Shown here piece after piece: positions 1-64,000 of a DNA stretch of 64,000 nucleotides. Source of the DNA: Branchiostoma floridae (lineage: Eukaryota; Chordata; Leptocardii; Amphioxiformes; Branchiostomatidae); NCBI RefSeq assembly GCF_000003815.2, contig NC_049987.1:11864778-11928777 (forward strand). The letters run 5' to 3'. Under the pieces are notes generated by a model. The model made no database searches, had not been told where the DNA came from, and saw nothing but the letters and a program-made list of their open reading frames with translations. Made by a program: the position numbers and the translations under genes. Within the stretch, counting starts at the first letter, position 1. Every line of letters starts with the position of its first letter.

Positions 1-173
1 CATGTTGTTCATTTTCTTCACCATGTTGTGAAACACCACGGCCAGCACCACGGCGGAGGCGAACACCGAACCACTCCCAGGACCGACCCGAGCCGGCCGG
101 CCGCGCGCTCACGGCGGGAGACTCTTTCAGACACCGGCGGGCCGTAAGGCGTGCGCAACTTCTCCGAACTCAT
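1..173 (-). pseudogene. N-terminal exon fragment of a type II membrane collagen (A/B type), cut by window edge
   Basis: Reading leftwards from an ATG at 173-171, the sequence gives a start beginning MSSEKL, a Pro-Tyr-Gly motif and a basic SRRER stretch. It then runs into sequence matching the membrane-segment coding of genes A and B (shared 'caccacggcggaggcgaaca' at 50-69). Compared with A and B, the membrane-segment region is shorter by a number of bases that is not a multiple of three, so the frame is lost before the hydrophobic core is complete. This is therefore either a decayed first exon or a real exon with an assembly error. The rest of the gene, if present, lies left of the window. 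The upstream flank (1200-1330) resembles the 5' flank of gene A, which supports a duplicated gene start. Confidence 0.55.
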
Positions 174-2683
174 TCTGCTGCAGGTACTCGAACTACCAAC
201 AGCAGGGACTTACGGTTAGTCAAAGTTTTTGCAGAGCTGAGTATGAGCTGCGTATTGGAGGAAGTTGTGTTGGCAAAATAGCCAGACTCAAGAACAAAGG
301 AGGGCCTTCCCCGTGATAGAAAGTTTCTCGGAAAGTAATTAAGGCCTCGCCATTTCATTTTTGTGGAACATGTCTACATTGTCATTGCTTTAGAAAGAAA
401 AGATCAAGAAGTTCGCATTTCGGTTTTGGTGTGTTTCATTGTACGTCATTCGTCATGGGATATCGTGAGTTTGCTCGATAAAATAGAAACATTAAAAACT
501 GAACATTGAAAGGACACATCGCAAAATGCTACTCAGTTTTTATTCTATTTTTGTTCATTAATCTTGTAAGGTAGTCCCTTCAGTTTTCCAGAAACTGATT
601 TCCAAGGCGGCCCTTGCAAAATAGGTGTTAGCCTTTTTACACATTGCTTAGAATATGTCAGTACAGAAGTAATTAGATGTTTGATTTATCACAAAAGAAA
701 AATGTTGCTGACGTTTATTCACTCAGACACATAAATCACAATTGAGATAATTCTGTTTATCGCCAATATTCGTGGTAAAGCGTTTCATAATCACCCATAT
801 TGGTTTGATTGTCCGTAAGTGTTCATTCCAAGTTCATTACCTTTATGAATTGTGCCTTTGACTGGTAAGCATCCATTATCTTTTAGGCGACCTGATTTTG
901 CGTTGTCGCCTTATCTTTGACAAGATGGCACACACACATACAATATGATTTTGTCTTAGAGGGTATGAAGCTGTCTGCACCAACCACTGTAACCTCGTGC
1001 TTGACCTGTAATCATATCTTTGGCATAAACAGCTCATAAATAGATTAGTTGTAAATCTCATTCTAGATGCTAATGATTTTACCATGGAGGCATTCATTAA
1101 TGCTAAATGTAACTAAAATAGGGTTGCCCCAACCAAAATCCGATCCTTGGCAGGTTCAACTCGCAATGTGAAAACAAACCAAGCGCGCACGCACGAATTC
1201 AATGAACTCGGATAAGCGCAGTCCGACTTGTTGTAGATAACCTGGCAGGCCACTTGCAACATCCCGAGGCAAGACTAGATATCAACAAGGTAACATGTGA
1301 CCTTCACCTTTGAACTACTGCTGCGGGTAATACAAGTTCTAACTACCAGCAGTCAGGACTTACGCATGGTAACAGAGTACGAGCTGCGTACAGGAGGAAG
1401 TTCTGTTGGCAAATTGGTCAGACTCAAAGATAGCGAGAGTACCATCCTCCGTAGTAACCGTGGTTAGCAAGCGAAAGTATTGAGCCAGCGGTCACTACGC
1501 AGGATGGTACTCTGGCTAACTCCGATAAAATTTTCTCAGAAAGCATCATAAGCCCATTGCCAAGGTAGCCTTTCTTCAGATTTAGTGAAAACAGTGGGTC
1601 GCGAAAAAGCCTTCATCCTAAAAATCATTTGCGATACATTTTTTTTCAATTGTTTGTACAAGAATATATCATATTGTGACGCTGTTGAGCATAGAGGTTG
1701 AGGACAATGACGTACAGCAAAACGAACTGAGTTACCGCCATCAGAGTATCTCTAAAAGTGTTAGGACCGCAGTTGTGTTCACAACCCCACATGGAAAGGG
1801 CAGATGATAACGTAAATATAAATTACGGAGCTGTATTTGTGATTACCAGCATCCCTGCATCCATGTTGTCTTTTGAAACTTTTATGGCCTCTTTCTCCAT
1901 TCAATAACATGTTAAAGAGAAATGTATGCAGCATTATAGCTCACTATAGGGAGATTTTTCCACTCAGGGTGTTTTTTTAAGTTTGTTACTTGATATCCGC
2001 ACAAGACTACTGGCGTTGAATGTTCAAAGAAGTTATTGATATTACTGACAACTTAGCCAGTCATCAATTTCTACAAAACGCGTTCAAAAGTGACAGTCTT
2101 GGCAAGTAATCGTTATTCAGTTTGGTGTAAATTCTCAATGCAAATTCTCAAAACCGTGCCGTCCATCTTCAGAACGATGACACCAGTAGGAATGTTCACC
2201 GATAAAACGTCCATCAAAGGGTTGCATGGATATCAGCACACTAAAGGCATAGTATCCCCAAACGTTTATTGCTTTTCTGGTTAGAAACACAGAAAGCTCT
2301 TTGCTATAGTCGATGATAGAACATGTGCAAATCCAGTCAAGATAAAGTAAAATATCAAACAAGGATTACAAAAATATCTTGTCTAATAGAAGTGATTTTT
2401 AAAATTCTCTGATCCTATTCCAGATATAAGTACTAGTGTTGTGCGTGGTTTAATCTTTGAGATTGAACACTATTACATGATGAGACAGGTACGGAGTCAA
2501 CATGTTGTTTGTGTCAGAAATGATACAATTTCTTTTGAAAAATGCATTAGAGATGTATCGGCCTGTGTACAAGGAAATTTCATCAAGACATGACAAATGT
2601 CAATTGAAATTTAAAGCCTTTGAACTTGTCTTAGGTAAGGTTAAGTTTGTATTGCTGATGATAATGTCCATGATAAACAGGGT
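174..2683. other. Intergenic region with duplicated 5'-flank blocks
   Basis: No convincing gene is seen. Two direct copies of a block lie at about 177-293 and 1321-1427, sharing phrases such as 'gagctgcgta' and 'ggaggaagtt'. The part at 1200-1320, including 'gataacctggcag' and 'gcaagactagatatcaacaa', matches the 5' flank of genes A and B. A possible poly(A) signal for gene A, AATAAA on the minus strand, lies at 2265-2270, about 415 bp past its stop. The short open frames here look random. Confidence 0.5.
1436..1513. repeat. Imperfect inverted repeat (hairpin)
   Basis: Arms of about 20 bases, 'agagtaccatcctccgtagt' near 1436 and its near reverse complement 'cactacgcaggatggtactc' near 1492, are separated by about 37 bases. 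This resembles the small hairpin elements found elsewhere in the window. Confidence 0.5.
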
Positions 2684-5600
2684 TCACTTGGTGCAGACGA
2701 CACAGGTGAGCTCCCTCCCTTCCACGTAGTTAGGACACGGCAGGGGCCCACAGCGGGCTTCCACTGGGTAGAACAGCGCTCCGTTCTGGTTGGCGTGTCC
2801 GCCTGTTACGGCCTCAGGCTGTTCATCCACACAGACGTACTCTTTTGCAGCGGGGTGGTTGTAGTGACCAGCCATGAGGTAACCATCGTACTCCTGGGTC
2901 CAGCCGGTGGGGCAGATGTTACGGGCGGGGATCATCAACTTACTGCCGCGGGTTGGGACGTAGCAGACCGCACACGGGACGTCGTCATCGTGAAGGGAGG
3001 TGGAGCCAAACGGGACATTTGTGTCCAACTGGTACTCAGCTCCATACATGAAAGCCCTCGCATGATGGACTCCATCTTGGTACCTCCCCCACTGTGGGTT
3101 GGTGGGCAGACACTGGTAGTTGGTCCCGCCGCCTGGCTGGTTATGATCCGTACCTCCTGCTACACCTGAGAGGAGATACACATAGATATTTGTCAAGTGA
3201 AAAGGATGAAACAATTATCATCATCTTTATAGACTTACGACTCTTAACAACAATATAGGGCAAAAGACCGCGCCGTGCCGATAAGTGAAAGAAAACAATC
3301 GATCCTAAATTTGGTCGTAGCGTGCTGTCATATGCTGAAGAGAAACAATCCATGCATACACGAAACAATTAATGTCGTATATATGCTAACCATCTATAGA
3401 ACAAATAACGTTCATACTACATGTTCAGATATGAGAAGACCTTACCAGAGTAGACAGTCGTTGTTCCAGAGCGACAAGTCTTCTTGCCCCAGCGGGTGTA
3501 AACAGCACCTCCTGTACAACAAAGGGGTAAGTGATGATGAATTTATTTTCTGCCTTTGGCTTTGTATCGCCAGAATCAAGTAAACAAATCAATGTTCCCA
3601 GTAAAGTATTCCAGTAAAGTATACCAATCTAACATATCCCATCGACGAATTTGCTTTGAAACTTTTAGGTATTGTAACAGATCCAAACACGACATGCGTC
3701 TGCTAAAAGAGCATGCACATATATCACACATGTACCCTCACCTACTCCGTTGTTAGCCGACGTTCCATGTTCGCCTTTTTGCCCTTTGGCCCCTTGCAAT
3801 CCAGTTTCTCCTTTAGACCCCTTTGCTCCTAGAACAAATAGGTCTTGCCAATATACACATGTGACAACAAGTATTACTCGAGATAGAACGGGTTTACGAG
3901 CCAACGTTACAATGCAGACTATCTGGGAGATGGGATAAAAGATGTACAGTGCGTCGGTCGAAATGCAAAGCTGAACAGTTGTGCGAAAATAAAGGTTTAC
4001 TTATCCATACCAAGGACGTTATATATAATGTCCTTGTCCATACCTTCTCCTGGTTCCCCGGTTGACCCAATGTCTCCTTTCTGTCCGGGGTCGCCCTGTT
4101 AAAAGCAGACCGTAAATGTTACCAAGTCTTCATGACTGTTGTCGACAAAACATAACGACATCAAACAAAGTTTAAACACGTGAAGTTTAGGACAGATCTG
4201 AAAAAAGTTCTTTATCTATAAAACAGAAGTTTTTAGAAAGCCGTCCGTATTATTTTGCTTATCGGTAAATAGTGGTGCACCTGGAACACAGCAGCAATCT
4301 GAAACAGAGCATTTTCGAAAACGTAGTTTGGTTTTAACATATTAATATGAAGCCTGGCTTCATTTCAGAATTCTGCTATGGATGCTCTCATCTGACAAAT
4401 GAGTTATCTGCTCCGGGTGCTGTTCTACCTCACCTTCAGTCCCGGGGCTCCCGCCACACCGTCCCGTCCGTCCCGACCGTCCCGTCCCGCTTGGTTTTGA
4501 CAACAACCTGTAAAGGAGCAGGAGTTAGAAAGCTCGCATTCCTCATGGCATTCTGATTTGAGAAGAGGAAATCCAACAAGACCTCATATCCTAAGTAATA
4601 TGCTAAATACGTCAACTTAACTTGTATTATGTGCGTGTGGACCAGACTCTTTCCAAAACACGTGTTCCAAAAAGTCCAAGTGCTCCAGAGATATTATCGC
4701 AGCAAAATATACGCATCTCATCTCATCTACTTATAATCACACAACTGAATAGTTCAAATTACGCATGACCACATTCATGCCCATCAATTCTGGAGGAACA
4801 AACACATCTTGAAAAAAAATGTACCTAATCCAAGTGGAATTCGGACCGAGTTGGGCGCATCTCTCTTAGACCGTTTGTGCCCTTCCATCGTGGCGTTGTT
4901 GTTCTGTACCCCGGAGTCAGTCTCACCGACTGGCCCAGGCTGTTCTCCCTCAGGGCTCTGCACAGAACCGGTCAGGTAGGACGAAATGATACCTCAAGTC
5001 AATAGGTCATGTTTACTCACGTACTAGCTGTAATTTTGTGGACAGAACAGTGGTGGAAAGCAAAAAGCAAACGCACAATGTATTGGCAAAAACGAGCTTG
5101 TAGACTAAACATGCACCATACCTAGCAAGACGATGTGAGGCCTAAAAAGAGCAATGATTGCCCTGCTAGCTGGTTGCACTAGTCTGTCTCACAAACTTGA
5201 TAAATACCTATATATGATATAAACATTGAAACTTCATATCTTGTAACTACTTCTACTGTTGACTACATGCCTACTTACAGCAGACGTTTGTTCGGCGTAG
5301 TTTGGTGGCAAACCCCCGACTCGGATCTGTGTTTCCAGCACGACAATCCGCTCCCTCAGAGACAGGACCATGGCCATGTCGTCGTGATCTCTCTGTGCCA
5401 GGGCTAGGAGCTTGGTTATCTCTCCGTCGCTTTTCTCAGCCTTTACTTGTAGTTTAGCTATCTCCTCTTGATCTCTGTCAGCCCTCAGCTTGCAGCTCTC
5501 AGTCGTCACAGTAAGGATAGCCACCTTTTCTTGTAGTTTAGCCATTTCTTCTTGATCCCTCTCCACCTTAGCCCGGAGGTTCCCCATCTCATGACCGATG

Positions 5601-5755
5601 TTCTGCACGATCACGGCCAGCACCACGGCGGAGGCGAACACCGCGGCGGCGCCGAGAACACCGACGAGCGAGCCGAGCGGGCCGCCCGTGCGCTCCCGGC
5701 GGGTGCTTCTCTCTGGCATGGTGAGGTGACCGTAAGGAAGCTTCTCAGTCGTCAT
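2684..5755 (-). CDS. Gene A: type II membrane collagen with C4-like C-terminal domain
   Basis: Seven exons on the minus strand: 5755-5279, 4957-4825, 4507-4434, 4095-4044, 3828-3742, 3511-3446, 3165-2684. All borders are GT/AG, phases match, and the sum of 1371 bp gives 456 residues. Exon 1 encodes a basic tail (RSTRRER), a hydrophobic segment at about residues 28-50, and a coiled coil rich in RDQEE and KLQ. Exon 2 has an N-A-T glycosylation sequon and a furin-type KRSKR site (residues 187-191, bases 4862-4876). Exons 3-5 encode Gly-X-Y repeats, including GRDGRDGRDG. The last two exons encode the C4-like domain with 10 conserved cysteines, ending CVVCTK. Basic residues before the membrane segment suggest the C-terminus is extracellular. 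The 87-bp phase 1-1 exon 5 is absent from the other copies. Function is unknown; a shed, trimeric matrix or pattern-recognition molecule is inference. Confidence 0.85.
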
Positions 5756-6522
5756 TCTATACCGGTTTTGATAGTTAGTAAAGGTGTATAAGGTCTAGTG
5801 TGGCTCGTGACGGAGCAAAGATTGTCCCACCCGACAGTTCGGACGGCTCGGATCTCAATGAGGAAACAGACTTCGCCGCTGGTAGAAGTTATATCAAGCC
5901 AATTAACTCAGTCTATTGTTATAGATTACCACTTGCAACATCCCAAGGCAAGACTGGATATCAACAAAGTACATGTAATCTGTGATTTTATCTTTGAACT
6001 ATGATATTTATATTTGTTCTCATTTGTACAAGGGCGTCAGAAAAATCTTTACGCCTCAAAACATTTACGAATTCTGCCCAAGCAATCGGTGTGCCAGATT
6101 CAGAGATACTCTATTTATTCTTTCTATCGATCGGTGTTTTTAACTCCATGAAAAATGGAGGTTTACTTTTTGGTGTGTCTGTGATTCCGGATATGTGTTG
6201 TCAGCATAATCTTTTTAACATCATGGTGGATTGTAATGATACATTTTGTATCATAGTTCAAAGGTAGAATGCCAAACAAATTGACTTGTTGTTATCCAGT
6301 TTTGCCTCGGGGTGTTGCAAATGACTTGCCAGGTTATCTACGACAATAGTAGGGCTGCGCTTATCCGAGTTTAATTGACTTGACCTGATCTATACCTGCG
6401 AGCTTGGTCTGTTTCCTCATTGAGATTCGAGCCTTCCGAACTGTCGGTTGGGACAATCTTTGCTCCGTCACGAGCCACACTAGGTCTTATCTACCTGTAC
6501 TAACTACCACTTCTGGTGTAGA
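5756..6522. promoter_or_regulatory. Divergent intergenic region between genes A and B with ~250-bp inverted repeat
   Basis: Only 767 bp separate the two start codons. The two halves are mirror images. The sequence from 5756 to about 6010 matches the reverse complement of about 6235-6522, for example 'gtgtggctcgtgacggagca' at 5799-5818 and its complement ending at 6480, and 'tttgaactatgata' at 5993-6006 against 'tatcatagttcaaa' at 6249-6262. Each arm therefore carries the proximal promoter and 5' UTR of one gene. No clear TATA box was identified. The arrangement indicates an inverted duplication that included the promoter. Confidence 0.7.
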
Positions 6523-9421
6523 ATGACGTCCGAGAAGCTTCCTTACGGTCACCTCATGCCGGAGAGAAGCACCCGCCGGGAGCGCACGGGCGGCCCGCTC
6601 GGCTCGCTCGTCGGTGTTCTCGGCGCCGCCGCGGTGTTCGCCTCCGCCGTGGTGCTGGCCGTGATCGTGCAGAACATCGGTCATGAGATGGGGAACCTCC
6701 GGGCTAAGGTGGAGAGGGATCAAGAGGAGATGGCTAAACTACAAGAAAGGGTGGCCATCCTTACTGAGACGACTGGGAGCTTTAAGCTGAGGGCTGAGAA
6801 AGACCAAGAAGAGATGACTAAACTACAAGAAAAGGTGGCTATCCTTACTGGTACGACTGAGAGCTTTAAGCTGAAGGCTGAGAGAGATCAAGAGATGACT
6901 AAACTACACGAGAGTGTGGCTACCCTCAAAACAGCAGCCGAGAGAGATCACGATGACATGGCCAAACTCCAAGCTCGGGCCGAGAGAGACCAGGAGGTGT
7001 TTCTGTCCCTGAGGGAGCGGATTGTCGTGCTGGAAACACAGATCAGAGGCGGGAGTTTCCCACCAAACTACGCCGAACAACAAGAACCACCTGATGTAAG
7101 TAGTCATATAATGCTAGTGGGGTGGTAACGGAATTACACCGAATAAGTGCCTGTTGCACAAAGCCTACCATGCATGGCCTCCCGACCTTCCCACAACCAT
7201 GGTTGGGAGCGGTTCGGGAGGTAGGTCGGCTGTGGTCGGCTGCGCCAGCCGAATGTTTTAATTGAAAATATGACTCTTAGACTGCCCCCGACCTACCGCT
7301 AACCTTGGTTGACTGGTGGTCGGGAGCTACGTTCGGCTAGATATGTGGTTACAGAGCTAGGTTAATTTTCATTACGGACTCTACAAACAGAAAGCCAACC
7401 ACAGTTATCTTCGATCCATACACGGTCCGGCTGGGCAGGCCCCGTCTATATTAAAGTAAACTACAAACCAAGGACTTTGGTTTTTCACAAAATACACAAG
7501 TAAAAATGACGTACTGACTAGTGGTATTCCTTCCTGCCCGACCACTTCTATGTAGACGCCTGAGGGAGAACAGCCTGGGCACGGGGTACAGGACAACAAC
7601 GCCACGGTGGGAGGACTTGCGCATGCGCACAGGCGCTCCAAGAGAGATGCTCCCGGCAACTCGCTCCGACTCCCACCCATATCAGGTATATCATTTTCAA
7701 CACGCATTTTTTCTTACAGAATGGGCATGAATGTGGTCGTGCGTAATTACCTTCGCCAGAATGGCAATGTTATGTTTTGTGTCTTGTGTCAACAGCATAT
7801 AACTAGAGTGGCTTTGGATGGATATTCATGATACATGTTTTGGTATTTGGGTAGCAGTTACAGAAAGGAAGGTCCTAGATCCTGTTTGAAAATGGTTTAC
7901 CTGACACTTCTGTCACACGAAATAGTTACAACTCACAATTCATCGACCTTGTACCCTTCAGGTTGCCCACAGGGACCGCCTGGTCCCGCGGGACGGGACG
8001 GGGTAGCAGGACGGGACGGACGGGACGGAGTCCAAGGCTCGGCCGGACCGACTGGACCGACCGGACCTGTCGGCTTACAGGTGCGAAACTTATCCTGCTT
8101 TGACGTTAGAAATTGTGTCGTTAACGCATTAATAGAGTAGGTTTATTTGCAAGTTCTTGCCGGAGGGCTAATTGCAACATGGAACATACAAAATATACAT
8201 GTATAGTAAACATACATAAGATAAAAGACTTTGGTATAGATAACAATGGTGACAAGTGGAAACGAGTGACTATTCTATCAATGTTATGGACTGCTGAGAG
8301 CTAAGAACTAAGCATTTGGGGTTTGACATATTTTCTGGAAGCAGTGGAAGATGATTATTAATATTGGAAAGGTTTTTATGGCATTGCAGGGTTTTACTTT
8401 TTTCACTATTTCAGGGTCCAGCCGGGGACAAGGGAGACACAGGGCCACCGGGAAGAGACGGGGCGCCAGGCGCAGGTGATGACTTCTTTCATTGTTGTTA
8501 ATCGAATATAACGTTACATTCACCAAAACTACTTTCACCAAAACCTGGAGTTTCATGTGGCTGGCTAGCTCCATTTAGGAACGTCGCACTTCATGTAGAT
8601 GCAATATTAGATAGAAGTAGATACTGCAAGTAACACTTCTTTTTACAATCTATCCAGGAGGAAGTGTGTACACCCGATGGGGGAGGAAGACTTGTGCTGA
8701 TAACAGCGGAGCAGAGCTGGTGTACTCGGGTAGGGTGTTTTTACCTGTATTACTAAATTTTGTTATGTTTTGTTGAATATAAAATGCAATGATTTAGCTT
8801 TGATGCCATATTCTATCAGCTGTACCACACTGCCAGTTCCACAAGTTAACTTTTGAGGTGGTATGCAATGAACAACATTTACCAAAGATCTCACTATGTC
8901 TAGATGCTCAAACGTCTGGGAAATTTTGTTTGATCTCAGGTGTGGCAGGAGGTACGCATTTCAGTCATCCAGGCGGCGGGACCAACTACCAGTGTCTGCC
9001 CACCAACCCACAGTGGGGGAGGTACGAAGATGGAGTCCAAGGGACCAAGGCTTACATGTACGGTGCTGAGTACCAGTTGGACAGAAACGTCCCGTTCGGC
9101 TCCACCTCCCTTCTCGATGACAACGTCCCGTGTGCGGTCTGCTACGTCCCAACCCGCGGCAGTAAGTTGATGATCCCCGCCCGTAACACCTGCCCCACCG
9201 GCTGGACACAGGAGTACGATGGCTACCTCATGGCTGAGTACTACAACCACCCCGGTGCTACAGAGTACGTCTGTGTGGATGAACAGCCGGAGGTGATACA
9301 GGGTGGACACGCCAACCATGACGGCGCGCTGTTCTACCCCGTGGAAGCCCGCTGTGGGTCCCTGCCGTGTCCCCACTATGTGGAAGGGAGGGAGCTTACC
9401 TGTGTCGTCTGCACGAAGTGA
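6523..9421 (+). CDS. Gene B: type II membrane collagen with C4-like C-terminal domain
   Basis: Six exons: 6523-7095, 7556-7685, 7962-8080, 8415-8475, 8658-8729, 8940-9421. They total 1437 bp (478 residues) with consistent phases 0/1/0/1/1. The 191-residue first exon carries the same tail and membrane segment as gene A, then a coiled coil of repeated [15 protein letters not shown] units that is longer than A's. Exon 2 carries a sequon (NAT) and RRSKR at residues 217-221, a good furin site. Exons 3-4 are Gly-X-Y with several GRDG units. Exon 5 encodes [10 protein letters not shown]. Exon 6 encodes the cysteine-rich domain ending CVVCTK. Exons 1-2 resemble gene A, but exons 3-6 and their adjoining introns are nearly those of C, D, E and G, so the gene looks chimeric. 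Polyadenylation probably follows AATAAA at 9567. Confidence 0.88.
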
Positions 9422-10173
9422 AATCTGTAGTCATCATTTAACCTTAGTTTCTGAGGGTCTATAATGTAGCAAAACCAAAACCCTACAACATTCGTCAACA
9501 CAAGTAAACAAAAACTGTTGGTATGTTCACAACACTGTTAACAGTTATCTGGAATGAGGATTACAGAATAAAGATCACTTCATAAAATCACATAAAAAAG
9601 AATAAATAAGAAAGATCACATAAAAATATGTTTCTTGAATTCTTGTTTGTTATGCTACTTCAATCAGATTTGACCTAAGACTATGAACTATATCCAAGCC
9701 TTCTGGAGTTATGCTGTCCATCCACAAACACAGCTGTTGGCGCTACATGCAAACTGTTACAAGATTACATATAACGGAGTACACACTTAAACCAAGGAGG
9801 TTGAAACAATGAACCTCCTTGCTTAAACGTCACACATACACACAAACGCTACCGAAAACATAACGTTCTTGGCGACGGCAATGAAAGTCACATAAAATAC
9901 CTTCGTGCTTCTCTTACTGAACTGGGTTTATACATTAGTCTACCACTGTGATATTTAAACGACACTCCGATCCGCGCTCCATCAGCTCTCTTACTTGCAT
10001 TTCTTTTCAGTACTGACAGGTGTCGTGCATGTGCGGTACCTTGACCCACTACGAGCGAACTTTCACCCATGTACTTTGACCCCGCTACGTGCGAAGAAGG
10101 ACTTTCATCTTCCTTTGATACATAATTTTTAAAAACCTGTTACAACTACTGCATAGTTAGTCACAGGAGAAAG
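9422..10173. other. Intergenic region between gene B and the amidase gene
   Basis: This holds the gene B 3' UTR and the upstream region of the amidase gene. It contains a small hairpin at 9793-9821 (arms 'caaggaggtt' and 'aacctccttg'). The same hairpin motif recurs at 13771-13790 inside the amidase gene. No coding sequence is supported. Confidence 0.5.
9567..9572 (+). terminator. Probable poly(A) signal of gene B
   Basis: AATAAA lies 146 bp after the gene B stop codon, in AT-rich sequence. Position and motif are the only evidence. Confidence 0.45.
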
Positions 10174-13100
10174 ATGGACGTGGGATCTTCCCTGTTTCTG
10201 CTCGGTTCGTCTGCTGTTGCGGTATGGTACATCTTCGTTCGCCGAGCCACCGGCGGGCCCGCAAACTTCCTGCACCGGAAGACTGGAAAAGCCGACCCCT
10301 CGGCCGGGTACGGTCTAAAAACTGCAGTAAGAAAACACTTTACCAGTATACCAGTGATACACAGATATAAAGAGACTATGGGCTTGTAGGTTGTCAAGTT
10401 ATTGCATTTGCTTCGTATGATAAAACGACTATCTTTGAATCTAAAACTTTTCAGCTAACGTTAACTTATATGCATAACTTTCTAAAGCATTCCAACTTGC
10501 AATTGTAATAATCTGCTAAATGTGTCGTCCATACAAACAATGCTGATATTAATCAGAATTTGTATCATACATCATGTCATGGTAACGGTTAACGTTAACG
10601 TTGAATATTTCATATTTCTACTTTCCAGAGTTTACCTCCCGTGACTGGGTTCCCGCTGAAGATCCTCACAACTGTTCTCAACTCTGTGAGTTACTCAAAA
10701 ATTCCTATAAAACTGTAGAGACTCTTATTGCTAAAAGTGTGGCCTCCTTGCTAAAAGGAGCAATCTAGGAGCTCTTTTCATTACACCTTATGTTCTCACA
10801 GCCCTATATTCCAACACGACTTACCCTAACATAGAGGTGGAACATCGGGGCCTGTGAACATAGTGGCATGGGAATATGGGACTGATCTCATTCAAAACAC
10901 ATTTACACAACTATGATCATTTTACCAGTGGAAAAATTGGTCCTTTATGTGATTTTATGGATATTCTTTACAAGATAAGTTTTACAGCAGCAAAGCATGT
11001 AAACTGTTTCCTTAAAAGAGCATGTGAACAAAATGAAACTTTGTATTTATCTATTTAACAACACGTCATTCTTTATCTCATTCAATCCCTTCTCCATCCG
11101 AACGTCATCTCATGGTTTTGTTTTTGTCTTTTTCTTTCTTCAGGTCTTTGGGACAAAAATTCTCATTCCCAATGCATACAAGTGAGTAGTACATGTTCCC
11201 AGCAATCATCCTCCTGACTCCCATGTTTCATGTTTCATTCTCTCTTATCCTCCAATGGGCCAAAGTATGATCATGATTCTACTCTAGCTCAGCCCTAAAA
11301 AATTATTCCTTCCACCATCGACCGTGTGCATTTTTCCAACATGAAGTCAAAAGATCACGTACCTCCAAGTTTTTTTTTTTACTTTCTTAATGCCATAGCC
11401 CCAGCCTTAAGAGTTGATGCTCTTGCAAGCCAGGTATTCCAAAGTGAGGTCGTTGACCTTGGCAGACCAGCTGTCTATGGAGGTTAGGTGGACAGACCTG
11501 TTCCAGCATATGTAAGGTACAGTTCATACGAAGGCCCATAAGTATAATCAAAAGCCTATTACTGTTGACTGTGTCAGTGGATTATGTTGCCCTATTGTCA
11601 ACAAGACGGTGTAGGACTATAATGCTGCAGTACCTTTAAAAGCTGATAGAGGGCCCAATATTGCCATTTTTGGTACCTCAATAACTAGTAACATTCCATA
11701 ACTCATTTTAAAACATCAACCCAACAAACAGAACCAAAACAATGCTTCCTGTCAGAACCCAAAATACATGCCCTCCCCATATCAGAGCGTAGACAAATAT
11801 TCTAAGATAAACCTTTTGAAATGTTTTCTCATTGCTTTTTATTGCCAGGAATTCCAACGGTGATCTCCTGAGGAAGATTGTGATTCCAGAGGACCCCACC
11901 ATGTATCCCATCATGCCATTTGATGGTCCCAGCATACCTTTGGGCAGCAAGACCTCCACTGACCTTGCTGACCTCACACGACCCAGGTGAGCATTGAATT
12001 TTTTTAAATTGTGGGGTGGCGTGGGGTGGGGTGGGGTGGGGGGTTGCTGTTATGTTGTTTGTTCAAAACATTAATGCCAAAAAGTAGTTACTCAAGCAAC
12101 TAGATATTCAGTTGCTTCAGTAACTGTTTTTTGGCATATCTTATTACCTGGATGTCTAACCTTGATTGACATAAGTACTTAATGGTTTTTGCCCTCTTTC
12201 AACTTAGATCGAGGTCCCCAGATGACTTTCACCACTGGGAAGTGGCAGACTTCATACAGGCCTACACGTGAGGGGACTTTGCTATTTGAGTTTGAAAAAT
12301 CATGCAAAAATCAAGTCATTCTCTTTCATTAAAATTCATGTATTAGCAACCTTATCAATATGCACTGGTTGAAGACAACTACTGCAAACTATTTGGAAGA
12401 GTGATATACTGTATTTCTGCAAGACTAAAATATGTATATGTTTTTTTGCATTGCACAGCTCAGAGACCATGACACCCACAGAAGTTGCAGAGCGAGCCAT
12501 CAGGGCCATCCAGGACAGTGACAGGAGGAAACCTCCACTAAGGGCCATCATTCAGTACAATGTGGAAGAAATAAGAAAGGTACAGGCTATTTTTAAAGCA
12601 GTTTTCTAAATTTCTTTACACAAGTCACCATGAACATATAGCAACGTGAATCAATATGACATCTGAATTTACGTACAACACTAAATGAGAGACACCGAAA
12701 CATAAGCCAAGTAAGTACCCACTGGTTGTGAAAAAAGAATTCCCCCATATCCTATATTCTACCAAACCTGATGAGATTATTTTTGGAGGGCATTTTCCAT
12801 CCTCTTATAGAAAAACTGTCCAGTTGTTGAAAATATGACACTGTCCAAAAGATTGACAATACAACATGTACGTGTGTACAAGGCATTTCCTTCTAACTTA
12901 CAGATGGCTGCTGCCTCGACTGAGCGGTACAGAAACAACTCCCCCCTGTCCCCACTGGATGGAGTTCCAGTCTGTATTAAGGAGGAGCTTGCTGTGGTGA
13001 GAATGTGAAATAAGAATTTGAAAAAAAGCAAAAGTGGTCAGAGAATTTGTAAGCTAAAATCATGCAGAAGGTTAGGCATGTTTTTTAGTTCTAGATTTTC

Positions 13101-16100
13101 TGTTGGAATGCTCAGAAGGGCAACTTTTATTCAAGTGCAATTACTACATTGTTTTTCTTGAGTTTTGCTAGCATGTAAGGTTTGGATACTGTCTCTTCTT
13201 AACTGTGCTGAAATGGTCCACATTTAGTGCAAAAATATTTGACCAGTTGTTATAAAACCAAGATTTTTATTAACAAGTATGAGTTGTTTATGTGTCACCA
13301 TTTCTGCTGGTAGAGAACCTGACCAAAGTCTGTAGATTCAAATATATTCAAGTCAAAACATTTCAACATCGATTCATGTTTCTTTAGGTCAATCATTGTC
13401 AATGGATTCACTTAGAATATAGGATTTATAAATAGAAGACCACCCTAACACAATCATAGCATTCTAATTGGAGTCTTAAATGTTTACATGTAGGTGCCTT
13501 ACTACCACCGGAGTGGTACAGACTGCCTTGGCTGCGACGCCCCTTCTACTGTAGACTCTACTGTCGTGGCCAAGTTACGGGAGGCAGGCGCGGTCATTCT
13601 GGGCGTGGCCAACATGCACGAACTGGGGATGGGAGTTACCGGATGTAACCCTAACAAGTAAGGACACTGGGTTTCGGCAAAATGTTTCTGCTGAAAAGCA
13701 TGCTTTAGAGTAGCTTTAGTTTAGATCCGAAGAAGTGAACTCATTTCAACAGAGATTGCTCGGTGTAAGCAAGGAGGTTAAAACCTCCTTAGGTGTAAGA
13801 TACAGTTTTGTCATTTTGCGGATGGCTCATGCCAACTTGTGAATACCCATTTAACCCAGAGTATTTCATGTACAAGTGCAAATTCATGTGATTCCACAGG
13901 CTTTGTGGGTTGGTCAAAACCCATACAACCCATAGTTCTTCTTATACATGCTGTTGATGTTAATATTCCTATACTTCCCCAGGCTCCATGGGACAGCCAG
14001 GAACCCATATAACCCACAGCACTTCACAGGGGGCAGCTCCAGTGGGTCCGCTTCTGCAGTGGGTGCAGGTCAGTGGAATGGGAAAACTTTGCAGTACTAG
14101 AGTCAGGGTATGTTGTTGGCAAAGCCAAAGAATAACCTGTTTTGCACATGTGCCTTAGTAGAGGTTTGTACTGCCCAAGTGCTGTGTAGTTCATATTGTA
14201 GAAACTGACCTTCAGTCTTTATGCTTTAGATCTTCCTTTTGTCCCTGCTCTTTAATTTAGTAACCTGGTAGCTGATCTAGTAAGGAGGGGTAAAGTTGAC
14301 GATTGCCTTTTGATTAATCACTTATTATGTTGATCATCTTCCAGGGATTTGTCCCATCGCCATAGGAACTGATGCAGGTGGTTCTGTACGCATCCCTTCA
14401 GCCTTGTGTGGGGTGGTGGGCCTGAAAGGTGAGCTCTGAGTCTTTTTTCATTGTATTGAAAAGAGAGAGCAATTCCTACTCCTTTTGAATATGCATTGTT
14501 TTTATATCGATCAAACTATCATTGTCTATGTGAAGATTTTACTAATTGCAGCTTTACTTGCTATGCGATTTGGATGCCATATAATTTTCAAACATGTTGT
14601 GAGAGAACTAACCACTGACAAGAATGTAAGGCAGCCAGTACCATATCAAGACAGCTGAATTTGCATGACACTTGTATGGCTGTCCAAAGAAAGCCTTCAG
14701 TTTACAATCATGGTGATGTATGTGACATGAGGCTCTAACTAAACAAAGACTATAAACATCAAGTTGTGCACTTTCCCTCCCCACAACCAGGTACCTTTGG
14801 ACGAGTGAGTGACCATGGTGGTAAACTGCCAGACACCCCGTGTGAATGTGCCTCACTCCTGCATGTCGGTGAGTCAACTGAAGCTAATACAGACCCTCAT
14901 ACAGACCTCTGACCATTGTAGAGTATCCATTTGTATTCTCGAAGCTTATCTCAGTGTCTATTTGATCTGTTTGGATGATAATGCACAGAATTTGCTCAAA
15001 GTTTGCATGAAGATGATGTGGGACAGTGTTCTTCTGCATTATGGCAATTGTTGCAGACATCATTATGTAATGTTATGTAATGTACACTGTTTCAGTTGTA
15101 ACATTTCCATGGTACTGCTAGGCATGGGCACCAGATCTTGTTCACCCATTGTACACTGTACATACACAGTAGTACCTTACCATATCCACATCATTACGGG
15201 TCGTTGACCCCCCATGAATGTTCCTCCTCAGGTCCCATTGCTGCTTCTGTCAGGGATGCTGCCATTGCCTTTGGTGAGTTAACCTTAACCTTCTGCCTAT
15301 CATGGGCACTTCTGTGCACTAAAGTTGCACTGGGAATCAACAAATCAGCAGGTCTAGGGTTAACTTGAGTTGAATTCTGCAGGATCTTCAAAAATCGTCC
15401 TCTTTATTTGGACATCATGATCTATTTTCTGTCACACAGCACTGACAGCAGGGCCTGACCCCAAGTACCCTCATGGTAAGTTGATCATACACGCAAGTGT
15501 GTGTAACTGTTTCTTAATTTACAGTTTACCTATTTTTGTATAGTTGGACAGAAAATCTGTGATATTACAAAACTTGAATATTAGCTACACAACTTATGCG
15601 GTACTGGGGTACGTAAAATATACTTCACATTCCAACAGCATTGTAGAATGGTGCATTGTAGGAGTTTTAGTCACCAATCAGGAAAAGACAGTTTCAGCTT
15701 TCCAAGAAAATGGTTTCAAGAAGAATGGGCCATCTCAACAAGATTTCTTTTGATTGGTGTTCCTCCAGGTTTGAACCAACCAATCATCAACCTTGAGAAT
15801 CTTGACAACACCAACCTGACTGGTATCCGGGTGGGGGTGGACTGGCGCTACCTCAGGGTCAGTTGGCAAGGAAACAACCACACTTCATTCATACATGGAG
15901 TTCTACATGGATACTCAGAACAGAACTCTCTATTAACTTAACACAATCTTCTTGTTGTTGGTATTGTATGATGTGTCCTGTAAGTAACATAGCTGTGATC
16001 ATTAGATAGATAAATACAATTCTGTATGCCACTGTTTTACTTTGTAATTAGCCTTTGGACATGATCTTGCAATAAAGTCCTTATATTAAAAAGAAACTAT

Positions 16101-18623
16101 AGGGCCAGTTTTTTAAATAGAACTGGTTGCTTCTTTCCTGTTACAGTACTGTAAGTGATGACAGCCTTGTACTGATATTGTTGAATTTTTTCCCTGCTCA
16201 GCATTCCTCCAACTGTATAGTTGCGGCTTGTGAGAAAAGTAAGACATCAGATTCTGTTATTAGCACATTTAGATTGAATCATCATGAAACCAAGCAGATG
16301 TTCAAACATACAGTGAGCTATAGAAAGTCAGAGTTTTCTCAAATTTGTCTCTGCTTGGATACTTACAACTAAATGATTGTAGTCTCATGTGCAAGTAATG
16401 TTGTCAGTTATGGATATGTAGATTAATGGAACCAAGGACAATGTATCACATAGTTTTATCATGGAAACTCATCTGGTAGTAATCATAGTACAATGCTAAA
16501 CTTTCTTTCAACACAAAAGAATACACAGATCAAATTTTCAACGACCACTGTCGCCCTCTTTAGGATCAATACTGAGTCATCAGTATTGATCTGAAGAAGG
16601 CTGTGATCACATAGTTTTACTGGTGTAAGCTTGGGGTGCTCCACTACTGTTTGCAGCGATCGAGCACCTGGAGAACTGTGGCGCGAACATCGTGGACGTG
16701 CAGATCCCAGAACTGGAGGAGGCGAGAATCGCTCACACCTGCATCGTCGTCATGGAGATGGCTGCTGCAATGGCGGAAAGTTTCAGTAAACAGTACGACA
16801 AGCTGGTACGTAACTATGTTTTCTGTAATTCAGGTTCATTGAATACACCAATTAACAGTTTATTTGCTTTAACAATTGATGAGATGTTATGTAAAAAATA
16901 GAATTATTATCATTGTGTCTGTAATGAGATTATATATAATCAAGAATACATTTAATATAATATATTTAGAATACATACGCAACATCAATGCAATTTTTCA
17001 CTTTTACATAGAAATGAGTTGAATTTTCTATATTGTCAATCTTTCCATTTTTATCCTTTAGTTCCAGTGTCCTTTTAACTATTTTGGAAGGTGACACATG
17101 TTTTCTGTGTTTGACAGACACTGCCCAGTCGTGGACTACTGGCCATGAGAGACACTGTCCCAGCTTTTGACTACATCCAGGTAAGTCACGAATCGTCTTA
17201 ATTCCTGTATGTGTAGTTCCTTGTGCAAATTGGCGTTATGGAGAGGAAAGAACGAGTACCTTTTTTGCAAGATGCAGCAACCACTGACAAGAGAAGTGTA
17301 CTAACCTGGCTTGTGATATCATGGATAGTGATAGGACCTCTGAAATGTAGTGTTTTTTGCTGTTTTTTTTATTTGTTTGAACCTTATTTTATTCATAAGA
17401 AGCTCAAAATGGTCTACAGGCGGCTTTTTGTTGTGGTCATGAGGGAGGTAAGGGTCAGATAGAATATAACAGAGATACAGATTACATCGAGTCCTAATAA
17501 ATCTATCAATGTATAATACATGGTACAAAAACATATAGTAGCTCAGGGTTTATGAATCATCATCAGGTCCTTGTCCGTTCATTTTGGAGTCTCTTAATTT
17601 CTTACAGGAGGTCAGATTTGGAGCCGTACATTCCTAATTATGCTGTGAAACAGAAGTGAAACAGAAGTAGTGCAGGAGGTTATTATGATGATTCGATTCA
17701 TGCTTTAAGGCACCAAGCTTCCACTCATATACAGCTCTGCAATATCAATTTCCATCTTGTAGGCCATGAAGCAGAGGACTCGCACCATGAATTTTCTGAA
17801 GGAGATCTTCAACAAGGTGGATGTGATCATCACACCTGGTCAGTAGAAGCTTCTTATTACTATTAGTCTTCACAAATAATTTTCAGTTAAACTCTAAATA
17901 TCATTTGTAATCCATGTATTTGGTCATGGTAATCTGTTTCTTAGCTTAATATACAGGAACTGTTGGAAGTACTCTTAGTACATAATATGTATTATACAAT
18001 TTTGGTTGACTGTAATGATACTGTACTTTGTCTAACAGGCACTGGTATACTAGCACCTCGGACAAACCCTGGTGAGCTGACCTACGGCAAGGCCCCAGAT
18101 GAAAAGGACAGTGCTCTCATGAGGTTTGTAGACTATGTTTGAAATATTGCATAATGAACGAAGGACAGATGGAAAGAAGGAAGAAAAGGTGAATGGAGAA
18201 AGATTGTAAGACACATCGACATGTGTGACAACAATAAACATTATTGTACAAAGAGGCTACTCGAAGTTATCTGCCTAACTGGTTTGGGATGATATACTAG
18301 TAACTGCCATTCCACGTAACACACCAGCTGATAATCTAGTTGTACCTACTGAAGTAGGGTTTATTTTTGTCTTAAATGAGCTCAGCTCAATATTCCAGTA
18401 AGTCTGTCTGCTCCCTTCCACCAGATACATGTTCCTGGGTAACCTGGCCGGCATCCCCGCTGTGACCGTCCCCATTGGTTACAGCAGCAACAACAACCTT
18501 CCCATGAGCCTCCAGGTGCAGGCGGGGTGGTGGCAGGAGGGTGTGATGCTGAGGGTGGCCCATGCTGTGGAGAAGGGCACCAAACATGCCAAACCTCAGG
18601 TCCACTTCTCCCTGCTGGGCTAA
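10174..18623 (+). CDS. Fatty acid amide hydrolase-like amidase (plant-type FAAH architecture)
   Basis: Twenty exons: 10174-10326, 10629-10685, 11144-11181, 11849-11986, 12208-12267, 12459-12579, 12904-12996, 13494-13657, 13983-14068, 14345-14428, 14791-14868, 15232-15273, 15440-15475, 15769-15857, 16202-16238, 16657-16805, 17118-17180, 17763-17838, 18039-18123, 18425-18623. The sum of 1848 bp gives 615 residues with every phase matching. The product is an amidase-signature serine hydrolase expected to cleave fatty acid amides such as N-acylethanolamines. The Ser-cisSer-Lys triad is visible: Lys in GVPVCIKEE (exon 7), cis-Ser in GGSSSGS (exon 9), nucleophile Ser in [13 protein letters not shown] (exon 10). 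An N-terminal hydrophobic segment (residues 4-22) suggests membrane anchoring. Motifs such as NMHELGMG and IPSALCG, and the ~600-residue length, recall plant FAAH more than mammalian FAAH1. Substrate is inferred. Confidence 0.9.
12011..12045 (+). repeat. G-rich (GGGGT)n run in amidase intron 4
   Basis: Repeated GGGGTG units and a final run of Gs begin about 25 bp after the exon-4 donor. At least four G-runs of four make it a candidate G-quadruplex on the coding strand. Confidence 0.6.
12086..12165. repeat. Hairpin repeat shared with an ENPP intron
   Basis: A segment with 'caactagatattcagttgc' and the tail 'atcttatta..tggatgtctaacctt' recurs at about 25110-25235 in an ENPP intron. The ends of the core are complementary ('gcaact' and 'agttgc'). 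It is a small interspersed element of unknown type. Confidence 0.45.
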
Positions 18624-18639
18624 CTACGAGTCATCCAAA

Positions 18640-18834
18640 TACTGTAAATGCATTTAATTTCGTGGCAGCAAGAAAATGGAGTATTTGCAGTGGTTTTGCG
18701 TTTGTGGTAGCACCCTACACTGCAGTCCCATACTGTAATGGAAAAATATTCTTGATAGTTTTAGCTTGCGGTAGTACAGCCACCACAAGAACCATTAACA
18801 TAAAACCACTGCGAACATTTCTCCATTTACAGTA
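18640..18834. repeat. Inverted-repeat element just downstream of the amidase gene
   Basis: The left end 'tactgtaaatg' (18640-18650) is matched by 'catttacagta' (18824-18834). Internal complementarity also exists between the arms around 18690 and 18790 ('agtggtttt' and 'aaaaccact'). The form suggests a non-autonomous DNA transposon about 195 bp long. It lies within the probable 3' UTR or the immediate flank of the amidase gene. Confidence 0.5.
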
Positions 18835-21109
18835 GAGTGTAAAATGTAACATTCCCTCACTTCTAAAAGTTCTAGGCTTTACTAGCCTGGTGTATAGACA
18901 TGATTGTCATTTATATATTTGCCTAAATTATAGTTGGGAGCTCCGATTGGGTCTGAGCAAAGAGTCACATGGTCTTTATAATGACATGGTAGCAGGGTTC
19001 GGACGTTCCAGCCCCCTTACACTGCTTCTGAGGTATTTTGATTTCCAAAACATTGCAGGACATAAGGACCAAACATTTAAATGAGCATGGGGACCAGACT
19101 ATTCCACATAGAAGCAATCATTGGAGCAAACCAGAGCTAGAATAGATGAATTCCAAACTGAGGATCGAGCAATTATTGAGATGGAAACAGTTAAAAAGAC
19201 ATCAACAGCTCCAGTCAAAATGATCCTGAAGTAGAGTTACTTAGTGGTAAATGCTTTCTGCTTATAATCATGTTTTCACAGATATGTCTTTATTTCTTGA
19301 TTAACAGAGTTACCAAAAATCTTTATGAATATATGGCTTTATTGTTGTTTATAGGCCTTGAGGCAAATGCAGAGAGCAGTTGATTGACTTTGAAGTGCTG
19401 CCTGGTTTATGATATAAATCATAGCTACGGCTATAAAAACTATCACTAGCATATTATAATAAAGGGAACAAGATGACTATAAATTTATGACACTGAGGTC
19501 AAATGAATATTAGTTTTATGATGTATGGTTTTATTTAGTAAAGACATCACAGGCATGAAATTTAAAACCTGAATTGCGTCCTTATTACAAAAGGTTTAAC
19601 GTTACAGCAGATCACATAAAAAGTCATAGGACATATACGATACAATCCATGTATCAACTGCTTTAAAACTAGCGTAAAAACATCGAGTGTCATTTAACTA
19701 CAATCCTCTATAGAGCAAGATAGATTTGTACTAGGTCTGTAATGCTGGTGACTTGTTTTGTTAGCTGACACAGTGCAGCCCTAGAACCTGTCAAGTCAAC
19801 CTCCTCCTGTCACAAAAGAACTTTTCTTCCTGCTACTGTTGAGCTATGGAACTGCCTCCCACAGGACATTGTAGATACTAGAGACTTACAGAACTTCAAA
19901 CGAAAAGTAAATGCCCACCTCACCGTTACTCGTCAGCGTGCTGTATTGTAATAAAGTTCAGCACAGCTGCTAATGATGGGGTGTTGGACACAGCATAGAT
20001 TTAAAAAATGGTACTCATTAGTATTCAGGAATACTTGGTTACTACACTAACCAATATACACTATAACAAGCAAGTCACAAGTCCAACATTCGTATTACTT
20101 GACGTTTAAATTTTCTTCTTATAGGCTATCATTGTGTATCACACAGTGCAGTAATGTTATTGCTCGGTATGAAGGATTGTTACATACCTAGCATGTCACT
20201 TTGGCACATGGACTGTTACATCTCTTACAACGTAACCTATAATATTCTATTGAAAGTTTTAAAAAAACAGTCATACCGACATTATTGAAGCTAAAAGCCT
20301 CTTCAGTGTTACTTCCTACATGGTTAAACGTGTATCAAACTACTATTCACATGTACAGCCCTGCACCTGTCCCAGGGCACCACAGACACAGGTGGTCAAT
20401 TAACTCAATTTTACATTATAACCAATCAGTGCAGTTATGTAAATGAGCGCATATGCTAATGAGGGTAGGGACATGAAAAGGGGATATATTATCACAAAAG
20501 GCGCGAAGTTTGACTTGAGGGAGGAAAAGTAGGTGGTTGGGACTTGGGAGTAACAGGCGGAAAGTTGGGAAAATAGAGATAGCAGGAAGGGAATGGGGAT
20601 TCTCCGGGGATGCTGAGATGTGAAGAGTGGGTAGTATCTTTACCATTCACACCCACCCACCCACTTTCTTATAGCTCGATGGGAGTTTTCGCCTCGCTCT
20701 CTGTTCAGGTGATGAAGACTTTTTCTGCACTCCTTATACCCCCATCACCTGTCTGGGGCGCGGGGGATGCCCGGATGGGTGTGGCGTTGTGAATTTTCAC
20801 TATTATTATAATATTTCAATGTACGTCCGCACCGATTAGTACTGAATGCAGCTTGTTACTTTCAGCAGAATAACAAAGAGCCTTTTGTATCATAGATGTC
20901 CCATTATCGAGTTGTGCTAACACTAGTATAACACAGCACGCACGCGTCGCCCCAACAGTCGTACAGCTACATGTACAAACGTAGGCGGCTGCGCATTCGA
21001 ACCCCCTAACATTGTGTTATATGTTCCGTGTTTATACTTGATGTCCAACATCCTGGTCCAGCCGAGTTAGACCTTCACAAGGTGGTGTCTGTGTCTGTGT
21101 CCCGCTATC
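18835..21109. other. Intergenic region between amidase and ENPP genes
   Basis: No complete gene is seen. AATAAA at about 19458 may serve the amidase mRNA but is over 800 bp past the stop. A LINE fragment lies at 19790-19951. The stretch 20430-20470 has ATGTAAAT and ATGCTAAT, two octamer-like words, about 650 bp before the ENPP start; their function is unproven. Confidence 0.4.
19790..19951 (+). mobile_element. Remnant of a non-LTR retrotransposon reverse-transcriptase C-terminus
   Basis: One frame reads RTFLPATVELWNCLP followed by QDIVDTRDLQNFKRKV, then a stop at 19949-19951. A 'R(T)..LWN.LP..IV....L..FK.KL' ending is the usual C-terminal tail of LINE reverse transcriptases. Only about 50 codons remain, with no catalytic core, so the copy is dead. 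Confidence 0.6.
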
Positions 21110-24100
21110 ATGGCGGCCGTCCGCGTGTTTGAGCTTGTGTTTGTTCTCCTGATGTTGGGCGGACGGACAGCTTCTGTTCATGACGGGCCTCTCCTGCTGC
21201 TGGTCTCCTTTGACGGGTTCCGGTACGACTACCTGGACAGGAGTCAGGACCGGGTTCAGCTCCCCAGCCTGGAGTACCTCATACAGACAGGTGTGTGTCC
21301 TTATACATTCTACACTAGCTATAGGGGTGCCAGTACAGAACCGTTTTTTTCTTGTTGGACCAGTCCAGAAAAAAAGGCCTTAAAAAAATCAGTAGACCGG
21401 ATGTTGGACCGATTCAAATATGAACAGATTATACCGGCAGGCATTCGCGTGTATTGGGTTCATGTCCAAGAAAATAACAAGGGCAAAGTTGATAGTCATT
21501 CGTGCCAAGTTTCTACAGTAAAATTTGCCCCAAAATAGGCCATTGGTGTTGCTTACCTGAAGATAGGAGTCTGAAACGCCAATGGACGTCAGATACTCCA
21601 CCAAACAGAATCCCTTGTAACGAAATGGACCGTTGTTTTTTACATGGTAAGTTCACAGATAATTAGGTCCAGGTTCAAGTCCGAACGTGGACCTGATCCT
21701 CTGGATCTGGACTGTACCTGGACCTAAATTTTCCGTACCGGTACCCACCCCTGTTCTACACCATACGTATACTTTCAAAGGTATTATGGGGAGTATGGTT
21801 ATTCCAAATTGGTTTTTAGTAGATTCTGAGAGCATTAATGAAGAATGGCCTGAATGTACGATCGATATCTGGAGTAGCTCCCAACCGATATTCAGTCTGC
21901 GCCATTGAGCTTCTCAAACAATGAAAAATGGCGCTTTTCTCAGTTTGTTTTGGTTCCGCGTTCCAACAGCAGCGAGTAGTCAATTTTGCAACAGATTCGA
22001 GGACCGTACACTGTTTTTATATATGACAAGGGCTTATTTTGCGAAAGTCTTAGTAACTCTTAGTTAATACGTTAACGCCTTTTGACTATTTTTTTCTAAA
22101 ATCGAACGCACAGTCGCTCCGGGTCACCGCCACAAACGTTAACGGTTGAATAGATCCTCAACATTCGATGTTGCGTGGCAGTTGTGTTCAAGCTGTTTCA
22201 GTTCACTGACCTCTCAATTGTGTCAGCTAACCAGCAGCTACAAAAACGTGTGGCATTGGTGCAAAAGTATATGCCCGAAAACAATTGAATGGTGAAGTCA
22301 GTAAAATAATGACCGACTCAATGACTTATGTTAAAACAACGATAAGTAACGTTAATCATAAAGAGCGAAGAATGAAAATCACGGTAGTATTTAATTACAG
22401 ATTTATTTGATTGGTAAATTGGGGGCTCCAGAACCACTGTTGCGTCCAGAATTTTACTCAAGTTTTCTGTATTGCTTTAAAATCTACAATATAATATCTT
22501 TTCTGTTTATCATTAAGAACTTAATGCTTAGAATGAATAACAACGGCCTGCGCTTCTCCTTTAATGTCCTTCATATTAAACCTGTCTTACGTTAAGCTAT
22601 CGCCACATTTTCACAAACAAATATTTATGCCAATAAATATGCTCAAGGCATGCTGTTGAATTAGTTTTGTGTTTTTGTTGTCTTTTATATTGTACTTTAA
22701 TTTTCGTTCCCCAAAAATAAAACCACCCTTTGTGGGAATGTGACTTTGCACAACCTGTCTCCTTCAGGCGTCCGTGCGAAGTGGGTCCACAACACCTTCG
22801 TGACCTTCACCTTTCCGAACCACTTCAGCCTGGTGACTGGGCTGCACGCCGAGACCCACGGGATGGTGGCCAACCACATGTACGACCCGGACCTGCACCA
22901 GCAGTTCCACATGTACCTCAACAACGAGCCCAAATGGTGGGACGTCGGGGCCGAACCCATCTGGATAACCAACCAGAGGTGTGGAGGAAAGAGCGGCGTC
23001 TTCAACTGGCCTGGGATGGAGGCGCGGTTCAACGGTACTCTGCCTTTTAGAAGCATTCCTGAGTACAACGAATCCATCCCTTATGAGCATAGAATAGAGA
23101 CGATGATTCGGTGGTTCACAGACGAAGAAAACCCCATAAATCTGGGCGTCCTGTACTTCGAGGAGCCTGATGAGGTTGGGCACAAGTACGGTCCGGATTC
23201 TCCTGAGTTGGACGAGGCTTTAGAGATGGTGGACCGGACAGTTGAGTACCTTATAGAGCTGTTACAGTCGGCAGGGCTGTTTGAGAGAATGAACCTGATC
23301 ATCACGAGTGACCACGGGATGGCGGAGACGTCCGTGGACAGAGTGATTGAGCTGGACCGTTACCTGGACCCCAGCACCTACCTGTGGGTGGACAAATCGC
23401 CTGTAACGGCCATCTGGCCTCTGGAACACGGTAAGGGGTCTCATTATGAGTGACGCAATTAGCAATTGATATGAATAGTGATTCGTAATTTAACATTCAC
23501 CAACACTGTATATTCATCCACACACATGAATTATGAATTTATGAATCATATATGTCGAACGCACATCACATTACAGGGAAAGGGGTAATAGGGTAGTAGC
23601 GTAGACCGTCTTGTGTTCTTACACAGATGGCCACCTATACGATAGCTGTTGTTAGTCTCCTTCGTAGACTTCGAGCGGGGTTTGCTTTTGTATTATCTTG
23701 GGCCTATGGGGGGAGGGGGTAGTTTCAAAGTTGGCAAAGGCTCTATAATGGATAAGATAAAAAGTCCCATAAGATAAAAGTCAGCCCCGCTCGAAGCCTG
23801 CGAAGGAGGCTAAGCTGTTGTATCCTTTTTGTGGTAAATAAATAAACTTTTATCGAAGGTTATGATTTACTTTTATTTATCCCAGGAGTGGACAGAGAGT
23901 ACATCTTTGCTGCATTAGATGATGCCCACCCCAACCTACAGGTGTACTACAAGGAGGACATCCCTGCCCAGTACCACTACAGACACAACAGGAGGATCAT
24001 GCCTGTCATCGCAGTGGCAGATCCTGGCTGGACCATCGTGCAGAACATCAGCACTGCTGTCGTCGAAAAAGGTATGCACATAGCTTCAACTCTCACAATT

Positions 24101-25890
24101 CCGCCATATAGAAAAGCATGTTATATAAGCCTTCCCAAGCAGAGGTTGAGTCGCGTAGATATAGTAGTACTAGTAGTCGGAAAAATTACACTGGTGCTCC
24201 AACAGGAGCGACTCAACCTCTGCTTGGAGAGTAACATCCATTTAGAACTTGTTTTCTTTCTACGGTGGTATTATGACACCCGGTAGAATTATGATAGTTG
24301 GTGTTAGCTTTTAGCTCTCTGTGCTGGATTTTAGTCTTTTGGGGCTTATATTACAGTTTTGCTGGCCGTTTCTTTTTGTACTGGGTCGCTTGTGCAAAGG
24401 CTAATGTTAGATGTCGCTGCGCAGTGTTAAGAATTCGGTCTCACATAACAGTCATTTCGAAGGCCAATTGTACAGGAGTAGCAAGCAGGGATGCTGAAAA
24501 CGTAGCATGAAAATTCATCTGATTTGGTAAGTTGCTTTATGGAGCAAACTGTTCTTCAACTAAAGAACATATACTCTACTGAAGTTCTTACTTAATCGCT
24601 AAAGCATGTTAACTTTTTAAGAAGTTAGCATAATTAGGCATGGCCTTTTAATGCAGGTAGCCATGGTTACAACAACAGCTACCTTCCTATGAACCCCATC
24701 TTCGTCGCCCACGGACCAGCCTTCCGCACCAACCTCCTGTCTGAACCCTTCAATAACGTGGACATCTACCCGCTCATGTGCCACATCCTGGGCATCACAC
24801 CTCTGCCCAACAACGGCTCCATCGATAACACCGCCTCCATTGTGAAGAGGCAGAAGGGGTGGTGGTCTCCATCGCCGAGGTCAATGTCCGGCATTGGTAA
24901 GTCAGGAGCTCTATTACGGTACTAATCTCCAAGCAGATCCCACGGTGCCATAAGATAGTATCAAAGCTGGCCAAAGGGAGTCAGACGGGCACCGGAGCAT
25001 ACACTCTCCTAGGCCGGCATCACTCATCTGCCAGCTTTGATACTATCTTATGCCCACCGTAGGACCTGCTTGGAGATTACTCTATTACCAACTTATCTTC
25101 CAACTGTGATCTCAGCAACTGGATATTATTTTGGAACTGGTCGCCGTTTCCAAAATCATATCCAGTTGCTTGAGTACTAGTAACTGCTATTTGGCGTATC
25201 TTATTAGCCTCCATAGCAGGATGTCTAACCTTCACCAACGCCTCTCTGACGCTGTTCCTTGTTTGTATTTGACGCTTCAAGTATTTTATGCGGCTATATG
25301 ATTGTATACGGCTAATAATTTGAACGCAAATTATGTTTGAAAGTTGATAGTTGTTATCAATTATTATCAACTAAATCTTTACATTAGCCTCTGTGCATAT
25401 TCCATAAACATAAACTATTCCTTTTGAAATTGTCAGTTTCTGGTTCTTATGCTTCTAATTTGTGGTTTTGGATATTTATTTATTTTTGTTTACGTTTGTG
25501 CCGTTTTGTGTACTCATTTTGATTATTGCTCCCGTGCCATGCCCGTCTAAAAATTCCTACCAGGGAGGAAAAACATAGAATTAGGAAATTTGCAAAAATA
25601 AAACAAAGAATGGATAACGAAGTTGAAATTCTCTACTCTTAGACTAGTTGATCATGTTGTTTTGGTGTGTCCAATTTTTGCACCGATAGGTAACCGTAAG
25701 TTTTCCTTGACCCACAGCAGGTACCCTTGGCCTGTTGCTGATGTTGGTGGGCTGTATCGCCGGCTGTGGGTACTACTCACAGAAGAGAGAACAGACATCC
25801 GGCAGACACTTACAGTACTCCATCATCGGCTATGAGATGGAAGACTATAGCCTTGGAGAACCGTTAGTAGATAGTAAAAGAGAAGTGTAG
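21110..25890 (+). CDS. Ectonucleotide pyrophosphatase/phosphodiesterase, ENPP4/5-like
   Basis: Five exons: 21110-21290, 22768-23430, 23886-24071, 24657-24896, 25721-25890. They total 1440 bp (479 residues), all joined in phase 1. The protein opens with a signal peptide (FELVFVLLMLGG). The alkaline-phosphatase-like catalytic fold follows: metal-binding Asp in SFDGFRYDY, the nucleophile Thr in TFPNHFSLVTG, then TSDHGM in exon 2 and SHGYNN and AHGPAFRTN in exons 4, consistent with two-zinc coordination. Near the C-terminus is one hydrophobic segment (LGLLLMLVGCIAG) with a short cytoplasmic tail, as in ENPP4 and ENPP5, which are type I membrane proteins. It should cleave extracellular phosphodiester or pyrophosphate substrates, but the exact substrate cannot be read. 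The exon-5 acceptor is CAGCAG, so one-codon alternative splicing is possible. Confidence 0.9.
23653..23812. mobile_element. 160-bp inverted-repeat element with 9-bp flanking direct repeat (ENPP intron 2)
   Basis: The ends are TAGTCTCCTTCG and CGAAGGAGGCTA, extending as an imperfect inverted repeat through 'cttcgagcgggg' and 'ccccgctcgaag'. The 9-bp word AGCTGTTGT flanks both sides (23644-23652 and 23813-23821), as expected for a target-site duplication. It is a non-autonomous DNA element; a 9-bp duplication fits Mutator-like elements, but no transposase is present. Confidence 0.7.
24135..24227. repeat. Hairpin with 20-bp arms (ENPP intron 3)
   Basis: 'ccaagcagaggttgagtcgc' at 24135-24154 is exactly complementary to 24208-24227, with a 53-bp loop. 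It starts about 60 bp after the exon-3 donor. Confidence 0.7.
24918..25079. mobile_element. ~160-bp inverted-repeat element with 9-bp flanking direct repeat (ENPP intron 4)
   Basis: Arms of about 45 bp begin 'taatctccaagcag' and end 'ctgcttggagatta', with 'gatagtatcaaagctgg' and 'ccagctttgatactatc' inside. CTCTATTAC flanks both sides (24909-24917 and 25080-25088). The size and duplication length match the element in intron 2, though the sequence differs. Confidence 0.7.
25113..25235. repeat. Hairpin repeat related to 12086-12165
   Basis: 'gcaactggatattattttgg' and 'ccaaaatcatatccagttgc' form an inverted repeat. The tail 'cgtatcttatta' and 'ggatgtctaacctt' matches the copy in the amidase intron. 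Confidence 0.5.
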
Positions 25891-27295
25891 AAACATGTCG
25901 TATGAATTTTAGTGTTTATGACACCAAAGTACACCGTTCTCTTATTACATTCAATCAAACAATATCATTCATTGGATATGAACATTTCCGCTGAATGTAT
26001 ATTATATTCTGATATTACATGTATTGACCATCAAACCAAAATCATACCTCTAGCTCTTGATTCGTGTCGCCAGATGTTTGAACTAGTGAACACGGCAGCC
26101 GATTCGGAGCCTGGCACAGCGGCTTGAGGGAAGCTAAGCAAACAAACCACATGTCATGTTGTAATGTCTTGCAATTGCGTGTATTCAAGATGAATCATCA
26201 CTGTTTGCTTCTCAAACCAAAGTACCTTTTAGCGGTACTGAATCAACTGCCATGTTCACTGTGTGTGGCGTTGCGGAAAAGTATTTACCTGGCGACAAGA
26301 ACCAAGAGCTGTAAGTGTGATGATCTTGGATGGTTTGGTGTTCAACAACTTCAGAAGGTTGTTAACTTGGTGCAAATGTCAATGCTCATTGATTGATAAG
26401 GTTATTGTTGTAGACAGTCAGAAAATGTTGTATGTTTGTGTCAATGGCACTTTTTAAAAAGTACTTTACATATTGCGTATCTTATTTGTTCGAACTTCGG
26501 TTTCAACTAGATGTAGATCATTTTTCAAACTATAAAAGTGTGGAGGATTAGAGGTTGTAAAAGTACATTTAGAAATTCTTATTTGTAAAGGATTTTGACA
26601 GCGGGAGATAAAGGTTACATGCTGTAAACAAGGCATGGCATAGGAAATGTGCCACTCGTGCAAAGTCATATTCTTTGTAGATAAAAGTACAAAAACTTTA
26701 CGAGATTTATAAGTTATCGCCCAACCGCCCAGCATTATGAATAATATGTTTTTGTCACATCTAAGACATCAGTTCTGAATTTGGCTGAATTTGGTTATGT
26801 TGTCTGTAATGATGTAACCTTCATTCCTGGTATTGCATAATGAAAATATCAGTCTTTAGAAGTAGGCTTAGTCGACGAAGAGCCGAGCTGTTGCACTATC
26901 CTGGTGTCAGGACACGACCTACCGTCTCTCTTCAACTCATGAACACACCAGACACAACTGGACTGAAACACTTCATTTTATTATCTTCATATTCCAAGAT
27001 ACATTCAGCCACTGCATATGGAGATCTTTCTATGACTCTCTTAAACCTATAAACACAATGTGTCATTGCTGGAAATATCAAAAATCTTTCACAATGATTT
27101 GAAAGAATTCACCTTTTAGGGAATCAATTTTGTTGACGCATTGATACATCTATGTGTGTATTACATGTACTTTCTGACATTGCATGTAAGTTCATGTACT
27201 TTCATAGAATTGTAATCACAAAACGAGCTTTGTAAGAATTAATTGCGGTTTTAGCACAAGAAAAAGAAACGGTATGCGCGTAGGAGGAGGTTCTG
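25891..27295. other. Intergenic region between ENPP and gene C
   Basis: ENPP 3' flank on the left and gene C 3' flank on the right; the two genes converge. No coding sequence, RNA gene or clear repeat is supported here. Confidence 0.4.
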
Positions 27296-30200
27296 CTACT
27301 TCGTGCAGACGACACAGGTGAGCTCCCTCCCTTCCACGTAGTTAGGACACGGCAGGGACCCACAGCGGGCTTCCACGGGGTACATCAGCGCCCCGTTATG
27401 GTTGGCGTGTCCGCCCTGTACGGCCTCAGGCTGTTCATCCACACAGACAAAATCTTTAGCACCGGGGTGGTTGTAGTAACCAGCCATGAGGTACCCATCG
27501 TACTCCTGGGTCCAGCCGGTGGGGCAGGTGTTACGGGCGGGGATCATCAACTTACTGCCGCGGGTTGGCACGTAGCAGACCGCACACGGGACGTTGTCGT
27601 CGTGAAGGGATCTGGAGCCGAATGGGTAGTTTGTGCTCAATTCGTACTCTGCTCCGTACATAAAGCTTTCGACCCTTGGACTCCATCTTGGTACCTCCCC
27701 CACTGTGGGTTGGTGGGCAGACACTGGTAGTTGGTCCCGCCACCTGGATGACTGTATGCTGTACCGCCTGCCACACCTGAGATCAGTTACAAGATGACCC
27801 AGACGTTTGAGCATACAAGTCTAGTCAAGTCTTTTGTCAATATTGCTCATTGAATACCACCTAAAGAGTTTACTTGTGGACTGTGGTACAGCTAATAGAT
27901 TATGACACCAAAGCTAAACAAATGCCGTTTGTATTCCACAAAACATACAGTACATATGTAAATCTTACCCGAATACACCAGCTCTGCTCCGCTGTTACCA
28001 GCACAAGTCTTCCTCCCCCATCGGGTGTACACACTTCCTCCTGGAGAAATTGATTATAAAAAAGGCGTTACTTGCAGTTTCTAATAATATTACATCTACA
28101 TGAATTGCGACGTTCCTACGTGGAACTAAGTAGCCAAAACATGAAAGTAGTTTTGATGAATGCATGATTTAAACTAGAAAGGCCGACATTTGCTTGGGTG
28201 CAAATACAGCATATTTCAGCCATACCCATTCCCACGCAACATTGGACTGTTCCAAGTCACCCCTGCGCAAAAATGCAATATTTAATGTAAGTTATCCCCA
28301 AAAGAGAACTAATATTGTGAATTGATTCCATGTCAAAACAGAGCTTGCCCAATATGCCCCGGGCCCATATGGAAGAATATAATCTTCCACAGGAGCGCCT
28401 ATGCATAACTGATTGGTTTTTAGAATTGCGGCAGCTCCTATTTTTCCGAGAGTGAAAAAAAAACGCATCTTCCATTCAGAAGATTTTCGTCATGAAATTA
28501 CATGACGCCATTCAACAATTTCCACTTCGATAACTAGGTCTAAGTACCGTCATAATCTCCTTGTGATGTGGGTGCATTTATTATTGCAGTGAACTTTTTT
28601 TTAAGCAAGTAGGGCATACGTTTTAATAATTGTCAGGTGCAGGTACTGTGTAGTAGGAGTGTTGTTGTTTTTTTTCAAGCTAAAAACTTCAATCTTCTTC
28701 TTGTTTTGTATGAGCCATTACATAAACGGAGACGTCTCGAAATTTTACAAGAATTTTACCACCCTGTCGCTTCATTTCTTTTCTGAAAAATCCCAGGACG
28801 AACAAGTTAACTTGATTTGGCTTTATCTATATATTTCATTTTCCTTCGAATTCTTTGTTAAGTATATGCCCCTGCATACCACTGTTAAATTGTTTTACTT
28901 TGTATGCAATCAGCCATCGGACGTAATCTTGTCTGAGTGTTATAATTTCCTGCTCGTAGCGTGCGAGACCTGGAGGATAGGTGTTTCTACTTTGTTCGGG
29001 GGTTTCTTTTCGGAGGTCAGTGGTGATACTCTGGTATTGAGAGTGTTTTATTGGGCTCAAACTCTGGCAGTTTAAAGTTACTTACAATTTGAATGTACAA
29101 AGTTTACGTCAAAAAAGAACAACAACAACACTAGAAGTACCTACATTTGTTCGGGGAAAAATACATGCATTCTCGCCACTGTCAAACTTACGTATCAAAA
29201 CTAAACGCAAGCCGTCCAATTTTCCCTGTCCAAATCTGCCGAAAATGATTGATAGTGCCATGCGGAATGTTGGTAAATTCATCGACACTAACGTTCAATG
29301 CACGCGTACCGTCCGCTACCGCTCAAATGACCCTGTCTGAACTCCAAATCCTCGCAAACTACAATTTCAAACCCGGCAAAGGGGACCATATGGCCACTGT
29401 AAGGCTGTAATATGCATCTGTTTGTGTATATACGGGATTGCAAGGCCCCGCTTATGAATATTAACTAGCATTCGCCTTTCTCGTCGCTGATTGGCTGGCG
29501 TCCATAAAGTAATTATCTCTCGCTCTCCCCAGACCGCTGGCACCTGGCACGTGTGGGCTCTGGGGTCACTGGAGTTCACGGCAGGAAGCCGAAAGAAAAC
29601 CAATTTCCCCTCAGAAAAGCGCTGAAATTAAGCATTTTAAAGTAGTTTATGCCCAAAATTTTACTTGGATCATTTTACCAACTATCTAATGCCTATCTAC
29701 ACCAAATTTAAGGTCATTCCATTGTAATTCAAGGGAACAGGGGGCCACAATATACCGTTTTGGTCAAAACATGACCTTTAAACTTCAATAAAATCATTTT
29801 AGAGGCAGATATAAAAAAAATGAGAAAACAGCACCTCGGTATTGACCCACTCTACCCTTGTGCCAAATTCCAGGTCATTCGGTCACGGAACGACGGAGAT
29901 GAATCGCTTTGAAGATTTGACAGGAGAAAGAAAGAAAGAAAGAAAGAAAGAAACATTACGAATACAATATATTTCACCATACCATATATGGTATGGCTGA
30001 AATATAAAAAGTGTAAGATGTTGTCACCGTCTCTTCCCGGTGGCCCCGTGTCTCCCTTGTTCCCGGCTGGACCCTGACATAGTGACAAAAGTAAAACCTT
30101 GCTTTACTTTGTTTGCAATTAGCCGTCGGCCATGAACTTGCACTTTAAAATCATTATATTTCAGCCATACATAGTATGGTGAAATATATTGTATTCGTAA

Positions 30201-33200
30201 TGTTTCTTTCTTCTTTCTTTCTCCTGTCAAATCTTCAAAGTGATTCATCTCCGCCGTTCCTGGACCGAATGACCTGAAATTTGGCACAGGGGTAGAATGG
30301 GCCAATACCTTGATCCTTTTTTCTCAGTTTTTTCATATCTGCCTCTAAAATGATTTTATTGAGATTTTTTGGTCAATTATAGACCAAAACTGTATATTTT
30401 GGCCCCTGTACCCTGGTATTACAACCAAATGAGCTGAAATTTGACAGAGATGTGCCTTGATAATGCTTCCATATAAATTCGATAACACTTTTGGTGTACA
30501 GTACAACAAAATGCTTATTTTTGCGATTTTTTGACCAATTTTTGACCAAAAAAGGACACTTTTGGCCCCTGTACCCTGGTATCACAACCAAATGAGCTGA
30601 AATTTGACAGAGATGTGCCTTGATAATCCCTTCATATAAATTCAATAACACTTTTGGTGTACAGTGCAACAAAATGCTTATTTTTGCGATTTTTGGCCAA
30701 TTTTTGACCAAAAAAGGACACTTTTGGCTCCTGTACCCTGGTATTACAATTAAATGACCTGAAATTTGGTATAGATAGGCATTAGATACTTGGTAACAAG
30801 ATTCAAGTAAAATTTTTGACATAAACAACTTTAAAATGATTAATTTTGGCACTTTTCTGAGGGGAAATTTGTTTTCTTTTGGCCTCCTGACGTGACCTTC
30901 CGTGACCCCGCACAGAGCCACACCTGTGCGCGTCAGCCGGAGAGTTAATTGAATCAAAGACCTAGCCAATCAGCGAAGAGGAGGCCAAAGGCTAATTAAT
31001 ATTCATAAGCGGGGCCTCATGATCCCGTATATAGCAGTGTTCCCGCCAGGGGGAGCGAAGCCTGCCTAAGGCTCTCGCATTTTAGACTATTCAGAAGGCT
31101 TTATATTGTATCAGTTCTTAGGGGCATATCTATGATAATCGCAGCAGTCACTTAACTTCTCTTCAGGAGTTTAGCGTAACACTATTTCAGGTCAAACCGT
31201 CAAAGGCAACTAAAACAAACTTTAACGTTACTGAGTTCAACAGTACTTATAACTTGTTATCCGAAGTTGAAATGCTAGCGATGGTATTTTCGCTGCGCTG
31301 TTAGCTCCGTGCGACTGTTGTTGACGGTCTTATAACGGTATATTTTGCACCCCTGTACCCTGGTATGAGTAACATTTGGTATAGATAGGCATAAGATAGT
31401 TGGTAAAATGATCCAAGTAAAATTTTTGGCATAAAGTACTGTAAAAGGCTTAATTACAGCACTTTTTGTAGGGGAAATTGGTTTTCTTTCGTTCTCCATG
31501 CCATGACCTTTCGGACGTTCACCCCACAGAGCCGACATCTGCACCTGCGTCTAGCCGGCAGGAAGAGTTAATTCAATTAATGGTTCAGCCAATCAGCGAA
31601 GAGGAAAGCGAAGGCTAATTAATATTCATAAGCGGGACCACAGAATACGTTAACTTGAAGACTCAGGCCGTACAGACTTCTCGCCAGGATTTTTTCAAAG
31701 CGTCGGACAGGGGTCCGGGGGCCACCGAATGTCCCTGGCGGGGTCCAGGGGCAGGGCCACTGTGGGGGGGACCCAGGTGGGCGAAGCCCCCCCCGGAAGC
31801 TCTTGCATTTTAGACTATTGAGAAGGCTTCTTTTATCAGTTTTTTTAGGGCCATATCTACGATAATCGTAGCAGTCACTTACTTCTCTTTAGCAGTTTGA
31901 CTTTAAAATATTTCGGGTCAAAGCTTCAAAGACAACTAAAACCTCATAAACAACAAACTTTACTTAGCTCAACAGTATACAAAAATATTGTACGGGTTGC
32001 CATCCTTAGTTGAAGCGCTTATTTATAGCGCTAGTATCTTCGCTGCGCCGTTAGCCGCCATGCGACTTTTGTTGACGGTCTGATATCCCTACGTCGCCGC
32101 CTCGCTGATATTCCCACGGACATGTTTCAAGAAAAATACCCAGCAAAAAACGCTGTTCTACGTCAAATTCTATTCTATAAAACATGTGGGACTCAGTGTT
32201 ACAGTCTAGATATTTTGTAGAAGCTCCGCTGTAGGAAAGAAGGTCCAAGCAATGTAAAACATCACGTAGCATGAAGTTCGCTGTCAACTGGCACACAGCA
32301 CATGACTGTTTGAAACTCTAAGTCTAATCAACAGCCGTGTTTGATTGATAGCCGGCGGTCCTTTGATGAAGTCGGCGAAAGGTGCGTTAGTTAGAAAATC
32401 TGCGTTTAGTTTTGATACGTAATTATAAGTTAGACAGTGGCGAGAATGATTATTTTCTCATCAATATTTCTCTTCAGAATTATTTGAACTTAATTGTACA
32501 TCTAAACAATTGGCTTACCTGTGCAATGTTTATATGATTAATGATCAGTGTACTGAAATCATGTGTAACGTATGGCTCCTAGTCAATAGATCAGCATTTT
32601 TCTCTATAGTGACCACCTGTCTATAGGGGCCACATTTCTATCACTGGACTGGAACTTGCGAAATTAAAAACTGCTGTATTTTCTCCAGAGCAAATGTATG
32701 TGTTCCTAGTGCTGTTGTTGTTTGACATAAACTTTGAACATTTAAATTGTAAGTAACTTTAAACTGCCAGAGTTTCAGCCCAATAAAACACTCTCAGCGC
32801 CAGGGTATGAACAGACTGACCAGACAGACGAAAATAAATCCTCGAACAAGGTTCAATCGTATCTTCCGGGTCTGGCAGGACTGAGTTGTTAAACTAAAAT
32901 AAGAATAGGCTCGATGGCTGATTGCATACAAAGTAAAACAGTTTAACAGTTTTACAGCTTGAAGAAAACAAACGCTCCTACAGTACCTGCACCTGCTTGA
33001 TAATTATTAAATCGTATGCCCTACTTGAATAAAAAAAGTTCACTGCAATAATAAATGTACCCACATCACAAGGAGCTTATACTTTTTTAAACTTACACCT
33101 AGTTGTCGTACTGAAAATTGTTAATGACATTACATGAAGTCATTCAACAATTTTCAGTCATGATGAAAATTTTCTGAATGGAAGGTGTGATTATCGTCAT

Positions 33201-35097
33201 TTTCTGAAAAATAGAAGCAAGCTCTGTCTTTACCTGGAATCAATTCACAATACCAGTCCACTTTGGGGGATAATGTACTGTTAAGAGGATGTTCCATTTT
33301 TGCGCAGGGGTGATTTGGAACAGTCCAATGTTGCGTGGGAAGGGGTATGGCTGAAATATGCTGTATTTGCTCTTAAGCAAATGTCGGCCTTTCTAGTTAT
33401 TATTATCATCATCATCATCATTATTATCATTATAACGATGACACCATTTTCAATGTGAAAGCTGGAAAAGTTCCGTACCTGTAGGCCGACAGGCCCGGTC
33501 GGTCCGGCAGGGCCTTGGACTCCGTCCCGTCCGTCCCGTCCCGCGGGACCAGGCGGTCCCTGTGGGCAACCTGCAGGGTACAAGATCCATGGGTTGTAAG
33601 TTGTAACTATTTCTTGACACAGAAGAGATGTGTCCTACAGCATCTTGATCAAAATGAACGTGGAGTTTCATCACCATTGTTCCATATTCAACAGTTGCCA
33701 TATTTTGTGATGTATTTACCAATTACATGTATGATCTTAGTACTTTTCTTTTTGCAAACACATGCACATAGCAACCAATCCCTTCTGATATTTCATGTAT
33801 TGCCCCTATTGTTGTGTTCCACAAATTCTAAAGACCATGCATAAATATGATTTAAGCCACCACAAACCTTTGTATTCATTAATAGTAAGTTCTTGTATCT
33901 ATTGACTACTCATGGTAATCAAGATATACAGGACACAGAATGGGTACACGGGAAATTCCAGAAAGGAAACCTTGTTTGTATGTATATGTGTAATCCTGTT
34001 TGATTTTTTTCATTGCAAATCAGACCTGGTACAAAATGCAGACCTCATTTTATTCAATCTGCTAGAGAACAATAAAAACGTAGTTAACAATGAAAACGTA
34101 CTCCCTCCCTGTCTCTTCACTCGCACGGAACCATGGTCCCTGTCGTCAGGCGTCATCAAACCGTCGTTCTGTTCAAATAGTGACAGAAAAGAAACATCAT
34201 GATCAGTGTCCTGAGTCCTGACACTTAAGAGTACGGTTATGATAAATATAGTCGTGTACGTGCGATGGAAAGGGTCTGGACCGACACTATTCAATAGTTC
34301 ACGTTTGGTGTTGAACTAGGGACAGAAGGGGCAGGCGTTACGCATTACACAATGACATGTACTACAAAAGATCAAGGGGCGTTACAGTAAAGCAAACTGA
34401 ATGGAATGGAGCTAAAAACTACAGTCACAGTCGAGTGTATTGGTCAATCAACATTGTCAGTTATTTTAGCCTAGCTGTTCAAGGTGTGTCAGGCCAGTGA
34501 GAATCAAGATGAAAAGATCTATGTAGCAAGTTAAGTTACTTTGATCATCAGTACCGGTAATTATTGGCACCACGTCCCGTTAGTAGTAGCGGGGAGGCGA
34601 CAATTTACATCCTACTACATCTCCCCGTCGAGTAGCGAATGCCGACCAAAATATGAAAATAGTAGGTTAAATAGAACTACAAGGAAGTACTCACCTCAGA
34701 CAAATCGGCGGCCTGGTCCTCACCAGGGAAGCCATGGAGGTTTCAGTCGAGTTGAAAGTTCAAAAATACTAAAACAGTAGTTGGTGTGGGATAATTGGTG
34801 TGGGAACTGAGCATATAAGGGCGCACTCACCTCAGACAGATCGACGGCCTGGTCCTCGCCAGCGAAGCCAGCTAAGAGGTTTTCCAGGACGGCAAGGCGC
34901 TCTCTAGCAGCGGTCAGCTCCTGCTTCACACCTGTCAGCTCCTGCTGCATGTTGTGCACCACCACCACCCCCGTCAGCACGCTGATCCCGCACACCAGGG
35001 CGGCCAGGACGCCGACCAGCGGCCCGACCAACACGGGGAGACGGTCCCGACGGGTCGGTCCACCGGACAGGAACGGACTCTGCTTCTCTGCGGTCAT
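27296..35097 (-). CDS. Gene C: type II membrane collagen, frameshifted in its last exon
   Basis: Six exons on the minus strand: 35097-34831, 34168-34102, 33570-33479, 30073-30028, 28040-27969, 27776-27296. Exon 1 gives MTAEKQSPF, the basic RRDR, a membrane segment at about residues 22-47 and a short coiled coil (QQELTGVKQELTAARERL). Exon 2 has RVKR followed by Q (residues 105-108). Exons 3-4 are Gly-X-Y. Exon 5 is the [10 protein letters not shown] exon. The final exon is 481 bp where A, B, D, E and F have 482. A base is missing near 27661-27668: the copies encode KAFMYG or KAYMYG, but here the reading frame shifts just before MYG. With that base restored the length would be 341 residues. This is a young pseudogene, a loss-of-function allele or a sequence error. 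The 3.4-kb third intron is full of repeats. Confidence 0.75.
29440..29640 (-). repeat. Copy 1 of a ~180-bp repeat ending in AT-rich 'taatattcataagcggg'
   Basis: Reverse-oriented relative to the copies at 30845-31025 and 31450-31645. All share 'aggggaaat', 'ttttctttc/tgg', 'gctgattggct' or its equivalent and 'attcataagcggg'. This is part of the large inverted-repeat complex. Confidence 0.55.
29840..30330. repeat. Inverted repeat flanking collagen exon 4 of gene C
   Basis: 'tgaagatttgacaggagaaa' (29910) with (AAAG)n and 'caccatacc' is matched in reverse by 'catagtatggtgaaatatat' (30173), (TTTC)n and 'ctcctgtcaaatcttcaaag' (30220). The spacer between the arms, about 30010-30150, contains the exon. 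Confidence 0.65.
29931..29953 (+). repeat. (AAAG)n microsatellite
   Basis: About six AAAG/GAAA units form part of the left arm of the inverted repeat around exon 4 of gene C. Confidence 0.7.
30395..30880. repeat. ~162-bp tandem repeat, about three units
   Basis: The phrase 'cctgtaccctggtat' recurs at about 30407, 30569 and 30731, a 162-bp period. Each is followed by 'gaaatttg' and (in the first two units) by 'cacttttggtgtacag'. A further diverged copy begins near 31345. The 198-codon open frame on the minus strand here is made entirely of this repeat and is not taken as a gene. Confidence 0.65.
30845..31025 (+). repeat. Copy 2 of the 'attcataagcggg' repeat
   Basis: Similar in order to 31450-31645 and inverted relative to 29440-29640. 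It ends 'ctaattaatattcataagcg'. Confidence 0.55.
31450..31645 (+). repeat. Copy 3 of the 'attcataagcggg' repeat
   Basis: It contains 'aggggaaattggttttcttt', 'agccaatcagcgaagagga' and 'ctaattaatattcataagcg'. It shares order and wording with copy 2. Confidence 0.55.
34687..34740 (-). pseudogene. Duplicated 3' end of a gene C-type exon 1
   Basis: Just downstream of gene C exon 1, a second copy of its last ~50 bases, with the splice donor, reads GEDQAADLSE then GTGAGT. It matches GEDQAVDLSE of exon 1 (34831-34890). No acceptor was recognised before it. It is probably a scrap of a duplicated exon, though it would be a usable donor. Confidence 0.5.
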
Positions 35098-35460
35098 GTT
35101 TCTTACTTTCTGTGCTGCAAATACTTTATCCAAGACAACTTTATCAAAACTGCAGTATGTTCAACCGCTCTGATAGTTGCCACTGTATACTAGTACTCTC
35201 TCACAAGGAAGTAAACTGTCGAGAAAAATAGCGAGGACCAAGTTTTCTCCTGGCCTTGCCTACCATACTTGGTTCTCATTGGTTCATTGTGTTTACTTCG
35301 TGTATTTACTAAGTTGATATGTTTACACACTTTACACAAGCTTTTCTATAAGAAAATGAGAAAACGACATTGGAAAAATATGTACATTTGACGTCACCAT
35401 CACGCCTTTTCGCTGGTCAGAAATTTTCCACGCGTCATGATTGATAACCTACCTTCACCA
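35098..35460 (-). promoter_or_regulatory. 5' flank of gene C, conserved upstream of D and E
   Basis: Shares ordered blocks with 39360-39740 and 54407-54770: 'ctcacaaggaa', 'gaccaagt', 'ttggttctcattg', 'gatatgtttac', 'acgtca', 'ggtcagaaat' and 'ttccacg'. The ATTGG (reverse CCAAT) and ACGTCA (CRE-like) words are candidate binding sites. Conservation between otherwise diverged flanks suggests the proximal promoter, or simply recent duplication. Confidence 0.5.
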
Positions 35461-36176
35461 CTTCAATAACGAAAGGTGACTCAGCCCAAAACTGTGTGTT
35501 TATGTCAACGCTCTGGAGTGCACAGGAGTCGCTATCCGGAGTGTAAACGCTACAACCTACATGTACATTTGAAAAATAGAAATACTCGCAATGAACGATA
35601 CATGTGATTAATTTTGTGTATTTTCTGAACATTTCATTCAAACAAAAATTCCAACATTAGCAGAAGCTGAAACAAAAGATCGTCACAATTGCTTCTTTGT
35701 TGCAGAATATGACGAGAACCAGCAGATACACAACGAAACAGACAGATAACACCAACACTCAACATGGACTTGACTTCTACCAGTAGAGGACGATTAATCC
35801 ATCTAATACTATCCATTGTTAAAGCAAGAAAAGCATATCGGACTCGACACGACAGGTCAACACGACATTTCATATTCCTCAGAAAATAAGTACATATTAT
35901 CTTCACACTAATGTATAATTCTTGTATTGTGGTCTTTATCGACGTCAGCTCCTGCCAAAAGTTGGCCACTTTAAAAGGGTCTTCACTCATCACACTGAAA
36001 ATTATACAGCAGTTCAGATATTATCTCGCCGTCCTTTGCGTAAAGCCTTTAATGTGATAACCTCAGTAATATTGGGTATGTTATGGTAACGAAAGTCCAA
36101 ACAGTGTCATGTCATGCATGACTACGCTACTAGCGACACTCATTCACAGGTCTAGTGTAGGTGTTCCACTCATTTT

Positions 36177-39100
36177 CTACTTTGTGCAGACGACACAGGT
36201 GAGCTCCCTCCCTTCCACATAGTGGGGACACGGCAGGGACCCACAGCGGGCTTCCACGGGGTAGAACAACGCGCCGTTATGATCGGCTTGTCCGCCCGGT
36301 ACGGCCTCGGGCTGTTCATCCACACAGACGTACTCTTTAGCACCGGCGTGGTTGTGGTAACTAGCCATGAGGTACCCATCGTACTCCTGGGTCCAGCCGG
36401 TGGGGCAGGTGTTACGGGCGGGGATCATCAACTTACTGCCGCGGGTTGGGACATAGCAGACCGCACACGGGATGTTGTCATCCTGAAGGGAGGTGGAGCC
36501 GAACGGGAAGTTTGTGTTCAACTCGTACTCAGCTCCGTACATGTAAGCCTTGTACCCCTGTACACCGTCTTGGTACCTCCCCCACTGTGGGTTGGTGGGC
36601 AGACACTGGTAGTTGGTCCCACCGCCTTGCTGGGTGTAGTGGGTGCCTCCTGCCACACCTGAGAGCAAACAAGATGGTGTGTTACGCCGATGGGCGCTTA
36701 TACCTGATATATACTAAGTAGATACAGATACAGACAAAAAGAAGATTTCCCAGACGTTTGAGCATACAAATAAAGTCAGATCCTTGGCAAACGTAGTGTT
36801 CATTGCACATCACCTCAAGAGTTAACTTGTGGACCCGGCACTGTCATACAGCTAATAGAACATGGCACCGAAGCAAAACCAGTGTCGTCTGTATTCAAGA
36901 AGACAATAGGTAAAAAAAAACCTACCCGAGTACACCAGCTCTGCTCCGCTGTTATCAGCACAAGTCTTCCTCCCCCATCGGGTGTACACACTTCCTCCTG
37001 GAGAAATTGATTGTAAAAAGAGGCGTTATCTGATATCACATCTACCGTAGTGAATTGAGACGTTCCTACGTGAAGCAAGCCATCCAAAACATGAAAGTAG
37101 TTTTAATGAATGTACATATTTGATCAACAACAATGAAAGATGTTGTTACGTACCTGCGCCGTCTTTTCCCGGTTCCCCCGCGTCTCCCTTGTCCCCAGGT
37201 GGACCCTGAAATAGTGACAAAAGTAAAACTTTGTCAATGCAATACACGCCCCTTTGCTGTCAACTTATCAACGTCAATGTAACGATGGCACAATTTCAAA
37301 CGCGAAAGCAGGATAAGTTTCGCACCTGTAAGCCGACAGGTCCGGTCGGTCCAGTCGGTCCGGCCGAGCCTTGGACTCCGCCCTGCTACCCCGTCCCGTC
37401 CCGCGGGACCAGGCGGTCCCCGCAGGCAACCTGAAGGGTACGTATACAGTCAGGTCCATCGATTGTGAGTTGCAGATTTTTAATTTGCACATGCACATGC
37501 ACATGGATTTAAATGTTATGATGGTATTTGACATAAACAATTAAGAAAATTTCAAATCGCCGCCTTAGTTCTCCATAAAATTGTCCATAATAGTTCTTGT
37601 TTACCTCAACAATACAAAAGATCAGATACACATCACTACTATACAAGACAGCGAAATCTTTTAAAACTCATTATGACAAAAATCTAGTCAGAAAACAACA
37701 TACACACAACAAAGTTTAGAGGTCCAACCATACGGAACAATCCAAGCCAACTGCAACAATATCGCTTTTAATACCCAGTTAAAAAAAACATCTAAAAATA
37801 CATTTAATAAAACATCGAAGTATAACTTTAGGCGAACAGAGTAAACCATGAAAACTCACGCCCGGCCAAGGTTGTTCCGTCTCTCTTCACTCGCACGGAA
37901 CCATGGTCCCCGTCGTCGGACGTCCTCAAACCGTCGTTCTGTTCAAATTGTGACAGAAAAGAAACATCATGATCAGTGTCCTGACATTTAAAGCTTGTTT
38001 AATTGACGACTTCGGTTACAGGAAATATAGCCGTGTTTATGCGATAGGAAAGGTCCGGGGCGACAACATTCATGATAGTTCAGGGCCTTCACACTGAAAC
38101 AGAATCAGCGCGGGAATCGAGCAGAACCAGCTGGAATGAAGAATTGCAAAATTCGTGCCATGTTCGGGCGGAAATTACCTCGAGCTCTTCCCACGAGAGG
38201 CGGAATGAACCGGAATGCCTTCTGAATGATAATTGTTGTCTATTCCTTGGTATTCGTAGTACACTCTAGAAATTTGCACTGCATTCCAGATATTTTTGCG
38301 TTCATTCTTGTGGCCGGCTCTTCATCGAATGAGATCAGGATGTTTCGAATAATGTAGGAATGCCTTAGAATGCGGTCGTACTGCAGTTAGACTAGCTAGA
38401 AAACACTTTGAATGCCGTTCGATATTTCTCCACCTCAAAAGTTTTGAGCATAACAAAAACAGTCGGGACTACCACAAGAATAGGCACAGATATCTGGAAT
38501 GCAGTGAGAATTTCTAGAATACACTACGAATTCCCGGTATTATTGTTATAAGCTCCGGGTCCCACTCGTTGTGCGACAGGAAAGTGACAATTTAGTTTCT
38601 ACCAGAGTCCCGACAGGAGTTGCAAAAGTCAAATTAAAAGTCCATTAACCCGTCAGGGGACTGATCGTGCAAGGGCGTACTCACTTCAGACAGATCAACG
38701 GCCTGATCCTCGCCAGCGAAGCCTTGGAGGTTTTCTAGGACAGCCAGTCGCTCTCTAGCGGTGGTCAGCTCCTGCTGCAGACCCCTCAGTCCGGTATTCT
38801 CGGTCTGCAGGACTGATAACTCCCGCCTCACACCTGTCAGCTCCTGCTGCAGACCCCTCAGTCCGGTATTCTCGGTCTGCAGGACTGATAACTCCCGCCT
38901 CACACCTGTCAGCTCCTGCTGCAGACCCCTCAGTCCGGTATTCTCGGTCTGCAGGACTGATAACTCCCGCCTCACACCTGTCAGCTCCTGCTGCAGACCC
39001 CTCAGTCCGGTATTCTCGGTCTGCAGGATTGATAACTCCCGCCTCACACCTGTCAGCTCCTGCTGCAGATCCCTCAGTCCGGTATTCTCGGTCTGCAGGA

Positions 39101-39359
39101 CTGATAACTCCCGCCTCACACCTGTCAGCTCCTGCTGCAGATCCCTCAGTCCGGTATTCTCGGTCTGCAGGACTGATAACTCCCGCCTCACACCTGTCAG
39201 CTCCTGCTGCATGTTGTGCACCACCACCACCCCCGTCAGCACGCTGATCCCGCACACCAGGGCGGCCAGGACGCCGACCAGCGGCCCGACCAACACGGGG
39301 AGACGGTCCCGACGGGTCGGTCCACCGGACAGGAACGGACTCTGCTTTTCTGCTGTCAT
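36177..39359 (-). CDS. Gene D: type II membrane collagen with long repeat stalk; frame broken in collagen exon
   Basis: Six exons on the minus strand: 39359-38685, 37938-37860, 37430-37326, 37205-37154, 36997-36926, 36658-36177. Exon 1 (225 codons) has the MTAEKQSPF tail, the membrane segment, then six 24-residue coiled-coil repeats. Exon 2 carries RVKR at residues 241-244. Exon 3 is 105 bp where the equivalent in B is 119: compared with B and E, 14 bp ('tcccgtccgtcccg' on the + strand) are missing after 37380. The shift puts exon 5 out of frame and gives a stop there. All other joins are in phase, and the restored length would be 492 residues. The downstream C4-like exon is itself fully open, so the damage is recent or is an assembly error. 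An in-frame upstream ATG at 39401 exists, but MTAEKQ matches the paralogues. Confidence 0.75.
38240..38545. repeat. Inverted-repeat element in gene D intron 1
   Basis: 'attcgtagtacactctagaa' near 38251 and 'gcactgcattccagatat' near 38276 are matched in reverse by 'atatctggaatgcagtgaga' near 38490 and 'tctagaatacactacgaatt' near 38512. The middle is rich in GAATGC/GCATTC words. It is probably a non-autonomous transposon. Confidence 0.6.
38781..39212 (-). repeat. Coding 72-bp tandem repeat (six units) in gene D stalk
   Basis: Six near-identical 72-bp units each encode LQQELTGVRRELSV plus LQTENTGLR(G/D). The first begins MQQEL. Units differ at only a few bases (Asp/Gly at one codon, Val/Ile at another), so expansion is recent. 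Twenty-four residues is three heptads plus three. Gene F has one unit; C has only a partial related sequence and E lacks it. Confidence 0.9.
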
Positions 39360-39740
39360 GTTTTCGTACTTTCGTGCCTGCTTATACTTTATCCAGGACA
39401 AATTATCAAGACTCCAGTACGTTTAACCGCTCTCACATACTGATAGTTGCAGCAGTACCCTGTCTCACAAGGAACTTAACTGTCGAGAAAAACAGCGATG
39501 ACCAAGTTTTATTTTTAGAACTTCAACTTCTCTCCTTACTTACAATACTTGGTTCTCATTGGCCAAGTGACTTTTGCTTCCTGTAAGTCGATATGTTTAC
39601 ACGATTTACCCAAGCTTTCCTACATGCATTTCCTAGAAAAAAGAAGACGTTGGGAAAATTACCCATTGACGTCAACATCACACCTTTTGGTTGGTCAGAA
39701 ATCTTCCACGTGACATTATTGATAGCTTACCTCCGACAAA
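39360..39740 (-). promoter_or_regulatory. 5' flank of gene D, conserved with C and E
   Basis: Contains the shared blocks 'tctcacaaggaact', 'gaccaagt', 'acaatacttggttctcattgg', 'gacgtcaacatcacacctttt' in broken form, 'ggttggtcagaaatcttcca' and CACGTG. Compare 54480-54770. Confidence 0.5.
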
Positions 39741-40101
39741 GAAAGATGACTCAGCCCAAAAACTATTGATGTGCAACGTACACCTGTGTGTTCAGTTAAC
39801 TGTAAAGGTCAACTCTCTAGCATATTCATGGGAGACGGGGGAAGGGGGGGGGGGTATATAAACGCTACGATCGACTTAACAACCGGTAGAATAGCTCAAA
39901 AATGATCGATGAATGCGGTGTAATTTTTTTGTATTTCTCAAACATTTTTTTTTCACTTAAATATCCAACTTCAGCAGAAACTGAAGTAAACTTAAGGTCG
40001 TCACAATTCCTTCTGAAGTTCAATGATCCGGAAACCAGCAGATACAAAGCAAACAACATACAGGTGCAAATACCTCACATATCTAGAGTTCCACTCATTT
40101 T

Positions 40102-40218
40102 CTACTTCGTGCAGACGACACAGGTGAGCTCCCTCCCTTCCACGTAGTTAGGACACGGCAGGGACCCACAGCGGGCTTCCACGGGGTAGAATAGCGCTCC
40201 GTTATGGTCGACGTGTCC
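40102..40218 (-). pseudogene. 3' fragment of a C4-like collagen terminal exon
   Basis: Reads, on the minus strand, the last ~38 codons of the conserved domain (from about [15 protein letters not shown] to CVVCTK and the stop). Sequence right of 40218 no longer matches, so the rest of the gene is gone. Its distance to gene D's start (743 bp) mirrors the spacing from C to D and from E to F, so it marks the truncated edge of a tandem duplication unit. Confidence 0.8.
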
Positions 40219-41236
40219 GAGAGAGATATTTCTATAACTTCATCCATATATCCCTGACGGGTCTGACCAAAGCCCAATCTATGTCCATTGAAAGCCTAAA
40301 AAAATCATGCAATATTCCTCTAATTTGAACGACTAAAATGAGTGTTAATACTTTCTCAGCCTCGTAGTACACGAAAGGTTCTTAAGGCTAATCTGTATGC
40401 CCGACGCCGAGCAAAATACTAGTTTAAGTAAAGAAACGGAATATTGACCTTTTAGGGAAGCTTTCTCATCGGATGAATGAAATAGAGCCACAATACTCAG
40501 ATTTCTCTTAAATTTTGAGTTCGGATATTAAGCCCTTAAATTTTGAGTTGTCGATTGATGTACTGGTACAGTACTGTATCACTGTATCTTATTGGGACCT
40601 AAAAGTGCCCTATCTGGTGATAGGTGAACTGCAGATTAACTCATTGTTCTCACATGACTTGCGTTGTTCGACGGACCGTTGTCTTGTGTCAACTGAAAGT
40701 GATTCACTTTTATTCTTTTTGTAATGCTGAAATCTAATATAGCATTAAAAAATACTCATGCTGACAAATTGGCATGGGTAGAATTCACTTGACTTGACTT
40801 GACTTTATTCAGATCCACTTTCAGATATAAAAGATCTAAATTAAGGACTCTCCACTGTACGTATATCCATAATTGCACCCACAACAAACGTACATTGGCT
40901 ACAAGGATACAATATTTTTGGTTGTGGCTTTATGTCTACAATTCTGTGACACGCAGGCGGTAAATTGATCTCATGATCAATCACATGAGGTTATAATGTC
41001 AAGCACCTCTCGCAACAAGTGGTTGTGGTTTATGTGTATATTAAAAATGATGCGACAAAAATGGTTTATTTTGCATCGCTTCCAGTCTTATGTAAAGCTA
41101 AGTGCTTTTCTTAGCTATTCGCAAAAAAAACTAAACTCTGGTGTTTCGTTGTACAGCGCCGACCTTTGAACAACGTACCTGGACAAATAAAGGTCAGGTA
41201 AATTTGCCAACTCCTTAGCTAAGGCTCGTTGTAGTC
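40219..41236. other. Intergenic region upstream of the transporter gene
   Basis: Holds no supported gene. A short (GACTT)n run lies near 40788-40808. The rest is AT-rich with no recognised element. Confidence 0.4.
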
Positions 41237-44200
41237 TTGGCGGAGACCTTACCGAAGATGGAGTACGAAGAGATTCTACGGCATCTTGGAGATTTTGGTC
41301 CATTTCAGCGACGAACAGCGTTGTTACTGGTCCTGGGAACCATCCAGAATGGGATGCACGTTGCCGTCATGACGTTCATCGGTGCCATACCCAACCACCA
41401 CTGCCTGGTCGCAGAGACGGGTTTCTCGGCCTTCAACACGACCTGGCCCGAGGCGCTCAACCTCACCATCCCGATGGAAGAGGTGGACGGGACGTGGAGG
41501 CTCAGCAGCTGTAGGAGATACAGCAGTGGTGCCATCTCCATGAACTTCAGTACAACAGGGTGCCCTGAGGACTGGCAACAAGGCAACTCGACCGCCGTTG
41601 ACTGTAACCGCGAATGGGGCCAAGTGAATAGGAGTACCACCAGCTGTACTGAAGGGTGGGAATACGACAGGAGCCAGTATCACAGCAGCGTAGTCATGCA
41701 GGTAAGACGGTTTGTGCGAGACGTGGCCGCATCCCTTCCTATGGAAGAACAAACCTACAAAGCAAAACCCCCAAAACGTGTCCGCATTTTACTGCAGAAA
41801 AATTACTACAACTGGGCAAACATTAGACACCAGGCAAACGCTAACTATTTTCGAAAGGTACGTATTCCTTTTTTGCTAACTGTGCATTTTGTCTGTTTCC
41901 GATACGAATGAATATAACGAGTATAACGATTATGGCAGACACAACAAAATACGTCACTGAACCACATGTATACGTTTCCTACAGACAAGAAAACGAACAA
42001 CATATAAACAGTCTGTTTGTTTTTCCCTGGCGACCCACGTGCCATGACACATGGGCAGGTAGCCATTGACTAACCTCCAAGCAAATGTTTGGATTGAAAT
42101 TAGTTGATGTCAGGGTTCCCTATCTCAGTTTTGTAAACCGGACCACATGGACTAACTAGTCAATCAAGTACAATAAACAGTTAACATTGTAATTTAGTAT
42201 TCTAATTTAGATAAAGTTCTGTTTTCTTTCGTACCAGTCACCATAGCATGAAAAGAAACGTTGCATACACTCTCAGTTTCTGTAAATTTGATGAATCTCT
42301 CTATCCTATACATTGTTGTCTACATATCGATGTGGATTATCTATGAGGAAGTTCTTATGAGCACCTCCTTATTATGAGAGATTTAAAGGAACATCAGTGG
42401 GATTATTCATAATTCTCCTTCATACAAAGCAATGAAATAGCTATAGGTACTAGGTTTTACCCAGCACCGGTTTTCTTGCTCACGATCGATTAAACACTTA
42501 ATCCCCCCTCCCCTGTACATCAGCCCTCTAGCACGACTTGGTGTGTGAGAGAGCCTGGCTACGAGAGTTGGCACAGTCCATATTCATGGCGGGGGTGGCC
42601 ACCGGAGGTTTTGTCTCCGGAGTCCTATCTGATAGGTAAGTCAGTTACGCTTTACCATTCACATGATTGAGTCATGTGATTTGAGATATCTACATTTTGG
42701 CTACTATATCATCATCACGTTACTGTATCCAAAAGTGGTTTCGCGTGGTGTAACGGTCAGTGTTTGGCCCAGACTAAGGTGATCCTTGGGTTCAGTACAC
42801 CCTGACATGCTCCGATATTTTATTACTGATTATTTATTACATTATTTTAGTTGAAATCATTTTCAGTCGAAAACTATTCTTACACGTGATAATGGTTGTC
42901 ACAATGATATCACATCATTTCAACAATAAATCTACACAAGAATTACTCTCCTCTTACTAGTGAATCAATGTGATAGAGGGATACGATCACATTTTTTTTC
43001 ACTAGACGACACAATCTTTGTCCTCTTACTAGTGAAATAATGTGATAGAGGGGTGATATCACATTATATTTTTCACTAATAACCACAATCTTTTAACTCT
43101 TACTTGTGAATTCATATGACACAGAGGTGTTATCACATGTTTTCACTAATAGACACACCTTTTGTCCTCTTACTAGTGAAATAATGTGGTAGAGGGGTGC
43201 TATCTCATCTTTCCACTAATAGACACAATTTTTCACATTATGGTTTTGTATATGTATATTGGAGCTAATATAAGTTTGTCAACTTGAGTGCGTCACTACT
43301 ACGTCTGTCATGTCATGTCTGTCAACTTCAGTAGTAATGAAAAATAATAATACTGGTGAGAACTTGACTTTTTTGCATGCTTAGCATAGTATAGTAGGCT
43401 TTACAACCAAAATTTTAAGTTTCCTTTTAAGGAACCCACTACACTTAGAGATAAGACGACGAGTGGCAGCTGTTCATGGCCTACCTTTCCAGGTACGGCC
43501 GACACCGGACGTTACTGCTGTGCGTCCTGCTGCTGGTGACGTGCGGCACTGGCCTCGCCTTCACAACAAACCTGGCTGTCTTCATCGCGCTTCGGTTCGT
43601 CCTGGGAGCTGCAGAGAACGGACTGCAGTACACCACAATGGTCACAGGTACACCACAATGGTCACAGGTACACCATAATGGTCACAGGTACACCACAATG
43701 GTCACAGGTACACCACAATGGTCACAGGTACACCATAATGGTCACAGGTACACCACAATGGTCACAGGCACACCACAATGGTCACAGGTATACCACAATG
43801 GTCACAGGTACACCACAATGGTCACAGGTATACCACAATGGTCACAGATACACCACAATGGTCACAGGTACACCACAATGGTCACAGGTACACCACAATG
43901 GTCACAGGTACACCACAATGGTCACAGGTACACCACAATGGTCACAGGTACATCACAATGGTCACAGGTACACCACAATGGTCACAGGTATACCACAATG
44001 GTCACAGGTACAGCTAGCCTAGCCTGGAACTGTAGGGGCCGAAGATGTTAGTCTCTATCAGACTCATTGGGTTGATGAGGATGGGTTGCAAATGACTAGT
44101 TCCTCGGCCTGCTGGCTAACTCCTCAGCCTATCTGGAACATTTTCACTCTTTTACCAACAACACAAGGAGTCTGGAGGACAGTAGAGTAGTATAAGTCGC

Positions 44201-47200
44201 ACCGGTTATGTATGCAAATGTAGTTAAGGATGTATGTACACATTTCATGAAGTATATATACAAATTTCTGCCAATGTTGAAACTGCTATAATCCGTTTAA
44301 AAGCAGTTAATCATATTTTGATTATTTGTGAATAATTCATTCTCATTTAATCTTTTACCTTTTTTAAGTAAAGGAGGTGATTCTGTCAATCTTCAAAGTG
44401 TTGATTATAACATTTATTATGATTTTTTCTCCTTTCAACTTTAACAACTTTGAACTAAATGTTCTCTCGTGACATTTAAGGAATGGAGACAATTGGTATT
44501 TCGTGGAGAGTGGCATTCGGGGTTTGCGCAAGCCTGGCTCCTTCAGGTGGTTACGTCCTTCTGGGTATTCTAGCTTACGTCATCAGAGAATGGTGGATCC
44601 TGCAGCTCGTGATAACATCGCCAGGGGTGCTGTCCCTCATAGCCTGGTGGTAAGTCAATGATGACGTGTACATGATGCAAAGATATGATCAAGTCTGTGC
44701 GCATGGTATTTCTGTGCCTACCCTCCTTCATCGAAAGTGTTGTGTCCCCGGAGTCGTTTTGATAACTTTTTCCAGTCTCAGCTGCTAGGCTCTTCATTCA
44801 CACTTACTCGAACTCACCGACACACACACACTGACACGTATGCGCGCGCATAGACACACAGGGGGGCATAGACACACAAACAGGCACAGAGAAACACACA
44901 CACACACTAATACTAACACTAACACTAATAACACTAACATTTGGGATAGTTTGTTGTACGTAAAGTCTAAAATATGGAATTATTTACCCAGGTTTATACC
45001 AGAGTCTCCGCGATGGCTTCTCCTGAACAACAAGGTGAAACAGTGTAGAAAACCATCCAGCGAATCGCCAAGTACAACGGAATGGAAGTACCTCCGAAAA
45101 TCTACGAGTGTATAGAAGGAAGTACGGCTCGAAGAGGAAGTACTGATGAGGTGGATGGAATTCCTGGCGACTCCAAGAGGAACTACAACCTACTTGATCT
45201 TGTCAGAACGCCGAACATTAGGAAGATCACAGTTGTGATGATTATTGTAAGGTATTGCTTTGTTTACTTGGATATTGGCAGACTATACTTATCGATCAAG
45301 TTGTTAATTTAGTGCGTATGACGACTCTCCTTTGCCAAGATACTGCAGTTGCATAATTGACGACTGGTAACGTTAACCGAAATTTGCTTTGTGTGATTTT
45401 TTTTCCATAGATTTTTGCCTGATGTATATTCTCAATATAATGGAGATTTGTTGTCCTTCATTTTAAGAACTGTCAGTCACACAAAAATTAAATTACAGAG
45501 CATTGTACAAAATCGCTTCCTATGTACACAACAAAATAGTGGCATAATGTACCCCTAAAAACATAAACGTGTCCTTTCTGTGCCACACTCACAGTTTGAA
45601 CACGGTGTGTATTTACATCGGTCTCCTGTTCGGGACGTCCCAGCTGGCCGGCAGCCATTACCTCAACTTTATTCTCGGCGCATGTGTGGAAGCAGTCGGC
45701 ATGTTGACGGCAGGGGTGACCATGCGGAGATGGGGCCGCAAACGGTCCACTGTTGGCTTCAGCCTGCTCGCAGGTGTCTCGTGTGTGGCCACGGCTGCTG
45801 TTCCAAGCGGTAAAGTTGCACTCTCACTGTACTTGCGTCAAGCTTGCGTCACGGCGAGGTTTGAAAGATAGTCATAGAATTTCAGAGATAAAGGACGAAT
45901 TTTCTTACTGTTTGTGTATTTTGTCGTCTTCTAAGTCATACTTATACGTATTACGCAATATCTGAATTATAAAAATGGGAGAAAATTACAAAACAGTGAC
46001 GCAGTGAACGAACCCCGCAGTGACCCAAGCTTGACGCAAGTGCTGTGAGAGTGCACCTTAAGACTTCATTTTGCCATATCATAGCCATAGATTTTTTTTC
46101 TTTCGAGCGGCAAGAGACCCACAGCGTATTTTACGATGGTATGTTTCTATCGTAAGTTACGTATGGTTAAACTTTGTAGTTTTCAGTTACTTCACAGTTA
46201 CTTCACAAAAAGTTTGCAAACCTACAGTGATGATCCAAAAACTTTAGCGATCTGTAACTAACGTTATGACAGTTAAACTGATCGTTGAGGATCGCTTGTT
46301 TATTATTCCATTGCAGGTCTCGGCCATGTGACGACAGCATTAGCTACGGTGGGTAGGTTCGGCGCTAGTAGTACATTCGCCATCCTCGACATCTACTGCA
46401 CAGAACTCTTCCCGACTGTGATCAGGTGAGCAAATTCCTCACTTGAGGCGTCGCCAAAATAAGCAGGAACTTATTTTATTTATCTTATTTTATTTATTTT
46501 ATTTATTTCTGTCATGTTTACCCAGGGTGGTCCAGATCACAAAAATCGGTTGCATCAGACAATCCGTGGTCTGTTTAGATCAATTTGTGTTTAGGAAAAA
46601 AATTGTTAGGAGAGTATTGCCCTTATCATTACAACAGACACATGGGCGTTGGCACCACCATCATGGTCTCCCGGGTTGGCGGGATCGTGGCTCCGTTCCT
46701 CAGTCTCCTTGGTAACGTCTGGCGGCCCCTCCCTCTGCTGACGCTGGGCGTGCTGTCCTGCGTCACCACCATGGTCGTCACCGTGCTGCCGGAAACACAT
46801 GGCGTGCCGCTGCCTAACACTCTGCAGGACAGCGAAAACATCCGGAGGTGAGCCGAGACAGAACTAGAGTTCCACGAACACATACCTTTGCCAAATAAAC
46901 CAGGTTTGTTATGTAGAATGATTTCTGTAGACATAAATTTGTCACTCATTACATTTTATTTTATATGCCTGGAGTTGGTTCATAAAATTTCGCCATTGAT
47001 TATACAAATTAGATCCATATTTACACTATTAATATCAAATTGTATCAAGCATCACTTAAGCTATCAGCATACCAAAAATCATGATGATCCTTTCATTCTT
47101 GACTTATTCTCTTTCAAAGTCTGAAACAAAACCGGCATCTGCAGTTCAAGAAAAGACATTATAGGGGACCCAAACATACAGCACTTACTCTCTGCCATCT

Positions 47201-48145
47201 TTCTCAACTACATATGTGACAAGTTTGAAAGTGTTATCACGGAATGCAGTGGATCTATCGACTTTCCTCATCAATTATGCAAATTAGCTATTAATTGGTA
47301 TCTCATTATGTAAGTTTTTACTTAGGCTATCTACATACCAAAAATCATGACGATCCGTCAACACGTTCATATTTTCCATTAATTATGCAAATGAGATCAA
47401 CATTTGCATAATTAATATGTATTGACAGTTCTTTTTCTCAGCTACAAATGTGACAAGTTTGAAAGTCCTATAATGGAATGCAGTAGATTTACAAACTTTC
47501 CTCATTAATTATGCAAATTAGCTGTCGATTTGCATAATTAGAATTCCATCATGTAAGTCTTCCCTTTGGCTATCTACATACCAAAAATCATGACGATCCG
47601 TCAACACATTCATATTTTCTCATTAATTATGCAAATGAGGTCAATTGCATAATTAATATGCGTTGATATTTTTCTCTTTCTCATCTAAATATGTGACAAG
47701 TTTGAAAGTCCTATCATGAAATGCAGTTAATTTATAAACTTTCCTCATTAATTATACAAATTAGCTGTTGATTTGAATAATTAGTATTCCATTATGTACA
47801 TTGTTACCTGGGCTATCTACATACCAAAAATCATGACGATCCTTCTACACGTTCCCGAGTTATTCTCCTCCAAAGTTTGAAAGGAAATCGGCGGCTGCAG
47901 TTTCAAACAAGCCGTTAGGGGGTCAAAACTTACAGCACTTACTCTCTGCCCCAAGGGCTATTTACCATTTAAACATCGCGACCACAACATGTCCAGAACA
48001 TGAGATATAAAAAATTGAGTTTCTGCTGCAGTACCTTAGCAAGCCGCTAGGGAGCCCATTATCGAACTTGACCTTCGTTTTCCCAACCCCTACCCACCTA
48101 CCAAATATTATCGGGATCCATCCGAGGCTTCTTGAGTTATGCTGT

Positions 48146-48184
<39 letters not shown>

Positions 48185-49675
48185 CACACAGACACACACA
48201 CACAGAGACTCACAAGCACAAAACATAACCATAGCCATTCTGGCACTGTGGCTATATTTGGGTGTAATGGTTACGTCATGCCCAAGCCTATAGTGTAAGA
48301 TTGACAAGAAGTGACCCCAAAGGTCATAGTTGCTGCAAAAGAGGTCAACACCACTATGAACCAGACGATACGATTACAAGAAAATTGTTTATAGGGACAG
48401 TACATTATACATGATGGGGTGTATATATGCTATGTACACATAAGATTTAATAATCTGTAGACCAAGAATAAGGGCAACTAGGGGGCCCAAACTTATGTTA
48501 CTAACTCCTGAGCATAAGAGCTATCTAACACCCAAAATTCGTGACCATATCATGTTTAGAAGATGAGAAAACACACCCGGAAGTTGCGCTGCAGTACCAA
48601 GGGAAGCCGCTAGGGGGCCCATTATCGAACTCCCCCTTCGTTTCCCAGACCCCTACCCACCCACCAAATACCAGCTGCATCCGTCGAAGTCTTCTCGAGT
48701 TATGCTGTCCGCAGACAAAAGTTTGCAATTAAACCCGCGCCTGCACTTCCATGAAAGCCACTAGGGGGCCCAAACTCGCAGCAATCACTCCCTGCTTTAA
48801 GGGCTCCCTAACGCTCAAAAATCACGACCGCAGCATGTCCGGAACGCGAGATATCAAGCATGCAGGTCCTGCTGCAGTACCTTAGCAAGCCGCTAGGAGG
48901 CCCATTATCAAACTCGACCTTCGTCTTCCACACCCCTACCCACCCACCAAATATCAGCTGCATCCATCGAAGTCCTCTCGAGTTATGCTGCTCACAAACG
49001 GGGAGAACCACACCACCAAACCGAAAACATAACCTTAGCCATTCTGGCAAAGGTAATAAGTCAGAATATCGGGAATCTGTAGAGAAAACTCCCATATATC
49101 TTGGTGGGACGATTTCTTACAAATGTGAATTCACGTTTCCTTTTATTAAAATTAATTTGCCACTTACCGAAATGTCTGTCGTTTTGGAGCTGCTGGCTTC
49201 CTTCCTTCCTTCCTTGCTATTTGTCATGATTAGTGATATCGATAAAAGTTAAGTTCGCTGCATTTCATGATAGGACTCTCAAATATATGACATATGTAAC
49301 TGAGATAGAAATGTCGAACATTGTTATATAGAGATCATGCAAATCAGGGCCTCATTCATGTGCAAATGCTACAATAGCATTCTTTGCTAAGATTATACTT
49401 TCATACTTTGAAAAACTTGTTGAAATTAATAATGATTTCTGTTTGCAACTGTGGTCGTTACCACATTATTAGGACAGTAGCTTGGTTCCCATCATGATTA
49501 TAAATAATGTCATGCACTGTGACTTGCAAATTTCTGTTATTGTCTTCCCAGGAACTCGCTCCCCTCAGCCACGTGTAAGTCCAACTCTGCCGCCATTCCC
49601 CAAAAGACTTTTACTGACGTCTCGTATGAGGACAGAGTGCAGTATGAATGGGTGGAACTAGTTACAGCTGTTTGA
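41237..49675 (+). CDS. SLC22-family organic cation/anion transporter, with apparent 1-bp frameshift
   Basis: Nine exons: 41237-41701, 42532-42635, 43493-43647, 44481-44649, 44992-45251, 45595-45809, 46317-46425, 46638-46847, 49552-49675. The predicted product is a 12-TM major facilitator that moves organic ions across the plasma membrane. Evidence includes the start EYEEILRHLGDFG, a large glycosylated loop after TM1, LVCERAWLRELAQS, the MFS loop motif LSDRYGRHRT, WWFIPESPRWLL, the loop-10 motif RRWGRKR and a final PETHG. All phases fit except in exon 5. There a base is missing near 45040-45050 (after NNKVKQ), since the sequence resumes in another frame as KTIQRIAKYNGM. Corrected length is 603 residues. 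MEYEE at 41258 is an alternative start. It is either a pseudogene in the making or a sequence error. A possible poly(A) signal is near 49833. Confidence 0.85.
42738..42808 (+). repeat. Degenerate tRNA-like sequence (SINE-like) in transporter intron 2
   Basis: 'tggtgtaacgg' fits the internal A box, and 'gggttcagtac' about 35 bases on is a damaged B box. The stems do not pair well, so it is not called as a working tRNA. A tRNA-derived SINE scrap is the likely explanation. Confidence 0.35.
42950..43232. repeat. ~65-70-bp tandem repeat, four units (transporter intron 2)
   Basis: Each unit contains 'cctcttactagtgaa', 'atgtgatagaggg', 'atcaca' and 'ttcactaa'. The units differ by several bases and small indels. 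Internal partial symmetry exists ('ttactagtgaa' is close to palindromic). Confidence 0.7.
43628..44007 (+). repeat. 19 x 20-bp minisatellite built from the exon-3 end and splice donor
   Basis: Nineteen uninterrupted 20-bp units of GTACACCACAATGGTCACAG with single-base variants. The first unit overlaps the last codons of SLC22 exon 3 (YTTMVTG), and the ACAG/GTACAC donor is therefore present in every unit. Twenty is not a multiple of three and no unit contains a stop, so all three forward frames stay open and give the same 20-residue periodic peptide. It is immediately intronic if the first donor (43647) is used. Confidence 0.9.
44815..44942 (+). repeat. CA-rich microsatellite region
   Basis: Interrupted (CA)n and then (ACTAAC)n-like repeats in transporter intron 4, shortly before exon 5. 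Confidence 0.65.
45817..46055. repeat. 239-bp inverted-repeat element in transporter intron 6
   Basis: Ends are 'tgcactctcactgtacttgc' and its near-complement 'caagtgctgtgagagtgca', with arms of about 36 bp including 'gtcaagcttg'. It begins only 7 bp after the exon-6 donor. Confidence 0.65.
46864..49050. repeat. Interspersed repeat filling transporter intron 8 (copy 1)
   Basis: Begins 'gttccacgaacacatacctt' and ends 'ttagccattctggcaaaggt'. It contains several sub-blocks with 'ccaaaaatcatgacgatccg', 'attatgcaaattagctgt', 'aagccgctagggggcccatt' and 'gagttatgctgt', and a CA run at 48142-48212. The same outer ends and sub-blocks occur at 58962-61670. The termini 'tacctttgcca' and 'tggcaaaggta' are complementary. 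No coding capacity was recognised; the element class is unknown. Confidence 0.65.
48142..48212 (+). repeat. (CA)n microsatellite
   Basis: A run of CA dinucleotides with a few substitutions, inside the interspersed repeat. Confidence 0.8.
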
Positions 49676-50985
49676 CTTAGTTATTCTTTTAGAGAAAAGA
49701 CTGTATATTTTCTGCTTTCCTGTTTGTTTCTTTGTTTGTTTGTTTGACAAAAACTTAATCAGATAATATTGCAATTTGCAATAGCACCACATACGCACCA
49801 CAATGCGATAGAAATTACATAGATAATAACACATGAATAAAGATGATGATAACTCTCGTACTAATGCAGACTAAAAATATGTTTAGGAGGAACAGGTTAA
49901 AATTCAATAGAAATGTACAAGAGTATTTAAGAATGAGTACTCCATCTGATGTAAACAAAATATATGAGATTATACATGTGGTGGCAATACGTGCTCTTAA
50001 ATCTGTGTATGTTTTAAACTGACAAGGGTAGTTTGCTTTTAGGGTGTAGCAAAACAAATATATAATCAATGGTTAGTGGTAAAACATTTCGTCGTCTCAT
50101 GTCATTGTATCCACCATCTCATGGAGCTTTGGTGCTAGAAAATAATCATTTCCAGACACCGTTGTATAGATCCTTTTCAAAGTTTACCCATATGTATTTT
50201 GGATGAAATACGTAGATGATGACGTGTGATACACACCATGCAGTTGTTTATTGCGAAAACCAAAACAGCATACAATCGAACATGATCACATCGTCAACCA
50301 CTGAGCACGCCAAAATATACACATAGATGCCAACATGTGGAGCAGACTTGACTTTTACAAGTAGAAAATTAGACTATAAGAATATGTAGGGAAAAGACTT
50401 GATTTGACTAGCTTTAATTTGAGCACTTGTAGCCAAACCAACACCTAATGACATTTTATAATATTCTCTAAGTTGTTGTGTCATTCCATTACAATAGAAT
50501 CTAACTTCACATGAGCGTAATTTCAAACAGTGTGACAGTGATGACGTTGGAATGAACATTGAATCACACATCATTTAGTTGCCACTTTAAACACTTCGCA
50601 AACTAGTAATTGTTATTCTGGCCAGGCACACTTTATCGAAGTTCCCAAGAAATGTAGTTATTCTAATTATGGACAAAGCAAAACCACAGAAGACTTGAAA
50701 TTCTGTTAACAATGCCCTCGTGCCAATGTCACAGACTTCGTTACATCAACTATCAAAAGCTTAGGAAAATCACCAAACACAACTCAGCTGCATCAAACAG
50801 CTGGATTTGACAAAATGGATCTTCAAACAGAAATATTATAGAAAGGTGTGAGTGTCAACTCTGATATGATATGATAACCTGTTTTTCTCAGCAGGTATCA
50901 ATAGGTGTCAAGACAAGAGCTGCGTATTAATATTGTTGGAAAATGATATACTAGTAATTACAGAATGGATGTTCCGTGAACAGTT
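49676..50985. other. Convergent intergenic region between the transporter and gene E
   Basis: Holds both 3' flanks. The part 50220-50780 is similar to 62260-62840, the 3' flank of gene G ('caaccactgagcac', 'caacatgtgga', 'cagacttcgttac'). No gene is supported. Confidence 0.5.
50247..50252 (-). terminator. Possible poly(A) signal of gene E
   Basis: AATAAA on the minus strand, about 735 bp past the stop. An equivalent AATAAA sits in the matching block downstream of gene G (62282-62287). Confidence 0.35.
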
Positions 50986-53900
50986 CTACTTGGTGCAGAC
51001 GACACAGGTGAGCTCCCTCCCTTCCACGTAGTTAGGACACGGCAGGGACCCACAGCGGGCTTCCACGGGGTAGAACAGCGCGCCGTTATCGTTGGCTTGT
51101 CCGCCTGTTACGGCCTCGGGCTGTTCATCCACACAGACGTACTCTTTAGCACCGGGATGGTTGTAGTGACCAGCCATGAGGTAGCCATCGTACTCCTGGG
51201 TCCAGCCGGTGGGGCAGGTGTTACGGGCGGGGATCATCAACTTACCGCCGCGGGTTGGGACGTAGCAGACCGCACACGGGACGTCGTCATCGTGAAGGGA
51301 GGTGGAGCCGAACGGGACGTTTCTGTCCAACTGGTACTCAGCACCGTACATGTAAGCCTTGGCCCCTTGACGCCCATCTTCGTACCTCCCCCACTGTGGG
51401 TTGGTGGGCAGACACTGGTAGTTGGTCCCACCGCCTGGCAGGTTGTGTGCTGTGCCTCCTGCTACACCTGAGATCAAACAAGATTTCACAGTCGTTTGAG
51501 CAAACAGACATAGTCAGATCTTTGGTAAATATTATTCATTGAATGCCACCCCAAGAGTTAACTTGTGGGTCTGGCGTTGTAGTACAGGTAACAGAATATA
51601 ACACCAAAGCTAAACTGGTGCCGTCTGTATTCAGGTGAAAAACCTACCCGAGTACACCAGCTCTGCTTCGCTGTTACCAGCACAAGTCTTCCTCCCCCAT
51701 CGGGTGTACACACTTCCTCCTGGAGAACATATGATTACAAATAAGCGTTACTTGCAGTAACGTAACAATAATTATCTAATGTTACAGCTACATAAACTAT
51801 GACGTTCCTACATGGAGCTAGGCAGCCAAAGTGTGAAAGTAGTTTATGAATATATATTTGATCAACAGTACTAGTCACCTTCGCCTGGCGCCCCGTCTCT
51901 TCCCGGTGGTCCCGTGTCTCCCTTGTCCCCGGCTGGACCCTGACATAGTAATAAAGTAAAAACTGGTCAATGCCATATAACCCTATTTTGTATTGCCTCA
52001 TTCATATCAATATAACGATCGATGACATTTTTTAGCCATCAAAGCAGGATAAGTTCGGTACCTGTAAGCCGACAGGTCCGGTCGGTCCAGCCGAGCCTTG
52101 GACTCCGTCCCGTCCGTCCCGCCCTGCTACTCCGTCCCGTCCCGCGGGACCAGGCGGTCCCTGTGGGCAACCTGCAGGGTACAGTCAGGTCAATGGTTTG
52201 TTATTTGTAAATGCTTTTTGTGACAGAAGAGATAATTTGATTTTGAATATTTTGATTAAATTAAACATGAACATAAATTCCCATCACCGTTGTTCCATTT
52301 TCGCCAGTTATCGTGTTTTAATTATTTACCAATTAAACAGAGAGCTAATTATGTAATATTTTACTTAATTGTCCAACCGTAATTCATACCACTAATTACT
52401 TGATTATCCTACTGTATTGTTATCATTCTCTATGTATTACTGTACTTTATCATTTATGGATTGTAATCATTTTCATTTCGTTTAGAGGAGAAAAAAAAGG
52501 ACCTAGTGTAAGCTTTACATGCTTTTCCCTCCTCCTACACATATTTTATAAATCGTTTTCGCATTATGTTTTATGTAATATTTTGTTTGGCATATCTTTG
52601 AAAAAATCATTTACTGATCATTTATATGTCAAATGCAATCGAGGTAATAGATGACACAGTATTGGTACAAGAGAGGTTCCAGAAAGAAAAACTTGTCAGT
52701 ATGTGTAGTTCCCATTTGCTTTTTCCTTGCACAACAGAACTGGCACAAAATTTAGACTCGATTCAGTTCAATACATAAGATAACAACGTAGTAAATCGTC
52801 AAAACTCACGCCCGCCCAAGGCTGGCCCGTCTCTCTTCACTCGCACGGCACCATGGTCCCCGTCGTCAGGAGTCATCACACCGTCGTTCTGTTCACATTG
52901 TGACAGAAAAAGGACATCAATGTCACGATTACAGGAAATATACTAAGTAACTCCAGTATTTGCGATAGGAAAGACCCGCGGGCGACACCCATTCATGGTA
53001 GTTCACGTTTGGTGTTGAAGTAGGGACAAAAGGCACAGGTGGCGGTACGGAATACACATGTATTTTAAAGCAAAAGTATGAAGTTACAGCAAAAACAAGT
53101 GCTTTGAAAAAAGTTAGCATTTCGCCCAGGTTTGCCTGTGTGAAAGGTAATTGAACAAAAATGTGCAGGAGAAAGTTACTAACGGGCCGTTGACTCTAAA
53201 AAATATCATTTTGGACAACGCGCGTTTTTCCAGAAAATGGATATTGGACGAGAAAGCAGTTATGAAGTTGCAGCACTTCCTGTTGACTCAAGACTACAGC
53301 ACTTTAACTTAACTTTGTTCAGGTACAGCATATACGGTATGGTGATATAGAAAGTTTATTTTGCAAGTTTATGCCCTGATGCTAATTGCAAGTACGTGTA
53401 CATGTACATGGTGGAAACATAGAAGATATACATGTGACAATGATGAACATAATTGTAAAAAGAGGCTATTCGAATCCTAGTCTTGCCTATTTCTAAACAG
53501 GTTGGGATTGACTTCTTTTTTGGAAGCAAGGGAAAACGAAAAGCCCCACTTTTTTTACAATTCGTGCACTGGAAATCAGGTAATATGGCCATTTCAAGCA
53601 ATGTCAGAACCACATTAACAAGTATATGAGCAGAGGCATTTATCCAGCATGGCCTGAACAGGTCTGTTTGTTCATTCCAACAGCGGAAACATGCAAAAAA
53701 ACAAATCAAAAGTCGGTCTTGTTGTTCAGGTTGCAAGACGAAAGCATATTATATACAAAAACAGAAATAGGACATTTCGCCTCCCGCTGAATTCAAACTC
53801 AAATCTCTCGATGGGAGATTATGATACTCTAGTCACTGAGCTAGATTTTACTACATTAAAATCAATTTATTCCAACAGGTATGTTGTATAGATATGTATG

Positions 53901-54406
53901 GCATCGGTTGACAGAACAGATCCGCCCATTTCTTTCAATACGGAACCCTCTCTCTCTGGTCTCATATGACAAAATCTTAATCGAACGGGGCTAGTAACTA
54001 CACTTACTACAGTCATGATTGAGTATCGATCCACAGTACCATACGTTTTGTTTTGACACACCAGTTCACAGACATTCAAGATGAAGACCCCCCCTCCCGT
54101 CACAGGGTTGAAAGAATCGGCCAAAGTATGGCAGGGAGTATCATGTAAGGGAGTACTCACTTCAGACAGATCGACGGCCTGGTCCTCGCCAGTGAAGCCA
54201 GCGAAGAGGTTTTCCAGAACAGCCAGGCGCTCTCTAGCAGCGGTCAGCTCCTGCTGCATGTTGTGCACCACCACCACCCCCGTCAGCACGCTGATCCCGC
54301 ACACCAGGGCGGCCAGGACGCCGACCAGCGGCCCGACCAACACGGGGAGACGGTCCCGACGGGTCGGTCCACCGGACAGGAACGGACTCTGCTTCTCCGT
54401 TGCCAT
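50986..54406 (-). CDS. Gene E: type II membrane collagen with C4-like C-terminal domain
   Basis: Six exons on the minus strand: 54406-54161, 52888-52810, 52171-52062, 51939-51879, 51719-51648, 51467-50986. The sum of 1050 bp gives 349 residues, with all phases intact. Exon 1 starts MATEKQSPF and has the shortest stalk of the family (MQQELTAARERLAVLENLF). RVKR precedes Asp at residues 98-101 in exon 2. Exons 3-4 give about 57 residues of mostly Gly-X-Y, with GRDG repeats. The final two exons carry the conserved cysteine-rich domain with 10 cysteines. It is the cleanest complete copy of the C-F type and a good reference for the family. Its promoter region is shared with C and D. Confidence 0.88.
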
Positions 54407-54770
54407 GTTTTCGTACTTTCGTGGCTGCTTATACTATATCCAAGACAAACTATCAATACTACAGTACGTTTAACAACTCTGATAGTTGCAGCAGTACCCT
54501 GTCTCACAAGGAACTGAACTGCCGAGAAAAAGAGCGAGGACCAAGTCTTATTCTTAGGACTTCAGCGTCTCCCCTTACCCACAATATTGGTTCTCATTGA
54601 CCAAGTGATTTTTGCTTCCTGTAAGTTGATATGTTTACGCTATTCACCCAAGCTTTTCTATAACATTTCCTAGAAGAAAACTGCGTTGGGGAAAATATTA
54701 CCCGTTGACGTCACCATCGCGCCTTTTCGTTGGTCAGAAATCTTCCACGTGCTATGCATGATTGACAACT
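54407..54770 (-). promoter_or_regulatory. 5' flank of gene E, conserved with C and D
   Basis: Contains the same ordered blocks as 35098-35460 and 39360-39740, including 'ttggttctcattg', 'cttcctgtaagttgatatgt', 'gttgacgtcaccatcgcgcc' and 'ttggtcagaaatcttccacg' with a CACGTG E-box. Confidence 0.5.
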
Positions 54771-55563
54771 AACTACATTCAACTCCCTCAACAAGGAACG
54801 TGACGCAAACAAAAGAACTATTGATTTTGCAAACTACACCTGTATACTATTATTCAGTGAACATCAACGCTCTATCTAGCGTATTCATTGGTGTCACTGA
54901 CCGCGGAGTAAATGGCACAAGCAACATTAAAACCCAATGGAAAGGTTTAAAAATGAACGGTAAATGGGGTGCTGTAATTTTGTGTATTTTGTAAAACGTG
55001 ATTTTTTTAACAGAATGTTCCGAGCGTCAGCAGAAGCAAAAGTAAACTTAATATCGTCACAATTCCGCCTGAACTTTCATGATATGGCAGGAGACAGTAG
55101 ATACATAACAAGAGAGACAGATATAAATTATTACACTTTACATGGAGTTGACTTCTACCAGTAGAGTATTGATTATCCATGATCCATCTAACAGTATTCA
55201 TGCTTAAGGCAAAAGTATGCCGGACACGACAGGTCAACACGACATTTCATATTCCTCATAAAGTCTATACATATCATCTTCACACTAATGTATGGTTATT
55301 TGCTGGAGTGGCTGTTATCGACGTCAACTCCATCCAAAAGTTGGCCATCTTCAAAATGTCTTCATCCATCACACTGAAAATTATACAGCAGTTCTAATGT
55401 AAGAATCATCTCCCCGTCCTTTGCGAAAACGGAAAAGCATTTAATGTGATAACCTTAGAAAAGTTACGTTGGTTTTGGTAAGGAAGGACAGAGTCCAACC
55501 AATGTCAAACCCTAAATATTCTGCGTTAGTAACGATACAGGTCTAGAGTAGATGTTCAATGTT

Positions 55564-58556
55564 CTACTTTGTGCAGACGACACAGGTGAGCTCCCTTCCC
55601 TCCACATAGTTATTGGGGCACGGCAGGGACCCACAGCGGGCTTCCACAGGGTAGAACAGCGCTCCATTATGTCTGACCTGATCGCCCAGTACGACCTCGG
55701 GCTGTTCATCCACACAGACGTACTCTTTAGCACCTGCGTGGCTGTAGTAACCAGCCATGAGGTAGCCATGGTACTCCTCGGTCCAGCCGGTGGGGCAGGT
55801 GTTACGGGCGGGGATCATCAACTTACTGCCGCGGGTGGGGACGTAGCAGACAGCACACGGGACTTCGTGGTCGTCAAGGGAGGAGCTAAACGGAGCATCT
55901 GTGTTCAAATCGTACTCTGCTCCATACATGAAAGCTTTCCACCCTTGGGCTCCATCTTGGTACCTCCCCCACTGTGGGTTGGTCGGCAGACACTGGTAGT
56001 TGGTCCCGCCGCCTGAATGAGTATAATGTGTGCCTCCTGCATAACCTGAGATAAAAACAGGATTTCCGACAGGTTTAGAGAATATATAAATCTTATAAAA
56101 CAGATTATATTGCCAACCAACTTCGCCTCCTGCTACAAGATACACATATACAAGGGCGATTCAGCAATACCAAAATGACTTCAAATCTCTCCCTTTTGAG
56201 AAATAAAAAAATTGCTATCACCAAGAAAAATACCTCTATGATATAGATAACTTCGAAATTCGTAAAGCCATAACACAATTGAGAATTAGTAGTCATAAAT
56301 TGAATATAGAAACAGGAAGATACCGCAATATAGCCCCTGACCAAAGGTTCTGCTCATTTTGTCCAAAGCAAATTGAAAATGAATTTCGCTTGTCAAGGAG
56401 TGCCCTATGTATGATATAGTACTATAGGAAGTACTATTCTGTTACTGCATGCAACTATTTCATTTTAGTTACTTGTTTCAGGTTTCGCCGGTAGCTGGTC
56501 AGCATGTTATGTACAACTTAAGAATGGCACCACAGATAGTATATATGTGTACTCAGCTCATACCGGAGTACACCAGCTCCGCTCCGCCGTTATCAGCACA
56601 AGTCTTCCTCCCCCATCGGATGTACACACTTCCTCCTGAGGCAATGAGAAACAATATTTTTCCTTTGTTACAACAGCTTTTTCAACTAAATATAGATAGA
56701 CTGTGTGGATAAAGAACATTTTCAGCACAAAATAGAGTTACGACCGAGCAATTAAAGCATATATGAGCATTGTGCCTGCACTTATGACCGGTTATCCCCA
56801 CAACAATGAGTCAAAAGTGGTATAAAACAGGGCAAAGTTCACATACACAAACACACACAAACCAACGAGCAAGCGACATATAGGTAGGGCCAGGCAAATA
56901 TGGAAGGACAACATCTAAAAACATATTAACAAAGAACAAATTGGGCAGACTAGACAAAGTCGGGGAGCAGGGATCCCCTTCCGAGACCGAGAGGAATGGA
57001 GAAGGCTCTAAGGCCTACATAAGGAAGATATAAGATGTACGGATGTAAGAAACTACGCCTAGTGTGTTGCCGTTTGTGCTAACCAGGAATTGTGACATCA
57101 TTTAACATTACAGTATTTAGTATAGAGGACGTTAAAAGATAAGAGAATATAGACTACAGATGACACACAATTGCAAATCACCTTCGCCCGGTGCTCCGTC
57201 TCTTCCAGGTGGCCCTGTGTCTCCCTTGTCCCCGGGTGAACCCTGTTATGGTGATGATAACGACATTAACACAAGGAAACCCATATCAGGACGTGAGCGA
57301 TGATGAGCGACGCACAGTCTCCTACAGACGCTTCTATTCACTTCGACATTTATGTAGTTGTATCATGGTAGTGAACAGCAATTAATCACGACTATCCTCT
57401 AACCTGCAAGCCGACAGGTCCTGATGGTCCAGCCACGCCTTGAACACCATCCCTTCCGTCCCGCCCGGGCTGTCCGTCCGTCCCGGGCTGTCCCGCGAGG
57501 CCATCCCGTCCGTCTCGCCCAGGGGGGCCTTGAGAGCAGCCTGAACTCAACAAATAGCATCATCAATTTTTCGTCATACAGACAGACCATAGGCACTGCA
57601 AGCGCAATCTACAATTAAGCCTCTCCTGGATAAGGAGTAGTTCTGCATGAATAGTTCTGCATGAGTATAGTCCCTGACAATGATATATTTTGGTAATCAA
57701 TCATAGAAAAGTTTGGGTTAAACTAGCCATGTAAGACTCACGGTCGGACTGTCCAGAAGAGCTGATCGCCTGTCTCTTGACTCGCACCGCGTCATCCAGA
57801 CTCGTACTGGCGACTTCCGCACCCTGGCCGACACCTTCCTGTGATATACATTCTGTTTTAAAAAGTTGACCTTGTCTGCAGACAGTAATATCTTTATGAT
57901 GACAGTTTCTTCTTTAGGTACGAATGAGGCAAGTACTGTACTAAGTGATATGGTCAGGTTGCAGATAGGAAGGAAGAAAACGACAAGAAAGACATCACTA
58001 GAATTCAACCTTGTCCTGCTGAGCCTGTATATATATACGGGATGCACATATATGATTCCTGTATGTGGGTCCGGTATCTTTATATGGGTTTGGGACATTT
58101 CTCAGCAGCAAACCGCATCAATTGGGGAAGTAACTCGTAACTCTGCAGCATGCAGTAGCACAGAATAGGTTAAGTTTTACTGATTATTTAGCCAGCTTAT
58201 GGGGTTAAATTCGCCAAAAATCCTCAGCAGGGGCTAACTTGAATTAATGAATGAAGCAAGTGCACCTTTGATTCGTCAACAGTCCGGTCCTGTCCAGCAA
58301 GTTTACCATCCAGCAGGTTCTCCACCGCCACCAGCCGCTCCCTCAGTCCGGTATTCTCGGTCTGCAGGACTGATAACTCCCGCCTCACACCTGCCAGCTC
58401 CTGCTGCATGTTGTGCACCACCACCACCCCCGTCAGCACGCTGATCCCGCACACCAGGGCGGCCAGGACGCCGACCAGCGGCCCGACCAACACGGGGAGA
58501 CGGTCCCGACGGGTCGGTCCACCAGACAGGAACGGACTCTGCCTTTCCGCAGTCAT
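55564..58556 (-). CDS. Gene F: type II membrane collagen with C4-like C-terminal domain
   Basis: Six exons on the minus strand: 58556-58266, 57838-57742, 57540-57404, 57242-57182, 56635-56564, 56045-55564. The sum of 1140 bp gives 379 residues in frame. Exon 1 starts MTAERQSPF and carries one 24-residue coiled-coil unit. Exon 2 is unlike the others around the site (EVASTSLDDAV) yet keeps RVKR before Gln (residues 116-119). Exon 3 is the longest collagen exon of the family, with GRDGRDG twice. The last exon lost a residue in the PFSS segment and gained an Asn in PNNYVEG, keeping 482 bp. Introns differ more from C, D, E and G than those do from each other, so F is an older branch. Confidence 0.88.
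56150..56421 (+). mobile_element. LINE remnant (C-terminal zinc-finger-like tail), gene F intron 5
   Basis: One + strand frame reads KYLYDIDNFEIRKAITQL, RISSHKLNIETGRY and RFCSFCPKQIENEF, with one stop codon upstream. This is the familiar C-terminal tail of some LINE open reading frames, with a CxxC pair. It lies antisense in an intron and is dead. Confidence 0.6.
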
Positions 58557-58961
58557 CTTTGCTTCCTCAGATGTGTAACTGTTTTAGCAAAAGGTAGATC
58601 GCTCTGATTTCTTTACGGGCTAACTTTAGCCTACAGTGGACAAAAACTGTGCGTAAACGTATTCGATGGTTCGATTTTTTGTTTATTTCCTGTAACTTGA
58701 TCCACACCTGTTAACCCTTCCCAGAATGCAATGGCGTTAAAAGGGCCTTGCCTATTGACATCACCAGCAGATCTTCTCATTGGCCAGAATTTCAGAATGG
58801 ACGAAGACCGTCCGCTCTGAAATTTTGGTACATGTTTACTACTACTACTTGTAACTACCCAAACAACTCTTAGTAACGTTTGACCTACCTGTAAGCTTGC
58901 CAGAAGAGTAAAGACATCGCCAGATTCTGTTCCGTGTACCAGGAACTGACAGTAAAAAAAA

Positions 58962-61670
58962 CTAGAGTTCCACGAACACATACCTTTGCCAAATAACAAG
59001 GTTTGTTATGTAGAATGATGTCTGTAGACAAATGCATTACTCATTTCATTTTCTTTATAATCATATGCTTGGAGTTGGTTTATAAAATTTCAACATTGAT
59101 TATGCAAATTAGATCCCAAGTTACCATTAATCGATATCAAATTGTATCAAGTATTACTTAAGCTATCAGCATACCAAAAATCATGATGATCCTTTGATCC
59201 ATTCTTGACTTATTCTCTTTCAGTCTTTAATAAAATACACCCCTTACTCTCTTCCCTCTTTCTCAGTTACATATGTGACAACTTTGATGAAAGTACTATA
59301 ATGAAATGCAGTGGGTTTTTGTACTTTTCCTAATTGATTATGCAAATTAGCTGTTGATTTGCATAATTGGTATCTCATTATGTAGGTCTTCACTTACGCT
59401 ACCTAAATACCAAAAAAATGATGATCCGTCAACATGTTCATATTTTCTCATTAATAATGCAAATGAGGTCATCATTTGCATAATTGATATCTATAGCCAT
59501 TTCTCTCCATCCCAGCTACATATGTGACAAGTTTGAAAGTCCTATCATGGAATGCTGTGGATTTATAAATTTTCCTAATTAATTATGCAAATGAGCTGTT
59601 GATGTGCATAATTAGTATCTCATTATGTAAGTCATCACTCATTCTATCTACATACCAAAAATCATGACGATCCGTCAACATGTTGTAGAGTTACTTCGTC
59701 CAAAGTTGAGTTTCTGCTGCAGTACCTTAGCAAGCCGCTAGGGGGTCCATTATCAAACTTGACCTTCGTTTCCCGATCCCTACCCACCTACCAAATATCA
59801 TCAGGATCCATCCCAGGCTTCTCGAGTTATGCTGTTAACACACACACAGACACACAAACACATCCAAAACCTAACCTTAGCCATTCTGGCAAAGGTAAAA
59901 TTGTCGCAGTGGTTTTAGTCTATTGTCCAGGTTTGTGCGGCAACCCCTCAGCTCCAAAACCATAACTCCACAAATGTGCATTTTAGTTGTATGAAACTGT
60001 TCAGAAGTCACCCTCAAGCTTAAAGCATCGAGAAACAAGTACCATTTCCACCACCCTGTCACAATTGCAAGGGGGTAGGCACTACTTCTAAATTTGCACA
60101 AAGCCCACCATACCACATATTTATCTAGAAAATTTTATATAATATTCCCTGGAGAATCCCTTCTTTACTTTTTTGTAGACAGTCAATGAAAACATGTCTG
60201 TATATATATATATCTTTCAACCACATTTTCAACAATGTACATTATGTACTTATTGTCTAACTGTGAATTCAGACATCCATAGAAAAAAGTAACCGATATC
60301 GTTTCAAATTTCCCTTACGCCTTGTAACCTGAATTCCTTACAGCTGTTCATCAGTTCATATTCAATTTGATGACAGAGTGATAACACGCCTACTCACAAT
60401 AGGGGATGTGTTAAAAAGTCCGAATGTTTGAAGTGTATAATAGCCACAACTTGACTGTACATTAAATATATGTAAGTCAATTGGGAACAATGTCCCAAGC
60501 TCTGCTCTACTACCTCATGTTCCTTGTATCTCTATGTACACCCAAAAGATTTTCCACAAAATCACCTCCGTGTAATTTCTGCTGGGCAATTGTCTTCTGA
60601 ATTAGCTCTGCCCCAAATCTCACAACCATATGATATAAAAGGTAAGATACATGTTCTACATAATTCAAGCTGACTCTTTGGAGACAGACTTGAATGCATG
60701 AAGGCTTTGAGACTGAAAATGGCTTTTAAAAGACTACTGCAAGGACAGCTCAAATTGAGACCATGTAGTGAAAAGAGAGATGACAGTGTACCTACCTCTC
60801 AAACTCAAAGGAAGGAGAAGAATACAGACTAAGACCGTTGTTATGTACATAAGCCCATCATTTTGGCTTGCCAAGTTGATCATATGGCCTAAGGGTCAAC
60901 TAACACATTTGCAAGGTCTGACCTTTACACCTCTGAAATATCAGGTTGCTCACAGTACTGACTGATCATAGGCCAGTCCAATTCATGGACCAGGAACCCC
61001 TCAACTGTGGTGACAGCTGCTAAGGTGGAGTGGGGTTGTACTGCTTCAGAAGTTTTCGACAAGAATGCCCCTGCTATCCCTACACTAGCCGCTAGGGGGC
61101 CCAAACTTATGTCACCAACTCCTGAGCACAACAGCTATCTAACACCCGAAACTCGTGGCCATACCATGTTCAGAAGATGGAAAAACAGACCCGGAAGTTG
61201 CGCTGCAGTACCAAGGGAAGCCGCTAGGGGGCCCATTATCGAACTCCCCCTTCGTTTCCCAGACTCCTACCCACCCACCAAATACCAGCTGCATCCGTCG
61301 AAGTCTTCTCGAGTTATGCTGTCCGCAGACAAAAGTTTGCAATTAAACCGGCGCCCGCACTTCCATGAAATCCGCTAGGGGACCCAAACTCGCAGCAATC
61401 ACTCCCTGCTTTAAGGGCTCCCTAACGCTCAAAAATCACGACCGCAGCATGTCCGGAACGCGAGATATCAAGCATGCAGGTCCCGCTGCAGTACCTTAGC
61501 AAGCCGCTAGGAGGCCCATTATCGAACTCGACCTTCGTCTTCCACACCCCTACCCACCCACCAAATATCAGCTGCATCCATCGAAGTCCTCTCGAGTTAT
61601 GCTGCTCACAAACGGGGAGAACCACACCACCAAACCGAAAACATAACCTTAGCCATTCTGGCAAAGGTAA
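58962..61670. repeat. Interspersed repeat (copy 2), interrupted
   Basis: The block 58962-59895 matches 46864 onward. The block about 61080-61665 matches 48480-49045 at high identity (for example 'aagccgctagggggcccatt' and 'caccaaataccagctgcatc' in both). The sequence between, about 59900-61075, is foreign to copy 1 and includes a LINE fragment. 'ccattctggcaaaggtaa' ends both blocks, so there may be two elements rather than one split by insertion. Confidence 0.6.
60560..60753 (-). mobile_element. LINE reverse-transcriptase remnant
   Basis: The minus strand reads KAIFSLKAFMHSSLSP, QLELCRTCILPFISYGCEIWG, in one frame without a stop for 63 codons. '..L.L....I.P...YG.E.WG' is a well known segment just after the catalytic domain of LINE reverse transcriptases. 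Flanking homology is lost. Confidence 0.65.
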
Positions 61671-62008
61671 AAAAGAACAGACAGTCGGTCCCACAGAAAA
61701 CCAGCGAAAGACAGAGCACGACCATCTTCATGGTGAGAAAGTGTGGTCAGTGGCGGGAGTCGAAGTATGGTAGGGTCAGGCTGAATAGCAAGACTGAAAT
61801 GTGGACTACAAATATGTTATACCTTCAAAGCCATTACCCGTCAAACGATTCAGTATAAATTACGTATACGTAACCATGTTTTCACAAACTCTCTTTGCTT
61901 TGAAGCAACTTTGAATTCTTAAGTTGACGATTGTCCTTAGCAAGCCCCAAAGATACTTTTGTCGTTTCTCCGGACATACCGACATTTCTATATTGCGTCA
62001 ACAAAGAA

Positions 62009-62073
62009 TGGCCAAGTGGGTAGAGTGTTCGCTTTGCCGTCGACGTGATTTCCATCCCCGGTCGAATTATCCC
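62009..62073 (+). repeat. Degenerate tRNA-like sequence (SINE-like)
   Basis: 'tggccaagtgggtagagtg' fits a tRNA D-arm with A box, and 'ccccggtcgaattat' a T-arm with B box at suitable spacing. The acceptor stem does not close, so a tRNA-derived SINE or pseudogene is favoured over a working tRNA. Confidence 0.4.
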
Positions 62074-62281
62074 TTTGAAAAAGGTACATGCTGCTTTCTC
62101 TGCGTTGCTTTCAGCATTTGAGAAAGCTGTGTCGCCTAGGGGTCTACAGGAACGGAGATGGACGCCGCCCGATGCACTATTTGGTGCGGGAAGAGCTTCC
62201 TTCCAAAGTCTATCCTTCTCTGTGTTGGATGGAATATGGAGATAATGACAAACGTTTGATACTCGCACACAAATTGCGGTT

Positions 62282-62287
62282 GTTTAT
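62282..62287 (-). terminator. Possible poly(A) signal of gene G
   Basis: AATAAA on the minus strand about 685 bp past the gene G stop, in a block conserved with the gene E 3' flank. Confidence 0.35.
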
Positions 62288-62969
62288 TGTGAAGACCAAA
62301 ACAGCGAAAAGTTGAAGCTGATCATGTTGTCAACCACTGAGCACATCACAAAATAAACGATATCAACATGTGGAAGGACCTTGACTTTTAGAAGAAGAAA
62401 TCATAATTTCCGCATTGAGTCATGGCAATGTCAGGTATGGCTACAACATACAGACAATAAGAATATGGAGGGAAAAGACTTGATTTAACCATCTTATTGA
62501 TCCCGACCAACTCCTAATGCTATTTGATATTCTCTAAGTTGTCGGGTGATTCCATTACAATGAAGTTGGTAACCTTCATATGAGCATAAATTCAAAGAAT
62601 TTGAATATGACAGTGATGAGATGAAAAATGAATCAAACATCATTTAGTAATGGACGCATTTAAGTCTTCACAAACAAGTCATTGATATTCAGATCACACA
62701 CACATTACTGAGTTTCTCAAGAAATGCAGTTACTTATTAGGCAACGTACATATGCACCACAAAGCAAAATCACAGAACATTTCATATTAACGCTGCCTTC
62801 TATCAATATCACAGACTTCGTTACGCTAACTTTCAAAGGCTTAAAACAAACGCCAAACACCCCAGCCACATCAAAACACATGATATGATATTACAATATC
62901 TTACAAGAGAAGAGCAGGGTGGTTCAGTGTCAGAAAATGATAGAAATGACAAAATGTTCCGTTAATGGT

Positions 62970-64000
62970 CTACTTGGTGCAGACGACACAGGTGAGCTCT
63001 CTCCCGTTCACGTAGTTAGGACACGGCAGGGACCCACAGCGGGCTTCCACGGGGTAGAATAGAGCACCGTTATGGTCGGCCTGTCCGCCTGGCAATGCCT
63101 CGGGCTGTTCATCCACACAGACGTACTCTTTAGCACCTGCATGGTTGTGGTAACTAGCCATGAGGTACCCATGGTACTCCTGGGTCCAGCCGGTGGGGCA
63201 GGTCTTACGGGCGGGGATCATCAACTTACTGCCGCGGGTTGGGACGTAGCAGACCGCACACGGGACGTCGTTATCGTGAAGGGAGGTGGAGCCGAACGGG
63301 ACGTTTGTGTTCAACTCGTACTCAGCGCCGTACATGTAAGCCGCACCTTGGACTCCATCTTCGTACCTCCCCCATTGTGGGTCGGTGGGCAGACACTGGT
63401 AGTTGGTCCCACCGCCTGACCGGTTATGTGCTGTGCCTCCTGCTACACCTAAGATCAAACAAGATTTCACAGTCGTTTGAGCATCTACACATATATAGTC
63501 AGTTCTTTGGTAAATATTGTTCATTGAATGCCACCCTCAAGAGTGGACCTGGCACTGTGTTGCAGCTAATAGAATGTGACACCAAAGCTAAAACGGCGCA
63601 GTTTGTATTTAACTAAACATACATGTGAAAAAAACTTACCCGAGTACACCAGCTCTGCTCCGCTGTTATCAGCACAAGTTTTCCTCCCCCAACGGGTGTA
63701 CACACTTCCTCCTGGAGAAATTGTTGACAAAAAGAAGCGTTATTGGAAGTAACGTAAGTTACATCTAACGTCAAATCGTGATGTTCCTAAGTGACTCGTA
63801 GCAAGGCAGTCTATAAGACATGAAGGGAGTAACGTTAGGCAAAGTATGTATTTGATTAACAAAAATGTCAATGAATGAAGTTCTCACCTGCGCCAGGCGC
63901 TCTGTCCCTTCCAGGTGGCCCTGTGTCTCCCTTGTCCCCAGGTGGACCCTGCCATTGTGATGATAGAGCTATTAGCACAAGAAAACCCATGTCAGGGCGA
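62970..64000 (-). CDS. Gene G: membrane collagen with C4-like domain (3' part only)
   Basis: The last three exons are in the window: 63948-63888 (Gly-X-Y), 63711-63640 ([10 protein letters not shown]) and 63448-62970 (cysteine-rich domain, ending CVVCTK). All are in phase. The last exon is 479 bp because one codon is missing (QGAAYMYG where others have QGxKAYMYG). The collagen exon has Arg where a Gly is expected (GRDRAPG for GRDGAPG), which interrupts the triplet pattern. The 5' exons lie beyond the right edge. Confidence 0.85.

Follow-up and report, generated by a model that had tools for sequence, protein, structure and literature searches.

Collagen IV has a very long collagenous domain with a 7S end. 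In the available text of PMC5395295, the spongin short-chain collagens consist of a short Gly-X-Y region and a C-terminal NC1-type head; seven of their 10 cysteines are common to collagen IV and three are specific to them, and the HSQ motif is lacking. According to the same text, short-chain collagens of this kind were previously reported in Branchiostoma floridae and Ciona, and this branch of the collagen IV family is missing from vertebrates. Four spongin-like proteins are given for Nematostella in the corresponding part of PMC12549020. As described in excerpts of PMC7848082, the MACIT collagens XIII, XXIII and XXV have a type II anchor, a coiled coil and a convertase site just ahead of the first COL domain, and Ectodysplasin A and the colmedins (gliomedin) have a type II anchor, a short collagen and a secreted ectodomain.

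The window, i.e. the whole analysed stretch of 64,000 nucleotides of B. floridae DNA, includes seven copies (A, B, C, D, F, G and H) of a short collagen gene (Table 1). The models of A, B, F, G and H (5/7) read open, and frame breaks are present in C and D. The stop codons of A (7 exons, 456 aa) and B (6 exons, 478 aa) mark the two ends of 2684–9421; both genes are intact, and they lie head to head. Introns of the window gene models are GT/AG with agreeing phases, and splicing in vivo would be expected to follow them. Exons 1–3 of copy H lie just outside the window and join in frame, giving a complete open model of 390 aa. The first exon of the next copy leftward, L039, is read in two frames, and its RRRKR site is located further left, outside the window.

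Table 1. Positions of gene copies and their parts in the window.
Feature	Positions	Strand	Remarks
Copy A, exon 1: cytoplasmic tail, predicted membrane segment, heptad stalk	5279..5755	-	
Copy A, exon 2	4825..4957	-	KRSKR site at 4862-4876
Copy A, exons 3-5: Cys-Cys start and Gly-X-Y	3742..4507	-	4434-4507, 4044-4095, 3742-3828
Copy A, exons 6-7: 10-Cys NC1-type head	2684..3511	-	3446-3511, 2684-3165; stop at 2684
Copy B, exon 1: tail, predicted membrane segment, heptad stalk	6523..7095	+	
Copy B, exon 2	7556..7685	+	RRSKR site at 7631-7645
Copy B, exons 3-4: Cys, then 20 Gly-X-Y triplets	7962..8475	+	7962-8080, 8415-8475; Pfam Collagen E 9.1e-9
Copy B, exons 5-6: head	8658..9421	+	8658-8729, 8940-9421; AlphaFold2 model, collagen IV NC1 match
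Copy C, 6 exons	27296..35097	-	RVKR site in 34102-34168; last exon frame-broken
Copy D, 6 exons	36177..39359	-	RVKR site in 37860-37938; frame break in exon 3 (37326-37430), first collagen exon
Fragment E: final 38 head residues	40105..40218	-	no own 5' exons found (tblastn)
Copy F, intact, 349 aa	50986..54406	-	RVKR site in 52810-52888
Copy G, intact, 379 aa	55564..58556	-	RVKR site in 57742-57838
Copy H (L040), last three exons	62970..63948	-	63888-63948, 63640-63711, 62970-63448
L039, next copy leftward, 5' end only	1..173	-	

As read from the gene models, the intact copies follow one plan: a short basic N-terminus, a single hydrophobic segment, a heptad stalk, R-X-K-R, Cys, 19–23 Gly-X-Y triplets and a 10-cysteine head. 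This bears out the layout given in the preliminary description, in which a membrane segment with basic residues, a stalk, a furin-type site, a short Gly-X-Y part and a 10-cysteine head were combined. The triplets number ~15 in C, 19 in A (in two blocks), 19 in F, 20 in B, 22 in G and 23 in H; the stretch in D is cut by the frame break.

Like the spongin short-chain collagens ('short-chain collagen C4'), the window genes appear to join a short Gly-X-Y region recognised by Pfam Collagen to an NC1 head, and the heads of the intact copies have ten cysteines, with no HSQ in the aligned rows shown. Unlike them, the window members have, in addition, a type II anchor, a stalk and the R-X-K-R site. The set is also large, with at least 52 nearly full-length lancelet head exons versus the four Nematostella proteins (PMC12549020, text as available). 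An anchor, stalk and convertase site on a short-chain collagen are not described in the portions available of PMC2852846, PMC6626399, PMC5395295, PMC12549020, PMC7848082 and PMC10381214, and among the matches listed no title or abstract opening names a membrane-anchored or convertase-cut short-chain collagen. With the MACITs, the window genes would share a type II anchor and a convertase site before the collagen; however, MACITs have several COL domains flanked by NC domains, whereas the window genes have one short block (two in A) and an NC1-type head, and in relatives a signal peptide replaces the anchor. Ectodysplasin A and the colmedins are also similar in having a type II anchor and a short collagen. 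Their C-terminal domains are of the TNF and olfactomedin type, respectively; neither family was among the Pfam matches of the window genes at E up to 1, and the NC1 fold covers the whole head.

The preliminary description likens the head to the 'short-chain collagen C4' domain of sponges and cnidarians, to whose members a direct sequence relation is putative. The AlphaFold head model matches collagen IV NC1 over its full length; one of five head models was confident, the others reaching at most 50.7, and a run with five sequences gave pLDDT 28.3. All 14 PDB entries listed for the model in a VIA-align structural comparison with 230 chains are collagen IV NC1, at Z <8. On hhalign, the head scored 32.2 against collagen IV NC1, above 40/40 shuffles. 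Scores against single collagen IV modules were 23.7 versus a shuffle maximum of 25.3 and 16.9 versus 16.9, and that of the N-terminal half alone was marginal (19.1 versus 17.7). As modelled, the head has the collagen IV NC1 fold with two C4-like modules, and its sequence indicates an internal duplication, as in NC1.

Ten cysteines are present in the heads of A, B, F, G and H. The alignment of 42 heads has eight Cys columns without exception and a ninth with Cys in at least 90%; the tenth belongs to the preceding exon, which is included in only 6/42 rows. The HSQ motif is absent at the start of the second module in the rows shown and at that of the first wherever this is included (six rows).

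The window genes share the head fold and its two C4-like modules with collagen IV but differ in the tiny collagen part (~15–23 triplets) and in the lack of a Pfam C4 match. Pfam has no model for the head: of the 42 heads searched, PF01413 matched 0/42 at E up to 10, and member 1 remained without any family. Weak matches to five families were scattered over the 42 heads, the commonest being crustacean neurohormone (2/42). The same genome has 60 Pfam C4 matches, none at the head loci, and the head as part of an ordinary collagen IV gene was dropped because those matches sit elsewhere. Against solved structures, CadC at E 2 was the sole result of a sequence search with five heads, and a profile search with 42 heads listed five rows, an unrelated one at the top and collagen IV Viking, at E 0.24–0.25, below it.

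R-X-K-R is present in 7/7 window copies, and R-X-[KR]-R in 20/20 resolved copies with an N-terminal stalk in the genome, comprising 17/17 anchored copies and 3/3 signal-peptide members with a stalk; two of the 20 are devoid of collagen. As the rows were located via the motif, the constancy of P4, P2 and P1 is partly built in, and the informative number is that 0/20 lack a site. All 20 copies are related to one another; disruptions elsewhere affect five of them, namely C, D, L039, L062a and L067. R-X-[KR]-R is absent from 3/3 intronless secreted copies that have no stalk. No site was seen in L066, and the basic sites of two C13 signal-peptide heads, MRKR-N and RVVR-Q, are weaker, fall outside R-X-[KR]-R and were not counted; exons of L066 and both C13 heads are only partly resolved. 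The tally leaves out L042 (assembly gap) and L068 and L078 (N-termini). A linker shuffle test gave a product of 3.6e-7 for five linker types, assuming an independence that related copies violate; single types gave P 0.02–0.27.

Signal-peptide members with a stalk carry the site too (3/3); hence, a cut at R-X-[KR]-R most likely removes a propeptide, shedding being a special case. For the same reason, a furin-type motif serving solely for shedding was dropped. Of the shedding proposed in the preliminary description, the furin-type site stands, and its tie to a membrane segment does not.

The products are probably spongin-type short-chain collagen precursors that are assembled by the stalk, cut by a convertase between stalk and collagen and mature to NC1-headed trimers. 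The window members would start with a type II signal anchor, and the coiled-coil stalk behind it would gather three chains. The short Gly-X-Y stretch would then form a triple helix, with the cysteines just ahead able to tie the chains, and each C-terminus would fold into a collagen IV NC1-type head of two C4-like modules. A furin-like convertase would cut R-X-[KR]-R, which lies between the stalk and the collagen part, and so remove the N-terminal propeptide; the mature product would be a trimer with a short helix and three NC1-type heads. For anchored members, this would be shedding as well. The freed product would most likely be a matrix or surface-coat component, or a ligand. A known sponge-type collagen family would thus be placed in a releasable format (the cut being predicted), and these short-chain relatives of collagen IV linked to the furin-released membrane-collagen format in a chordate.

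It does not seem likely that the anchored forms remain uncut and serve at the membrane as collagenous adhesion molecules or as receptors of the scavenger type. The tails of A, B and L041 contain YGHL, a putative sorting motif similar to YXX-phi, which would suit such receptors. Class A scavenger receptors are likewise type II with a collagenous part (PMC7848082, in excerpt). Against this, R-X-[KR]-R is found in every resolved anchored copy and likewise in soluble and collagen-less members, and the head has the NC1 fold.

The head exon has 77 matches in the genome, 52 of them nearly full length, one of these with a stop; the DNA upstream of the heads was examined for part of the 77. The expansion, described earlier as local, is therefore genome-wide, and a purely local one was dropped. 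Further N-terminal exon matches at C9 23180767, C9 11944566, C4 27042982 and on C18, and some weak ones, lie outside the analysis. No relatives were confirmed among viral contigs or prokaryote genome contigs. Stalk and head exons have undergone recombination between loci. This exchange, the genome-wide family and the association of site and stalk, soluble members included, are the features that the sequences add to the preliminary description.

A set expanded for defence or recognition, as suggested there, is unlikely. The large expansion, the clusters, the frame-broken copies and the mixing of stalks and heads would fit it; however, the pooled head pN/pS of six window copies is 0.38, the sole segment above 1 has a pS of 0.024, and heads within the cluster look homogenised rather than diversified. 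Diversifying selection on the heads was dropped in view of the pooled value. More tentatively, this might be a cephalochordate modular convertase-activated family, in which exchangeable propeptides, anchored or secreted, were recombined with NC1-type heads and the R-X-[KR]-R cut is a switch freeing NC1 trimers, perhaps pairing head to head as a non-basement-membrane network. Forms that have or lack the anchor, the stalk, the site and the collagen occur together in this genome, which is thereby a natural experiment on the share of stalk, cut and helix in making an NC1 trimer, and on the assembly of matrix genes through exon swapping and conversion.

In the six copies with exon 1 inside the window, basic residues precede the hydrophobic segment, whose best 19-residue Kyte-Doolittle mean is 2.56–2.59. 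Segments above 1.6 begin at 24–37 in A and B and at 18–33 in C, D, F and G. Apparently ordinary signal peptides stand at the start of relatives on C2 and at C9 23.2 Mb, and the window segment might by analogy be cleaved, leaving no anchored stage. That is quite improbable, given 28–31 residues, several of them basic, ahead of the best hydrophobic segment and the length of the hydrophobic stretch.

As expected for the coiled-coil stalk claimed earlier, the heptad pattern exceeds shuffles in 7/7 window copies (p 0.002–0.025). It is weak in 4/19 stalks: L064 (p 0.238), L065 (0.305), L062b (0.068) and L077a (0.108). L062b and L077a are two of the three signal-peptide copies with a stalk; thus, a trimerising-coil propeptide is weakest where the membrane segment is absent.

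That the membrane and head exons belong to separate adjoining genes, as the different histories of N-terminal and head parts might suggest, is extremely improbable, since exon order, orientation and phase are identical in all window copies, and order and orientation are kept at loci on C4, C6, C8, C9 and C16. The stalk of copy D contains a 72-bp unit repeated 6.2 times (38764–39211).

The preliminary description of the A/B locus as a family of furin-site, type II membrane collagens with a C4-like head proved sound. Exons were joined into gene models at canonical splice sites and in matching phases, and in the predicted proteins of the window copies 28–31 residues, several of them basic, precede the best hydrophobic stretch. 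The single strongly hydrophobic segment, the predicted membrane anchor, is followed by a stalk with a heptad pattern and a linker that contains R-X-K-R; next come a Cys residue, a short run of Gly-X-Y and a ten-cysteine head. The start codons of A and B are 767 bases apart, and the pair lies within an inverted duplication, the longest arms of which (281 nt, 94% complementary) are spaced by 834 nt. The window includes seven copies (A, B, C, D, F, G and H). Reading frames are intact in A, B, F and G, and that of H is open once its first exons are taken from flanking DNA; C and D have each lost the frame once. The stalk of D is extended by 6.2 repeats of a 72-bp unit. Exon 4 of copy C looks as if it sits within, or next to, a small mobile element.

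Positions of features in the window and at locus L067
Feature	Location	Position	Strand	Remarks
Genes A and B	window	2684..9421	minus (A), plus (B)	both ends are stop codons
Exons resembling an amidase gene	window	~10170-18620	+	
Exons of a type I phosphodiesterase / nucleotide pyrophosphatase gene	window	21071-24925	+	
Exon 4 of copy C	window	29955-30200		between two inverted-repeat arms (by eye)
Terminal head fragment	window	40105-40218		
Exons of a probable major-facilitator transporter	window	~41250-46850	+	
Short-unit repeat	window	~43600-44020		open in several frames; within the transporter region
L067	contig C12	4545-6221		type-1 stalk with site and collagen, then reverse transcriptase (RVT_1 E 1.6e-36)

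Across the whole genome (513 Mb in 431 contigs, with the window on contig C9), 77 matches to the head exon were found, 52 of which begin at residue 1 or 2 and reach at least residue 148 of 160 (one has a stop). Clusters are located on contig C9 (11.86–11.94 and 23.18–23.24 Mb), C2, C13 and C16. Five architecture classes were drawn from the part of these matches for which upstream DNA was read. Class I (anchor, stalk and R-X-[KR]-R) comprises 15 copies, namely A, B, C, D, F, G, H and the loci L039, L041, L043, L062a, L063, L064, L065 and L067. A collagen exon comes next in 12 of them, and none was found in L064, L065 or L062a, the last being joined to a head fragment. The genome-wide search gave no head match near L067. 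In class II (two divergent copies at L061, C16), an anchor and short stalk lead to RERR, and the site exon continues directly into the head with no collagen. Class III, represented by L062b and a pair of copies in L077, has a signal peptide, stalk and RNKR or RNRR, then collagen; heads were assigned to these three copies by order alone. Class IV (three copies on C2, L059 and L023) has a signal peptide and neither stalk nor site, and its collagen and head share a single open frame; these copies are intronless and possibly retrocopies. Class V (C13 and C9 at 17.4 Mb) includes signal-peptide heads with no collagen seen and no R-X-[KR]-R.

R-X-[KR]-R lies between the stalk and the collagen or head in all 20 resolved copies of classes I–III. 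Arg occupies P4 and P1 in 20/20 and P2 is Lys (17) or Arg (3), a constancy partly built in as the rows compared were picked out by the motif itself; P3 varies (S, V, N, R, Q or E). The telling observation is that the motif is missing from none of the 20 although adjacent residues changed. Its probability in nine linkers, each shuffled, was 0.02–0.27. The site tracks the stalk rather than the membrane segment, being present in soluble class III and absent from class IV; hence, the predicted cut is read as removal of an N-terminal propeptide. The propeptide would help three chains to assemble, and in anchored members its removal would release the protein from the membrane as a consequence. The coil is the weak point of the propeptide reading: of the 19 stalks, 15 fell below 0.05 in the heptad test and four lay above it (L064, 0.238; L065, 0.305; L062b, 0.068; L077a, 0.108). 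Collagens XIII, XXIII and XXV provide a precedent both for coil-driven folding in the N-to-C direction and for a convertase site immediately ahead of the first COL domain (PMC7848082).

The head type is already known. The parts of the literature covered describe no precursor, whether anchored or secreted, that carries a convertase site, no collagen-free version and no module swapping.

First exons are of two unlike kinds: A and B have type 1, and C, D, F, G and H have type 2. Type 2 has strong genome matches at six loci, every one in the window cluster. Type 1 is also found at C9 11.74 and 23.2 Mb, C8, C12 and C19; C4 and C6 carry weak relatives. The cytoplasmic tails of A, B and L041 include YGHL, which resembles a YXX-phi sorting motif; type-2 tails lack it.

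For B and L041 (on C8), identity is 98% over the first 60 residues (92% at third codon positions) and 64% over head residues (52%). The values for B and its neighbour F are 34% (47%) at the N-terminus and 88% (87%) in the head. On these comparisons, the histories of first exons and heads differ. Compared with those of B, D, F, G and H, the head exon of A shows 88–94% identity, and the alignment of the intron ahead of it does not improve on shuffled sequence (0.71–0.79 versus ~0.75); its 3' flank gave similar values (0.71–0.77, with no shuffle of its own). In head-exon codons 61–90, synonymous change is almost gone between window copies (pS 0.07 and 0.02). Exon swapping with exon-limited gene conversion fits these data, and unusually strong synonymous constraint is a weaker explanation. 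The pooled pN/pS across six heads is 0.38, and thus the heads are kept, not diversified.

Among the neighbouring genes, two exons of the phosphodiesterase gene, which is ENPP-like, match Pfam Phosphodiest (E 4e-69 and 5.6e-10). One exon of what looks like an amidase (FAAH-like) gene matches Pfam Amidase (E 7e-4, under the curated cut-off), and the transporter exons match MFS_1 (E 5.1e-8 and 0.0047, both under the curated cut-off).
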